From the NCBI RefSeq assembly GCF_029867415.1, contig NW_026705306.1:434001-498000 (forward strand): a DNA stretch of 64,000 nucleotides, written 5' to 3'. The notes under the pieces are model-generated. The model was not told the DNA's origin. It was given only the letters and a program-made list of their open reading frames with translations, and did no database searches. The translations under genes were made by a program, and so were the position numbers. The stretch's first letter is position 1; each line of letters opens with the position of its first letter. This DNA comes from Vicia villosa (lineage: Eukaryota; Streptophyta; Magnoliopsida; Fabales; Fabaceae). This document shows, one piece after another, positions 1-64,000 of this stretch.

Positions 1-313
1 AGTAGCAGTGGTAGGCTTTTTAGGAACATATAGTTGTGTTATTGTCTTTGGATCTAGTATTATCATTATTATGCCCCTGAATTTACAACATTAGTCTAGT
101 GAGTGTCCCAAGCATGTGCAGTGAGTGTAGGTGAAAGGAATATTTTCGTATTCGAAGCCCACAAAAATTGCAATTTCTTCTCTCTCACGCTGCGCCTCAT
201 CCATGTTTATTTCGACTAGTACTCGGGAAAGTGTCACATACTCATATTGTTCTTTTTCTAGTTGATTCATCTAGCGAGTGAGGTGTCCCATCATCAAAAG
301 TATATGAAACGGC
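1..313. other. unclassified left edge
   Basis: I see no convincing coding region or complete repeat here. The stretch is continuous with 1207-1430 once the inserted element 322-1198 is removed, so the two pieces flank one insertion site. Their origin is not recognised. Confidence 0.3.
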
Positions 314-321
314 GTGATACC

Positions 322-1198
322 CAAGGTAGTCAGACTCGAGATCCTACACAAGATCGGGTTGGTGGAATAAGATCATAAATCAGAGGATCGTAACACGGAT
401 CGTAAGATCTTATCAAATTTAAAAATTCATATATTCTAAAATTAAAAACAGTAGCAAGTATTAAAAAATTTAAAAAATCTAAAATTCAAAACAACAAAAC
501 ACTACATAATATAAAACAACATTCAACACAGGATAATAATGAAATTTCATATGACAATTCAAAACAACATTACATTAAAAACAGTAGCAAATATCTATTA
601 AAAACTTATAAATAAAACTTAAGGAAGTAAATTAACTGATGTAGTTATGGGAGAAATAATAAGAGAGAAATGAGAATTGATATAGAAAGAAAATTAATGG
701 AGTTATTAAGAGTAATGAGAGATGAGTAAATTAAGGAATAGGAATATGTATTTAAAGACACTAACGTGTGAGAAATATAGAGTAATGGAGTGAATAAGAA
801 GGAAATTAAATAAAAGTAATGATATGTTATATTTGGAAAAGTGTGTAATTTTAAGCGTGTGGGAGAAACAATAGAAGTTATTATTACTTTAATAGCCCGA
901 AATGTACTCATTACCGATATAAAAGTAGGTTAAGAAAAAGAGAGAGAATAGAAGAAAAAAATTGGAATTTTTTAGGGTTTTTTCTGAACCGGGTCACGGG
1001 CCCGACCCCCTGACCCGAATTCATGGGATGTTTGCAGAAACGCCAGGAGCGCCGTTTCCAGCGATTCCACGTCCAAAATCATCGATCTTTACCGTTCCCA
1101 CCAAAAAGCGATTCTGGCCTTACTCTGGCACAACAGAGATAAGAAAGAACGTAAAATCGTACGATCCTACGATTTGGATCGTGATTCTGTCTACCTTG
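322..1198. mobile_element. hAT-like non-autonomous DNA transposon
   Basis: The ends are inverted (CAAGGTAGTCAGACTC at the left, GATTCTGTCTACCTTG at the right). They are flanked by an 8-bp duplication with one mismatch, GTGATACC at 314-321 and GTGGTACC at 1199-1206. Subterminal GATCxTA-type motifs recur near both ends. An 8-bp target duplication and ends beginning CA fit the hAT superfamily. The ~877-bp interior has no transposase and is A-rich, so this is a non-autonomous copy. The class assignment is inferred from ends and TSD only. Confidence 0.7.
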
Positions 1199-1206
1199 GT
1201 GGTACC

Positions 1207-1930
1207 CAAATTTGGAGATAATTCGAATCAATCTTGATTGAATGAGAATCAATATTTCTGATTAATTACGCCACTTATTTTTCATTCTTCACTCGAGTAT
1301 TTCAATAACTCCATGATTACAAGATGTTTCAACTATGCAAAGATTATGAGAGAAGATAAATTAAGAGAGAAAAAGAAAAAGGAGAAAGAGAGAAAGATGA
1401 AAAATTAGGGTTTCGGGAGAAGATAATAGTATTGAACCTCAATTCAAGCTTAATTGTTTTTGCTCTCATTTTACAATAATGGGGTACCACCTTATAACAA
1501 GCAAACTCTAACTAACTAACTCAGCCAATACACAAAACAACTACTAAGTCCAATTTTGTCGAAGTACACACCTTCGACAACTACATACTTTGACAACTAC
1601 TTGTTGTATTCAACTCTCTATTGAATACGTTTAATATAGACTCTGTCGAATACTTCTTCGACACAAAGAATTACATATTCATAATCACTTAATTTATTGT
1701 GTCTAAGTTATCTACATTCATCATAGTTCCTAATCTCCTGAACAGTTTGATTTGCACAACCTTCATCATGATTTCTGTAATCTAAATCTCGGTTACACAG
1801 TGTTCTAAGTTCAGCTTACCATTTTCTACTCGCTCTCGAAGAAAATGGAACCTCATCTCGATGTGTTCGCTTCTTCAATGTGCTCTCAGGTTCTTCGCTA
1901 GATTGATAGCATACATGTTGTCGATCTTTA
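1207..1930. other. AT-rich stretch, probable copia 3' end/LTR remnant
   Basis: No open coding region is seen. It lies just downstream (in minus-strand sense) of the RNase H end of the decayed copia element, so part of it is probably that element's 3' untranslated region and LTR. I could not define LTR boundaries. A GA-rich run lies at about 1340-1410. Confidence 0.35.
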
Positions 1931-4190
1931 AGGTATTGCTCCATGATTCTTCCCTGTAATTTCTTCAACCAAATTCACCATCCATGTTGCTTGACATGCA
2001 CACAGAGAGGCAACTATATACTCAGCCTCACATGATGACAACTCTACTATTGGTTCTTTTCTTGAGCTCTGAGTAACTGGTTCACCACCTAACATAAACA
2101 CATAATCAATTATGGATTTTCTATCATCAACATCACCACACCAACTCGAGTCAGTGTAATCCATTAGTTTTCATCTGCTGCAGGAAACAAAATTCCATAA
2201 TCGAGAGTTCCTTTGAGATACCTTAGTATCTTTTTTTGTTGCTGCAAGGTGTGATTTATTTGGCTTCTGCATGAATCTACTCACCGTACCTACAATGTAT
2301 GCTAGATTAGGCCTTATGTGACATAGGTATCTTAATGATCCAATGAATCTTCTGTATTGTGTTGGATCGATATCATCTTCATATGAGTCTTTCGACAGTT
2401 GTAGTCTTGGTTCAGCATGTGTCGAAGTTGCATTGCAGTCTTCCATTTCAAATATTTTGAGTATCTCTCTTTCATATCTTCTTTGATGCATCATCAGTCC
2501 TCTATTAATCTTGTAGAATTATATACCAAGGAAATATGAAATATTGCCCAGTTCATACTTTTTAAACTCCTTGCTCAAATCACCTTTGAAGTCTTCGATA
2601 TCCCTTTTGCAGCTACCTATTATCAACAGGTCATCGATATAAATACATAGTATAAGCAGTTCACTCCTGCATCTTATAACATATACTCCATACTCAGTTG
2701 CTCAGTTTACAAATTTATTCTCTCTTAGGAAATATCTACTTCTTATTCCAAGCTCTTAGAGCTTATTTGAATCCATACAAGGCTTTTTGTAGCCTATATA
2801 ACTCTCCTTCTTGGCCTTGCTTCACAAACCTAACTGGTTATGTAACATAAACTTCTTCATCTAATGGGCCATTCAAAAATTCACATTTCAAATCCAATTG
2901 ACACATGTATCATTTATTTATGCTTGCTAGACCAACAACCAACCTGATTGTTTCAATCCTAGCAGCCGGTACAAAAAACTTCGTCAAAGTCGATTCCTTC
3001 TTTTTGAACAAACCTTTTGCTATAAGTCTTGTCTTTTATCTGGTTACTTCTCCTTTTGGATTCAAAATCACTTTGTAAATCCACTTCACATCTATTGCTT
3101 TATTTCTTTGTGGCAATTTGAATAGTGACTAGGTGTTGTTCTCTTCGATGGACTTTAGTTCTTCATTCATCGCATGTATCCACTTTGAATCCTTCATTTC
3201 TTAAGTTACACTGAATGACTTCGTATCTGCATAGAAAGCATAGTGTACCAGCTCACCGTCATCATCAACCACATAATCTAATGTAATCACACATTCTTGT
3301 AACATTGGAGGCATGTTTCTTGTTCTTTGAGGTATGTTTGTGCCTGCTTGACCTCTGAAGTCTTCTTTCCTCATAATCAGAACATCATCAATACATTAAG
3401 CAGCTATGGTATTGTCATTTGCGAATTTCACCTTCTTCTTTATTGAGGGGCTCATTTTAAAAAAACAATCTTTCCTTCCAATCATGTGTGATGAGCATCC
3501 TTAGCCCTAGTATCATTGGTCCTTGAATATTTATTCATCTCTCGTTGTGACCATCAACAACGTCTCTTCTTCTTATTCATATTTTGCAAGCCTTGCATCA
3601 TTTTCTTGATTACTTGTTTTGTTTTAAGGATAATCCCTAGAATAGTGACCATACTTCTGACAATTATAATACTGAATGTGACTCTTGTCGGTTTTTTTCC
3701 ACCACCTATTCCTCTACCTACAACATCACCTCTATGGTTGTTCATGTTTGAGGGTCTTCTCTGATTCGACGAATTTCTTTCTTGTAGGCTACCTATACCA
3801 TTTGAATTGTTATAACATTATCTTCCTTTGTTGTTATTCCATCTTCCTTTATCTTTATTTTCTTTTGTTGATTGCACCTGTAGAGCTACATCACTTTTTT
3901 CCTTGCTTGCAGATCTTTCAGTCATCCTTTGTTCATGAGATTTAAGCGTCCCTTGAAGCTCTTCTTTTGTCATGCTTGCTTGAAAAATATTTCGATTCTT
4001 CTATGGCTATTACCACATGATCAATTTTGGATCCAATGACCTGAAGATCTTTTCAACAGCTGATCTTAATGTCAATATTTCTCCATATATCTTGATTTGA
4101 TTCAGCATTTTCATAACCCTAGTGAAGAAATCAGTTATGCTTTCACTTTCTTCCATCTGAAGCAATTCTAAGTTCTTTTAGGAGTTTGTA
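1928..4190 (-). pseudogene. decayed Ty1-copia gag-pol
   Basis: On the minus strand the remnant reads, 5' to 3', gag, pol and RNase H. The gag part is at about 3930-4190. The region near 2930-3200 resembles the start of copia reverse transcriptase (AxGFxQxxGxDF-like spacing). A YIDDLLI active-site match lies at about 2620-2655. The palm/connection region (IGSLRYL, PNLAY) is at 2171-2494. RNase H, with DSSWCGDVDDRKS and SSCEAEYIVASLCACQA, is at 1928-2164. Many frameshifts and stops separate the pieces, so it cannot encode a polyprotein. Protein order and motifs are those of Ty1-copia elements. Confidence 0.85.
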
Positions 4191-4194
4191 ACCT

Positions 4195-5442
4195 CAAAAG
4201 ATAAAGAGGTTGGCTTTAGTGGTAGACATGACGGCCAAGAAATTAATGACATATTTCCAAAGGCTAACAATCCAATTTGTGAAGTTCCTAAAAATTCATA
4301 CATGAGTAAATGAAGAGATGAATGATATCTTGGTTAGTAGAGCTATCTAAATATGATATAAACTTAGTCCCACGGGGGATTATTAAATCTCAACTTATAT
4401 CAAACTTCCTTATAGTATTTATTTTGCACATTGGCGAAGACATCCCTCACATGTGGATTATATTAGTAGATGTGGCATGTGATAAAAGTAATATGGGTCG
4501 GGATAGTACAAGAAGGCCCAGGAGAGATTGATTGAAAAATCGTTGTGTTTTTAATTCAAGACGAGTAACAACCAAATAGAATATGAGGCCTTTATAAAGG
4601 GGATGATACTTGCAAGGGAGGTCGACACGTTTAGACTCTGAGCAAGAAGTGACTCTCAAGTGATTACAACTCAATTCATCGCTAAATACTAGACTAAAGA
4701 AGCCTAGTTAGTAAAATATTTGTAGAAGGTGCGGTGCCTAGCTAGCCATTCCAACTTCTTTGAAGTAACTTACACATCCAGATAACAAAATTCGAGAGTT
4801 GATCTCCTATCAAAATTCACCAGCACGAAGGAACCATGATGCAACAAAACATTAACATAAGACACGTTTATCGCCCCCACAACTGAACCTACCACATTAA
4901 ATGTCATAGATACAACAGACACCAAGGGTTGGATGACCTACATAGTCCAATACCTCACAAACGAGCAATTCCCCCTCTCTGATTAAGAAGAAGCAAGAAA
5001 GGTAAAAAGAATTTACAAAATATACCTTGATAGTAGGTAAGTTATACAAGATAGGGAGAGCCATATTAATATTTAAATGTTTGGACGAGAGCAAGACTGT
5101 CCTGGTGTTTAAGGAGGTTTATGAAGGTGTCTGTGAAAGCCATATTAGAGGAAGAACATTGGGAAACAAGTTACTAAGGGTTGGGCATTATTGGTTGACT
5201 ATATTAAGATATAATTGCGAATTTTTTAACAAGTACAACAAGTGTCAACGATTCTTAGACTTGTGTCATGTCACTACTGGGGTCCTCCATTGAGTAAACT
5301 CTTTGTAGCCAATCAACACGTGGAGCATGGACATTTTATGTTCATTTCCACTAGCTCCAAGGTAACTGAAATCCCTACTATTAGGTGTGGATTACTTCAC
5401 CAAATGGATAGAAGATAATGCAATGTCAAAAATCACAAGGGA
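4195..5442 (+). pseudogene. decayed Ty3-gypsy RNase H-integrase
   Basis: Plus-strand fragments follow the pol order of Ty3-gypsy elements. A reverse transcriptase/RNase H connection (WLVELSKYDINLVPRG) is at about 4330-4380. An RNase H piece (NNQIEYEAFIKGM) is at about 4565-4605. An integrase zinc-finger-like HYWLT...CxxFxxxxNKCQRF is at 5185-5255. The first integrase core motif (GVDYFTKWIE, partly frameshifted) is near 5375-5415. Stops and frameshifts are frequent. The piece abuts the gag-protease fragment of the next entry, an order that shows rearrangement. Confidence 0.8.
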
Positions 5443-5846
5443 TGGAGTAAGGCATGTATACTAGAAATGAATAATTATAGGTCTGGATCGCCAAAGTGAT
5501 TTTTCTTAGACAACATAACCCAATTCACCAAAGTGATTTTTTCTTTAAAGGCTCCTTGATGGGTTTCTCGAGCGAGCAGGTACAGGTTAGAGGATATATC
5601 TCCATCAAAACCACTTTTGGAGTAGTCAATAGCGCTTACACCATCAAAGTCAAAATACCTAGTGGTAAATGCTCCTTCCTTATACAACATAATCATTAGA
5701 CACCCTGCATTCAATATTTTTGAGGTGATATGTCCATGTTTTACTGACCATGAAATATCTCTTAGTCAACGAGCAAGTAGGATTCGTCAAGGGAGATCAA
5801 AAAGTGACCAAAAAGTGTTGTCAAGATAATCTTTGAATAGAGAAGG
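5443..5846 (+). pseudogene. Ty3-gypsy protease-region fragment, left end of duplicated segment (copy A)
   Basis: The plus strand encodes the conserved stretch after the protease active site of gypsy gag-pro (GSLMGFSSEQVQVRGY, KTTFG), followed by a frameshift. A second copy of the same DNA lies at 18603-19018. In this first copy it is interrupted by the solo LTR at 5847-7008 and resumes at 7014. This is the left boundary of the segment shared between 5443-9785 and 18603-63497. Confidence 0.75.
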
Positions 5847-7008
5847 TGTTAGGAGTGAATTAGTAGTATTTTCATGTGTTAAATTAACTATCTTTTGATC
5901 TAAAGTTAAACATATCTTATGATTTTAAAGGATTTTATGGTTAGAATTGAACTCTAGAGGTTCGATGCTAATTGTAGAGTGACTTGCATCACTTTGGGTG
6001 TTATTTGTGAAGATTTTAAAGTTGAAAAGTAAAGACGAAGAAACACGAAGGCGTAGAGATTCTGGACAAGAGAAATCACAAAGAAGGAGGATGAAGCAGA
6101 GGCCGAGCTGCGGTGATAAGAGGCGAGACGCGCCATCACTTCTGACTTTGGCTCGTGCCTCACCAATCCGTGTCGCGCCGCGGGAGCTGCGTGAAAAGAA
6201 ATAAAGTTATAAATAGAAGCCCTAATCCTCAGAAGAGAGAGATCTTTGATGAGCGAATTTCATAGAGAAATCCTATTCCAGAGGAGAAAACAATATCCGA
6301 CGGAGAATTTAACATCAATTGAAGACATTCCCTTGAATGAATCCCTCTATGAAGTTTTGTGTGTTCTTCATGTCTATGGAGAGCTAAACCCCATTGTATT
6401 GAGTTTAAGGTAGTAGTTAACCTATGAAGATGCAATTACTTTGATTAATTCTTGTGACAATTGTTTAAGTTTTATTATCAATAAAGAACCTTGCTTTTAT
6501 TTTATATCATTGTTAAACTATCAATCGAGAGATAGGGTTTATACTTTTGCCCTAGGTTCTTATATTGACTTGTTGATTAATACTCAGAGATGAGATTTTG
6601 AGGAAGTTTTCATAAATCATCGTGGTTAATTCTCTTCATCTTTAAAGTTATTCTGAGAGATCGAATATCATATCGGTGAAGGTGTTTCTAAATTGATCAT
6701 TAGACATAATATCAGTTTTGAGGATGAATGAAGATAATAACTTATATGATGTTCACTTGTGGATTAATTGATTATTGCATATGAACAGGTTGATGAACCC
6801 TAGAACTCAACATATTCATCATCATTGTTATTCATTCTTTAAGCTTTTAGCCATTTAATTCTTATTCTGTTATTTGCAATTTCAGATTAAACAATCAAAA
6901 CCAATACTTTTCACTACTCATTATAATTCAACTATAGAGCGACAACAATATTAACTCAGTCTCTGTGGATACGATATTAGAAAATATTTACCCAAAATAC
7001 TTTCAACA
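5847..7008 (+). mobile_element. solo LTR, Ty3-gypsy (Athila-like)
   Basis: The sequence starts TGTTAGGAG and ends TTTCAACA. It is flanked by the 5-bp duplication GAAGG (5842-5846 and 7009-7013). The paralogous position near 19011 has a single GAAGG with no insert, which is a direct empty-site proof. A TATA box is at 6208-6215. The 3' end (GTGGATACGATATTAG) resembles ends of Athila-type LTRs. There is no internal region, so it is a solo LTR left by LTR-LTR recombination. The plus orientation is inferred from the TATA box and 3' end style. Confidence 0.88.
6208..6215 (+). promoter_or_regulatory. TATA box of solo LTR
   Basis: TATAAATA lies in the middle of the solo LTR just before a GA-rich presumed leader. 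Its position suits the U3/R junction of an LTR promoter. Activity is unknown. Confidence 0.5.
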
Positions 7009-7013
7009 GAAGG

Positions 7014-7461
7014 CGACAATTGAGGTCAACCAACTACGAAGACTAGATGCTCATAACTTCAACTTTATGGACCTAGACTCAAAGGAAGAGTACTTAAAGA
7101 TAAATTAATCCTTAGGGGGACCTTAAGAAGTTTAAATCAGCTTTAAGAATTTCCTAACTATAAAATTGGACACCTCCCTAGTAAAATATTGTTTTGAATT
7201 ATTCTATGTAAAAAGTCATAAACAAAATTTCTACAGTATATCATAATTTAAAAAAAATCCAAATGAGCATATTGAAAAACTCATACTTTAACTTATATTC
7301 ACCACAATTGTCCAAGCAGATATATTCATCACAAACTATTTTCTTGCCCACAATGTCAAAAACTATTAATTCCCTCTTTCTCAAAATAATTGTCACATTT
7401 AGAAGAAAAAAATTGTTTCAAAATACTTATCATTTTATATTTAATCTTCTAATTATACCAT
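7014..7461. other. spacer of duplicated segment (copy A)
   Basis: The sequence is collinear with 19016-19284 and 19806-20010 of the second copy. The first part continues the decayed gypsy fragment. The rest is AT-rich without a gene. Confidence 0.6.
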
Positions 7462-7643
7462 GGGTTTAATAGTGATGCACTGACAGTGTAAAAAAGTTTT
7501 ACACTCTCATCCAATAAAAATATATCATTCTGCCATTTCATCTCAGTAATTTAAAAATAACAGTATAACTTGGTAGGATACATGATCGTGATTGGTTGAC
7601 AGTGTAAAACTTTTTTACACGGTAAGTCCATAACCCTTTTCTC
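7462..7643. mobile_element. MITE with long TIRs (Mutator-like)
   Basis: A 182-bp insert is absent from the paralogous copy near 20010. It is flanked by a 9-bp repeat TTATACCAT (7453-7461, 7644-7652). Both ends carry the inverted block GTGTAAAAAAGTTTTACAC next to GGGTT/AACCC. A 9-bp target duplication and long inverted repeats fit a Mutator-derived MITE. Closely similar 'cagtgtaaaa' MITEs are common in legumes. Confidence 0.72.
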
Positions 7644-7854
7644 TTATACCATATAATAAATACTCTGAATTTATTATTTTCTCGCTTAATATTAATGTTA
7701 ATTTAAATCACCAATAATTAATTAAGATAATTTAATAAAGTTATTATTATTTTTCTTTCATATATGTGTGAAATATTCAATTGAGGCAAATAGTATGAGA
7801 CTTTTATTCCAAAAACCGGAGTAATATTTTTTGTATATACTATAGTCTAATACT

Positions 7855-8800
7855 CCATTAACATTAAAATTGAACCCATGACAACTTTATCAAAAGAAAT
7901 AAATGTCTAATAAATTTCAACCTCGACTCCAACAACATTAATGAATAAAAATTTACAATTACTCTGGTCCTACAAACAACAGCATTGCAGTCCCTAACCT
8001 CACAATAATTGTCAGGTTCTCTATGTGGTTCCCCAAATTGCCATAAAGCCCCAATTATCTGCACCATTTTTCAAGAGACTCCTATGTCCCATCCCACACA
8101 TTCTGTGACACATCGTAACATATCAACAAAAAGTAAAACAAACTCCTTCAATTAGTAAACCATTATTCATCTCGCTGGTGGGACAAAATTACCCAAAACA
8201 CATGTTAAAGACAAGTGTTTATGTTGTCTCTTAACTCTCTTACTCTTATATGTACACCCTATCTTATCCTCATCAAGAAAATAACAAAGAGAAGGAAAGC
8301 TTTTTCCATCTAGATAACGATTTTTTAGATTCTATCATGAGAAATTCATGTGTAAAGGTAAACTTTTTCCTAAATTATATACATGCATTAATATTAAAAT
8401 TGAACTCGTGACTACTTTATTTAATAAAGGAATATATGTATGTTTGTATTAAAATTCACCTCGACTCCAACAACATTAATGAATAAAAATTTTCAATTAA
8501 TCTGGACCTACAAACAAACAACAGCAGTGCAGTCCCTGTCCTCACAATAAAGCCCGTTATTAAGAGACACATATGTGACTGTTCACCTTGGTGGTGGGAC
8601 AAAGTAACCAAAAACACATGTTAAAGACAAGTGTTTTTGTTGTGTCCTTTAACTCTCTTATCTGTTTATCCTCATCATGGAAATAACAAACTGACAGAGA
8701 AGGAAAGCACAAGTAAAGTGCAAACACACATAACTCACAAGTAAAGTGCAAACACACATAACTCAACAAGGAATATTCTTCCTTTGCCTTAAATGGGCAA
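7855..8800. repeat. internally duplicated spacer 3' of the O-fucosyltransferase gene
   Basis: Two related units (about 7855-8330 and 8395-8720) share blocks such as CTCGACTCCAACAACATTAA, GCAGTCCCT and GTTAAAGACAAGTGTTT. A small 29-bp tandem repeat (AAGTAAAGTGCAAACACACA core) lies at 8709-8765. Three insertion points of the second copy (hAT, Ogre, CACTA) correspond to uninterrupted sequence here at about 8001, 8085 and 8631. No gene is seen. Confidence 0.7.
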
Positions 8801-9052
8801 GTATCTTTACATTAGAACCATAATAATCCAACTACCAATCACACTAAGAATGTGAAAAAGAAACAACAACTTGTTATCTTAATAAATTTATATTTTATCT
8901 CTCAATCATACACCAGACATATCGACATTGTTAATAATTTAAAAATAAGATAATATTTGAATGTAGTTACATGTGTATGTGTAGATATCGTAACAATATG
9001 TCGGACACTGAGTATAATACCTTCCATGTGAAATACCGGTGCTGCATAAATA

Positions 9053-10300
9053 TTAACACGTAAGGTGATTAGTGCCATAGCTTATAGCTTGGAGACTTGA
9101 ATCAGACATATTTGTAACCCATCTCATAGGGCCATTCAATTCTCCTTGTATATTATATGCAAAAGAAGGCCATTTTACATCACTTCCACACATGGAACTC
9201 ACACCTAATTTCATCATCTTTTGGGTTCTTTCAAGAACTATAAGGCTTGAAAAAGTAGAAAAACTGTTCCCAACAAACACATCAGCTCTCAAACACACTT
9301 CATAATCAATTGCAGACTGAACTAAATAAGAATATTTCCCATAGATTTTATCAACACCAAGTTTCTTTTTCTCATAAGGTAAAAAACCTTCTCTCCAACC
9401 TTCAAGTATTGAAGAGTTTTGAAGAAGTTTATCAGCCACTGCAAGATAAAGAACAATTGGAGGACTCTTATTAAGACCTTCAATGTTCCCGACTCGTTCG
9501 ACTATCTCGTTCTTGCTACTACATATTTGATTTGTGTTCAATCTTTGCTCCAATTTCTTGCAATGAATCATCCAATCAATTTCTACCCTCATGTGAACCG
9601 CAACATATCGATCATTGTTTCCAACTTCTCTAATCATAGACACAACTCTATCGGCTTCTTGAGAAATCTCATCGACCAAAACTAAGCACTCGAAAACCTT
9701 CGCGTAATCCTTAACCGGCCAATGATCATGCCACAAAAAAGGGTTTTTCCCAACAATCTTAACCACCTCATACTCATCAAATGAACCATTTTTAACCTCT
9801 CTCAAGTGATCCAAATCCCTCTCTATAGTCCACTTTCTACCACTTCCTTTCTGGATTTCGATCACCTTCGTTGCGTTCGTGAGATCCGAGTAACGCCCCA
9901 ATCGGACAAAACCGCTGCATAGATCATTAAACTTGTCAAATTGGAACACCTTGTCAAATGAAATTGGTTTCAAAAGATCAACTTCCTTGTAAAACAAGGA
10001 AGCACTAAGACTAGGCATCAAGAGAGTTCTGTTCAACATTCTAGCTGTGAGACAAGCCCTTGCAAATGCAATCTTTTGGTTGTTTAACCCCCACACAATC
10101 TGTGGAACCTCCAAAAACTTTTCTTGTTCAACAACAAAACCAACATTCTTATTGGTCATATAAACAACATTGTTGGAAGGAAACAATAAGGATCTTAGGA
10201 TCAAAACAGCAATAAACAAAAACACAATCTTGCAAACTAGGGAATTCAGATTGCCACCACCCATTAACTTCATAAGCTTGCAATTAATCAGAAATTCCAT
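9053..10300 (-). CDS. GDP-fucose O-fucosyltransferase family protein
   Basis: The single open frame gives 415 residues. Residues about 20-42 form one hydrophobic membrane segment behind a short basic N-terminus, the layout of a type II Golgi glycosyltransferase. The lumenal part matches the plant O-fucosyltransferase (former DUF246) fold. It has the NNQKIAFARACLTARMLNRT donor-site region at ~75-95, the HMRxExDW motif at ~237-244 that carries the conserved Arg of the family, and a late DVFVGNSFSTFSS motif at ~343-355. Family members transfer fucose from GDP-fucose to protein or glycan acceptors; the acceptor here is unknown. The length is at the short end for the family. The ATG at 10300 was chosen because it precedes the membrane anchor. 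A truncated copy lies at 62762-63497. Confidence 0.85.
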   Translation of the reverse strand: MEFLINCKLMKLMGGGNLNSLVCKIVFLFIAVLILRSLLFPSNNVVYMTNKNVGFVVEQEKFLEVPQIVWGLNNQKIAFARACLTARMLNRTLLMPSLSASLFYKEVDLLKPISFDKVFQFDKFNDLCSGFVRLGRYSDLTNATKVIEIQKGSGRKWTIERDLDHLREVKNGSFDEYEVVKIVGKNPFLWHDHWPVKDYAKVFECLVLVDEISQEADRVVSMIREVGNNDRYVAVHMRVEIDWMIHCKKLEQRLNTNQICSSKNEIVERVGNIEGLNKSPPIVLYLAVADKLLQNSSILEGWREGFLPYEKKKLGVDKIYGKYSYLVQSAIDYEVCLRADVFVGNSFSTFSSLIVLERTQKMMKLGVSSMCGSDVKWPSFAYNIQGELNGPMRWVTNMSDSSLQAISYGTNHLTC

Positions 10301-11400
10301 AATACTATATCAGAATTGCATAAAGTTAATCAAAATCCAACAATCTGAGAAGGTGGAATATTCAATTTTCATCAGAAACGATCCATAAACAAAAAGAAAA
10401 GTCAAACTGAATTACTCACAGAGAAGATCACATAAAGATAAAATTTTGATTGTAAAAGAGAGACGTAGCTTGAAACCCAAGTCGCAAAAAGTTCCGATAA
10501 ATTTCGATATATGAACGTATCTGATGAGAGGTAGGTGGATTTTTCTGTGCTGTAAAAGCAAAAGTGTTGTGTTTAGACAAAAAGAGAAAAATTGAGAAAG
10601 AGGGGAATAGGGAAATGAGAGAGAAAGAGAAAAAAAAAGATTGAAGAGGAAGAAGACAAAAGGGGATTGAAGGAAGAAATGTGTCAGAAGTGAGAAGGGT
10701 TTGTTGTGTTTAGATCAGAGTGAGAGTACAGAGTACAGAGATTTGGTGACACTATTGGAAAACAGAAACATCCTCCCCTAGGTAAGTAGTACAACTCATT
10801 CTCAAAAACAAATTTCTAATAGGGTTTTTATATTAAAAGAATACAATGAATATTATACAAAATAGAAAATAAAAATATAGTAAGGGTTGTAAAAGAATAC
10901 AATAAACATTATACAAAATAGAAAATAAAAATATAGTAAAGTATAAAAAAAATAAAAATATAATAAATATAAGGAAAAATGATATTTATTAATTATTTAT
11001 GTGTTTCTCATTAACATAAATATAAAATAGAATAATATTTTGAAAATAATACATATAATATTAAACTCAGTACAATGATTCTTAGGTGAAAGTCTTTAGA
11101 CCCTGTTAACACTGGTATAACTTATAGTTTGAATCCAACATAATCGTATAACTCATTACCCGTATTTTTAGTAAACAATCGCCACTCTTTAGAAATGTTA
11201 CTTACAAGATTGACCAATAAATCTTAGGACATAATTGTGCGTAAATTTTTAGAAAAATGTGCTTGATTGTTGGTGTAAAAGTTTTGTTTAATTAAGAAAA
11301 AAGTTGTAAAGAAAACGAGGAATTTCGACTGAGTCAAAATTCTTATAAAGCGTAGTATAAATAAAAAAGTGAAATGCCGGAAAAGACAAGGGAAAATAAA
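10301..11400. other. upstream region of O-fucosyltransferase gene
   Basis: This region precedes the gene on the minus strand. 10390-10760 is purine-rich (GA runs on the plus strand, CT runs on the coding strand), as in many plant 5' UTRs. 10800-11400 is AT-rich with a short tandem repeat of about 70 bp (10840-10950, AATACAATRAAYATTATACA core). No other gene is recognised. Confidence 0.4.
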
Positions 11401-11639
11401 GATTTTTTTTACTTAAATATGTAAAGACTGGTGTGCAAAATCATAGATGTTTGTTCACTGACTCGTTTTTCACTCTTGTTTAGGTATTTTGAGTTTTTGG
11501 AGTTTTTTGTAATGATATTGCCACCTTTGAATCCTAACATTAGAATCCCTATATATTCTAATACATAGATAACTGTCTGCAACGACTTTATTATTAATGA
11601 GCGACATGTATCTCGTTGCATGTCTTCCAACCTTCTAGC

Positions 11640-13080
11640 TTGCTTCCACGCGTCTTCATTATATGGATAAGACCAACAAGCAGTTACTCAATCTGATTTT
11701 GTTGTTTCGCTCTAACTGTTGGTGTCGACCATCAACTTTGTTGAGTCCTTGAGGATGCTATCCTTCACTATCTGAAAAATATTCGAAGTCCCAAATCTTA
11801 GGGTAACATGGCTATTTCGATACGAAAATCCAAAACCATTCATGTCGAAAACATTATCAAACATCATCATTTCATTAAGTATTTCCTCGGCTTCTTTCCC
11901 TTCTGTTGAGCTTATGATGTCGCAAATTCCACGCCAACATGTTCCCCCGAGAAAGGCTTATCCATATAAACTAATACCCAACATACACACCTACCATAAA
12001 ATAAGAGGTTATTAACTACTATCTGACTTGAACGTCTACCTTAAAGGTCAAAAATGTGTATGAGTTATTACCCTCGCTACTATAAATATGGAACTCAACA
12101 TAAATCATAATCACGTACTAATGAGTCAAAATACTAAACACCTTGAATTCAGACCATATCATATTATCATATACTTAAATACTTTAGGATCTAGTTTATT
12201 GCATTATGTTAGTAAAGCTCATCATTCATATAACAAGAATATTTGGTGTCGACTGTGGGTCTGACTAAAAATAGATCCTTAACCACATAACAATTAAGAA
12301 GATGTTGTAATTTGTACCCTCGCCTAAAGAGAATGTCGTAACTAAAGACCGTACCCCTATGGGAGAATTACGACGTCAAAACTAGACCTTGCAGACCTTA
12401 ATTCAAGAGATTCAACATGATAAAGTCACATAGAAGGACATGGACGAAGAACAAGCTCTAAAGAACTCCAAACATCCTCACTTGGAGACCTTTGTTGAAA
12501 AAAGGGACCCCCAAGAACACTTGGTTGCTATCAACACTCAAATAGTCATAATTGGAGCAACAGAGTCATTGAAGTGTACGCTTCTGTCAGGAACATGAAA
12601 GGATGATGAACTTTACTAGTATATGAATTTCTCGCCAGAACTTCATTACAGAATACAGTGAATTTTTTCTTAAAAATCAATTCATCAAGTGTTAAGAAAT
12701 AACTAAATGTGATTGTAGCAAGGCTATTCAACATTTGTCAAGGCCACTCCAAGATCATGGAATATCACCTTAATCATTTCAACAAAACCACTATAAGGGT
12801 CGTCAACCCAGATTAGGGGATGTCCGAACGAGCATTCCAAAATAAATTGAAGGTTAAAAACTTTAACAAATCTCTAGATTAAAAACCATCCATTGGCATG
12901 TAGTAATTCAAGAAGTGTGTTGAATTCTACATCATGGTTTAAGAGCAGTTTGGAGAAGAGAATTATAAATTCCAAATAAATGACCTTAGAACATAAATAA
13001 AACTATTCACCATGGCTATAAGATAATCAACACCAAGACAGACGAAACTAGTAATTTGATGATAGAATAAAGTATCAATT
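11640..13080 (+). pseudogene. decayed Ty3-gypsy 5' LTR, PBS and gag
   Basis: A TATAAATATGGA element near 12080 and a primer-site-like TTGGTGTCGACTGTGGG at about 12241-12257 mark the end of an LTR. Behind it, the plus strand encodes a broken gag: DPQEHLVAINTQ at about 12500-12540, LKCTLLSGT near 12570, and further pieces to about 12960. These match the start of the retrotransposon gag domain of plant gypsy elements. Stops and frameshifts are numerous. The LTR start is not defined. Confidence 0.65.
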
Positions 13081-13129
13081 TGATACACACCATAATTGCA
13101 CATTTATATCACATTGTAAAACGATCAAT

Positions 13130-13885
13130 CCCATTGAGACTTTGTTGAGTACTAATATACTCAGTGTGATGATTAGTTGAACAATTAAGCTTGACAATTG
13201 GTTAGATTTATAATGATAATGACAAAGCCTTAGGATATAGGCTTCTCATAAGATACTTGTGCAATACCAGACCTGACATATGTTATGCAGTTTAAATAGT
13301 GAGTAGGTTTATGAGTAAACCAAAGTGGTCATATTACCAAACTATAGTCAGGATACTTAAGTATGTTAAGGTGACTGTAAAGCATGGAATTTTGTTTCCA
13401 TCTAGAGTATCAGTATCTGATGTTATTGAACTGATATGCTATTCAGACTCTGATTGATGTGAAGACAAATTTGGCAGAAGAAGCACTACATGTTATATGT
13501 TTATGTATCTAGGTGCTCATATTTCTTCATGTTTCAAGAAGCAACCAGTGGTTGCACTGTCAACTTGTGAAGCTGAGTATATAGTTGGTGCTTTATTAGC
13601 TTGTCAAGCTATTTGCTGCAGAAACTGAAGTTCAAGGTGAGCAAACTAGCCAAACTGATGATTAATAACAAGTCAACAATAAATCTTGCCAAGAACCCAT
13701 TGCTGCACGAGAGAAGCAAGCATATAGATACAGAGTTCCATTTCCCGCGCAATCAAGTTCAAAATGGAATGATAAAAGTTGTTCACTGTAGCACTCATAA
13801 GCAACTTGCAGATAGGCTAATTAAGACGATCAAAACTGAACACTTCATCAATTTGATGGATAAAATTTGTGTTATTGATTTTTAA
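13130..13885 (+). pseudogene. decayed Ty1-copia pol 3' end (RNase H)
   Basis: The plus strand carries the C-terminal third of copia pol: MSKPKWSYYQTIVRIL at about 13311-13360, CYSDSD and RRSTTCYMFMYLG at 13436-13515, PVVALSTCEAEYIVGALLACQA at 13548-13613, then a frameshift into a 95-codon open stretch ending in the usual KTEHFINL tail. The RNase H catalytic environment is recognisable but broken by stops. A partial LTR (13911 onward, TGTTGAAATG start) follows. Confidence 0.82.
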
Positions 13886-14160
13886 ACTTGAATATGGATT
13901 AAGGTATGATGTTGAAATGTATTCCAAATTTAAGACAACTTTAATTTCATTTGTATTAAAGTTTAGTTTGCATTTGAATTTAATTTGGCTAGCATTTACA
14001 TTTGGGTGATAGTTGCATTTGTAACAGAATTCATTTTTTACATTTTGAGATAAAAAATTAGTTACAATTTCCATCTCTTTCTCCCTCTTCTTTCATCTTG
14101 ATCTTGTACTTCAATGAAGATTTTTCAATGTGTTGGAGTAAAATGATTACCATGTATTTA
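13886..14160 (+). mobile_element. partial copia 3' LTR
   Basis: AT-rich non-coding DNA directly follows the copia RNase H stop codon. A likely LTR start (TGTTGAAATG) lies at 13911 behind a short purine stretch. The right end is not found and there is no partner LTR in the window. Confidence 0.5.
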
Positions 14161-14204
14161 ATATTTATTTAAAACTTGTTTAAATGATTAGATTAGTAAA
14201 AAGA

Positions 14205-14505
14205 CGTTTAGGGGCATATGCCAAATCCCGTTATTTTGACTTTGGATTAATTAATAAATTTGGTGAATATTAAACTTTATATATTTAAATGATATTTTAG
14301 AGGCCACATGTTGATTATTCATTAACTACTGAAATGCTCGGAATGGATTCATCACACAAAAACATGTTACGGGCATATGCCAAATCCTGTTTAATTAGTT
14401 TGACTTTGGATTAATTAATAAATTTGGTGAATATTAAACTTTTATATTTAAATTAAATTATTAGAAGCCACATGCGATTATTCATTAACTACTGAAATGC
14501 CCAAA
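14205..14505. repeat. direct repeat, two ~140-bp units
   Basis: Two units (about 14211-14336 and 14369-14503) share GGGCATATGCCAAATCC, TTTGACTTTGGATTAATTAA, and GATTATTCATTAACTACTG. They differ by small indels. It looks like an imperfect tandem duplication of unknown origin. Confidence 0.75.
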
Positions 14506-14835
14506 AGCCAGCGAGATAGTAGTGAAAGTTGAGAGGGACTCGGGGAGCTTGGTGGGGCAAAGTGTCTGGTTCGGTTTCAACGTGTCATTAGCAGCCTACA
14601 ATAGGGGAGAAGATTTGCTAACTTTAGCTAATGATGCCTTTGTATCTTTGATGTATTTCTAAGACAAATGAATAATTAAAATAATACATATTTTATTGTG
14701 AGAGAAAAATGGTTAGAGAGAAAAGCATAGTAGTAAACTTCGAAGGTAGTTAATCCTTGGCCGACAAAATGTATGAAGAAAACTCAAAAGTAATTTAATG
14801 TGAAAATTGGTAACCAACCAACACCTTTACACAAA
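14506..14835. other. gene-free stretch
   Basis: I see no open frame or repeat structure here apart from AT-rich DNA between the direct repeat and the Argonaute fragment. Confidence 0.4.
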
Positions 14836-15110
14836 TTATATATCAGTCTCGGCATAGTACACTGGAGGGACTAAAGATACAGGTTTTGTGCACCTTGCAA
14901 AGGTAAAGCATAGATTATATATCAGTTTCTGCAAATCATCAGAACTAAACTTGTTCTCATCCCACAACACATGGTAGTGTGTTGGTTTGCTTGTACCTAG
15001 GCTTCCATTGTGGCTACAAAGGTAAAAATCAAATTCAAAAGGATTTACCACATCTGTGTCTACAACAGTTCCAGGGAACACGTTCCCATTCCTCTGCAGA
15101 GCTTGTGTCC
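14836..15110 (-). pseudogene. Argonaute (AGO2-like) PIWI-domain fragment
   Basis: The minus strand encodes about 85 residues of the C-terminal half of an Argonaute PIWI domain. [34 protein letters not shown] and [19 protein letters not shown] occur in the order found in plant AGO proteins. The [14 protein letters not shown] block is closest to the AGO2/AGO3 clade as I remember it. The histidine of the THYHVL motif, part of the slicer active site, is present. The aspartates encoded further upstream, and the N-terminal, PAZ and MID domains, are absent. The frame ends prematurely after YYA. Upstream DNA is unrelated, so this is a gene fragment. Confidence 0.8.
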
Positions 15111-15331
15111 CCTGACATTACACTACCATAGGAATTCATAACTACTGGTAATAAGGAAAATAGAACCTCCATGCATCTCTCAACATGTGATATATGGCTG
15201 GAAGTGTCCACATAAACGTCATTTAGGCACCCATAGATATGAACCTTGGCCTCATATCTCATACAACGCCTAATTATTGCCCCCCCAATCCATACATTGC
15301 AGTATACACGTTCACAAAACCAGACTGCCAT
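15111..15331 (-). other. unidentified exon-like segment joined to the AGO fragment
   Basis: An open minus-strand stretch includes GAIIRRCMRYEA. The same block, with about 68 nearly identical bases, recurs at 63684-63751, where it continues into ADVTDSFSTDSVCKK. The two copies diverge on both sides, so it looks like an exon or fragment of a host gene that was moved or duplicated. I do not recognise the family. Confidence 0.4.
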
Positions 15332-15920
15332 TCAAGATTCATCAAAAGGCAGTCACCAAAATACAATCCATCATCATCATCATGTTACCAGACCTGCACT
15401 CATCACAAACAATACATCATCAATATGCTGCAGCAGTATAAAAACAGATCCAACAGTCACTATTAGCCAAAGGCATGTTCATGTACACAACAAATTGAAA
15501 GCTATCAAGACACATCAGTTCAACATGTACACTACATACATACATATCTCAAGCATACAATGTCATCGCCATAAAAACCAATGCACCAATAGTGTCATCT
15601 CCATACGATGTCATTTGACAAAGCTCTTAAGTAGTTGATAACTGATACTACAAAAATACATACGGAAACAAATCCTATCATGTAGAATAAAATGATGGAA
15701 CTCATAATTTAGATTAAGCCATGAAACCTGTACACACCAAGATAACTATAACTAAGTTGGATCGTGTAAAAAAAATCAAAAGAGCAAAATATTATATATA
15801 TAATTGTAAAGTAGGAGCACATTCATTAAAAAAAACACAATCAGTTTGCAAATCCCAAACAAGATCATATCACCATAGGCTTATATACCTTTCAAGTGAA
15901 AACTACAAGAAGAAGAAAAC
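15332..15920. other. gene-free stretch 3' of F-box gene
   Basis: This is low-complexity A/C-rich plus-strand DNA with short open frames lacking domain similarity. It lies downstream of the F-box gene and probably contains its 3' UTR and poly(A) region. Confidence 0.4.
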
Positions 15921-17981
15921 CTAGTTACATTGATCCTCCGACGAAAGAAGGCTTTCCTTGTAAAGACCACCAATATTATAATTTGTCTTTCCACCAGTAA
16001 TACCAACCTCCTCAATAATTTGGGTGCTCAAATCAACATAGGCGATTTCATGATCTTTTTTTCTAATGAAAAGATGTCCCATCTTCCCAAATCCAAGTGG
16101 TGGCCATTGGATGGAAGGTGAGGGGCCATAAGTATATAGTTTGATCCATGATTCACTCACACCGAGTTCACCCAGAATAGATATGTGAAAAACAACATCG
16201 TCGTGATGATTGGATAGTAAAGCAATAGATCCATTTAACACTGTCAAGCATAGAAGATCAGCGTATGGAGCATAAGGTTGTTCCCCGACGGGTGTTGTAA
16301 AGAACACCTCACGACTCAAGTCAAATGACAAGACGGTCATAGCCCTTCGATGGTTGATACATTCCGAAACCAACCAATGACACGCTCCATCCAGATAAAC
16401 TTCGTGACCAGAAAATGCCCTAGAATAAAAATAACCCCAATGAGACAGATCATTGTCCATGTCGATCATTCTCCAAGAATTACTTTTTAAACTATATATC
16501 TCAAAAAAACTTGTTGTAAGCCGAGAAGAGCGAGCGGAAACAAATGATACATACTGAACGACCTTAAAGTCATGTCTAAGTTGGTCATAACCAAACCCGT
16601 GAAAAATAGGTTCGAGACTGAGGGTGTCGAAACTAGGGTGTTTTGGTGTAAGTTCAGTGGGGCTAGAAGGAATGCCCATGAATTCGTCGGTAAGGGGATT
16701 CCATAATACATATTGGGGCGTCTTCATAGCTAGATAATGTTGGCCGAGACAAAAAAAGCCGTTAACACTTGTGGAGCCGAGAATACAAGTATATTTGCCA
16801 GACCGTTGAAGTGGAGATGGCAAATTTAGTTTGAGTCTATTTTCGACCAAATGAAATTCAGAGTGGATAAAACCATGATCAAGCCGATGACTTGTGAGAA
16901 TAAATGAATGATAATCATCGTAGGAACCATGACGAGATATGAAATGTTCTCTGTACATTGTCATGAAATCAGTGTTTTCAAATAAAACGGACCATGATTT
17001 GCGTACGCATCCAAAGCGCTTCAATGACTTTATGGGGAGTTTTGAAAGAATAGAGAAAGCAAATTTATCGGGAATAGAGTTTCTGCTAACCTTTGATTTG
17101 GAGGACGGAGGAATATAGTTTTTGCTGACCTTTGCCACAGACTTTGATTCAGAGGACTCGGAACCAAAGCTACCAAAGATAAACTTTGATTCAGGTGATT
17201 TTGATTCAGAGGACGGGGAACCAAAGCTACCAAAGATGAACTTTGATTCAGATGATTTTGATTCAGAGGACCCGGAACCAAAGCTTAACTTTCTTAACTT
17301 TGATTCAGATGATTTTGATTCAGAGGACCCGGAACCAAAGCTTGACTTTGAGCTACGAAAGCTTAAAGTTGATTCAGATGATTTGGATTCAGAGGACTGG
17401 GAACCAAAGCTTAACTTTGAGTTACGAAAGCTTAACTTTGATTCAGATGATTTGAATTCAGAGCTACGAAAGTTTAACTTTGATTTAGATGATTTGGTTG
17501 TAGAGCTACGAAAGTTTAACTTTGATTCAGAGGACTGGGAACCAAAGCTACCAAAGCATAACTTTGATTCAGATGATTTCGATTCAGAGGACTCGGAATC
17601 AAAGCTACCAAAGCTGAACTTTGATTCAGATGAATTTGATTCGGATGAATTTGATTCAGATGAATTGTATAGTTGTATATAGTTTATAAGCAACGGACCA
17701 GGGTGGGAGACGGTGGGATCCATGTAGAACGATAGTGGATTCTTCTTTCTGGTATCCTTTTCTTCATTTACCACAAATACATCCATCTTTGATTCAGAGG
17801 TCGGATCAGGAGCAGGGTGGTAGACGTGGGTGGTTGTGTAGAACGATAGTGGGATAGAATTTTTGCTGACCTTACGAATCGGACCAGGGTGGTTGACGGC
17901 GGAATCCATGTAGAATGATATTGGAATATATCTTCTGCTAACCTTCTGATCATCGTGGGACACGGTGGCGGAATCCATCAT
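15921..17981 (-). CDS. F-box protein with Ser-rich repetitive N-terminus
   Basis: The single exon encodes 686 residues. Residues ~1-85 hold three copies of a short motif (IPISFYMDSAVNHPGP and two variants). Residues ~95-290 are low-complexity repeats of SESKSSESKLSFGS type, about 20-23 residues each. An F-box follows at ~298-345 (IPDKFAFSILSKLPIKSLKR, then FGCVRKSWSVLFE). The C-terminal part resembles the F-box-associated (FBA_1) beta-propeller-like domain (YVLWNPLTDEF, FHGFGYD, DFKVVQYV, WRMIDMDND, GACHWLV, VLSFDLSREVF). F-box proteins of this class are substrate receptors of SCF ubiquitin ligases; the target is unknown. Usual family length is ~370-420 residues, so the first ~290 residues are an addition. 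Both tandem ATGs at the start are plausible. Confidence 0.85.
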   Translation of the reverse strand: MMDSATVSHDDQKVSRRYIPISFYMDSAVNHPGPIRKVSKNSIPLSFYTTTHVYHPAPDPTSESKMDVFVVNEEKDTRKKNPLSFYMDPTVSHPGPLLINYIQLYNSSESNSSESNSSESKFSFGSFDSESSESKSSESKLCFGSFGSQSSESKLNFRSSTTKSSKSKLNFRSSEFKSSESKLSFRNSKLSFGSQSSESKSSESTLSFRSSKSSFGSGSSESKSSESKLRKLSFGSGSSESKSSESKFIFGSFGSPSSESKSPESKFIFGSFGSESSESKSVAKVSKNYIPPSSKSKVSRNSIPDKFAFSILSKLPIKSLKRFGCVRKSWSVLFENTDFMTMYREHFISRHGSYDDYHSFILTSHRLDHGFIHSEFHLVENRLKLNLPSPLQRSGKYTCILGSTSVNGFFCLGQHYLAMKTPQYVLWNPLTDEFMGIPSSPTELTPKHPSFDTLSLEPIFHGFGYDQLRHDFKVVQYVSFVSARSSRLTTSFFEIYSLKSNSWRMIDMDNDLSHWGYFYSRAFSGHEVYLDGACHWLVSECINHRRAMTVLSFDLSREVFFTTPVGEQPYAPYADLLCLTVLNGSIALLSNHHDDVVFHISILGELGVSESWIKLYTYGPSPSIQWPPLGFGKMGHLFIRKKDHEIAYVDLSTQIIEEVGITGGKTNYNIGGLYKESLLSSEDQCN

Positions 17982-18093
17982 ATCTTCTTCTGCCGGTGGT
18001 GATGACTACTGCCTCTGCTTTATTTTCTCTAGGTTAGGATTGGGGGCGCCTAAACTTATTTGTTTTTCTTACCCACCACCGTCCATTCTTATC

Positions 18094-18101
18094 TATTTAT
18101 A
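18094..18101 (-). promoter_or_regulatory. TATA box of F-box gene
   Basis: TATAAATA on the minus strand lies about 113 bases before the F-box ATG, a usual distance for a plant promoter with a short leader. Confidence 0.55.
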
Positions 18102-18151
18102 ACCAACTATTTTATTTATTTTTACATGCAATCTAGTATTTCCAATCTTTT

Positions 18152-18153
<2 letters not shown>

Positions 18154-18202
<49 letters not shown>
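18154..18202. repeat. (TA)n microsatellite
   Basis: About 49 bases of alternating TA follow the F-box promoter region. Confidence 0.95.
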
Positions 18203-18207
<5 letters not shown>

Positions 18208-18602
18208 TAATTTTATTTATTTATTTTTAGATAGAATATATTTGGATTATATATGAACCAAATACATTTATTATCTAATGCATCTAAAAATAAACTTTCT
18301 CTTAACAAATAAATTTATTTGATTTGTTAATTAATTTTGCTCAAAATTTTTTAAAAATTAGCTTGGTTGAGAATATTAAATACTAAGATCAATTATTATT
18401 ATTGGATGATATCCCAAATGAATTTTCTCCAAATAAATTTATTACAATTTCAATCTCTGCTATTTTCTCCCTTGTTCTCCTTTCTTCCTTTATGTAATGT
18501 GTTTTCTCTCCTAACATGTTTTCTGTGACAGTCTTGTTGGATCGTCTTCTTCAACTTTCAGCCTTGTGTCATTTTTGGTCTCGTTCCACTTTTTGATATA
18601 TA

Positions 18603-19284
18603 TAAGGGATAGAGTAAGACATGTATACTAGAAACGAATAATTTATAGGTCTAGATCGCCAAAGTGATTTTTCTTAGACAACATAACCCAATTCGCCAAA
18701 GTGATTTTTTCTTTAAAGGCTCCTTGGTGGGTTTCTCGAGCAAACAAGTACAAGTTAGAGGATATATCTCCATCAAAACCACTTTTGGAGTAGGCAATAA
18801 CGCTTACACCATCAAAGTCAAATACCTAATGATAAACGCTCCTTCCTTATACAACATAATCATCAGACACCCTGCATTCAAAAATTTTGATGTCGTACTG
18901 TCCATGTTTTACTGACCATGAAATACGCCTTAGACAACGAGCAAGTAGGATTCGTCAAGGGAGATCAAAAGGTGACCAAAAATGTTGTCAAGATAACCTC
19001 TGAATAGAGAAGGCGACAATGGCAACCAACTACGAAGACTAGATGTCCATAACTTCAACTTTATGGACCTGGACTCAAAGGAAAAGTACTTAAAGATAGA
19101 TTAATCCTTACAGGAGGCCTTAAAGAAGTTTAAATCGGCTTTAAGAATTTCATAACTATAAAATTGGACACCTCCCTAACAAAATATTGTTTTGAATTAT
19201 TCAATGCAAATAGTCATAAACAATTTTTTTACAGTATATCATACTTTGAAAAATCCAAATCAGCATGTTGAAAAACGTATACTT
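18603..19284 (+). pseudogene. Ty3-gypsy protease-region fragment, copy B of duplicated segment
   Basis: This is the direct paralog of 5443-5846 plus 7009-7275. It encodes GSLVGFSSKQVQVRGY, KTTFG and then YNIIIRHPAF, the region after the protease active site of gypsy gag-pro, followed by stops. The GAAGG at about 19011 is uninterrupted, giving the empty site for the solo LTR of copy A. Confidence 0.78.
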
Positions 19285-19798
19285 TGTTAAGAAGTGTGGT
19301 TAGGCCTAACTCAACCCTACAAAACCGGCTTGTAGGGTGAGGATTGCCCCCCACTTATAAGGACATGTTCAGGCCATATATTGTCCGATGTGGGACTCTT
19401 AACACACCCCCTCACGCCCAGGACTAGACAACTGGAGCGTGGAAGTAAATGGTGGGTGGTCCGATAGCGGAAACCATAGAAGGTGGCCCACCGGATCTTA
19501 AACGAGGCTCTGATACCATATAACAGTAAGAAGGAATGATAATTCTTTGTTATATTTCATGAGTGAAGAGAGTACAATTATATACAGATGTGAGTTGCTA
19601 ATATCATGGGCTAACCGATCCTAAAATCATGCAGAATTATTTATGCATTTAATACAAATCTCCAACGTTAGAAAACATATCACCTAACATTTGCACATCT
19701 ATAATTAAGAGCTATATCTACACAATTATGAGTATAATTAAGAGCTATATCTACACAATTATGAGTAGTTGACTGATCCACAAATCATGGTGATTCTA
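19285..19798 (-). mobile_element. LTR-retrotransposon ends (TRIM-like), minus orientation
   Basis: Absent from copy A and bordered by TATACTT (19278-19284, 19799-19805). On the minus strand a primer-site sequence TGGTATCAGAGC (complement of 19507-19518, the initiator-Met type used by many plant elements) precedes about 100 bases. These are followed by a G-rich polypurine stretch and a 119-bp LTR-like unit (19285-19403) with TGTTAAGA/TCTTAACA ends. There is no coding region. The sequence left of the primer site does not match the 119-bp unit, so it may be a composite or rearranged element. A 33-bp tandem duplication lies at about 19702-19767. Confidence 0.6.
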
Positions 19799-20220
19799 TA
19801 TACTTTAACTTATATTCACCGCAATTGTCCAAGCCTAAAGTTAAGATATACTCCTATTTCCTCGCCCACAAAGGCATAAACTACTACTTCCCTCTGGGCT
19901 CTGTCCCAAAATAGTTGTCACATTTAGAAGAAAAAAATTGTCCCAAAATACTTGTCCCTTTATATTATCAGTGCAATTTTATATTTAATCTTTCAATTGT
20001 ACCTTCTAATAAATATTCTGAATTTATTATTTTCTCACTTAACATTAATGCTAATTTAACTACACTAATAATTAATCAGGATAATTTGATAAAGTCACTA
20101 TTCTCTCTTTCATTTATTAGCGGTTTTTAATGTGTGTGAAATATTCAATTGCGACAAATAATATAGGAGAGGAAGTATCTTTTATTCCAAAAATCAGAGT
20201 AATATTTTTGTATATATGCA
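19799..20220. other. spacer of duplicated segment (copy B)
   Basis: Collinear with 7280-7460 and 7653-7840 of copy A. It lacks the 182-bp MITE. AT-rich, no gene. Confidence 0.6.
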
Positions 20221-20635
20221 TCTATTATTATCTATTATTAATATATAAAAGCAAAAGTACCTGGAAATTCCACTTAAAGCCCTCTGATAAATGTACTAAA
20301 ACCTTTCTTATTCCATGGATAGAAATGACTTTTTGCAAAATAACTCAATATTATTGATTTGACATTTATTACTGCTGATGTGTCGCTCCCTTAATTTTTG
20401 TTGCTATTTTATATTTATTTTTATTTGTTGTTATTAAGTTATTTATTTACACAAATTACAAAAACCCTAATAGCTACTATTAAATGCATAGAGTTATTCC
20501 ATAATTTAAATGATGAGTTTTATGTTTTTGAAAATCCAAAGCCTCCACTAACAAAAAAAAATACAATTACTCCCGCCCTTTCATATTTCTATACAGATTG
20601 TTGGTTATATATTTACTCAATCAATGGAATTCACT

Positions 20636-20860
20636 CTTCAATTTATCTTTGAGGTTTTCAAATTTTTCTCCATATCTGTTTTGCTGCAAGTACAATTTTA
20701 ATTTGCATATTTGTTTTTGTGTTTTTTTTTTGTTTTATCTTTTTCAGGTTTTCAAATTCTTCTTCAATTTATCTTTTTGAGGTTTTCACATTCTTCTCCA
20801 TATCTGTTTTGCTGCAAGTACGATTTTAATTTGCATATTTGTTTTGGTGTCTTTTTTTAT
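20636..20860. repeat. tandem duplication inside Helitron
   Basis: Two copies about 135-140 bp apart share CTCCATATCTGTTTTGCTGC followed by AAGTACRATTTTAATTTGCA. They are T-rich and non-coding. Confidence 0.8.
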
Positions 20861-22114
20861 TTCGATTTTAATTTGCCAAATCAAGTGAAATCTGTTTTGT
20901 TTTTGCAACCTTTTAATCACTGGCATGTCCAATCGATTCTGTGAAAGACATCAATGAGTGTGTAAGCATATATGGTCTGCAATAAGTTTTTTCTGATTTT
21001 TTTATTTGTGTAATTTTGTTTTGATGGGTAGTTCATTGTACTAAAACATTACTTCATGGTACTAAGTTTGATTTTAGCATAGATATGAGAATTCCTTTTA
21101 ACTTCAATCATGGGAAGGTGAGGTGATTGAGGGCATTGGAACAATGAAATTTTAATTCTTTTAGTTGAATTTTAATAGAACATCTCAAATGAAACCTAAA
21201 ATGTAGGCTGGAGTACAAACTTAAAAACAGTTTTTATTTTGAATTCTATTTTATGTCTTATAATTTTAATTGGATCTGATTTTTTGTAATTCTAGATGAT
21301 TGAGGTGAGAAGGTTACTATGAGTAGGAAAATTATCAGAAATTGCAGTTTGTCCACAATCTGTTGTTTCATATATCTTTTATTGTCCACAATCTGTCTTC
21401 TATTAGGGACAAAAAAAAATTTGTTGTCCACAATCAGCAGTTTCATTTCTTCTACGAAAATTGTGGTTTGTTCATTAAAATGTTTGTGTGAATGTTATGT
21501 TTCGTAGCAATGTATATAATACGATTGTTTTTTTTATAGAATATTTGGTTCGTGATTATTATCTTAATAACATTTTGAGGATTTTGAAATTATAATTTTT
21601 TGATTTTTTTTGCATTTAGTTGTTGATGAGAAGTAAGATTCATTCTCAAACACTAACGTGGAAGAGGGTTTGTATTACCACCACAAGCAAACTAAAACAA
21701 ACTCAAACTTAAAGTGGCTATCTTCTTGCATCTATTCCTATTCTCTTAGTGTAGCCAACAAAGACTAATAAATTTAGTTGATTTATTTTATTTTATTTTT
21801 TATCATTAAATATCATAAGAGTCATTAATGAATTGAGGTAATAATAAATAAATAAAATAAAAATTATTAAATATATTTATAATGACTATTAATTTAAAAA
21901 TATATAGTTTATCTAAATAGTAGTATCATAATATAACTTTTTTGAGACAAATAAGTAGTAAAATAATATAATTTTGTCATATTATTTGAATGAATTCAAA
22001 CTTTACCAATATAGTACTCTTTTGTCTTTTGTTTTTTTAAAGTACTTCTAAGCCTCATAAAAATAAATAGATTCTCTAACAATATAGAAAATCAACGATA
22101 TTACGTCTAATACG

Positions 22115-22375
22115 TCCAATACATATTTTTTGTATTTAATATTTGAATGTTTTCAATTATCGTGTTTACAAATTAAAATCTTACGATTAAATAATATATT
22201 AATTTAATTTTAAAATCTTTAAATTATTGGGTTTAATCATAAAAAATGTTATTTAATATTTGAATGTTTCAAATTATTGTGTTTACTAAATAAATATTAC
22301 AATTAAATAATACATTAATTTAATTTTAAAATCTTAAAATCTTTAAATTATTGGGTTTAATTGTAAAAAATGTTG
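22115..22375. repeat. tandem duplication inside Helitron
   Basis: Two ~120-bp units share ATTATTGGGTTTAATYRTAA and TATTTGAATGTTTYAAATTA-like blocks. Confidence 0.78.
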
Positions 22376-23389
22376 ATAGTAAATTTTAAAATTTATTTCT
22401 TAAATTGGAAAATATATGGAATATTTAATTAGAAAGAGTATTACCCAACAAAAAATATATTGCAAAACCCCAATCATGATTAATTTTATTATTTATAACA
22501 AATAGTGAAAAATGACACTTCAAATTTGTTAATATAACACTAATTTTAAGGTAAGAATATAAATCTATAAATAAAATAACATAAATAAAATTTTAATAGA
22601 TGACTCAATTATAACTTTTTCAATTTCAAATCTAAAAATTAAACCTAGAATTTTTTTAAAATAATGGAGTTTTAATATCTAATCTGACAATTATAACTAT
22701 ATATTACTCTATCTAATCAAAGAGTTTTATAATTATATTTTACTCTTTATAATTAAAGAATTTTAATAATTTAATTCTTTTTAATAATAAAATTGCAACT
22801 TATATATTGTGTCTCTTTTAAAAAAAATTGTATTAAATCATTATTATTGAATTGAAAACTAAATTATTTTATGATTATTTCACACGTTATTTTTTATGCA
22901 AATCAATTTGTTTATGATGTTTATACATAGACTTTATTACTAAAATAAATATTTCAGTTATTTACTAAATTTTTATTTAAGTTTTTATTTTTAAAATTTA
23001 GTAATACATTAACTATAGTTAAAACTACTATTAAAATGTAATAAATTATATAAAAATTTCAATTTATCAATCAAGATTAGTGTTTTTTTTATGATAAAAC
23101 GGTATCATTTATACTAAAAAAATGTTATAAATGTTTGTATATGATAAAAGAAGATGAGACAAATATAATAGAAACATGCATAAATTTTTTTATGAAAAAT
23201 ATAAATTTATCATTCTTTTTACATTTTTACAATTATATATTATCATTTTATTTAATTAGTACATATAATATAAATTTTTATCACCACATCAAAAGTAAAT
23301 TTACCTCTTTATAAAAACGTATAAAATAAAATACATTAATTCTAATAATTTTAATTATTATAATAATATACATTAATACTTGAAACTTT

Positions 23390-23725
23390 TAAACATTTGA
23401 CAGGAGCTGCCATACATTTGAAGTTTGAAAAAATGAGATAATATCTCAAATAGGTTTAATAAATTTTATTCTCTAACTATGTTTAATTTTTTAATTAAAA
23501 TTATATTTTTTTAAACTTATAAAATTATATTTTTATATTATAATAATATACATTAAATGTAGAAACTTTTAAGCATTTGACGGGAGCTCTCATACATTTT
23601 AAGTTTGAGAAAATGAGCTAATATCTCAAATAGGTTTAATAATTTTTTAGAATTAACTCATTTGGATTCAACTGAGGTTTGAATTGACGGGTAGATGTGA
23701 ACGTATCTATGAGATAGGAGTTATT
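23390..23725. repeat. repeats of the Helitron 3' subterminal region
   Basis: Two copies (about 23398-23465 and 23578-23645) share GAGCTxxCATACATTT and AATATCTCAAATAGGTTTAA. The second continues with GTAGATGTGAACGTATCTAT, which also occurs at 24594-24613 just before the real 3' end. The element seems to contain extra copies of its terminal region. Confidence 0.7.
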
Positions 23726-24765
23726 GACCGATACTGTTTTATAAAATTGAAGCAGGCCACACACGTCAGAAAAGAAGTGTACTTGCAAAATTTTGAAGTG
23801 TAAACAATAATTTAGTTTTTCAATTAAAATATTTTTACCGTAAAAGTAATTGAAGAGTTGTCTTTTTAACTTAATGCAATAATACTTACTATCATTTTTA
23901 AACAAATTTTATTTTAAGGTTAAATATTTAATTTATCATTATAAATTATAAGAATAAAATTATTTTGTAATTATTTAAATCCTTATTGAGATATAATATA
24001 TTTTAAAATTATTTATATTTTTATAGAAAGGTTAATAAAACAAAACAAAATCAATTGAGATTTTGTAATTTTAATAAATTTAAGAAATAACTAAATCTTA
24101 TTAGAATCTTTTCAAATTAACTTCATTATTGTAATTATGATAAAAATATTTTAAATGGTAGTCATGAAAATTTAATAATAAATGATAATAATAAAAAATA
24201 ATGATAAAAGATAAAAATTTATTAATATAGTCAATTTTATAAACTCAATAAGCTACAATTAGTTTTATAAACGTGAATAAGTAAGTTACAAATAATTTTA
24301 TAAAAGTAATAAATTTAACTATTTATATAATTATTTGTATAAATGAGAATAAAAAGCAGATTAAGAAATTTTCATAATTTTTTATTTTAGAATTAATTTG
24401 CCAAAGCATTTTAAATTTGAGATTCTTATATTTATTACACTATCCAAACTACTTAATAAGATTATTTTAAATATAATCATATAATTTCAATTTCTAAAAA
24501 TGGAATAATATCTAAAATAGATTTAATAAATTTTTAGATTTAATAAACTTTTAGAATTAACCCATTTGAATTCAAATGAATCTGTTAATCACAGGTAGAT
24601 GTGAACGTATCTATGAGACACAAGCTATGTAATGTGAAATCCCTACCAGACCCGTGCGACAGCACGAGTTTCCTACTAGTTAACATAAAAAAAGGAATAA
24701 ATGTCTAATAAATTTCAACCTCTACTCCAGCTACAAACAACAAACAACAGCTTTGCAGTCCCTAA

Positions 24766-26207
24766 TAGGGCTGGACATCTGTCGGTTAGGGTTGAATTCG
24801 GACCCAATTATGTCAAACCGTTTGAAACCATAGATGTATTTGCTAGGCCCAATTCCGACTGAATTTTTAATCGGTTTGATCGGATTCGGTTTAATCAGTT
24901 TATCGGTTAAAATGGATCTGTTTGTTCGGTTAATTGATCTTTATTTTTTTCATAAAAACTTCAGATAAATTTTATGTTCTGCAATAATTTATTTTTTCCT
25001 AACAACAATTTATACAACAATCTCATATGATAAGCTCTACAAAATTTTCCACCAAGCCTGCAACGCACTCTGCAAAATTAATTCAGACGGCACTCTAAGA
25101 GGATTAATCTCTTGGAGGATTAATCTGTTCTCCTGGAAGTGATGTGTATCCTGCATCAAATAACAAATAAATTGCATTACAGGCAGACTTTTCTTCACAA
25201 AATAATGTATTTTACAAACATTAACATGAGACTAACAACACGAAACTAACAACATGAAACCAACAACATTAAACCAATATCAAACATAAAACCAACATGA
25301 AGAAAATTAAGATCCTAAAACATCTTATCTGGTGATGGTGAACTAAAATAAGAAAAGGACTTGTGTCAGAAAATACATACAAGCATATTTTGCTTAAATA
25401 ATCTGCTATCAGTAGAAAAATAAAAGGCAATCAGTGGTTTGTTTTCTACTTAAGAAGTTTAAAGCCTTTTCATATTGAACTACAAATGAAAACACTTCAC
25501 TTCAACAACAAAAGTTTAAATTCTTGTTTTGCAAATTGATCCTTTTAGTTCAGCAACAAAATTTTAGATTCTTTTTTGCTGCAAAATAGAAAAAGACTCA
25601 AAATTGAATCAATCAATTTTTGATAAAATAGCATCTTAGCAACAACCTTTAACTCAATAAATATAGTAGCAGAAAACCAACCACCAGATTTCAGATTTGG
25701 AAAAAAAAAAAAACACTACTATAAATGAAATGATGGTTGGTTAATATTTAGACTCGGAGGATACATAGCTCTATTGAATGCTTCTAACGGCCAAAGCAAG
25801 TTGTTCCTTCATTTTTGTAGCACCATTATGCAATAGAAACAACACAAGCTATATAATCATCTTTACAAAATTAGATTTATCAAAAGAAAAACCCTAGTTG
25901 TTTTCTTGATTGAAAAATGTTAAGGTGTATTGAAGAACTTACAGGAGTACCTTGTTTCTATAAAACTAAGTCATTTGCCAACTTTCTTTAACATCTGCAA
26001 TGAGCATACTCATACCTTGAAAAAAATACAGAAGATTCATACAATAAAAACTCAGCACAAATCATTTATTAGCATAAACAAAATTACAGTGTGAATAACA
26101 TGATTCATACATAACTATTAGGTTAAAACAATATGATTCAGACAAAGTATAAAACAAAATACAATCATACATGACATGGGTATTATATGATCCAAACATA
26201 AACCACA

Positions 26208-26298
<91 letters not shown>

Positions 26299-26705
26299 GA
26301 ACTTACATGATTGGCACCGATGGTGGTTCGTAGACGGTGGCAATGTTTTGTTTCGTTGACGGCGGTAGTGTTTCGTGTGTGTGAAGAGAGATCAAAGAAA
26401 ATCTTAGCAGTAGGGTGAAATGAAATGAGTTGAGAGTGTGACGAGAGTGTTCAATAGGTTATTGGGTGTTGGTGTTGGAGAATTTTGTTGGGCTCAAAGT
26501 AACATATCCAGCCCAATTCTCTTATGACTTACTGGACCGGTCGGATTAGCATTTCGCTGGGCCCAAAAGTGCAACCCAAAACCGACCGACTTAACCCTAA
26601 TAAACCCACTTATTAGTGAACCGGTGAACGGTCTCATCCGAACCGTTGCTTCACGGGCTGCATGGTTTGGTCGGATTGGGCTGGTTTCAATATTCTTGTC
26701 CAGCC
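24766..26705. mobile_element. hAT-like non-autonomous transposon
   Basis: The ends are inverted: TAGGGCTGGACA at the left, TGTCCAGCC(CCCTA) at the right. Copy A has uninterrupted GTCCCTAACCTCAC at about 7992-8005. CCCTAA is present on both sides (24760-24765, 26706-26711); the two further bases expected for an 8-bp hAT TSD do not match. Subterminal CCGACCGAC/TCGGTT motifs are frequent. No transposase frame. It holds a long AT microsatellite (26211-26295). The right ~0.6 kb is present again at 43711-44338 because of the Ogre end rearrangement. Confidence 0.72.
26211..26295. repeat. (AT)n microsatellite
   Basis: 85 bases of AT. The duplicated copy at 43822-43832 has only about 11 bases. Confidence 0.95.
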
Positions 26706-27717
26706 CCCTAACCTCACAATAATTGTCAGGTTCTCTATGTGGTTCCCCAAATTGCCATAAAGCCCCAATTATCTGCACCGTTTTTCAAGAGACTCGTATG
26801 TCCCATCTGTTGCACCCCAAAATTTGCCCTCTTTATTGAGCTATAAGTTAATAATGACGTTTATTTCGTCATTCAAAAATGGAAGAAAAATAATAAAGAG
26901 TTTGCATGTGTTAAGGAAGTAAAGTGTGAAGAATGGCTTAAAACGGCAAAAGTACGAGAAAATTCATAAATACTATTTAGAAGGTGATATGAGTTAAGTT
27001 CCCGTGTTGTCCCCACTGTTTCGACGATATCTACAACTTTTATGTTCGGCTCGGGAGCCAATTCTTTGAGGAAGGTCGTCAAATTTGCAAATTACTTGAG
27101 GTTTCATAGTGAAAAATAGTGCTGAATGTAGGGTTTTGCGCCTCGGAAAATTCATATCTCCTGATCCGCTCGCCGGATTCGCTTGAAAATTTAACTGGAG
27201 CTCCGTGGCATCATTACCAAGATTTCATATGTTCGAACCGAAGGCCAAATATGCATAGAAAATTCCCACAATTTTAAGGATCGTCGCGTTGTTTCGGTAA
27301 AAAGTGTGTTTTCGGGTATGTCGCGCCGAGTTCGAAAATTCATAACTTCTTCGATTTTTATCGTATAAAGTCCATTCCGGCGGCATTCTCTCAGAAATTT
27401 CGTTAGCTTCGATTCTTCGTCACACATGCCTGTTCATATTTTGAGCCGAAGATGGTGTTTTATCGAATTCTTTGAGCGGTACTCACCAAATTTCGTATAG
27501 TCGCGCTAGATGAATCGACGTTTCTCGTCATTCAAACAGGCGTATTTTCTTCATCGCTTATCGGATCGAGACGATTCTCGCGGCGACGGTTCACAAATTT
27601 GGTCATCTTCATAGTGGCATTGGTTTTGTTCCGGTATTCCGAGCCGAACCGAGTTTCCTTAAAAAACGAGCCAAAATGAGACGCACCGAGGGCAATTTGG
27701 ACATTTCGCGTCGACAA

Positions 27718-27725
27718 TATATAAA
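27718..27725 (+). promoter_or_regulatory. LTR TATA box
   Basis: TATATAAA lies 910 bases into the LTR; the same offset holds in the 3' LTR (45255). Transcription would start near 27750, making U3 ~0.94 kb and leaving ~2.9 kb for R-U5. Confidence 0.6.
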
Positions 27726-28575
27726 CATTTTGCTCTTCACAAATCAAAAGGAGGACTCTCATAATTTCAATTCACCAATTCTTCACAAACACATTCTCTC
27801 AATTCTCTCTCAATTCTCATAGATCAAAACCACAAATCACATAAAACTTTCATCAAGATTCATCAATTTCCACCAAGATCAAGAACATGGATTGAAGATT
27901 CAAGGATCGAAGTTCGAAATTCTCATCTTCTCCTCTTTGCATCTCGCGCGCCCCTCACTCTCTCTCCCTCCGGATTTCGTTCGAGTTCGCGTCGCGTTCG
28001 TGTCGTGTTCGTGTTCGTATCGTGTCCGTGATCGCGCTTCGGTTAGATCTTCATTCGGTAAGCTTTCGGATCTTGAATTAAGTGCTTAATTGTTGATTAT
28101 TATGTGAATTCAGATCTAGATCTACTTTTCGTTCTTGATTAATTGATGATTGAGGATGATTGATCGGTGAATTTGCGTATTTTTGCTCGAATTGATCGTG
28201 TTCATGAGAATTGTGGCTAGATATAATGTTTGATGCATATAATTGATATCCGTTGATGATGAATTGTGTTACTCGTGGTTGAATCCGTTGATTTGTTAGT
28301 GATTTTGTGTGTATAAGCGTTGTTGATAATTTGTGTCGCTTGCGGTGTACTCAATGTGTTCGTATAAATGCATGAGCCATATTCTCGATTGATATTTGGT
28401 TTGTTTGACGTGTCGCACTTGGCATAATTGTTGACATATGGATTGTTTGTTGTGTGAATGCATGTATACCATGATATTTGATGCTTGTTTGTGATTAATC
28501 TCGAATCGGTACGTTTTGGATTGAGTGCGAATGGCTCCGAAGCCTTAAAAACGCATAAAAACCTGTTTTGCTACG

Positions 28576-28893
28576 CCAGGAACCGGGTTGTCCCAGGCGG
28601 GAACCGGTTCCCACTCAATCCAAAATGGCCATTCTCTGTGTTTGTGTACCAGGAACCGGGTTGTCCCTAGGTGGGAACCGGTTCCCAGTTTTCTAAAATG
28701 TGGCTTCTCTGTTTTTTTGTATGGGGAACCGGGTTGTCCCTAGGTGGGAACCGGTTCCCAGCTTGCTAATTTGGCTTTTCTCTGTGTTTTTGTACCAGGA
28801 ACCGGGTTGTCCCTAGGTGGGAACCGGTTCCCAGTTTCTGCCTCTGGTTTTTTGTATGGGGAACCGGGTTGTCCCTAGGTGGGAACCGGTTCC
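28576..28893 (+). repeat. five ~70-bp repeats with a palindrome in the LTR
   Basis: Units start near 28576, 28649, 28723, 28794 and 28857. Each has GGAACCGGGTTGTCCC, then a spacer, then the perfect palindrome GGGAACCGGTTCCC (degenerate in the last unit). The same five units are in the 3' LTR at about 46113-46430. Confidence 0.9.
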
Positions 28894-30699
28894 TGAGTGC
28901 AATTTTTGTATTTTTCTTTGCTAACTTCAATCTTGCATAACTTTTTGCTCGTAACTCCGATTTGCACGTTCTTTATATCGTCGGAAAGCTTATGAGATGT
29001 ACTATCTAGCTAGATACTTTGTTTTCATTAATTTGTAGATCATTCATGTTTGATTTCTCTTTGATGTTTCATTGTCCATTTCATGTTTACATTACTTGCC
29101 CGTTTCTTTTGGTTTATAGCAATAACGCAATTCCGATTGCGATGTTTGTTATCTCTAACTTGTGTGCTAGTGTGCAAGGCTTTTGGACGGTCACCGATTG
29201 ATACTCATTGCTTGAGTGTTCCGCTTCACTTGCGGAATACGATTATATCTCATTGACTCGTATCGTGCTCTCGACTTGGAGACACGATCTTATCGCTTTA
29301 TATCTGCTTGTTTGGTTTGCTTGTTCCTCTTGCAGGTGTATTGTGATTATGCTCGACATGCGAGTCGAAATTTGTGCGCTTTATGGCTAATCGTTGTGCT
29401 GACCATTTGCTTTTACTTTGCTAGCTCGCTTGCGGGATTCTAGTTTCTACGCTTTGCTTCGCTTTAGTTTACGGATCATCATCCGTTTGGTATTGATTCC
29501 GTTTCATTTTATTTCTCTTGCACTTTATCGCTTTCTCGCATCATCCTTTAACATGAGAAGTAGGACCTAGACATGCATTTGGCCAAGCCCTCGAAAGAGG
29601 CTCTGTTTTTGTTGGTGTGTTTATATTTGTGCTTTGCGGCAGGGAGTCACGGTGTAATAAGTCCTGTATGGCACTCCGTTAAGTCCTCATGGAAGGCATG
29701 CAGAAAGGGTTAGCAATCAACCCCCGCCTAGTCTCATCAAGTCCGTTTGGTATGCGCACGCTTCGCGTTGCTCGCTTCTGAACCTGCACAAGATCTTGTT
29801 ATCGAGTATGTCAGGAAAAAGGTTCATGTAGTCGGACCCCCGCCTTTCCTATAGCTCGCGTCGCTCGACGTTGATGCTCGGTGTACGCACGCACCGTTTT
29901 CCTTTACGATCCGTGACGGCTTGGTTGCTGAGAGGGGTCCGCCCTCTTGTCTATGGCCCGATCATTTTTGCGAGGTCTAATGCTTGGTTGACTTGGGTTG
30001 AGCTGCTCCCCTTGGCTATGGCGGGACCGCTTTTCTACCACTCGGTCAGTACCGTTGGTTTGTTTGCTTTACGAGTGGATGCTCGTTTGTGTGCTCGTTG
30101 TTTGCTTCCCTTTTCCCTCGTAGGTTGCTAGTTTAGTTTAGACTTGTACCCTTTGTATGATAACATTAGGTAGCAAGCTTTCCCCCTTAGCTTAGGTTTT
30201 CCTCATGCATCTTTTAAAACACAAACCACACTCTTTGATTTTCTTTTCTTAAGAACTTGTTATTTCCGCTTCATTCCCAAGCATAAGTCTCCAAAGGTCG
30301 AGCAGCGGAGTGTGATGTAACTCGTTCACCTAAAAAACACAAAACAAACAAAAATTAGTTAGCCGAGCTACGGTAGCTCTGATTCTGCAAAACAGATACG
30401 TAGGCAGCGGGGTAGGGCCCGTGCGAGCATAATCCTTTCTTTTCCCTACATTCTGCATTCATTTTAGTCCATATTAGCATAGATTTGTTACACACCCATA
30501 GTTTTAGACACAGGCGTGGATACCATCGAGTACGATGGGCGCGAGGGGTGCTAGCACCTTCCCCTCGCGTAACCGACTCCCTTACCCTTTTTCTCTGGTC
30601 GTGAGACCGTTGTTTTATTTTGTGGTTTGCTAGCATTCCCTTCCTTTTCAGGATAAATATGTTAGTGGCGACTCTGTTAATTTTCGCGGTAGCGACAGC

Positions 30700-30717
30700 T
30701 GGCGACTCTACTGGGGA
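30700..30717 (+). promoter_or_regulatory. primer-binding site
   Basis: TGGCGACTCTACTGGGGA begins two bases after the LTR end. Ogre elements are known to use an Arg tRNA; the match to a specific tRNA was not tested here. Confidence 0.8.
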
Positions 30718-31571
30718 CGTCTCGACCTGTTGCTGGTCCGGACTCAGCGAGTCGATCCTAGCGCTTGTGTGTTTATCATTGGGTGTTTTTATTGCTTTGC
30801 ATATTTTACCTGTTTGCATTGCATTCTATGTGCGCTTTTACTTTTCTGCATCATATTCTGGACTGTCTGGATCTCTGTCTGTTGGGTGGGTGTTTCAAGA
30901 GGTAAAAGGCCCAATACCCAGGCTATGTGTGAACCATAGGAACCCTAGGATAGAGTGGGAGCATGGTTTGTCTCGAGGTGTACGTATCGGGATAGATTAT
31001 GTGACCACGAGCAGAGTAGTGGTTTCAAACGGAGGTATTATCGTCACCCGCTTACGCGCTGTGATGATGCTTACCTTCGGGCGGACCGTATACTGCGTTT
31101 CATGACCTTACCTTGGCCTAGATTTTACCCGTGAGTGGGGCGGGAATCAATGATCATTTAACAGGTACATTGTTGGTGACCGCTGTTCTTTTTCGTGGGT
31201 TACCGCTGTCCTTGTTCGTGGGTTACCGCTGTTCTCGTTCGAGTGTACTATTGGTTCCTGTTCGTGGGGCATTATGGTTCTTGTTCGAGTGGTAATCTTT
31301 GTTATATTCAAGTGTGTTATTGATTATGGGCTTTGGTTCCGTGGATTGACATTCCGTGTTCCGCGTGGTATACCATTCGGGGCCGAACCTTTGGCTTTGT
31401 ATTATGTGTGTTACCGGCAGTCCAGAATGCCTGGTGGGCGGCAACAAGCCCCACCACTTTGCATCATAGCATATTTATTTCCAAAAGAAACGCAAAAAAA
31501 AAAATATATGAATAATAAGCATTTGCATGTCATGTTTTTCAGGGACATTCAGGAGTTCATTCAAGCTAAAG
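30718..31571 (+). other. Ogre leader
   Basis: The untranslated stretch between primer site and ORF1 has a short tandem repeat (GTTCGTGGGTTACCGCTGT and variants, about 31187-31290). No conserved protein is recognised. Confidence 0.5.
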
Positions 31572-33134
31572 ATGGACACTCCCATTGATACTGTCAAGGA
31601 AGCAAATAGAAATACGCATACTTATAGTTTCTTCCGAGATCCGTTGACCGCCTTAGAGGGTTTGAGTTCATTGATGACCGCTTTCTGCTTGAAGAGTTTC
31701 ACGGATAATTATGGGAATATTTTGACTTTGTTGAAAACCGTGGTTGAGACGCCTGCTTTGTAAACTTTGATGCAATTCTATGATCCTGAAATGAGGTGTT
31801 TTACGTTCCAGGATTACCAGTTGGCTCCGACATTGGAAGAGTACTCTATCATTCTTAATCTCAAGGTAAAAGGTGAAGTGCCATTCATCGACGTTCCTAA
31901 AGAAGTGAATTTCAAGTTGATCGCTGCTGATCTTTATTTAAGCATAAAAGAAGTATCTGATAATTGGAAGTCGAATGGAGGTGTCTCGGGGTTCTCTTTG
32001 AAGTTTTTGGTGAAAAAAGCTAAAGAGGAATTTGAGAAAAAGAATTGGAATGCGTACAATGCATTGCTCGCTGTGGCTATTTACGGGATTGTGATGTTCC
32101 CAAATGTTCCCAATTTTGTAGACTCGGCCGCGATACACATCTTCATGAGAAAGAATCCTATTCCTACTTTGCTGGCCGATACTTACTATGCTGTTCATTC
32201 CCGATATGAGAAACGTGGTGGTTCTATCACTTGTTGCCTTCAATTGTTGTTCATCTGGTTCCTCTCTTTGTTGCCCAGCAAAGGACCTTTTATGAAGACA
32301 AGGGAAACACTTAAGTGGACCCATAGGATTATGTCACTTACCTCTTATGACATCCAGTGGCCAAAGTATCGAATTAACGTTTCTGAAGTGATTGTTGGTT
32401 GTGGTAAGTTTGATAATGTTCCTTTGGTTGGCACTAGAGGTTGCATCAATTACAACCCCGTGGTATCTTTGCGTCAGTTGGGGTATACGTTGAAAGACAA
32501 GCCGGCAAATCACTTGATAGCGCAGACAGTCTATTTTGAGAAGGGGTCGGATCCAGAAAAGTTGAAAGAGATAATTGTGGCTTGGAAGAAGATCCGTAAG
32601 CATAATGGAGCCCATTTAGGGAAGAAGGAATCACTTGCTTTGACACCGTATGTTGAATGGATTGTAAAACGGGTCGGGAACTTGTTGCTGCCATATGATA
32701 GGGTTGCACCACTTCAAAAGCAACCTCCTTTGATTCTATCTGAATTTGTGCCAACAGAACTTTACAAGGATGCTTTGGTTACCAACTACAGGTTGCACGA
32801 AAGGGAACAGGAGACCAACTTGAAATTCTTTGAAGAAAGAGATGCGAAGATGAGGTTGATGCACCAGCTCAAGCAAGTCGAAGGTGCAAGCTCAAGTCAG
32901 GCAAGTGCCCAGAGGCGTCCTTATGAGTTGCTAAAGGAAGATTTGCATCGCAAACAACATGAGTGTCTACAGTTACAAAGATCAGAGAGTAGCCTCAAGA
33001 GGCAGAAGCGGGATTCAGACAAACAGCTAGCGGAAGAGAAGGCCAAATCTGCTCGACTTGAAGAGGAATTAACAAGACTCCGAGCCCAACGGAGAGGAGA
33101 TGGAGGAGCCCATTCTATTACCAGGCGATCCTAG
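31572..33134 (+). pseudogene. Ogre ORF1 protein (one internal stop)
   Basis: ORF1 is the extra gene that Ogre/Tat elements carry before gag; its function is unknown. The frame runs from ATG 31572 and is interrupted by a TAA at 31761-31763. It continues in the same frame for a further ~455 codons, so a one-base nonsense change is the simplest explanation. The main part matches the plant-specific domain found in Ogre ORF1 proteins (often annotated DUF7745), recognised by MRCFTFQDYQLAPTLEEY at the start. The last ~110 residues (RLHEREQETNLKFFEERD to the end) are highly charged, with heptad spacing typical of a coiled coil. Host proteins with similar domains exist, but position between LTR and gag makes the retroelement assignment secure. 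Confidence 0.85.
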
Positions 33135-33523
33135 TGTTGTTGTGGAGCGGATCTGTTTGATCCATGATGTCGATCTGCTGTTTATTTTGATATTTGTCGC
33201 CCATGTCCAGGATTGTTGGATGGGGTCGCATTATGGATGTTCTGGATTTCTTTTGTATGCCTTAAGAGCACTTTGTGACACAGTTATGTGCCATGTTTGT
33301 ATGAACTCAAACTCTCAGTTATGTTTGAATGAAATACGCTCAGTTTGATGAATTATTCTCGTGTGTGGATTGCTGTTCAAATATATTCGGTATCAGGGTT
33401 GCTATGTCCTATCTGAAAGTGGGATGAACTCTTGGATACCTGAAAGTTGACAAACATCTCATGCATATCATTCATATATCATACATGTCATATATTTGCA
33501 GGTTTTTGCAGGGCTTATATCTT

Positions 33524-36500
33524 ATGTCTCACTGTTTTGTTACCAGAAGGAGTTCTAAGACGGCTAATCACCCGTATCCGACTAGGAGCAATCAGAGAAG
33601 ACAGATGGAACAGATTCAGGAACAGATGGCTGAGATGAGAGCTCAATTGACAGAGCAGATGAATGCGCAGATGGCGCAGTTTATGGAAGCATTGACTAAT
33701 GTGACCAAGGGGCAGGATGACTTGTGAGTTCTCGTCGAGAATTCCAGAAGGGTTGAGAATGGAGGACATTCGAGGCTGTTTGACGATGTGTCTGGCAGGA
33801 TTGACAATCACCATGACCCAAATGAGTTTGATCGCTTGGGAGGGCACTATAATCCTTTCAATCAGAATCATGGGTTTCCACCTCCACCTCCGTCTCGTCT
33901 GTTGGGAAGGAGAGATAATCAGAACCGTGATAATCTGGATTTCAATGTTGAAAACTTTGATCAGGTATCGAGGCATAGTGCTGATGGTGCACCCGAGGAA
34001 GCCGAGAGGTATCGTCTGATTGAAGAACGTCTCAGAGCTGTTGAAGGCAAAGGGGTGTTGGGCATGGATATCAATGACTTGGGGTTGGTTCCTGGTGTGA
34101 GGATTCCCCCGAAATTCAAAGTGCCATCTTTTGACAAATACAATGGGGTAACCTGTCCTATGACTCATGTCAAAGCATACTATCGCAAGATGTCGGTATA
34201 CTCTGAGGATGAGGGTTTTCTGATGCACTTCTTCCAGGATAGCTTGGCTGGAGCTTCCTTGGAGTGGTATGTTCAACTCGAGCGCACTCATATTCATTCT
34301 TGGAGAGATCTTGTGGAGGCTTTCATTAAGCACTATCAGTATAATGTTGACATGGCGCCTAATCGAACTCAGTTGCAGAGTTTGGTTCAAGGATCTAAAG
34401 AATCTTTCAAGGAGTACGCTCAGAAATGGCGTGAGTTAGCTGCAAGAGTTCAACCGCCTATGACTGAACGAGAGATGATTGACATGTTCATCAGTACATT
34501 GTCTGGACACTATTACCTGGCCTGCAGTGCTTCAGCCAACTTTTCTGAAATGGTGAGATATGGCGAACGTGTTGAGATGGGTCTAAAGATGGGGAAAATT
34601 CAGTTGGGAGCTTCTTCTAATACTCCTAGTGGTAAGAAACAAGCTGAGGGTTATGCCCGAAGGAAGGAAGGAAATGCGGATGCCATATATGGAAGAAGGG
34701 GTTCAGGGAGAAACAACTCACAGGTTAATGCTGTCATGATCCCAGTACCGCAACAACAACATCAGCAAGGACATCATTCCAATAATGATCGCTATCCTCC
34801 CAGGACCCGGCCTCACAGAAAGATTGATCCGATTCCTATGACCTATGCTCAAGTACTACAACATTTGCTCCAGATTGAGAAGATTACTTTGAGAGATGCT
34901 CCGAATGCTCCGGACACACAATCTCCGAATTACAATGCAAACGCACGGTGTGCCTTCCACTCAGGTGCCGCTGGTCATGATACAGAGAGGTGCATTGCAC
35001 TGAAGAACAAAGTCCAGGACTTGTTGGATCAAAAGATAATTCAGTTCACTCCTACACCCAATATTGTCAATAATCCGATGCCTGCTCACGGAGGTTCGGG
35101 TGTGAATGCCATTGAGAGTGAAGAGATAAGTGTTGTATCCGACGTGGGCCGTTTGACTTTCCCTCTTGTGTCTGTGAAGCAACATCTGGTCAATAGTGGC
35201 ATCTTCCCGGGCTGTGGTATTGATTGTGAAAATTGAAAAAGTCGACCCGAAGGTTGTGCTGATTTGAAAGCTATGGTACAAAAGCTAATTGATGAGGGTC
35301 CTCTTCAGTTCTATCGAAGGTTGAGAGGTGCGAAGAGTAATGATGGTGAAGTGTCTGTGATCTCAATTCCTTATGAGTCTGTTGTTCCGATATGTATCCA
35401 AGTGCCTATTCAGATACCTGTCAGTATCCCCTATGAGGAACAACCAGCGGCGTTGATGATTACTGTGCCTGGGCCTATTCCATATGAGAGTGAGAAGGCC
35501 ATCCCTTGGCATTATGGTTCAGATGTATATTACTATGGCACGAAGGAAAAAAGCGAGCCATCTAAAGAGAAGCTTGTTGAGGCCTCAGTTGCAAACACTG
35601 ATAATTTTGCCGGTACTGGTAGAATTACTCGCAGTGGTAGGGTGTTCTCCCCTCAGCTTGTTCAAAGTAATGCTGATGCTTTCGCTAAGGCCAAAGGAAA
35701 ACAAGTAGTGACTGATGTCCAGAATTCTCCAGTTCAGAATGGGGCACCTGACAATGCCGTGTCTTCCAAGGATGTGGAAGAACTGTTGAGGATCATCAAG
35801 AAGTCTGATTACAAGGTTGTTGAGCAGTTGGGTCAGACCCAATCAAAGATCTCCATCTTGCAACTGTTGATGTGTTCAGAAGGTCATAGAGATGCTCTCT
35901 TGAGAATTCTGAATGGTGCTTACGTCCCACATGAAATATCTGTGAATCAGCTAGAGGCGGTAGCCAATAATATCTCCGCCGGGAACGGTTTGGGATTTAC
36001 AGATTGTGATCTTCCGCCAGAAGGGAGGAACCATAACAAGGCTTTGCATATTTCGATTGAGTGTAAGGGGACGGCCTTGTCCCGTGTTTTGGTTGATACT
36101 AGGTCTTCTTTGAATGTGCTGCCCAAATCAGCTCTCATGCGAATTGACTATGCTGGTGTTGTGTTGAGGCCAAGTGAGTTGGTAGTGCGCGCCTTTGACG
36201 GTTCAAGGAGGTCTGTGTTCGGGGAGGTAGATCTACCAATCCAAGTGGGTCCTCAGATCTTTACTATAACCTTTTACGTGATGGATATTCAACCCGCTTA
36301 TTGTTGTTTGTTGGGACGACCGTGGATTCACAAGGCTGGCGCTGTGACATCCACTCTTCATCAGAAGTTGAGGTATCCGGTTGACAGTAAGGTGGTGACG
36401 GTCTGTGGTGAAGAGGATTACATCGCGAGTCACTTGTCCTCTTTCCGATATGTAGAGATCGAAGGTGAAATACATGAGACGCCATTTCAAGCATTTGAAG

Positions 36501-36882
36501 CTGTGAATGCTGTGAGAACTCCTCTTTATGAGATAACGAAGCCAGAAACGGTTATGTCCTCTTTGAAAGATGCTCAGGTTGTTGTTGAGACTGGAAGAGT
36601 GGAAGGTTGGGGGCAAGTAATTGACGTGCGTCCCAAATTTGACAAGAATGGTCTTGGTTTCAATCCCGGAAAGCAGAATGCACCGCCCAAATCTGGTATT
36701 CTTAGTCCGGTCAAGTTCGTGAGTGGGGGTGTCATTCAAGACGGCCAGGTTAATGCCATTGTCAATGGTGAAGAGGTGGATAGTGACTGTGACTTTGATA
36801 GCTGGATCCGTCCAAGTATTCTTGGGGAGATACCTCGCAACTGGACAATTGAAGATGTCATCCAAATTACACAAGCTCAGGA
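33524..36882 (+). pseudogene. Ogre gag-protease (two in-frame stops)
   Basis: One frame from ATG 33524 encodes gag and then the aspartic protease, cut by TGA at 33725-33727 and TGA at 35234-35236. Gag features are a Gln-rich coiled-coil start (QIQEQMAEMRAQLTEQ), the retrotransposon gag domain (FKVPSFDKYNG, FFQDSLAGASLEWY) at about 34110-34480, and a CAFHxGAxGHDxxxC zinc-knuckle-like region near 34950-34990. The protease region lies at about 36040-36360 (ILLGRPWI-like CCLLGRPWIHKAGAV). Its active-site triplet reads Asp-Thr-Arg (36095-36103) instead of the catalytic Asp-Thr-Gly. Stops plus this substitution should make the product inactive. The frame runs into the splice donor at 36883. Confidence 0.9.
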
Positions 36883-37134
36883 GTAAATCCCTTGTTTTTA
36901 CTTTTCTTATCATGCAATAATTCCTACACTCTGCCCAAGGCGTAGTGAATCATTTGTAGGGCCATGCAGTTCGCATTTTCAAAGTTAATCATAAAATAAG
37001 GACGTTTTTGCATTCAAATGTTTTGCTCTTTGTCTTTCTTTTTAACCTTTTTCCTTTAAATGGCAATGTTTTTGCACACACTTGCACATAGCTTAATAAA
37101 AAATAAAACTGAAATAAAAACATCAATCATGCAG
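36883..37134 (+). other. Ogre intron between protease and reverse transcriptase
   Basis: A donor GA|GTAAAT at 36883 and acceptor TGCAG at 37130-37134 bound 252 bases that contain stops. Joining them keeps the gag-protease frame (CAG GA + A TGT) and enters the pol frame, which is open from 37135. A partially spliced intron at this place is a documented hallmark of Ogre. Confidence 0.8.
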
Positions 37135-40100
37135 ATGTTCCACTACCACGGATTCCATTGGTAACAGTTCCGCTATTGCTTATTATGATTTTGACAATCC
37201 GATCTACCAAGCCGAGGAGGAAGCTTATGAAGATTATGACCTTCCCGATGAGTTGGCCAGATTATTGAAACAAGAAAAGAAAGCGATTCAGCCGCATCAG
37301 GAGGCAATTGAGATGGTAAATGTTGGCACTAAAGAGCAGGTACGAGAAGTCAAGATAGGGGATGTGCTTGAGAATAGTGTGAAGCAGAGGCTTATTGATA
37401 TGTTGAAAGAGTATGCGGATATCTTTGCTTGGTCCTATGAGGATATGCCAGGTCTTGATACGAATATTGTGGTACACCGTCTACCTCTCAAAGAAGATAG
37501 TCCTCCTGTCAAGCAGAAGCTTCGAAGGACTCGCCCAGATATGTCTGAGAAGATTAAGAAAGAGGTTGAGAAACAGTTTGACGCCGGTTTTCTGCAAGTT
37601 GTGAATTACCCGCCGTGGGTCGCTAATATTGTTCCTGTACCTAAGAAGGACGGAAAGGTTAGTATGTGTGTTGATTACAGAGATTTGAATAGGGCGAGTC
37701 CGAAGGATGATTTTCCTCTCCCTCACATTGACATGTTGGTGGATAATACTGCTCCTTTCAAAGTGTTTTCCTTCATGGATGGCTTCTCTGGGTACAATCA
37801 GATCAAGATGGCACCAGAAGACATGGAGAAAACAACGTTTATCACACCGTGGGGAACTTTCTGCTATAAAGTTATGCCTTTTGGGTTGAAAAACGCAGGG
37901 GCAACGTATCAGCGCGCCATGGTGACTCTTTTTCATGACATGATTCACAAAGAGATTGAAGTGTATGTTGATGACATGATTGCAAAATCTCATACTGAAG
38001 AGGAGCACCTGGTTCATTTGCAGAAGTTGTTTGAAAGGCTTCGGGAATTCAGACTGAGGTTGAACCCAAACAAATGCACTTTCGGAGTGCGTTCCAGAAA
38101 ATTTTTGGGCTTTGTTGTTAGCGGAAAAGGTATTGAGGTCGATCCTGCAAAAATAAAAGCTATACAAGAGATGCCTGAGCCGAGAACAGAAAAAGAGGTT
38201 CGTGGTTTCTTAGGGAGGTTGAACTACATTGCTAGATTCATCTCTCATCTTACGGCCACTTGTGAACCAATATTCAAGTTGCTAAGAAAAGATCAGACGA
38301 CCAAGTGGAATAATGATTGTCAAAAAGCGTTTGAAAAAGTGAAAGAGTATCTGCAGGAACCTCCGATACTAATGCCTCCAGTTCCAGGAAGGCCTTTGAT
38401 TATGTACCTCGCAGTTCTTGAAAATTCAATGGGATGTGTTCTGGGTCAACATGACGAGTCTGGCCGAAAAGAGCATGCAATATACTACCTTAGCAAAAAG
38501 TTTACCGACTGTGAATCCCGATACTCGCTGCTCGAGAAAACTTGCTGTGCTTTGGTGTGGGCTGCTCGTCGGCTGAGGCAGTATATGTTGGTTCACACCA
38601 CCTTGTTGATTTCCAAAATGGATCCTATCAAGTATGTTTTTGAGAAGCCCGCTCTTTCCGGAAGAGTAGCCAGGTGGCAAATGATCTTGACCGAATATGA
38701 TATCCAGTATACTACCCAGAAAGCCATCAAAAGTAGTGTGTTGGCAGATTATCTTGCGCATCAACCTGTCGAAGATTATGAACCGATGAAGTTTGAATTC
38801 CCCGATGAAGATGTTCTGTACATCAGAGATTGTAACATTCCCGGACCAGGGGAAGGACCCGAACCAGGATCGCAATGGACGCTCGTGTTCGATGGTGCCT
38901 CTAATGCACTCGGGAATGGTGTTGGAGCTGTAATTACTTCTCCATCAGGTTTTCATATTCCGTTTACGGCCAGAATCTGTTTTGATTGCACTAATAACAT
39001 GGCTGAGTATGAAGCCTGCATTTATGGTATCGAAGCTGCGATAGATTTGCGAATCAAGTACTTGAAAGTTTATGGGGATTCCAATCTTGTCATTAGCCAG
39101 ATCAATGGAGATTGGGAAACTCGCCATCAGAATCTGATTCCATACAGGGAGCATGTGATGAGACTCATTCCGTATTTTGATGAGATCACATTCGAGCATA
39201 TTTCTAGAGAAGAGAACAATCTTGTTGATGCTCTCGCTACTTTGGCTTCCATGTTCAAAGTGAAATGGGCCAATGAAGCGCCTAACATCACCATCAATAG
39301 GTTGGATGAGCCGGCATTTTGCTTTGAGGCTGATGTTGAACTGGATGGTAATCCCTGGTATCATGATATCAAAAAGTTCCTCGAAACTCAAGAATATCCT
39401 CCCGAAGCGTCGGTGACTGATAAGAAGTTTCTGAGAAGGTTTGCAGCTAAGTTTTACCTCAACGGTGGGGTGTTGTACAAGAGGCATCATGACGGTGTGT
39501 TGCTCCGATGTGTTGTGAAGGAAGAAGCTTCGAAAATCATAGAGGAAATGCACGAAGGCGAGTTTGGTACCCATTCTAGTGGGCATACAATGGCTAAGAA
39601 GATCTTAAGGGCTGGTTACTATTGGTCCACTATGGAAACTGATTGTCATAACCATGTCAGAATTTGTCACAAGTGCCAGATTTATGCTGACAAAGTGCAC
39701 GTGCCGCCTGCGCCTTTGAATGTCTTGACTTCTCCGTGGCCTTTCGCAATGTGGGGCATTGACATGATTGGAGAAATTAAGCCTACCGCTTCCAATGGAC
39801 ATCGCTTCATTTTGGTTGCCATCGATTACTTCACCAAGTGGGTTGAAGCCGCATCTTATGCGAATGTTACCAAACAAGTGATTACTCGCTTTATCAAACA
39901 CAATATAATATGTCGTTATGGGATTCCTGAGAAGATCATTACTGATAATGGATCAAATCTCAATAACAAGTTGATGAAGGAGCTTTGTGAGTCCTTCAAG
40001 ATTAAGCATCACAATTCTTCTTCGTATCATCCGAAGATGAATGGCGCTGTCGAAGCGGCCAACAAGAACATTAAGAAGATTGTGCAGAAGATGGTAGTGA

Positions 40101-40603
40101 CTTACCGAGATTGGCACGAGATGTTGCCTTTTGCTTTGCATGGTTATCGCACCTCCGTGCGTACATCGACTGGGGCAACTCCTTTCTCACTTGTTTATGG
40201 TATGGAAGCGGTACTGCCTGTTGAAGTTGAGATTCCTTCCCTGAGGATTATGAAAGACGTCGAGCTTGACGAGTCAGAATGGGTACAAAATCGGATGGAT
40301 CAGTTGAACCTCATTGATGAGAAGCGTTTAGCAGCCATTGGTCATGGTCAGGTGTACCAAAAGAAGATGAGGAAAGCTTTTGATAAGCGGGTGCGACCCC
40401 AAAGCTACAAACCAGGTGATCTGGTACTCAAAAGAATCATTCTCCCTCAAGGCGATCCTCGAGGCAAGTGGACTCCGACGTATGAAGGCCCCTTTGTTGT
40501 GCAGAAAGTGTTCTCTGGCGGTGCCATGATGCTTGCAACGATGGATGGCGAGAACTTTCCGCACCCTGTGAACGCAGATATAGTCAAAAAATACTTCGCA
40601 TAG
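37135..40603 (+). CDS. Ogre pol: reverse transcriptase, RNase H, integrase
   Basis: Open for about 1155 codons from the splice acceptor to TAG at 40601-40603. Reverse transcriptase spans ~37600-38160, with VDYRDLNRASPKDDFPLP and the YVDDMIAKS catalytic motif near 37960. A thumb/connection and archaic RNase H follow (38270-38780). A second RNase H-like domain at ~38870-39250 has VFDGASN, NNMAEYEA, YGDSN and DALATLA, as in Tat-group elements. Integrase has an HHCC finger (HTMAKK, CHKCQ) at ~39580-39680 and a DDE core with D in WGIDMIG, D in TDNGSN and E in NGAVEAANK. It would copy and integrate Ogre RNA via cytoplasmic particles. The frame is intact although the upstream protease is not, so it would need splicing or help in trans. 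Confidence 0.93.
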
Positions 40604-40608
40604 ACCTG

Positions 40609-40690
40609 ATGAAAAAAAGAAAGAAAGAAAAAAGAAGAAAGAAAAAAAAGAAGAAAATGAATCAGGCAAAATAATGAAAAAGAAACAAAT
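40609..40690 (+). other. long purine tract after pol
   Basis: About 80 bases of almost pure A/G (GAAAGAAA-type) start six bases after the pol stop codon. The usual polypurine tract for plus-strand priming should be next to the 3' LTR (before 43671), so this is an additional tract of unknown role. Confidence 0.6.
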
Positions 40691-40792
40691 ATACCCGCTA
40701 AGTTGAAAACCCGAAAGGGCGGCTTAGGCAAAAAAGGGACAAAAGCGAAGGGCTACATCTTGCATGCCACCTTGGCAATCACTTTTCATACA

Positions 40793-40970
40793 TGCTTAGG
40801 GCTCCCGACCGAGGGATAAGCAAGACTCTGTGTTCTTGAGTTCGCACCTGGCGGCTCAAATCCCTAAAGCATTCACAACATCCAATCACTTTGCTTAGGG
40901 CTCCCGACCGAGGGATAAGCAAGACTCCGTGTTCTTGAGTTCGCACCTGGCAGTTCAAATCCCTAAAGGC
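40793..40970 (+). repeat. 99-bp tandem repeat in Ogre 3' UTR
   Basis: Two copies start at 40793 and 40892. They share TGCTTAGGGCTCCCGACCGA, GGGATAAGCAAGACTC and GAGTTCGCACCTGGC. Confidence 0.88.
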
Positions 40971-41489
40971 ACTCACCCAAACCCCGTCGGGTCCACAAGT
41001 TCGGTGATGTCACAGCAATCAGTTGTAAATCGGGCAGTGATCAATCCTAATGAGTACGGTCTTCCAAAGCAAGGAGATGAGAACGTCGGAGTTATAAAAG
41101 TGATAGCGGGATCGTAACCAATGGATATCTGTTTCACGTTGCCATTTTTCTTGTACTCAATAAATGTGTGGTTACCTCTTACTAGGAACTACTTCTGAAA
41201 TGTGTTCGCTCTTTTACGAGCATTCCTTTTGCAATTAATAAAGATCCTTTTATCTCAAAAATTGTTTTCTTTTACTGTTTTGTTTGCATAAAACGTCCTG
41301 AGTGTGTGTTAAACTTTGCATATGAAAATTGCATTGCTTTTACAATACATGATTAGAAATGATATAACCTTTGAATCTACTTCGAAGTCTTGTGTAACCA
41401 GGATGGCAGGCCAAGATGCTATGCTATATCCTGGGGCATGTTCATTTGTTTGTCTCGCAGGTACGTCCTTGCAAGCGCTTCGCATCAGC

Positions 41490-43670
41490 ATATTGACGGA
41501 TCTAGCCAGGAGAGATTCTAGCTCCCCAACCGAGTGCTTCCTAATGAGAGATTCTCACTCTCCAGCTGAGTACTTTCAGAAGAGACCTTCTTTGTTCCAA
41601 GATTCTCATACCCTCAGCAAAGTACATCTTAATGCATTCTCTATGCTCCAGAGGCCTTATTCCCGACGGAATGCTTTCTCTCCCCAGTTGAATCATGATG
41701 AATGGTGTCTGATTCCCCCGCTAGCTCTTAATGAGGTTCCTTGCCCGAATGCCTCATTTTCCCCGGTAGAGCGTTTTCTCTCCCCAACAGATTGACCTGT
41801 GTTCCCCAGGAGAGTTATCTTATTCCCCAGTGGAGTTATCTTAACAAAAGGTTCTTATGTCAAGTTCCTTATTCCCAATGGATCTCTCATATCCTCAGCA
41901 GCTTGCTTTGCAGAAGTGTTCATCCCTCTTCACTGAGTTTCTTTCCTCAACAGAGATTCATATGCATCCTCAGCAGGATCTGATCTCATCTAGGATTTCC
42001 CCAGCGGAATGCGTCCTACACCAGCAAGTTGGTTACTCCCCACCAGAGTTATCTCCACGACTTGCTCTTATCTCTTCATCCCCAGTATGTCGAGAATTTG
42101 CTTCTCCAATGAAGTTGCAAGGGTATTCCCCAAGCAGTCAATCGGGATGTTCATATCTTCAAGCAAGATTATTCCCCAAACAGAGCTCGCGTCCAGATTT
42201 GATCATCTCCAGCAGATTTCTGATTCATCTCTGTCAGCTCGTCGTTTGTGACTTCTAGTCACTCATCTTGTCCTCCCCGCAGAGTTCCATGTGCTCTCTC
42301 TAGGACTTCTTCAGCAATTCAGTGCTCCTCCGTTGTCTCCCCAAGCAACGTTCGAATCATGCATCATTTGCATTGCATTCTCAAAAGCGTATAGCGTCTT
42401 CCTTCTCGGAAACGTTATTCCATACACATTCATACATACATCATGCATAAACCATATCATATCTGTTGTCTCTTTCTACAGGAAAGTTATCCAGATTCAA
42501 ATGCTCCCTAGAGAGCAATATTCGCCTAGTCATTACAGGCGCTTATCCTGATATTTCGAATCAAAAGAGGATTATTCTACTTATTTTCTGGCACAGCTCA
42601 TATCAGTTCAAAGACATTCCTATTCCCGATGCCCCCAGATCGGTGGAAGATATTTGTTCCCATTCCTGATAAATCAGACTTTCGGTTGAAGGAACCGCCT
42701 CCGGATCTCCCAAGATCTTCCGAAGGAGCAAGCCCTCTGATACATCAGATCAGTTGGAAATATCTACTCCCTGATGATTTAGTTCGTTAAGAAGAAGAAA
42801 CTCGTTTGCCCAGTCCTGATACCTTACTATCAGTTGAGGACGTTTTCTTTACCCGGCGTACACAGTTCGGAAGAAACATCCGTTCCTATCCTAATATCCA
42901 GTTTCAGATTAGTTGAAGGAACCGCCTCCGAATCTCCCGTGATCTTACTAAGGAGCAAGCCACTGATATCATTAGATCAGATGGAGATGTTTGCCTGATC
43001 GACTTTGTCCTTCAGATGAAGATTGTCCTACTTATTTTCTGGCATCATGTCCAGATCAGTTTAAAGGCATTCTTTCCCCGGCGTACACAGTTCGGAAGAG
43101 ATATTGTTCCTATCCCGATTACGATTTCAGTTTAAGGAACCGCCTCCGGATCCCCGTGGTCTTACGAAGGAGCTAGCCGCTAATTCCCAGATTAGTAGAA
43201 ATATCTACCTGATGATTTAATTGCATCAGAAGAGATGTCTGCCCAGATTCCCAGATCAGAGATACTTTTACCCGTTGATGTCCAGATCAATCGGCGTATC
43301 TCCCTCGATTCCCAGATCGACTTAAGACATCTATCCCGATGCAAGTTCGGAGACATTTGCTACGTCTGATACTCAGATCCGTCGAGATGTTCCTTCTCTT
43401 GATGCCCAGATCATTTGAAGTGTTTTCCCCTGCCTGTGGGTGCCCGTTCCTCCTTTTTCACAAGTTGGAGCATATTTATTATCCAGATCAGTTGAAGTTT
43501 TTTCCCCTGCTCGCGGGGTGGTACATTCCTTCTTATTACGAGATGGAATCTTCTATTGATCAATAGCGCAAAATTTCGAGTTCATTCTGGTATTCAATCT
43601 CCTTCCACCTCAACGGTTCGAAACTTTCGTTTCTCACTCGTCAGGTTCAAGAAGTTTGAATAAGGGCAGC
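41490..43670 (+). repeat. repetitive Ogre 3' untranslated region
   Basis: Two fields of diverged short repeats. 41510-42290 has recurring CCCCAGYRGAG-like units. 42600-43560 has recurring CCCAGATCAGTTGAAG-type units and three copies of GGAACCGCCTCCGGATC (about 42690, 42917, 43136). Small open frames here have no domain. Hypervariable repetitive 3' UTRs are known for Ogre-group elements. The element interior ends at 43670 (GAATAAGGGCAGC) before the LTR start. Confidence 0.75.
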
Positions 43671-43702
43671 TGTTGCACCCCAAAATTTGCCCTCTTTATT
43701 GA
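43671..43702 (+). repeat. first 32 bases of the original 3' LTR
   Basis: Identical to 26808-26839, in the place where the 3' LTR should start. The match stops abruptly at ATTGA and is followed by unrelated flank DNA. Confidence 0.9.
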
Positions 43703-44344
43703 CAAAGTATATGATTCATACATAACTATTAGGTTAAAACAATATGATTCAGACAAAGTATAAAACAAAATACAATCATACATGACATGGGTATTATATG
43801 ATCCAAACATAAACCACAAACATATATATATAGAGGAACTTACATGATTGGCACCGATGGTGGTTCGTAGACGGTGGCAATGTTTTGTTTCGTTGACGGC
43901 GGTAGTGTTTCGTGTGTGTGAAGAGAGATCAAAGAAAATCTTAGCAGTAGGGTGAAATGAAATGAGTTGAGAGTGTGACGAGAGTGTTCAATAGGTTATT
44001 GGGTGTTGGTGTTGGAGAATTTTGTTGGGCTCAAAGTAACATATCCAGCCCAATTCTCTTATGACTTACTGGACCGGTCGGATTAGCATTTCGCTGGGCC
44101 CAAAAGTGCAACCCAAAACCGACCGACTTAACCCTAATAAACCCACTTATTAGTGAACCGGTGAACGGTCTCATCCGAACCGTTGCTTCACGGGCTGCAT
44201 GGTTTGGTCGGATTGGGCTGGTTTCAATATTCTTGTCCAGCCCCCTAACCTCACAATAATTGTCAGGTTCTCTATGTGGTTCCCCAAATTGCCATAAAGC
44301 CCCAATTATCTGCACCGTTTTTCAAGAGACTCGTATGTCCCATC
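43703..44344 (+). repeat. copy of Ogre 5' flank inserted at the 3' LTR
   Basis: 43711-44344 matches 26100-26807 base for base except for the shortened AT microsatellite. It includes the right part of the hAT-like element and the CCATC target duplication. The GACAAAGTAT at 43701-43710 matches 26141-26150, so the junction contains a short out-of-order filler. Confidence 0.88.
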
Positions 44345-47300
44345 TGTTGCACCCCAAAATTTGCCCTCTTTATTGAGCTATAAGTTAATAATGACGTTTA
44401 TTTCGTCATTCAAAAATGGAAGAAAAATAATAAAGAGTTTGCATGTGTTAAGGAAGTAAAGTGTGAAGAATGGCTTAAAACGGCAAAAGTACAAGAAAAT
44501 TCATAAATACTATTTGGAAGGTGATATGAGTTAAGTTCCCGTGTTGTCCCCACTGTTTCGACGATATCTACAACTTTTGTGTTCGGCTCGGGAGCCAATT
44601 CTTTGAGGAAGGTCGTCAAATTTGCAAATTACTTGAGGTTTCATAGTGAAAAATAGTGCTGAATGTAGGGTTTTGCGCCTCGGAAAATTCATATCTCCTG
44701 ATCCGCTCGCCGGATTCGCTTGAAAATTTAACTGGAGCTCCGTGGCATCATTACCAAGATTTCATATGTTCGGACCAAAGGCCAAATATGCATAGAAAAT
44801 TCCCAGAATTTTAAGGATCGTCGCGTTGTTTCGGTAAAAAGTGTGTTTTCGGGTATGTCGTGCCGAGTTCGAAAATTCATAACTTCTTCGATTTTTATCG
44901 TATGAAGTCCATTCCGGCGGCATTCTCTCAGAAATTTCGTTAGCTTCGATTCTTCGTCACACATGCCTGTTCATATTTTGAGCCGAAGATGGTGTTTTAT
45001 CGAATTCTTTGAGCGGTACTCACCAAATTTCGTATAGTCGCGCTAGATGAATCGACGTTTCTCGTCATTCAAACAGGCGTATTTTCTTCATCGCTTATCG
45101 GATCGAGACGATTCTCGCGGCGACGGGTCACAAATTTGGTCATCTTCATAGTGGCATTGGTTTTGTTCCGGTATTCCGAGCCGAACCGAGTTTCCTTAAA
45201 AAACGAGCCAAAATGAGACGCACCGAGGGCAATTTGGACATTTCGCGTCGACAATATATAAACATTTTGCTCTTCACAAATCAAAAGGAGGACTCTCATA
45301 ATTTCAATTCACCAATTCTTCACAAATACATTCTCTCAATTCTCTCTCAATTCTCATAGATCAAAACCACAAATCACATAAAACTTTCATCAAGATTCAT
45401 CAATTTCCACCAAGATCAAGAACATGGATTGAAGATTCAAGGATCGAAGTTCGAAATTCTCATCTTCTCCTCTTTGCATCTCGCGCGCCCCTCACTCTCT
45501 CTCCCTCCGGATTTCGTTCGAGTTCGCGTCGCGTTCGTGTCGTGTTCGTGTTCGTATCGTGTCCGTGATCGCGCTTCGGTTAGATCTTCATTCGGTAAGC
45601 TTTCGGATCTTGAATTAAGTGCTTAATTGTTGATTATTATGTGAATTCGGATCTAGATCTACTTTTCGTTCTTGATTAATTGATGATTGAGGATGATTGA
45701 TCGGTGAATTTGCGTATTTTTGCTCGAATTGATCGTGTTCATGAGAATTGTGGCTAGATATAATGTTTGATGCATATAATTGATATCTGTTGATGATGAA
45801 TTGTGTTATTCGTGGTTGAATCCGTTGATTTGTTAGTGATTTTGTGTGTATAAGTGTTGTTGATAATTTGTGTCGCTTGCGGTGTACTCAATGTGTTCGT
45901 ATAAATGCATGAGCCATATTCTCGATTGATATTTGGTTTGTTTGACGTGTCGCACTTGGCATAATTGTTGACATATGGATTGTTTGATGTGTGAATGCAT
46001 GTATACCATGATATTTGATGCTTGTTTGTGATTAATCTCGAATCGGTATGTTTTGGATTGAGTGCGAATGTCTCCAAAGCCTTAAAAACGCATAAAAACC
46101 TGTTTTGCTACGCCAGGAACCGGGTTGTCCCAGGCGGGAACCGGTTCCCACTCAATCCAAAATGGCCATTCTCTGTGTTTGTGTACCAGGAACCGGGTTG
46201 TCCCTAGGTGGGAACCGGTTCCCAGTTTTCTAAAATGTGGCTTCTCTGTTTTTTTGTATGGGGAACCGGGTTGTCCCTAGGTGGGAACCGGTTCCCAGCT
46301 TGCTAATTTGGCCTTTCTCTGTGTTTTTGTACCAGGAATCGGGTTGTCCCTAGGTGGGAACCAGTTCCCAGTTTCTGCCTCTGGTTTTTTGTATGGGGAA
46401 CCGGGTTGTCCCTAGGTGGGAACCGGTTCCTGAGTGCAATTTTTGTATTTTTCTTTGCTAACTTCAATCTTGCATAACTTTTTGCTCGTAACTCCGATTT
46501 GCACGTTCTTTATATCGTCGGAAAGCTTATGAGATGTACTATCTAGCTAGATACTTTGTTTTCATTAATTTGTAGATCATTCATGTTTGATTTCTCTTTG
46601 ATGTTTCATTGTCCATTTCATGTTTACATTACTTGCCCGTTTCTTTTGGTTTATAGCAATAACGCAATTCCGATTGCGATGTTTGTTATCTCTAACTTGT
46701 GTGCTAGTGTGCAAGGATTTTGGACGGTCACCGATTGATACTCATTGCTTGAGTGTTCCGCTTCACTTGCGGAATACGATTATATCTCATTGACTCATAT
46801 CGTGCTCTCGACTTGGAGACACGATCTTATCGCTTTATATCTGCTTGTTTGGTTTGCTTGTTCCTCTTGCAGGTGTATTGTGATTATGCTCGACATGCGA
46901 GTCGACATTTGTGCGCTTTATGGCTAATCGGTGTGCTGACCATTTGCTTTTGCTTTGCTAGCTCGCTTGCGGGATTCTAGTTTCTACGCTTTGCTTCGCT
47001 TTAGTTTACGGATCATCATCCGTTTGGTATTGATTCCGTTTCATTTTATTTCTCTTGCACTTTATCGCTTTCTCGCATCATCCTGTAACATGAGAAGTAG
47101 GACCTAGACATGCATCTGGCCAAGCCCTCGAAAGAGGCTCTGTTTTTATTGGTGTGTTTATATTTGTGCTTTGCGGCAGGGAGTCACGGTGTAATAAGTC
47201 CTATATGGCACTCCGTTAAGTCCTCATGGAAGGCATGCGGAAGGGTTAGCAATCAACTCCCGCCTAGTCTAATCGAGTCCGTTTGGTATGCGCACGCTTC

Positions 47301-48233
47301 GCGTTGCTCGCTTCTGAACCTGCACAAGATCTTGTTATCGAGTATGTCAGGAAAAGGGTTCATGTAGCCGGACCCCCGCCTTTCCTATAGCTCGCGTCGC
47401 TCGACGTTGATGCTCGGTGTACGCACGCACCGTTTTCCTTTACGATCTGTGACAGCTTGGTTGCTGAGAGGGGTCCGCCCTCTTGTCTATGGCCCGATCA
47501 TTTTCGCGAGGTCTAATGCTTGGTTGACTTGGGTTGAGCTGCTCCCCTTGGCTATGGCGGGACCGCTTTTCTACCACTCGGTTAGTACCGTTGGTTTGTT
47601 TGCTTTACGAGTGGATGCTCGTTTGTGTGCTCGTTGTTTGCTTCCCTTTTCCCTCGTAGGTTGCTAGTTTAGTTTAGACTTGTACCCTTTGTATGATAAC
47701 ATTAGGTAGCAAGCTTTCCCCCTTAGCTTAGGTTTTCCTCATGCATCTTTTAAAACACAAACCACACTCTTTGATTTTCTTTTCTTAAGAACTTGTTATT
47801 TCCGCTTTATTCCCAAGCATAAGTCTCCAAAGGTCGAGCAGCGGAGTGTGATGTAACTCGTTCACCTAAAAAACACAAAATAAACAAAAATTAGTTAGCC
47901 GAGCTACGGTAGCTCTGATTCTGCAAAACAGATACGTAGGCAGCGGGGTAGGGGCCGTGCGAGCATAATCCTTTCTTTTCCCTACATTCTGCATTCATTT
48001 TAGTCCAGATTAGCGTAGATTTGTTACACACCCATAGTTTTAGACACAGGCGTGGATACCATCGAGTACGATGGGCGCGAGGGGTGCTAGCACCTTCCCC
48101 TCGCGTAACCGACTCCCTTACCCTTTTTCTCTGGTCGTGAGACCGTTGTTTTGTTTTGTGGTTTGCTGGCATTCCCTTCCTTTTCAGGATAAATATGTTA
48201 GTGGCGACTCTGTTAATTTTCGCGGTAGCGACA
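44345..48233 (+). repeat. Ogre 3' LTR
   Basis: 3889 bp, TGTTGCACCC to GTAGCGACA, followed by CCATC. The first difference from the 5' LTR is at 44493, 149 bases in. Thereafter about 48 differences are scattered along the LTR. It has the same TATA box (45255-45262) and five palindromic repeats. Confidence 0.92.
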
Positions 48234-48238
48234 CCATC

Positions 48239-48594
48239 CGTGACACATAGTAAAATATCTACAAAAAGTAAAACAAACTCCTTCAATTAGGAAACCATTA
48301 TTCATCTTCGTGGTGGGAAAAAATTACCTAAAACACATGGTAAAGACAAGTGTTTATGTTGTCTCTTAACTCTCTTTACCCTATCTTATCCTCATCAAGA
48401 AAATAGCAAAGAGAAGGAAAACACAAGTAAAATGCAGACACACATAATTTAACAAGGAATGTTCTTCCTTACAATTATTCTGGACCTACAAACAACAGCA
48501 GTGCAGTCCCTATCCTTACAATTATTCTGAACATATGTGACTGTTCACCTTGGTGGTGGGACAAAGTAACCAAAAACACATGTTAAAGACAAGT
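48239..48594. other. spacer of duplicated segment (copy B) between Ogre and CACTA
   Basis: Similar to 8105-8330 and 8480-8630 of copy A, with deletions. No gene. Confidence 0.65.
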
Positions 48595-48630
48595 CACTAT
48601 GCCAAATTTTTCTTTTAGCAGCACCCCTAC

Positions 48631-48950
48631 TAAAGCGCTTTTAGGAGAAAGCGCTGGCATAGGTTTCGCTAAAAACAAAATAAAAAAACACGCAAAAAAA
48701 GCGCTCTTAAAGGGGGGGTACGAAAGCGCTTTCAAAAAGCACTCTTATAGGGGGGTACGAAAGCGCTTTAAAAAAGCGCTCTTATAGGGGGGTTACGAAA
48801 GCGCTTTCAAAAAGCGCTCTTATAGGTGGCTTATGAAAGCGCTTTCAGAAGCGCTCTTAAAGGGGGAGGGGTACGAAGGCGCTTTTACCCTAAAAAGCGC
48901 TGGTAAAGGCATGGCTACCAGAGCGCTTTCTTAAAGCGCTTTCATAGTTG
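48631..48950. repeat. CACTA left subterminal repeats
   Basis: About 16 AGCGCT cores, often as inverted AAAGCGCTTT, alternate with GGGGGGTACGA-type spacers. Such arrays are the binding sites of the TNPA-type protein in En/Spm elements. Confidence 0.85.
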
Positions 48951-49918
48951 TTTCGTTAATTAAAATTTTTAAAATCAGAATAGCTGTTTCATAATCCCTA
49001 ATTTCTTTCACTGCCATCGCTGCCCAGATTTCAGTACGAAGAACCATCGCTGCAGAACTCCATAGAAAAATCCATAAAAACTCCTCAAAACCCTAACAAC
49101 CCAAATTCGAAGGTAACCCTGCCCAGAAAACGAATACGAAGAGAAGACGAAGCTAGAACGAAGAACATACCCTACCCAGAAAACGAATTCGAAGGTAACC
49201 CCATTGCGACTTTTTTTCCTCTAATTCTTTTTTATGTTTTAGTTACGAATGATTATATCGAGTTTGAGGATGAGGATATTGATAAGATTTAAGTTTTTGC
49301 GGTTGGAGATATGCTTTTGAAATTTTGATATCGAGTTTGTGCACGACACTGTCACCGCCACCAGTAGTGAAAACCATTGTTGCTGAGTAACATTCTTCAA
49401 AGAAGCCATTGCTACTTGTAAATCCCAATTTGAAATTTGATACTAGGCTAACTCCTATATTGTCAATAGTAATTTATGTTGTAGGTGAAAAATCTGTTGT
49501 AGACAAATGGTTTATTACTACTTAGTCTTAGATCTTAGATATTTGCTCAAAACCACGTCTTAAAAGGTCAAGATTGAAGTATCTATTGTGAAAGTAAAAT
49601 TCTTGGAACCTTACATCTGGGTTTTGTTGTTCATGATTGTGGTTTGATATGATGGAGGTATTTGGTTTTGGTAATTTGGTTTAGCTCTTAGGATATTGGT
49701 ATTAGAATTTTTGGTGATTTCTATTGGTGTTTCACTGTCTTACATGATTTTTTAGAGTTTGTTCATAACCTTATTTGTTTCACTGTCACACATCCCATTT
49801 CTCAAATCTACACTTCATCATCACCCTTAAACATCGCAACTAATCCACAATTACCAAACATAATCACCGCATTAATTACTTAATCAATCAAAAACATCAA
49901 TGCAACTTTACTTAGTAA
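48951..49918. other. CACTA left interior, no gene recognised
   Basis: Contains a short direct repeat (CCCAGAAAACGAATWCGAAG, 49112 and 49172). The rest is AT-rich. It may be leader or promoter of the transposase gene, separated from it by the nested retroelement. Confidence 0.4.
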
Positions 49919-49923
49919 CCTTA

Positions 49924-50207
49924 TGATAGGAAGAAATTCCTACCAAGACTATAGAACTAGGGTTTTAACAATAAAGAAGAAAGACATAAAAATGAGCTAA
50001 GAAAAATAGAGATAAAATTAACTTTTGATTTCTTTTTTGATATCCTTAATTGTGTCAAAGACATTACATATATAGATTCCATAGTGGATGTTCTATTAAA
50101 GGCCCAAATACTCAAAAGTCCAATACAATATTAATAATATAAGTTCTATTATTACCCCCTATCACTAATAATACTAATAATATAAATTCTATAATACCCT
50201 TCTATCA
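49924..50207 (-). repeat. 3' LTR of gag-fusion retroelement
   Basis: 284 bp, preceded in element sense by AAGTGAACCCCGCGGCAA, a weak polypurine tract. TTGAGGACAAGGTT upstream of it resembles the pre-LTR region of legume gypsy elements. Confidence 0.9.
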
Positions 50208-50507
50208 TTGCCGCGGGGTTCACTTGAACCTTGTCCTCAAGGTTCTAAAATAAACTCCCAAAAATAGAAATTGGGATATGGGTATATTCTTCATTAGTCA
50301 ACATCTTAGAGTTTGCACAATAATAATTCAAATTATAGTTCTTGTCAACTTGGTTCATATGAAGAAGCCTCATATATTTAGGATCATCCACGTCACTAAT
50401 AAGGAAAACAACACCAAGAGTATCACAAGGGGAACATGTTGTGAGTCACCTTGTTCCAGCATAATTAAAGCTTTTGTAAATGCCTGTCGAAGCAATTTCA
50501 TTAGCAG
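50208..50507 (-). other. 3' untranslated region of chimeric retroelement
   Basis: 300 bases between the fusion stop codon and the 3' LTR without a recognised domain. The first part may be further captured exon sequence, now frame-disrupted. Confidence 0.4.
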
Positions 50508-52151
50508 CTACAATACTAGTTTCTCGAGACGGCTAAACATGACATCATTAAAGCTCAATTTTTCTTCTTTATTTGCTTGGCATAACCGGTTGAAAATAGA
50601 TTTATCTGATTGCATTGATTCATGGAAAATCTGGGCATCAATTGCAGCAGTTAGAAGATTGCTTGTTGCAGTTATAACATGGATATCTACTGTTAGTTGA
50701 AGATTAAATTCATCCATGAGAATCACTTGGCTATAACCAGATGCACCTCCTTTGGTTCCAAAAGTAGGTCCTTGTGATGGTTGACAAACACATGTGACCA
50801 CCTTTTTATCAAGAAAAACACCTAAAGCTTGACAGAGACCAACAATAGTAGTATATTTTCCTTCACCAAGAGGAGTTGGAGTAATACCTCTAACCACAAC
50901 AAGTTCCTTTATAATGGATCTGTTAACGGCTTTCGAAGACACTTTTGGTGGAACAGTTACCTTCTCAAATTGCTCATTGTCCAAGCTCTCTCGCGAACAA
51001 TGCGACATGGCGTCAGAATCAATTGAACTAGCAGTATAGTATCCATCACAATCCTCAAGCTTAGTTGCCATAGGATCCTTCCAATCCTCAGCCTTGAGCA
51101 CAGGTAAATACAACTCATCCGCATAACAATCTAAATCCAATCCCGACAAATTAAATTCATGTAAGTCAAGCAGATTTGTAAATCCATAAAGAGGAAAGAA
51201 CTCAGCAATTACGTTATGTTTCTCGGCCTCAATCTCGAACTGATATAATAAATTGTTAACTGTTTTCCGAATAAAAGGTCTATACGCCATGAACTTCCCA
51301 TAAACCTTAAGCAGAATTGTCTTCAAACAGTCTCTTTCTCTTGGATTCTCAGAATCAAACAGTTCAAGCAACTCCGAAATGAACGAATGATCAATATACT
51401 TTTTGGCTACCTTAGCATCACTCAAACACTTCTCAATATGATCCTTCTTGTTCTTCCTCAAAAATTCCAGAACATAATGGTTCACCATTCTGTTATCCAT
51501 CGGTTCAAGAGTATTCAAAGTTTCTTCATCCATCGAAACAACGACTTGAGTTGAAGGATCGGGAAATGAGGAAGTTATGATCTCAGGAGGCGACTGAGAG
51601 GGCGAGGAGGAAACTGCCATAACATAAGGTGATTGATAAGATGGCGAAGGATTTGCAGTCACCGGAAATGTTGTAACAGCGTTAGAAGTAGGAACTGAAA
51701 GATCAGGCAAAAGTGGCACAATTGCATAAGAGGAATAATTTGTATCATCTGCAGCAGAACGGATAGTTAGAGAAGGCGGACGAGATCCTTGTTTTCGAGG
51801 CGAAGAACAAGTATGGTCAGTCAACAAAGTTTTGATCTCTGGATTTTCTTTTGGATTCCTGCACAACCAGTGTTGCCAATTCAATACTTGATTAACGAGT
51901 TGTCGCAAGTGCGTTGACGAGAACGAAGGAAACACATGCATAACTTTGAAACTGGGATTAACTATAATCAATTTCGTTAGCTCAAACATCAATATAGCTC
52001 TAGATGAATTGGTATCGCCATACGCTGCTAACTGCTTATTCTCCCTTGCGGAAATCATGGTTGTCGCTGTGAGTAGAGATTTAGGTGGTTTCAACAATTG
52101 CGGCATCGGTGGCGTTGAGGCTGGTGATTGCAACCAGTGGAGAAACAAACT
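50508..52151 (-). CDS. captured PP2A B'-like/formate-tetrahydrofolate ligase-like fusion, in frame with gag
   Basis: 546 open codons (from 52148) directly behind and in phase with the gag TAG. The first ~240 residues are Ser/Pro-rich and unrecognised. Residues ~241-318 (51425-51195) match the HEAT-like core of plant PP2A regulatory subunit B' (B56): [20 protein letters not shown], then [23 protein letters not shown]. Residues ~319-414 are unassigned ([20 protein letters not shown]). Residues ~415-546 (50904-50508) match the N-terminal nucleotide-binding part of 10-formyl-THF synthetase: [56 protein letters not shown]. Its P-loop Ser after Lys is Tyr and the Gly-rich loop is two residues short, so ligase activity is not expected. 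The capture model is inferred. Confidence 0.75.
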
Positions 52152-53336
52152 CTACTGGAAATGATTTGAGAGAGTGTCCAGTTCTGAAATTGGTAGTAGT
52201 TGCTTGTTCTTCAAAATGGAATTAATATGTTTTGAGTGAAAAAGAATACTGGCATTGTAAACCCTCAACAGTGGTAAATCAAGTGGTTTACGTGGAATTG
52301 CAAAATTTCCGTCACGGTGAAAATATCTGTTTTTGAAGGTAACCTCGACCTTGTTCAGTGATGAAGAATTGAAATCTAGTATATGGGTATTGGTAACAAA
52401 GCTTGGTTCTGGTGAATGAGATAAGATTAAGTCTGGTGGCTTCAAGGGCGGCGGCGATATTGAAGTTTTATCAGAAATCATTATCGGCGGTGGCTCCTTT
52501 GGTGACTCTGTTTTTTTCTGACCGAGATCCGACACCTCCGAGAACAATAGTGGTTGGATTTCATACATATTAGGTTGCTCCGGTGGCTTTGGTGGTGGAG
52601 AAATATTTTCGTTGGAATTGTAGGTCAAGTTGGATGCATTTGTGTTTCTCGTTGTTTTGGTATCGATGAGTAATACTGAGTTAGCGTTGAGCGTTGAATA
52701 TGTTGTGATTGAGTTTGTGGATACATATATATCACCTTTATCAGCAATAATTTCATTATTCTGGAATAATTTTGCAGACGCCGCATAAGAAGTCACCAAC
52801 ATGTGTTGATGCTTCTGACTAGGCAAAAGGGTTATAACCATTTCAGGAACAACTTCATTGGCTCTTTCCATAACAAAATCTTCATGAAAAGAAGTTTCTT
52901 CAATGAGCTTTCTTGATTCCGGATCTGATGATTCTTCTAAGTCTTCCCCAACAATACAACTTTCCTCTATTATGGGTTTAGTTGGTTCCAGATCTGACTT
53001 CTCATGTTTCTCTTCAAACAAAATTTCTCGTGTAACATGTTGCTCCATCAAGTATGAGGACTCGACAATCGGTTCCTCTTTTTCATTCGAAATTGGTAAA
53101 ATTTCTCGCCATTCAGGTTTAAAGCGCCATAACAAAGCAGTTGTAAATGTGTCCCAATTATATCTCGGATGAATACGACACCACCCTATCCACCATGTGA
53201 AAGCAGAGCCTCTCAATGCTCCAACAGCTTTTAAAATCTTCAATGATTTGGGTGTTTCATGCTCTTTGAAAAATTTCTCCAAACATAGAATCCACCAATA
53301 GGCATCTTCACTTGCATCAAAAATTGGAATAGTCAT
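52152..53336 (-). CDS. gag-like protein of chimeric retroelement
   Basis: 394 codons from ATG 53336, about 44 bases inside the 5' end of the element, to TAG at 52154-52152. Residues ~1-75 match the retrotransposon gag domain of plant Ty3-gypsy elements (IPIFDASEDAYWWILCLEKF, GSAFTWWIGW, NWDTFTTALLWRFKPEW). The middle is Glu/Ser-rich with EEPIVESSYLMEQH-type stretches. Residues ~255-325 are Pro-rich (PPPKPPEQP, PPPLKPPD). There is no zinc knuckle. The frame continues after the single TAG into the next entry without a shift. A gag of this kind should assemble particles around the element's RNA; whether this one does is unknown. Confidence 0.8.
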   Translation of the reverse strand: MTIPIFDASEDAYWWILCLEKFFKEHETPKSLKILKAVGALRGSAFTWWIGWCRIHPRYNWDTFTTALLWRFKPEWREILPISNEKEEPIVESSYLMEQHVTREILFEEKHEKSDLEPTKPIIEESCIVGEDLEESSDPESRKLIEETSFHEDFVMERANEVVPEMVITLLPSQKHQHMLVTSYAASAKLFQNNEIIADKGDIYVSTNSITTYSTLNANSVLLIDTKTTRNTNASNLTYNSNENISPPPKPPEQPNMYEIQPLLFSEVSDLGQKKTESPKEPPPIMISDKTSISPPPLKPPDLILSHSPEPSFVTNTHILDFNSSSLNKVEVTFKNRYFHRDGNFAIPRKPLDLPLLRVYNASILFHSKHINSILKNKQLLPISELDTLSNHFQ

Positions 53337-53395
53337 GATTCTCAAATATAGATTTAGAACATTTGAGGCAAGAGATCGAAAATGAAAGCACCAAT

Positions 53396-53679
53396 TGATA
53401 GGAAGAAATTCCTACCAAGACTATAGAACTAGGGTTTTAACAATAAAGAAGAAAGACATAAAAATGAGCTAAGAAAAATAGAGATAAAATTAACTTTTGA
53501 TTTCTTTTTTGATATCCTTAATTGTGTCAAAGACATTACATATATAGATTCCATAGTGGATGTTCTATTAAAGGCCCAAATACTCAAAAGTCCAATACAA
53601 TACTAATAATATAAGTTATATTATTACCCCCTATCACTAACAATACTAATAATATAAATTCTATAATACCCTTCTATCA
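53396..53679 (-). repeat. 5' LTR of gag-fusion retroelement
   Basis: 284 bp; upstream LTR in the element's own orientation. It differs from the other LTR at three positions. Followed by the primer-site candidate. Confidence 0.9.
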
Positions 53680-53684
53680 CCTTA

Positions 53685-54736
53685 CAAAATGATCCGAAAT
53701 CTAAATCGAAATTAAAATTATATAAAAGAGGACTTACAACTCTCAAAATCAATTTCACAAATTACAATAAAAACTACTTGCTGTTGCTGCCTAAATTGAT
53801 GGGTATTTATAACGTAACGTAACTACTAAGGTAGCGAGCGACAATATATCCGTAATTCATAATCTTTATATTATTTTTATTACACTAGTAACAATATTTA
53901 TCTATCTGAGTTGGTAGTCTGAGCTGTAGTTATGCAAAAATATCATGGGAGTTGATAGTTGTATAGAAATATTACATGTATTGATAAATTAAATTATAAT
54001 TATTTTTTTCAGAAAACTAGATTGCTTCTGTTGATGATGATGTGAGTTCTAGTTTTGTTTTTGTTTTTGTTTTTGTTATTTAGTGATGATGTGAGTTCTA
54101 GTTTTGTGATGCATTTGCGTAGTTTATGTCAATGGTGATGAAGGTTAAAGGTTATTATAGTAATGGTGAAATTATAGTAAGGCAATTTCATGGGTTTATG
54201 GATGGTTATTTGGTTGTGGGTTTATTATTATTCTGTTAAGTGTACTTTTATAGTTACTTTGAAGTCTATGGTTTCTACTTCTAAAATCATAGTAGTTTGT
54301 GCTACAGATTCCATATAGTTCCTTCACTTTTATGATATTTGTATTTAACTGCATCGTGCGTGTGTGTTTAATTTTACAGTTACTTTTAAGTCTCTGGTTT
54401 CTACTTGTACAACGCCGATTCAAACCTACCCATCTCCCACATCAAGTCTAACTCGGGTTACTATCCCTTTCTTCTTGCTTATAGTTTGTTATTTTCTGTT
54501 TATAGTTTATTGTTTATGGTTCTATTTAATATCAATTTAGTGTCTCTCAACCAATTTTTTGGTTTGTGGACTTATATTACCTTGAAATAAGGTAATGTCT
54601 TCTTTAAGAAATCGGGTATTCTGATTAGGTATTCTGATTAGGTATTCTATTATGATGATAGCTATTTATTATCTTGACAGAATTCCTTAGTACCTGATAG
54701 AGAAACCAAGAAGCATTTGTTTAGCTTAATTAAGAC
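53685..54736 (+). other. CACTA interior upstream of transposase
   Basis: AT-rich. Two short repeats of GATGATGTGAGTTCTAGTTT at 54036 and 54085, and two related blocks (GTTACTTTxAAGTCTxTGGTTT near 54252 and 54379). Probably leader/promoter of the transposase gene. No protein recognised. Confidence 0.45.
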
Positions 54737-57079
54737 ATGGATAAGACATGGATGAATTCAAACCGATTGTCGAAACAGTACGAGAAAGGGGTATGGGAAT
54801 TCGTTGAGTTTGCAGTTAAGCACTCCGAAGACCCGCTTCGAATGCCGTGTCCTTGCTTGGGTTGCTGTTATGGGGGTAAGGTTGACGGGGAACAGTTGGG
54901 ATCCCATTTACTACGGTTTGGAATTGATAGAAGTTATACATGTTGGACAATGCATGGTGAGAAAAGTAACGGGAATGCTGAGTCGAGGTGTAATAGGAAG
55001 TATGCTTCAAACAACGATTGCACAGACACATACGATTGCGATCGAGTCGAAGAGATTGCAGAAGCGCTTGAAGAAGATCTTGCGGATTGTCCCAAAATGT
55101 TTGAGAGGTTGGTAAGCGATGCAGAGAAACCGTTGTATGATGGTTGTTCAAAATTCATAAGATTGTCTGCGGTGTTAAAGTTGTACAACTTAAAGGCGGA
55201 CAATGGATGGTCGGATAAAAGTTTCACAGAGTTATTAGCCCTTATGAAAGATATGCTACCAGAGGATAATGTTCTTCCCAATCGAACGTATGAAGCCAAA
55301 AAGATGTTGTCCTCTATTGGCATGAGCTATGATAAGATACATGCATATCCAAACGATTGCGTTTTGTTTCGAAACGAGTATGCAGCGTTGAATGAGTGTC
55401 CTAAATGTGGTGCCCCTCGATATAAGAAAAAGTTGTCTCCTGCTAAAGTCTTATGGTATTTTCCTATAATTCCGAGATTTAGACGCATGTATCGTAGTGA
55501 GACCGATTCAAGACACTTGACTTGGCATGCAGATGAAAGAATTATTGATGGAAAGTTGCGACATCCGGCAGACTCACCACAATGGATGAAAGTTGATACT
55601 GATTATCCTGAATTTGGAAAAGAAGCAAGAAACCTTCGGTTGTCATTGTCTACTGATGGAATGAACCCGCATGGTATTCAAAGTATCTCGCATAGCACAT
55701 GGCCTGTGATTCTTATGATCTATAACCTACCTCTGTGGCTATGTATGAAGCGTAAGTACATGATGTTATCTATGCTAAATTCTGGGCCTAAACAACCAGG
55801 GAATGACATAGACGTATACTTGGCACCGTTAATCGAAGATTTAAAGTTTTTGTGGGACAACGGTGTGGAGGTTTACGATGGGTATAGGAAGGAAAGTTTC
55901 AACTTGAGGGCGATGTTGTTTGGAACAATTAATGATTTTCCAGCATACAGAAATCTATCCGGGTACAGCAATAAAGGTCAAAAGGCGTGTCCCGTTTGTG
56001 AAGATGAAACCGATACGACACGATTGGAGCTTTGTCAGAAGAATGTCTTTCTCGACCATCGTAGATTCTTAAATTCTAATCATCACTACCGTGGGTGGAT
56101 AAAAGCATTCAACGGAAAGGCCGAACATGGTGCAGCCCCGCCTTTTTTGTCAGGTGATCAAATTTTTGAAAAGGTGAAAGATGTGAGCACTCAGTTTGGC
56201 AAGCCTTTTGCACATTCACTTGTCAAGGGTGGGTGGAAGAAGAAGTCTATTTTTTTTGAACTTCCATATTGGAAGTCATTGTACGTAAGACATTTCCTGG
56301 ATGTTATGCATATTGAAAAAAATGTATTTGACAGCGTCATAGGTACGTTACTCAATATACAAGGAAAGTCTAAGGATGGCCTTAACATAAGGAAAGACAT
56401 GGTAAACATGGGGATGAGAACTGAATTGGGACCCGTGACGAAAGGAAGACGAACATATCTGCCACCTGCTGTTTACACTCTATCTAGAAAGGAGAAGAAA
56501 ACATTGTGTAAGTTCCTCAGTGAAGTTAAAGTCCCAGAAGGATACTCTTCAAATATTAGAAGACTTGTGTCCATGAAAGACCTCAAGTTAAAGAGTTTGA
56601 AGACGCATGATTGTCATGTTATAATGGAACATTTTTTACCAATAGGTATACGTTCTATTCTGCCAGAAAAAGTAAGAAGCGCAATAACTAAGCTGTGTTT
56701 CTTCTTCAGGTCAATTTGCAGTAAGGTGGTCGATCCCGCGATCTTACCAACATTGCAAAAAGAGATAGTTGTTACTTTATGTGATCTTGAAATGTATTTT
56801 CCTCCCTCGTTTTTTGACATAATGGTTCATCTAGTCGTTCATCTTGTGAAAGAGACACAATTGTGCGGACCAGCTTATATGAGATGGATGTACCCTGCTG
56901 AACGTTATATGAAAATATTAAAAGGGTACGTGAAAAACAGAAGTCGATCGGAGGGTTGTATTGCCGAACGATATGTTGTTGAAGAAGCGGTTGAGTTTTG
57001 TACTGAATATCTGTCAAATGTTCAATCAATTGGACTCCCCAAATCTCATATTGTCGAAAAAAAGAAGGAAAAAGGCTAA
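54737..57079 (+). CDS. CACTA TNP2-type transposase
   Basis: 780 residues from ATG 54737. Residues 1-75 match the transposase-associated zinc-finger-like domain (MDKTWMNSNR, CPCLGCCYGGK). About 225-470 is the Transposase_21 catalytic region of En/Spm TNPD proteins (WHADERIIDGKLRHPADSPQ, NLRLSLSTDGMNPHGIQS, FLWDNGVEVYDGY, FNLRAMLFGTINDFPAY, GQKACPVCEDET). About 640-760 matches DUF4218 (VHLVVHLVKETQLCGPAYMR, WMYPAERYMKILKGYVKNRS). It would bind and cut the CACTA ends. The reading frame ends in an A-rich tract near 57055-57075. The expected continuation, DUF4216, is in another frame immediately downstream, so a one-base shift has truncated the protein. Confidence 0.93.
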   Translation: MDKTWMNSNRLSKQYEKGVWEFVEFAVKHSEDPLRMPCPCLGCCYGGKVDGEQLGSHLLRFGIDRSYTCWTMHGEKSNGNAESRCNRKYASNNDCTDTYDCDRVEEIAEALEEDLADCPKMFERLVSDAEKPLYDGCSKFIRLSAVLKLYNLKADNGWSDKSFTELLALMKDMLPEDNVLPNRTYEAKKMLSSIGMSYDKIHAYPNDCVLFRNEYAALNECPKCGAPRYKKKLSPAKVLWYFPIIPRFRRMYRSETDSRHLTWHADERIIDGKLRHPADSPQWMKVDTDYPEFGKEARNLRLSLSTDGMNPHGIQSISHSTWPVILMIYNLPLWLCMKRKYMMLSMLNSGPKQPGNDIDVYLAPLIEDLKFLWDNGVEVYDGYRKESFNLRAMLFGTINDFPAYRNLSGYSNKGQKACPVCEDETDTTRLELCQKNVFLDHRRFLNSNHHYRGWIKAFNGKAEHGAAPPFLSGDQIFEKVKDVSTQFGKPFAHSLVKGGWKKKSIFFELPYWKSLYVRHFLDVMHIEKNVFDSVIGTLLNIQGKSKDGLNIRKDMVNMGMRTELGPVTKGRRTYLPPAVYTLSRKEKKTLCKFLSEVKVPEGYSSNIRRLVSMKDLKLKSLKTHDCHVIMEHFLPIGIRSILPEKVRSAITKLCFFFRSICSKVVDPAILPTLQKEIVVTLCDLEMYFPPSFFDIMVHLVVHLVKETQLCGPAYMRWMYPAERYMKILKGYVKNRSRSEGCIAERYVVEEAVEFCTEYLSNVQSIGLPKSHIVEKKKEKG

Positions 57080-57093
57080 TTGGAAATAAAGTT

Positions 57094-57948
57094 ATGACAG
57101 TATCAATGGTTGAACGGGATCAAGCGCACTTGTATGTTCTGCACAATGAGATTGAGGTTGAGCCGTATGTTGAAATGCACAAGGTTGTTCTCCGAGATTT
57201 AAATCCAAATAGAAATGAGAACTGGATAGTACGAGAGCACAATTGAAGTTTCATACCGTGGTTTAGGGATCATATTTATTCAAAGTATCGTTCAGATCCT
57301 GCTTCAGTAACAGAAAGGTTGAGATGTTTAGCCTATGGTCCAACTGTAATTGTGCTTTCTTATAGCGCATACGCTATTAATGGATACACATTTTATACCA
57401 AAGAACAGGATGATAAAAGTACTATGCAAAATAGTGGTGTTACCTTGGTAGCTGAAGCAATGCACATATCAAGTGCGAATGACTTAAATCCGAAATTTGC
57501 AAATTTGTCATATTTTGGGGTTATCGAGCGCATTTTGGTGTTTGATTACGCGAAGTTTCAGATTCCTGTATTTGGTTGCAAGTGGGTTGAAAATAATAGT
57601 GGCATACGAATGGATAAGTCAGGATTTTTGCAAGTGGATCTCAATAGGGTAGGGTACAAAGATGAGCCTTTCATTTTAGCCTCTCAAGCTAAACAAGTGT
57701 TTTATGTCAATGATCCGACAAGTACGAAATGGTCTATAGTGCTTTTATCTAACAAAATAGTAGATGAAAACATTGAAGATCAAGGTGATATTGGTGTTGG
57801 CATTGAATCTTGTACAAGAAACGATCAAAATGAGAATGAATCTTGTACTAGAAATGATCATAATGAGGGTATTTGGATCAATCCAACCGTCCGCGTTGTT
57901 AAGAGACGCGTAGAACACAATCCTACCAAGAAAAGAAAGAGACGTTAG
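57094..57948 (+). pseudogene. transposase C-terminal domain (DUF4216), frameshifted
   Basis: Continuation of the transposase in a different frame: MVERDQAHLYVLHNEIEVEP then a TGA at 57244-57246, then an open stretch with FYTKEQDDKSTMQNSGV, VFDYAKFQIPVFGCKWVENN, FILASQAKQVFYVNDP and TSTKWSIVLL, which is DUF4216 of plant CACTA transposases. It ends with an Asn/Asp/Glu-rich tail holding a short tandem repeat (ESCTRND twice) and a basic terminus (KRRVEHNPTKKRKRR) that could act as a nuclear localisation signal. Not translatable as one protein with the upstream part as it stands. Confidence 0.85.
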
Positions 57949-58448
57949 TGATAAAGGTAATAGTATACATATTCCGACTAATTTGTTTTATTCAATTTGT
58001 ACCGATTGTTTTAATCAATAGTATAGTACTTATTCAATTTTGGTGCATATTCTCGTTTTGTACATAACTTTTGAACCATGTATCCGTTTGTCGACTTCTT
58101 TACATGTAACTATACTATTTTGACGATTCCGGAGCTGCTCATGCACTTATCTTTACATTTCGGGACTGTTTTTTTATCGGTTTTGCTTCTGCCCGTAATC
58201 AAAAGTCGGGCTTAGGGTCTGAATTTTGGAAAACCGACTTTATTTTTGAGTTCGTGGGGACGTTTTACCATAGCCATGTAAATTTCGTTCAATTCCGACA
58301 ACTTTCTTTTTTGACGCTTATTTTGATTTGTACCGATTTCGTTTCCGATACACTTGTACATGCATGGTTTGACTTCCATTTGACTTGTATAGATTGTTAG
58401 CTTATTAATAGTGTACTAATGTGCTTTAGTTTGTTTGATACAGGTTAA
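57949..58448 (+). other. intergenic/intron region of CACTA
   Basis: T-rich, with a cryptic acceptor (GATACAG at 58437-58443) just before the second gene's ATG. No domain recognised. Confidence 0.4.
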
Positions 58449-61400
58449 ATGGCTCCGGATAGAGATGCTCCACCTGAAAACTCACAAGAAAGAGATGCCC
58501 AAGAAAGAGATGCTCCGGATACAAATGCTCCACCTGATACTGAAGCAAAAGAAGTTGCACGAGGCATCACTATTATGAAGGGAATCGTTCGACATAGAGA
58601 GCAAGGATTAGTATACCCTTTGGATTGGAATTCTGATAAATAAGCAATTGGTCCTAATTCTGCAAAGTTGACAAGCTATATTGGTACACTTGTTCGTATG
58701 CATATTCCGGTCTCCACACCTAAATGGACTCTGAAAAGCAAAGCGTTGGAAGAGAAAAAAGACGTGATTTGGGACGAGCTTCAGGTATATATCATATATG
58801 GTTAATTGTTGTTATTATCTTGACGATAAATTGTTTAAAATTACTTAAACTAACACACTATGCGTATGTTTTTTTGCAGAGGACTTTTGAGATACCAGAT
58901 GATCGTAAACACTACATACTTAGTTTGGCCGGCAAAAGATATAGAGGGTGGAAAGCCTTTTTGACAAACACCTATCTTAAGGATAAAGATGGAAACTTTC
59001 TTGAAGAGGCACCGGGACGGCCAAAAAAGTATGAGATCTTCATTGGTGAAAAAGATTGGGCTGAGTTTGTAAATCAAAGAGATGAAGCTTTTCGGAAAAG
59101 GAGTGCCACGAATAGTGCGAGAGCATCCAAACCCGCGTATCCATACAAAAAAGGGCGTATGGGATATGCACGCTTGGAGGATAAACTTGTAAGTAAATAG
59201 AAACGCGTTTTAATTAATTGTCTAAATGTGTTTTATTTGACGATTTTATCATTTGTGTCAATGCATAGTTAGAGGAGACTAAAAGTGAGGAAACCTCACT
59301 TCCTGTACATGTGTTGTGGAGGGAAGCTCGTGTGGGCAAGAATCAAGCTGTCGATCCCGAAGTTCAGAGAGTTTTACTGAATGTGTAAGTATAATACTGT
59401 GTCTTTAATTAAATCAAATGTTTTTTAATATATAAATGATTTTTTAATGTAAATGAATTACAGGAGACCTTATCGCAATCAGCATCCACCGGTGAGGGGA
59501 GCGTACTTAGTAGAGCACTAGATGCTCCTGAGTATCCCGGTCGGGTGAGGGGTAAGGGTCATGGTGTGACTCCAACCTCTTTTTACAAGAGTCCTAGGAG
59601 AAGAAATCCTTCAAATGAAGAAGTGTTGCAAAAGTTGGCGGAATTGCAAGCACAAGTCTCTGAATTGCAAAGAGATAAAGAGATGTATATGAGAGAAAAG
59701 TGCAACACTTCATCGGTGAAAGAAACTAGTGATAAGGCTAGTATCAACTATCAAAGGAAATTTCCCGAGGTAATTATAATTTTTTTTCCTTTTAAATTGT
59801 TCTATTTTATTAATGATAATGACTTTATATTTACTATTGGTTTCGGGCATTTCATCTTGCCAACTATACTTATCGGAACCGAATTATCGACTAGTTGGCA
59901 AGGGAAAAGTGCACAACACTTTGGGAGATTTACTTCACTATAGACCGCTCCCGGATGGACACCTAAAAGCATCGGTGGATGTTGTAGTAGATCATGATGC
60001 GATGCTACCGGTACCTGACATGGTCTCAGAGACGACATTGCTGCGAGATGCAATAGGATCATTTGTTGCATGGCCCTCGGAGCTCATTACCATTAGTGAT
60101 GAGGTATATTGAAAACGATTATGAATCATTTAGTTTTCGAATGTCAATTCTAAACCGTTTATTAATTATTTTTTACATTTTAATTTTAGACTGCTCCTAT
60201 AAAACCCACAGTTAAGGGTAAAGGGATTTTACAGGAGGAGGAGTCCGTTGCCTCACTAAAAGAGGTACATTTAAAGTGTTAATAATTAATCTGAATCTAA
60301 ATCTGCATGGTTTTATATTTTACCTAACTTATATGATTTTTAGGCATCCGCTCGGGAGTCACAACAAGTGACGCAGCAAGTTCGTACCGTACCACCCACT
60401 GGTCCTCCGAAGCCAGCGGGAAAAAAAGGTGGTTCTTTTGTGGCTCGATACCGGTCGACGCTCGCAACAATGGTTGATATGTACGATTTGAAGGATGGTG
60501 CTTTACGTGAAATCGATATGGATGAGAGTGTCTTCGGTATTGAATTCAAGTCACTTATTACAATTGATGACTTGGAGGAGATCTTTAAGCATGATCAACT
60601 AGGCGTCACTAACATGCACTCATACATCCGGTAATATTCACTCATCCGATATATTATTTAATTAGTCCCACAATATAATTTATTTACACATTTCAATGAA
60701 AATAATCTAATGTTTATTATGTTTTTATTTAAGGTTGTTGTATGACAGAGTGTTGCGCGGGACTCCGTTGTCTAACAGATTCCGTTTCGTGTCTTCCGCC
60801 CATTACAGCGGAATGACAATTGCTTCGAAACCGGAATCATTTAGACAGCGCTTAGTAGATAGATTCATGTCCACCGGCAATACAGAAAGTCTGCATCTTT
60901 GGGCGTATAATACCCGACCAGTAGGGTTAGTTTCTCATTCTTTGTTCATCTAATCTCTGTTTCTTTTGTGTATAGCAAAATTTTCATATAACCTATTGTT
61001 TTAATTTATAAAGCACACTGGTTGCTGCTTGCTATCAACCCTATAAGGGAAGTCGTGTATTATCTGAATTCGGTAAATGGTGAATGGACCAATTATCCGA
61101 TCATGAAGGACATCGTTGATTTGTAAGTGGGATCGTTCTAAATATATATTCGTGTATATTTATATATTTACTTATTTGTGGGATTGATCTAAACATATGC
61201 TTTTATATATTTGTTAATTAGATCAATACAAGTGTTTCGAAGTCAACGGGACGCACAGGTATCACAAATTAAATCTAACAACATTACTTGGATCCAAGTG
61301 CAGGTACATTATTTTTCACAATGTTGCTTATAATATATTTATGCTACTTGATAAAACAAGACAACTATAGAATCTTATTTGTTTTTCTATGTAGTGTCCG

Positions 61401-61674
61401 CAACAGCGAAACAGTTACGATTGTGGATACTTTGTATTGAGGTTTATGAAAGAAATCCTTCAGGCAAATCAATTAGAGATTCAGCTCACGGTATGAATTT
61501 ATAACTTAAGATAATTTCATATAATTTATTACATTTAACTAAATGTATCATTCATATTATGTTTTTGTTTTGTAGTACCTTGACGAATTCCGTGTTGCTG
61601 CGTACCCGAAACTTAAGTTGGAAGAAATTAAAGAGGATTTGTGTCAATTTTATATTAAGCGTTTTTTCATGTAG
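58449..61674 (+). pseudogene. CACTA second gene: Transposase_24, DUF8039-like and Ulp1-like protease
   Basis: About twelve exons with mostly GT...AG borders: 58449-58784, 58880-59188, 59269-59384, 59464-~59769, ~59847-60104, ~60190-60264, 60344-60630, 60734-~60925, 61014-61122, 61222-61303, 61395-61490, 61576-61674. Exons 1-3 encode the Ptta/En/Spm plant transposase domain (GPNSAKLTSYIGTLVRMHIP, RKHYILSLAGKRYRGWKAFL). Exon 4 has a coiled coil (LQKLAELQAQVSELQRDKEM). Exon 5 matches the DUF8039 region (LVGKGKVHNTLG). Exons 9-12 form a C48/Ulp1-like fold with HWLLLAIN, YYLNS, CPQQ and YDCGYFVLRFMKEI. The catalytic Asp position reads Asn. TAA at 58641-58643 interrupts exon 1, the acceptor before exon 5 lacks AG, and exons 3/4 and 8/9 join out of phase, so this copy is broken. 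Confidence 0.82.
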
Positions 61675-61923
61675 GATTTGTGTCGATTTGAACTATATAA
61701 TATTATTGATGTTGTAATGATGTATATATATAATTTTGGATATTATAATGGTATTATATTAGTATATATATATTGTCTTACTGATGGCTGAAATAATATC
61801 GTCGAAAATAAATTACAGGTCGAAAATATTACAGGCTGAAAACATATTACAGGTCGAAAATATTACAGGTCGACTGGGATGATTAAATTACAGGCTGCAC
61901 ATTAAAATACCTCATTTAGCAAC

Positions 61924-62415
61924 GAAAGCGCTTTTGAAAAGCGCTCTTAAAGGCCCACCTACTAAAGCGCTTCTTTGTAAAAGCGCTGCCAAAGATTAAT
62001 AAAAAAGCAAAAAAAATAAAAAATAAAGCAACATACCAAAGCGCTTTTGTAAAAGCGCTCTTATATGGTGGGCTTTAAGAGCGCTTTTTCCAGGAAAAGC
62101 GCTCTTAAAGCCCACCCTATAAGAGCGCTTTTACAAAAGCGCTTTAGTATGTTGCTTATTTTTTTATTTTTTACTCTCACAGGGGGGCCTATCACAGCGC
62201 TTTTCTGAAAAAAGCGCACTTAAAGGGGGGCCTACCAGAACGCTTTTTCCAAAAAAGCGCTCTTAAAGGGGGGCCTACAAGAGCTCTTTTTCTAGAAAAG
62301 CGCTCTTATAGGGGGGGCCTACCAGAGCGCTTTCAGAAGCGCTTTTGTTAGCTACGCCAACGCCAGCTTTCACAGCGCTTTTAAGCGCTTTTAAAGGCTA
62401 TAAAAAGCGCTTTCG
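61924..62415. repeat. CACTA right subterminal repeats
   Basis: About 20 AGCGCT cores in both orientations, with spacers such as CTCTTAAAGGGGGGCCTAC. A near-palindrome of about 100 bases centres near 62095 (AGCAACATAC...AGTATGTTGC). Mirrors the left array. Confidence 0.88.
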
Positions 62416-62439
62416 TAGGTATTTTATGGCGTAGTGAGT

Positions 62440-62761
62440 GTTTTCGTTGTGTCCTTTAACTCTCTTATCTGTTTATCCTCATCATGAAAATAACGACAGA
62501 GAAGGAATGCACAAGTAAAGTGCAAACACGCATAACTCAACAAGGAATATTCTTCCTCTGCCTTAAATGGGCAAGTATCTTTATCTTAATAAATTTATAT
62601 TTTATCTCTCAATCATACACCAAACATATCGACACAGTTAATAATTCAAAAAATAAGATAATATTTGAATGTAGTTACATGTGTATGTGTAGATATCGCA
62701 ACAACATGTCAGACACTGAGTATAATACCTTCGATGTGAAATATTGGTGCTGCATAAATGT
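62440..62761. other. spacer of duplicated segment (copy B), right part
   Basis: Collinear with 8631-9050 of copy A, including the TAAATGGGCAAGTATCTTTA block and the AT-rich stretch before the O-fucosyltransferase stop codon. Some deletions. No gene. Confidence 0.7.
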
Positions 62762-63497
62762 TAACACGAAATGTGATTAGTGCCATAGCTTATAGCTTAG
62801 AGACTTGAATCAGACATATTTGTAACCCATCTCATAGGGCCATTCAATTCTCCTTGTATATTATATATGCAAAAGAAGGCCATTTTACATCACTTCCACA
62901 CATGGAACTCACACCTAATTTCATCATCTTTTGTGTTCTTTCAAAAACTATAAGGCTTGAAAAAGTAGAAAAATTGTTCCCAACAAACACATTAGCTCTC
63001 AAACACACTTCATAATCAATTGCATATTGAACTAAATAAGAATATTTCCCAAAAAATTTATCAACACCAAGTTTCTTCTTCTCATAAGGTAAAAAACCCT
63101 CTTTCCAACCTTCAAGTATTGAAGAGTTTTGAAGAAGTTTATCAGCCACCGCAAGATAAAGAACAATTGGAGGACTCTTATTAAGACTTTCAATGTTCCC
63201 GACTCTTTCGATTATTTCGTTCTTGCTACTACATATTTGATTTGTGTTCAATCTTTGCTCCAATTTCTTGCAATGAAACATCCAATCAATTTCTACCCTC
63301 ATGTGAACCGTAACATATCGATCATTTTTTCCAACTTCTCTAATCATAGACACAACTCTATCAGCTTCTTGAGAAATCTCATCAACCAAAACCAAGCACT
63401 CGAAAACGTTAGCGTAATCCTTAACCGGCCATGATCATGCCACAAGAAAGGGGTTTTTCCAACAATCTTAACCACCTCATACTCATCAAATGAACTA
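62762..63497 (-). pseudogene. truncated O-fucosyltransferase pseudogene (copy B)
   Basis: Direct paralog of 9053-9785, that is, the C-terminal ~245 codons of the intact gene. The HMRVEIDW motif and the VFVGNNFSTFSS motif are present. A 2-base AT insertion near 62868 shifts the frame before the C-terminus. A one-base deletion at about 63430 (GGCCATGATC versus GGCCAATGATC) shifts it again. All sequence for the membrane anchor and donor-binding start is missing, because similarity stops at 63497. Not functional. Confidence 0.9.
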
Positions 63498-63640
63498 TTG
63501 CAAACAACACGCATTCCTCCCTTAGAGTTCTAGCGTCTTCAACTGGGAAAAGTCGGACAGCTCGTCAAGAAAAGTTATAAGTGAACCAAATTGATTTGCA
63601 CGAGCTATTGCAAACAACACGCATTCCTCCCTTAGAGTTC
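63495..63640. repeat. 36-bp direct repeat at the pseudogene breakpoint
   Basis: CTATTGCAAACAACACGCAT plus the next 16 bases occurs at 63495-63530 and 63605-63640, 110 bases apart. The first copy is exactly at the point where similarity to the O-fucosyltransferase gene ends. Confidence 0.88.
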
Positions 63641-63749
63641 CTTTCTTACAAACAGAATCTGTTGAAAACGAATCAGTAACATCGGCCTCATATCTCATAC
63701 AACGCCTAATTATTGCCCCCAATCCATGCATTGCAGTATACACGTTCAC
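63522..63749 (-). other. unidentified exon-like open frame
   Basis: Minus-strand open stretch of 75 codons (AMHGLGAIIRRCMRYEADVT, FAIARANQFGSLITFLDELS). The part at 63684-63751 is almost identical to 15247-15317. The regular, non-repetitive composition suggests a piece of a real host gene. I do not recognise the family. Confidence 0.45.
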
Positions 63750-63751
63750 AA

Positions 63752-64000
63752 TTCTTTATCTGTTGTCTTTGACAGTTGATGTGTTCCGGATCAGAACATA
63801 TGATGAATGATGTTTAGCTTCGTTGATCTTCTGGATGTAGTTGTTGTATTCTTTTTCTGATGAATCATGTATAAGATTTATAACATAGTATCTGCACACT
63901 AAATGAAACTATTAGTAATAAAACTGTTACTCACAAAATATATACTTGTTATCATCAAAACTAGATTCTGAACATAGATTCTCAATCGTGTTCTAACAAT
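63752..64000. other. right edge, nothing recognised
   Basis: AT-rich sequence with no supported feature; it is cut by the window end. Confidence 0.3.

Follow-up and report, generated by a model that had tools for sequence, protein, structure and literature searches.

A non-autonomous LTR retrotransposon family of vetches and related legumes that probably captures and reassorts pieces of spliced host mRNAs

Bs1 of maize is an LTR element in which gag is fused to captured host genes. Its hybrid frame consists of pieces of three unrelated host genes (PMC13317346). TR-GAG elements are non-autonomous, with two LTRs and gag as the sole element-derived coding part, encoded as one GAG frame (of 562 aa in the case described); transposition of one TR-GAG has been reported in Arabidopsis ddm1 (PMC8704663). 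The LTR-captured genes and retroduplicated NLRs of rice, sorghum, maize and pepper are spliced host mRNA placed between LTRs (PMC5664825, PMC3726574). In pepper, neither gag nor pol is present in the elements that hold about 72% of the retroduplicated NLRs, and some single LTR elements are mentioned as enclosing two or three annotated genes (PMC5664825). A maize survey listed 425 elements with gene fragments, none of which held more than one nuclear gene under the conditions of that survey (PMC2774510). Gene capture by LTR elements has so far been reported mostly as single genes. Pack-MULEs and Helitrons, too, are families of elements that take fragments of numerous host genes along and amplify them (PMC13317346).

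The element described here lies in a 64,000-nucleotide stretch of Vicia villosa DNA (hereafter, the window). As in Bs1, several unrelated nuclear genes are joined into a hybrid frame inside an LTR element and are processed where tested (TOPLESS and FTHFS); the host genes and the plant lineage are different, and instead of one chimera there is a family with many members, many cargo sets and reused pieces. With TR-GAGs it has in common the two LTRs, the non-autonomous condition and gag as sole element-derived coding part, but its gag spans only some 81 residues and is followed by host pieces, so GAG is not its single coding frame. Whereas the reports on LTR-captured genes treat single captured genes, the vetch family fuses and reassorts several short pieces, and unlike Pack-MULEs and Helitrons, which are DNA transposons, it holds its cargo between LTRs, in the sense orientation and, where tested, free of introns. 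No description of this family was found among titles and abstract openings in the literature, few of them from subscription journals. We consider, with a probability of roughly 85%, that it is a non-autonomous LTR family that captures and reassorts pieces of spliced mRNAs and would move by means of borrowed enzymes.

The element occupies positions 49924-53679 of the window on the minus strand (3,756 bp). As the first-pass annotation had stated, its LTRs are nearly identical, with three mismatches over 284 bp, and a 5-bp target-site duplication (TSD) is present; two direct LTRs and a short TSD make it an LTR retrotransposon. The 5' LTR (53396-53679, minus strand; TGATAGAA...TCCTATCA) and the 3' LTR (49924-50207, minus strand) have the termini TGATAG...CTATCA, and the minus-strand TAAGG flanks the element at 53680-53684 (5' side) and 49919-49923 (3' side). 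The presumed primer-binding site, ATTGGTGCTTTCATTT, is situated at 53380-53395 (minus strand), and each of the 11 two-LTR copies has ATTGGTGCT or ACTGGTGCT after its 5' LTR; no tRNA match was identified for it, and there are no tRNA genes within the window. At the other end, 47 bp adjoin the 3' LTR (50208-50254, minus strand), and all 18 copies compared share a stretch of 32 to 47 bp of them; this presumed polypurine-tract region is not purine-rich. It is preceded by a 3' region (50255-50512, minus strand) common to an FTHFS-bearing element on chromosome 7 and two further copies of the fusion described below, and absent from all others of the 18 copies compared.

Two minus-strand frames, 52155-53411 (419 codons) and 50511-52151 (547 codons), lie in one phase and are separated by a single in-frame TAG (52152-52154, minus strand). 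The longest sense frame in 200 first-order Markov resamplings reached at most 151 codons, and the same fusion is found at a second locus, so the fusion frame is not due to chance. The first frame contains a truncated gag (53094-53336, minus strand), the N-terminal capsid part of about 81 aa ending in ...KPEWREILP, followed by a leader (52155-53093, minus strand) with proline-rich PPPKPPE-like linkers that is partly common to other members. The Pfam family Retrotrans_gag matched the window copy at E=0.085 and the relatives L012 (E=0.0055) and P0129 (E=0.0077), all under the curated cut-off, and the best value in the 25 relatives scanned was 9.5e-5; no pol was found in the element, and this weak match, better in some relatives, would place it only tentatively in the Ty3/gypsy type. 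Among two-LTR copies, gag was recognized in eight of 11, and not found in L016, L017 and L024.

The first host piece of the second frame is TOPLESS/TPR1-like (51495-52046, minus strand; TOPLESS zinc finger, E=2.9e-19; TPR1-like CTLH, E=2.3e-5, under the curated cut-off), and it is followed by a short HSP70 piece of two sub-pieces (51411-51494, minus strand; DNRMVNH..KKD and ..EKCLSDAK; PDB HSC70, E=1.2e-5), a piece of the PP2A B56 (B') subunit (51198-51410, minus strand; Pfam E=4.3e-27), a linker (50902-51197, minus strand), and a piece of formate-tetrahydrofolate ligase (FTHFS; 50519-50901, minus strand; Pfam E=4.1e-36). Neither the linker, parts of which match other loci with long open frames, nor the 3' region gave a credible Pfam or PDB match. 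The B56 and FTHFS segments, and their phase with gag, are as first annotated; the same annotation spoke of processed transcripts from two or more genes, and the number of unrelated host genes is at least four, all in one phase, TOPLESS/TPR1 and HSP70 having been missed.

Comparison with donor exon borders, proposed at that stage, was informative. The TOPLESS piece joins four donor exons, with introns of 118, 82 and 132 bp missing at the exact borders, and exactly at the exon 2/3 junction of the FTHFS piece an intron that measures about 1.19 kb in the donor is missing, which shows that both derive from spliced mRNA and, on sequence comparison, gives them the character of processed retrogenes. 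This test covers one FTHFS and three TOPLESS borders; the B56 piece offers none, since the cellular B56 loci found have no interruption in this region. By eye, no poly(A) tail was seen in the element, nor is one expected of internal mRNA pieces. Capture at the DNA level is rejected for TOPLESS and FTHFS by this exact intron loss. An assembly artefact could be suggested by the location of the window on a short contig (C383) and not on a chromosome-sized one; it is rejected by second and third copies of the fusion on other contigs, and we regard these two explanations together as having a negligible chance of being correct.

The second copy (C4:155242411-155246166; 3,756 bp) is 99.3% identical to the window element, with 27 mismatches and zero gaps. 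It has identical LTRs, a TSD of its own (GTACA) and flanks unrelated to those of the window, which demonstrates that the entire fusion has transposed to another site and bears out the recent movement with cargo initially proposed; its frame runs through 967 codons with no stop inside. An older copy, L010, contains the same three Pfam-recognized cargo pieces, so that the fusion is repeated, as that proposal had asked to be examined. Similarly, L011 and L012, 99.8% identical, occupy two sites with different TSDs.

Further relatives have the LTRs and the 3' end in common with the window element and carry different cargo. Members of the family occur in legumes of the vetch, grass-pea and clover types, and its usual anatomy comprises an LTR, a primer site, about 80 codons of a putative Ty3/gypsy-type gag, variable cargo, the conserved 47-bp 3' end and a second LTR. 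At least two host genes were found in 7 of 11 cargo lineages, a count that leaves out the unscanned L045, and each of eight two-LTR cargo lineages, picked by LTR similarity and presence of a second LTR, contained at least one host domain, the genes differing among them. A single fortunate element of the Bs1 kind, which captured several mRNAs once, has a published precedent in the three captured genes of Bs1 (PMC13317346), but is very improbable given these eight lineages and the recurrence of pieces in other elements. The chromosome-7 element, for example, covers residues 44-373 of FTHFS and has lost two introns of the donor; the FTHFS pieces of the window lineage and of this element have nine derived sites in common (13 and 12 being private, respectively), pointing to one FTHFS capture later joined to different partners. 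L045 is a mosaic, and across the family captured pieces recur in new combinations. Since pieces are common to members in other combinations, the window element did not make every capture itself; of the “gag-only” element first held responsible for the captures, the gag stands, although truncated, and the authorship of all of them does not.

The sampling of the family conditions these figures. Cargo pieces lie in the sense orientation, and those of the young copies inspected form a single frame with gag; no host-gene Pfam domain appeared in ten of the longer antisense frames, and Pfam scanning was mostly of long sense frames, which accounts for part of the in-frame pattern. A recognized host domain was present in only four of 25 scanned database relatives (37 found), and L039 and L042-L048, retrieved through cargo queries, are biased toward cargo. 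A second LTR was absent in 10 of the 20 regions first retrieved, and L028 gave weak partial matches only. Among near-identical copies, L012 was scanned and not L011, L048 and not L047, and L042 and L046 and not L043. L015 showed a weak cNMP-binding match (E=1.8e-4), under the cut-off and left uncounted.

Mechanistically, autonomous Ty3/gypsy elements would provide the particles in which element RNAs are co-packaged with one another and with host mRNAs; template switching by reverse transcriptase could then add mRNA pieces and reassort them among members, and a borrowed integrase would insert the new copies. In a gag census of the same genome (150 matches scored of 1,515 candidates), 43 of the 150 scored copies had an enclosing frame of 600 codons or more; the maximum was 1,123 codons, so no single-frame gag-pol was seen. 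Against this model, no autonomous partner was found in this census or in a protein search covering proteins of up to about 955 aa, so that mobilization in trans is presumed. Alternatively, integrated copies might exchange pieces at the DNA level, by recombination or gene conversion, the original captures still being from mRNA: the members are dispersed repeats with common 5' and 3' parts, and the regular spacing of gag copies on contig C762, about 2.9 kb apart, points to DNA-level duplication. The reshuffling data do not separate this from template switching. However, L009, L011, L012 and L046 have identical LTRs (over 237 bp in L046) and exact TSDs around their combinations, which fits combinations formed before integration and leaves their origin unsaid; we judge the DNA-level route unlikely, though a serious competitor.

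Could the fusion frame instead have been domesticated, as a polyprotein with a host function kept open by selection? The long frames of the census, the entry of relatives in databases as predicted genes and a dN/dS of 0.57 for the cargo part (window vs. C4; 10 nonsynonymous and five synonymous changes) speak for it, and the cargo part may be under weak constraint, on these 15 changes. Against it, dN/dS is 0.79 for the whole frame (17 nonsynonymous, six synonymous) and 1.64 for gag and leader in the same comparison, and 0.89 for the whole frame of C4 vs. L010; with counts of this size, all three values are close to neutrality. In addition, a stop interrupts the frame in the window, and older copies mostly have shorter frames. 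The individual pieces of C4 vs. L010 gave 0.63 (TOPLESS), 0.75 (B56) and 0.85 (FTHFS), with few changes each. Selection on the fusion protein is thus unsupported over the whole frame, the protein is probably not kept for a host function, and domestication appears a remote prospect.

A multi-gene, piece-reusing family with identical-LTR copies would allow exon shuffling to be watched at a young age, and the mode of capture (template switching, orientation, frame), selection for frame retention, translation and gene birth can be asked about directly. Returning to capture and reassortment of spliced mRNA pieces, we suggest tentatively, and with more doubt than confidence, that the family acts as a standing exon-shuffling system, in which spliced pieces serve as modules among co-packaged RNAs, products in frame with gag are favored, and new translatable multi-domain frames of 600 to 1,100 codons arise continually. 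For annotation, a warning follows, as such elements pass as predicted legume genes; relatives so annotated occur in public databases under Vicia, Lathyrus, Trifolium and Medicago.

The element at 49924-53679 (minus strand) is bounded by LTRs of 284 bp each, which start with TGATAG, end with CTATCA and show three differences, and TAAGG adjoins it on both sides as a 5-bp target-site duplication (TSD), as the first-pass annotation had described. Its frames of 419 and 547 codons lie in a common phase, as had also been proposed, parted by a lone in-frame TAG (52152-52154, minus strand). About 81 gag capsid residues open the first frame, whose protein matches bearing an organism name come from Vicia, Lathyrus, Trifolium and Medicago. 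Among database relatives of this gag-leader part, P0126 (Trifolium medium) and, in part, P0128 (Medicago truncatula) are named “swarming motility protein ybiA”, apparently a carried-over misannotation. The Pfam search of the second frame bore out the suggested resemblance to PP2A B' (B56, E=4.3e-27) and formate-THF ligase (FTHFS, E=4.1e-36), and returned a TOPLESS zinc finger (E=2.9e-19) and, under the cut-off, the CTLH domain of the TOPLESS-related TPR1 (E=2.3e-5); TPR1 is also the nearest solved structure to the TOPLESS part (1.6e-29). Between TOPLESS and B56 sits an HSP70 piece (1.2e-5 to HSC70), made of two short HSP70 parts joined. Since TOPLESS, HSP70, B56 and FTHFS pieces were all matched, the cargo, judged by similarity, has four or more host-gene donors: the earlier proposal of two or more donors stands for B56 and FTHFS, and is enlarged by TOPLESS and HSP70.

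The fusion has moved as a whole, because a full-length copy with its own TSD (GTACA) and flanks that do not match the window within the 10 kb fetched lies on chromosome 4 (C4:155242411-155246166). This copy (L009) is of equal length, with mismatches at 27 of its 3,756 positions; its two LTRs are identical, its frame is open over 967 codons, and TOPLESS, B56 and FTHFS are recognised in it by Pfam. A third, older copy of 7.8 kb (L010, C374:113877-121651) carries the same three pieces at ~94%, so that these segments are found in further copies. At a rate of 1.3e-8, as used in PMC5664825, the LTR differences date the window insertion to ~0.4 Myr, and the chromosome-4 copy, with zero differences, is too young for LTR dating; recent movement with the cargo on board, as first suggested, is upheld by this age and by the same fusion at another site. 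A second such pair (L011 and L012) is 99.8% identical, with identical LTRs and TSDs TAATA and TACAA.

Comparison with donor exon borders indicates that the FTHFS and TOPLESS cargo came from spliced mRNA, because donor introns are absent at exact borders. Two FTHFS paralogues on C2 give five match blocks each, and the ~1.19-kb donor intron falling inside the captured stretch is missing from the element, where exon 2 runs directly into exon 3. Over the captured stretch, the nearest cellular TOPLESS locus found (C4:131953682 region, 85-91% across exons) is interrupted by introns of 118, 82 and 132 bp with GT..AG borders, all three missing from the element. The processed-transcript origin first put forward therefore holds for these two donors; the captured B56 stretch is uninterrupted in the cellular loci, hence has no intron to lose.

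These elements form a family with differing cargo. In the 2.03-Gb genome, where the window is C383:434001-498000, the LTR query gave 40 scored matches out of 999 candidates; 20 regions were fetched around LTR matches, ten of them with two LTRs, so that two-LTR copies number 11 once the window is counted, and the other ten, where a second LTR was not found, were left out of the dissection. The LTRs are common to the family, the primer site is present in 11/11 two-LTR copies, the 3' end is kept in 18/18 copies over 32 to 47 bp, and the truncated gag was recognised in eight of the 11 (not in L016, L017 or L024). The 11 copies fall into eight cargo lineages, some matches lying under the Pfam curated cut-off, as with partial domains (ACT, E=1.7e-4; the WDR62 model): (1) window, L009 and L010, as described; (2) L011 and L012, with ACT, WDR62-like WD40 and SLAC1; (3) L013, FBPase; (4) L014, PPR and JmjC; (5) L015, aldo-keto reductase, aromatic amino-acid lyase and Ariadne-type; (6) L016, HSP70 and 5'-nucleotidase; (7) L017, histone deacetylase; and (8) L024, thiolase. 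L014 also holds a copia-type gag, probably from a nested insertion. Cargo queries, hence biased toward cargo, added (9) the chromosome-7 element L039, with gag, FTHFS complete with its start codon and LTRs 93.4% alike; (10) L042, L043 and L046, with TOPLESS and an amino-acid-kinase piece (P5CS-like, by eye); and (11) L047 and L048, with helicase C, TOPLESS linker, HSP70 and a cationic amino-acid transporter piece. Seven of the 11 lineages (1, 2, 4, 5, 6, 10, 11) contain two or more host-gene families.

Pieces are also shared between lineages. The FTHFS of the window lineage and of the chromosome-7 element most likely descend from one capture, since against two cellular genes they have nine joint substitutions (private, 13 and 12) and the two share a 3' region (80%); their upstream cargo differs. 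The mosaic L045, left out of the 11-lineage count, has a 690-bp stretch (TOPLESS and HSP70 start, 92.6%) in common with the window lineage and its 3' part in common with L048 (95% over 1,506 bp). The HSP70-B56-linker query matched 51 places; besides the three copies of the window lineage, these are 48 putative family elements, 12 of which sit in frames reaching 700 codons or more (maximum 1,040).

The longest sense frame exceeded the maximum of 200 first-order Markov resamplings in ten of the 11 two-LTR copies, narrowly in L016 (168 vs 166) and not in L024 (146 vs 200). Copies with identical LTRs (L009, L011, L012 and L046, the last over the 237 bp available and with TSD TTCAC) have frames of at least 915 codons. 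LTR divergence is above 0.04 in seven copies, in five of which (L013, L014, L016, L017, L024) the pieces are out of a common frame or separated from gag; L015, where a 442-codon frame takes in three host pieces, and L039 (735 codons) fare better. Between the window and chromosome-4 copies dN/dS is 0.79 (gag plus leader 1.64, cargo 0.57), and between the latter and L010 0.89, values near neutral and based on few changes. The open frames seem to reflect the youth of the copies rather than selection by the host, because dN/dS is near neutral and frames are mostly shorter in older copies than in those with identical LTRs; selection at birth for frame retention could also have acted. In a gag census (150 scored of 1,515 candidates, including tandem near-duplicates on C762), 43 lay in frames of at least 600 codons, and in 40 of these the gag piece was free of stops (longest frame 1,123, median 336 over the 150). 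At C762:177771-210036, family gag copies are spaced ~2.9 kb, several of equal frame length (393, 816, 829 codons), and these steps and equal lengths point to DNA-level tandem duplication. All host domains found in elements are in sense frames; scanned antisense frames held one in 0/10.

Capture by LTR elements as such is already known. Maize Bs1 contains pieces of three genes (PMC13317346), a multi-gene carrier like the window element with its four or more. A maize B73 survey reports gene fragments in 425 LTR elements, none of which, under its conditions, had more than one nuclear gene (PMC2774510); single pepper LTR elements with two or three annotated genes, mentioned and filtered out in PMC5664825, count against reading multi-gene capture as rare. 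Our literature search, at the level of titles and abstract openings, found no description of this family; its apparent novelty lies in a habit that is family-wide, modular and multi-gene and, in young copies, in-frame. Autonomous Ty3/gypsy elements probably supply the proteins that package element RNA with truncated gag, along with host mRNAs and sister RNAs, and template switching would add and reassort pieces, which would account for the sense orientation and exon borders of the cargo. Mobilisation in trans is suggested by precedents: a TR-GAG element transposed in Arabidopsis (PMC8704663), and ~72% of retroduplicated pepper NLRs belong to elements that have neither gag nor pol (PMC5664825).

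Other features of the window were recognised by eye. A large Ty3/gypsy-like element (31764-40603, plus strand, from the ORF list) has a pol-like frame of 1,161 codons (37118-40603) preceded by gag/protease-like frames, and an additional long frame (31764-33134). Pairs of very similar frames ~17.5 kb apart (26118-26450/43634-43987, 28217-28570/45754-46107 and 30355-30825/47891-48286) stand on either side of it, so they may be its LTRs, which would be very long. A 781-codon frame (54734-57079, plus strand), ~1 kb from the 5' LTR of the chimeric element, resembles a CACTA-type (TNP2-like) transposase. On the minus strand there are an F-box-like frame that contains an extended Ser/Glu-rich repeat, SSESKSSES... 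(15921-18005), and a fucosyltransferase-like frame (9053-10309) with a partial second copy at the opposite window end (62844-63434, minus strand).
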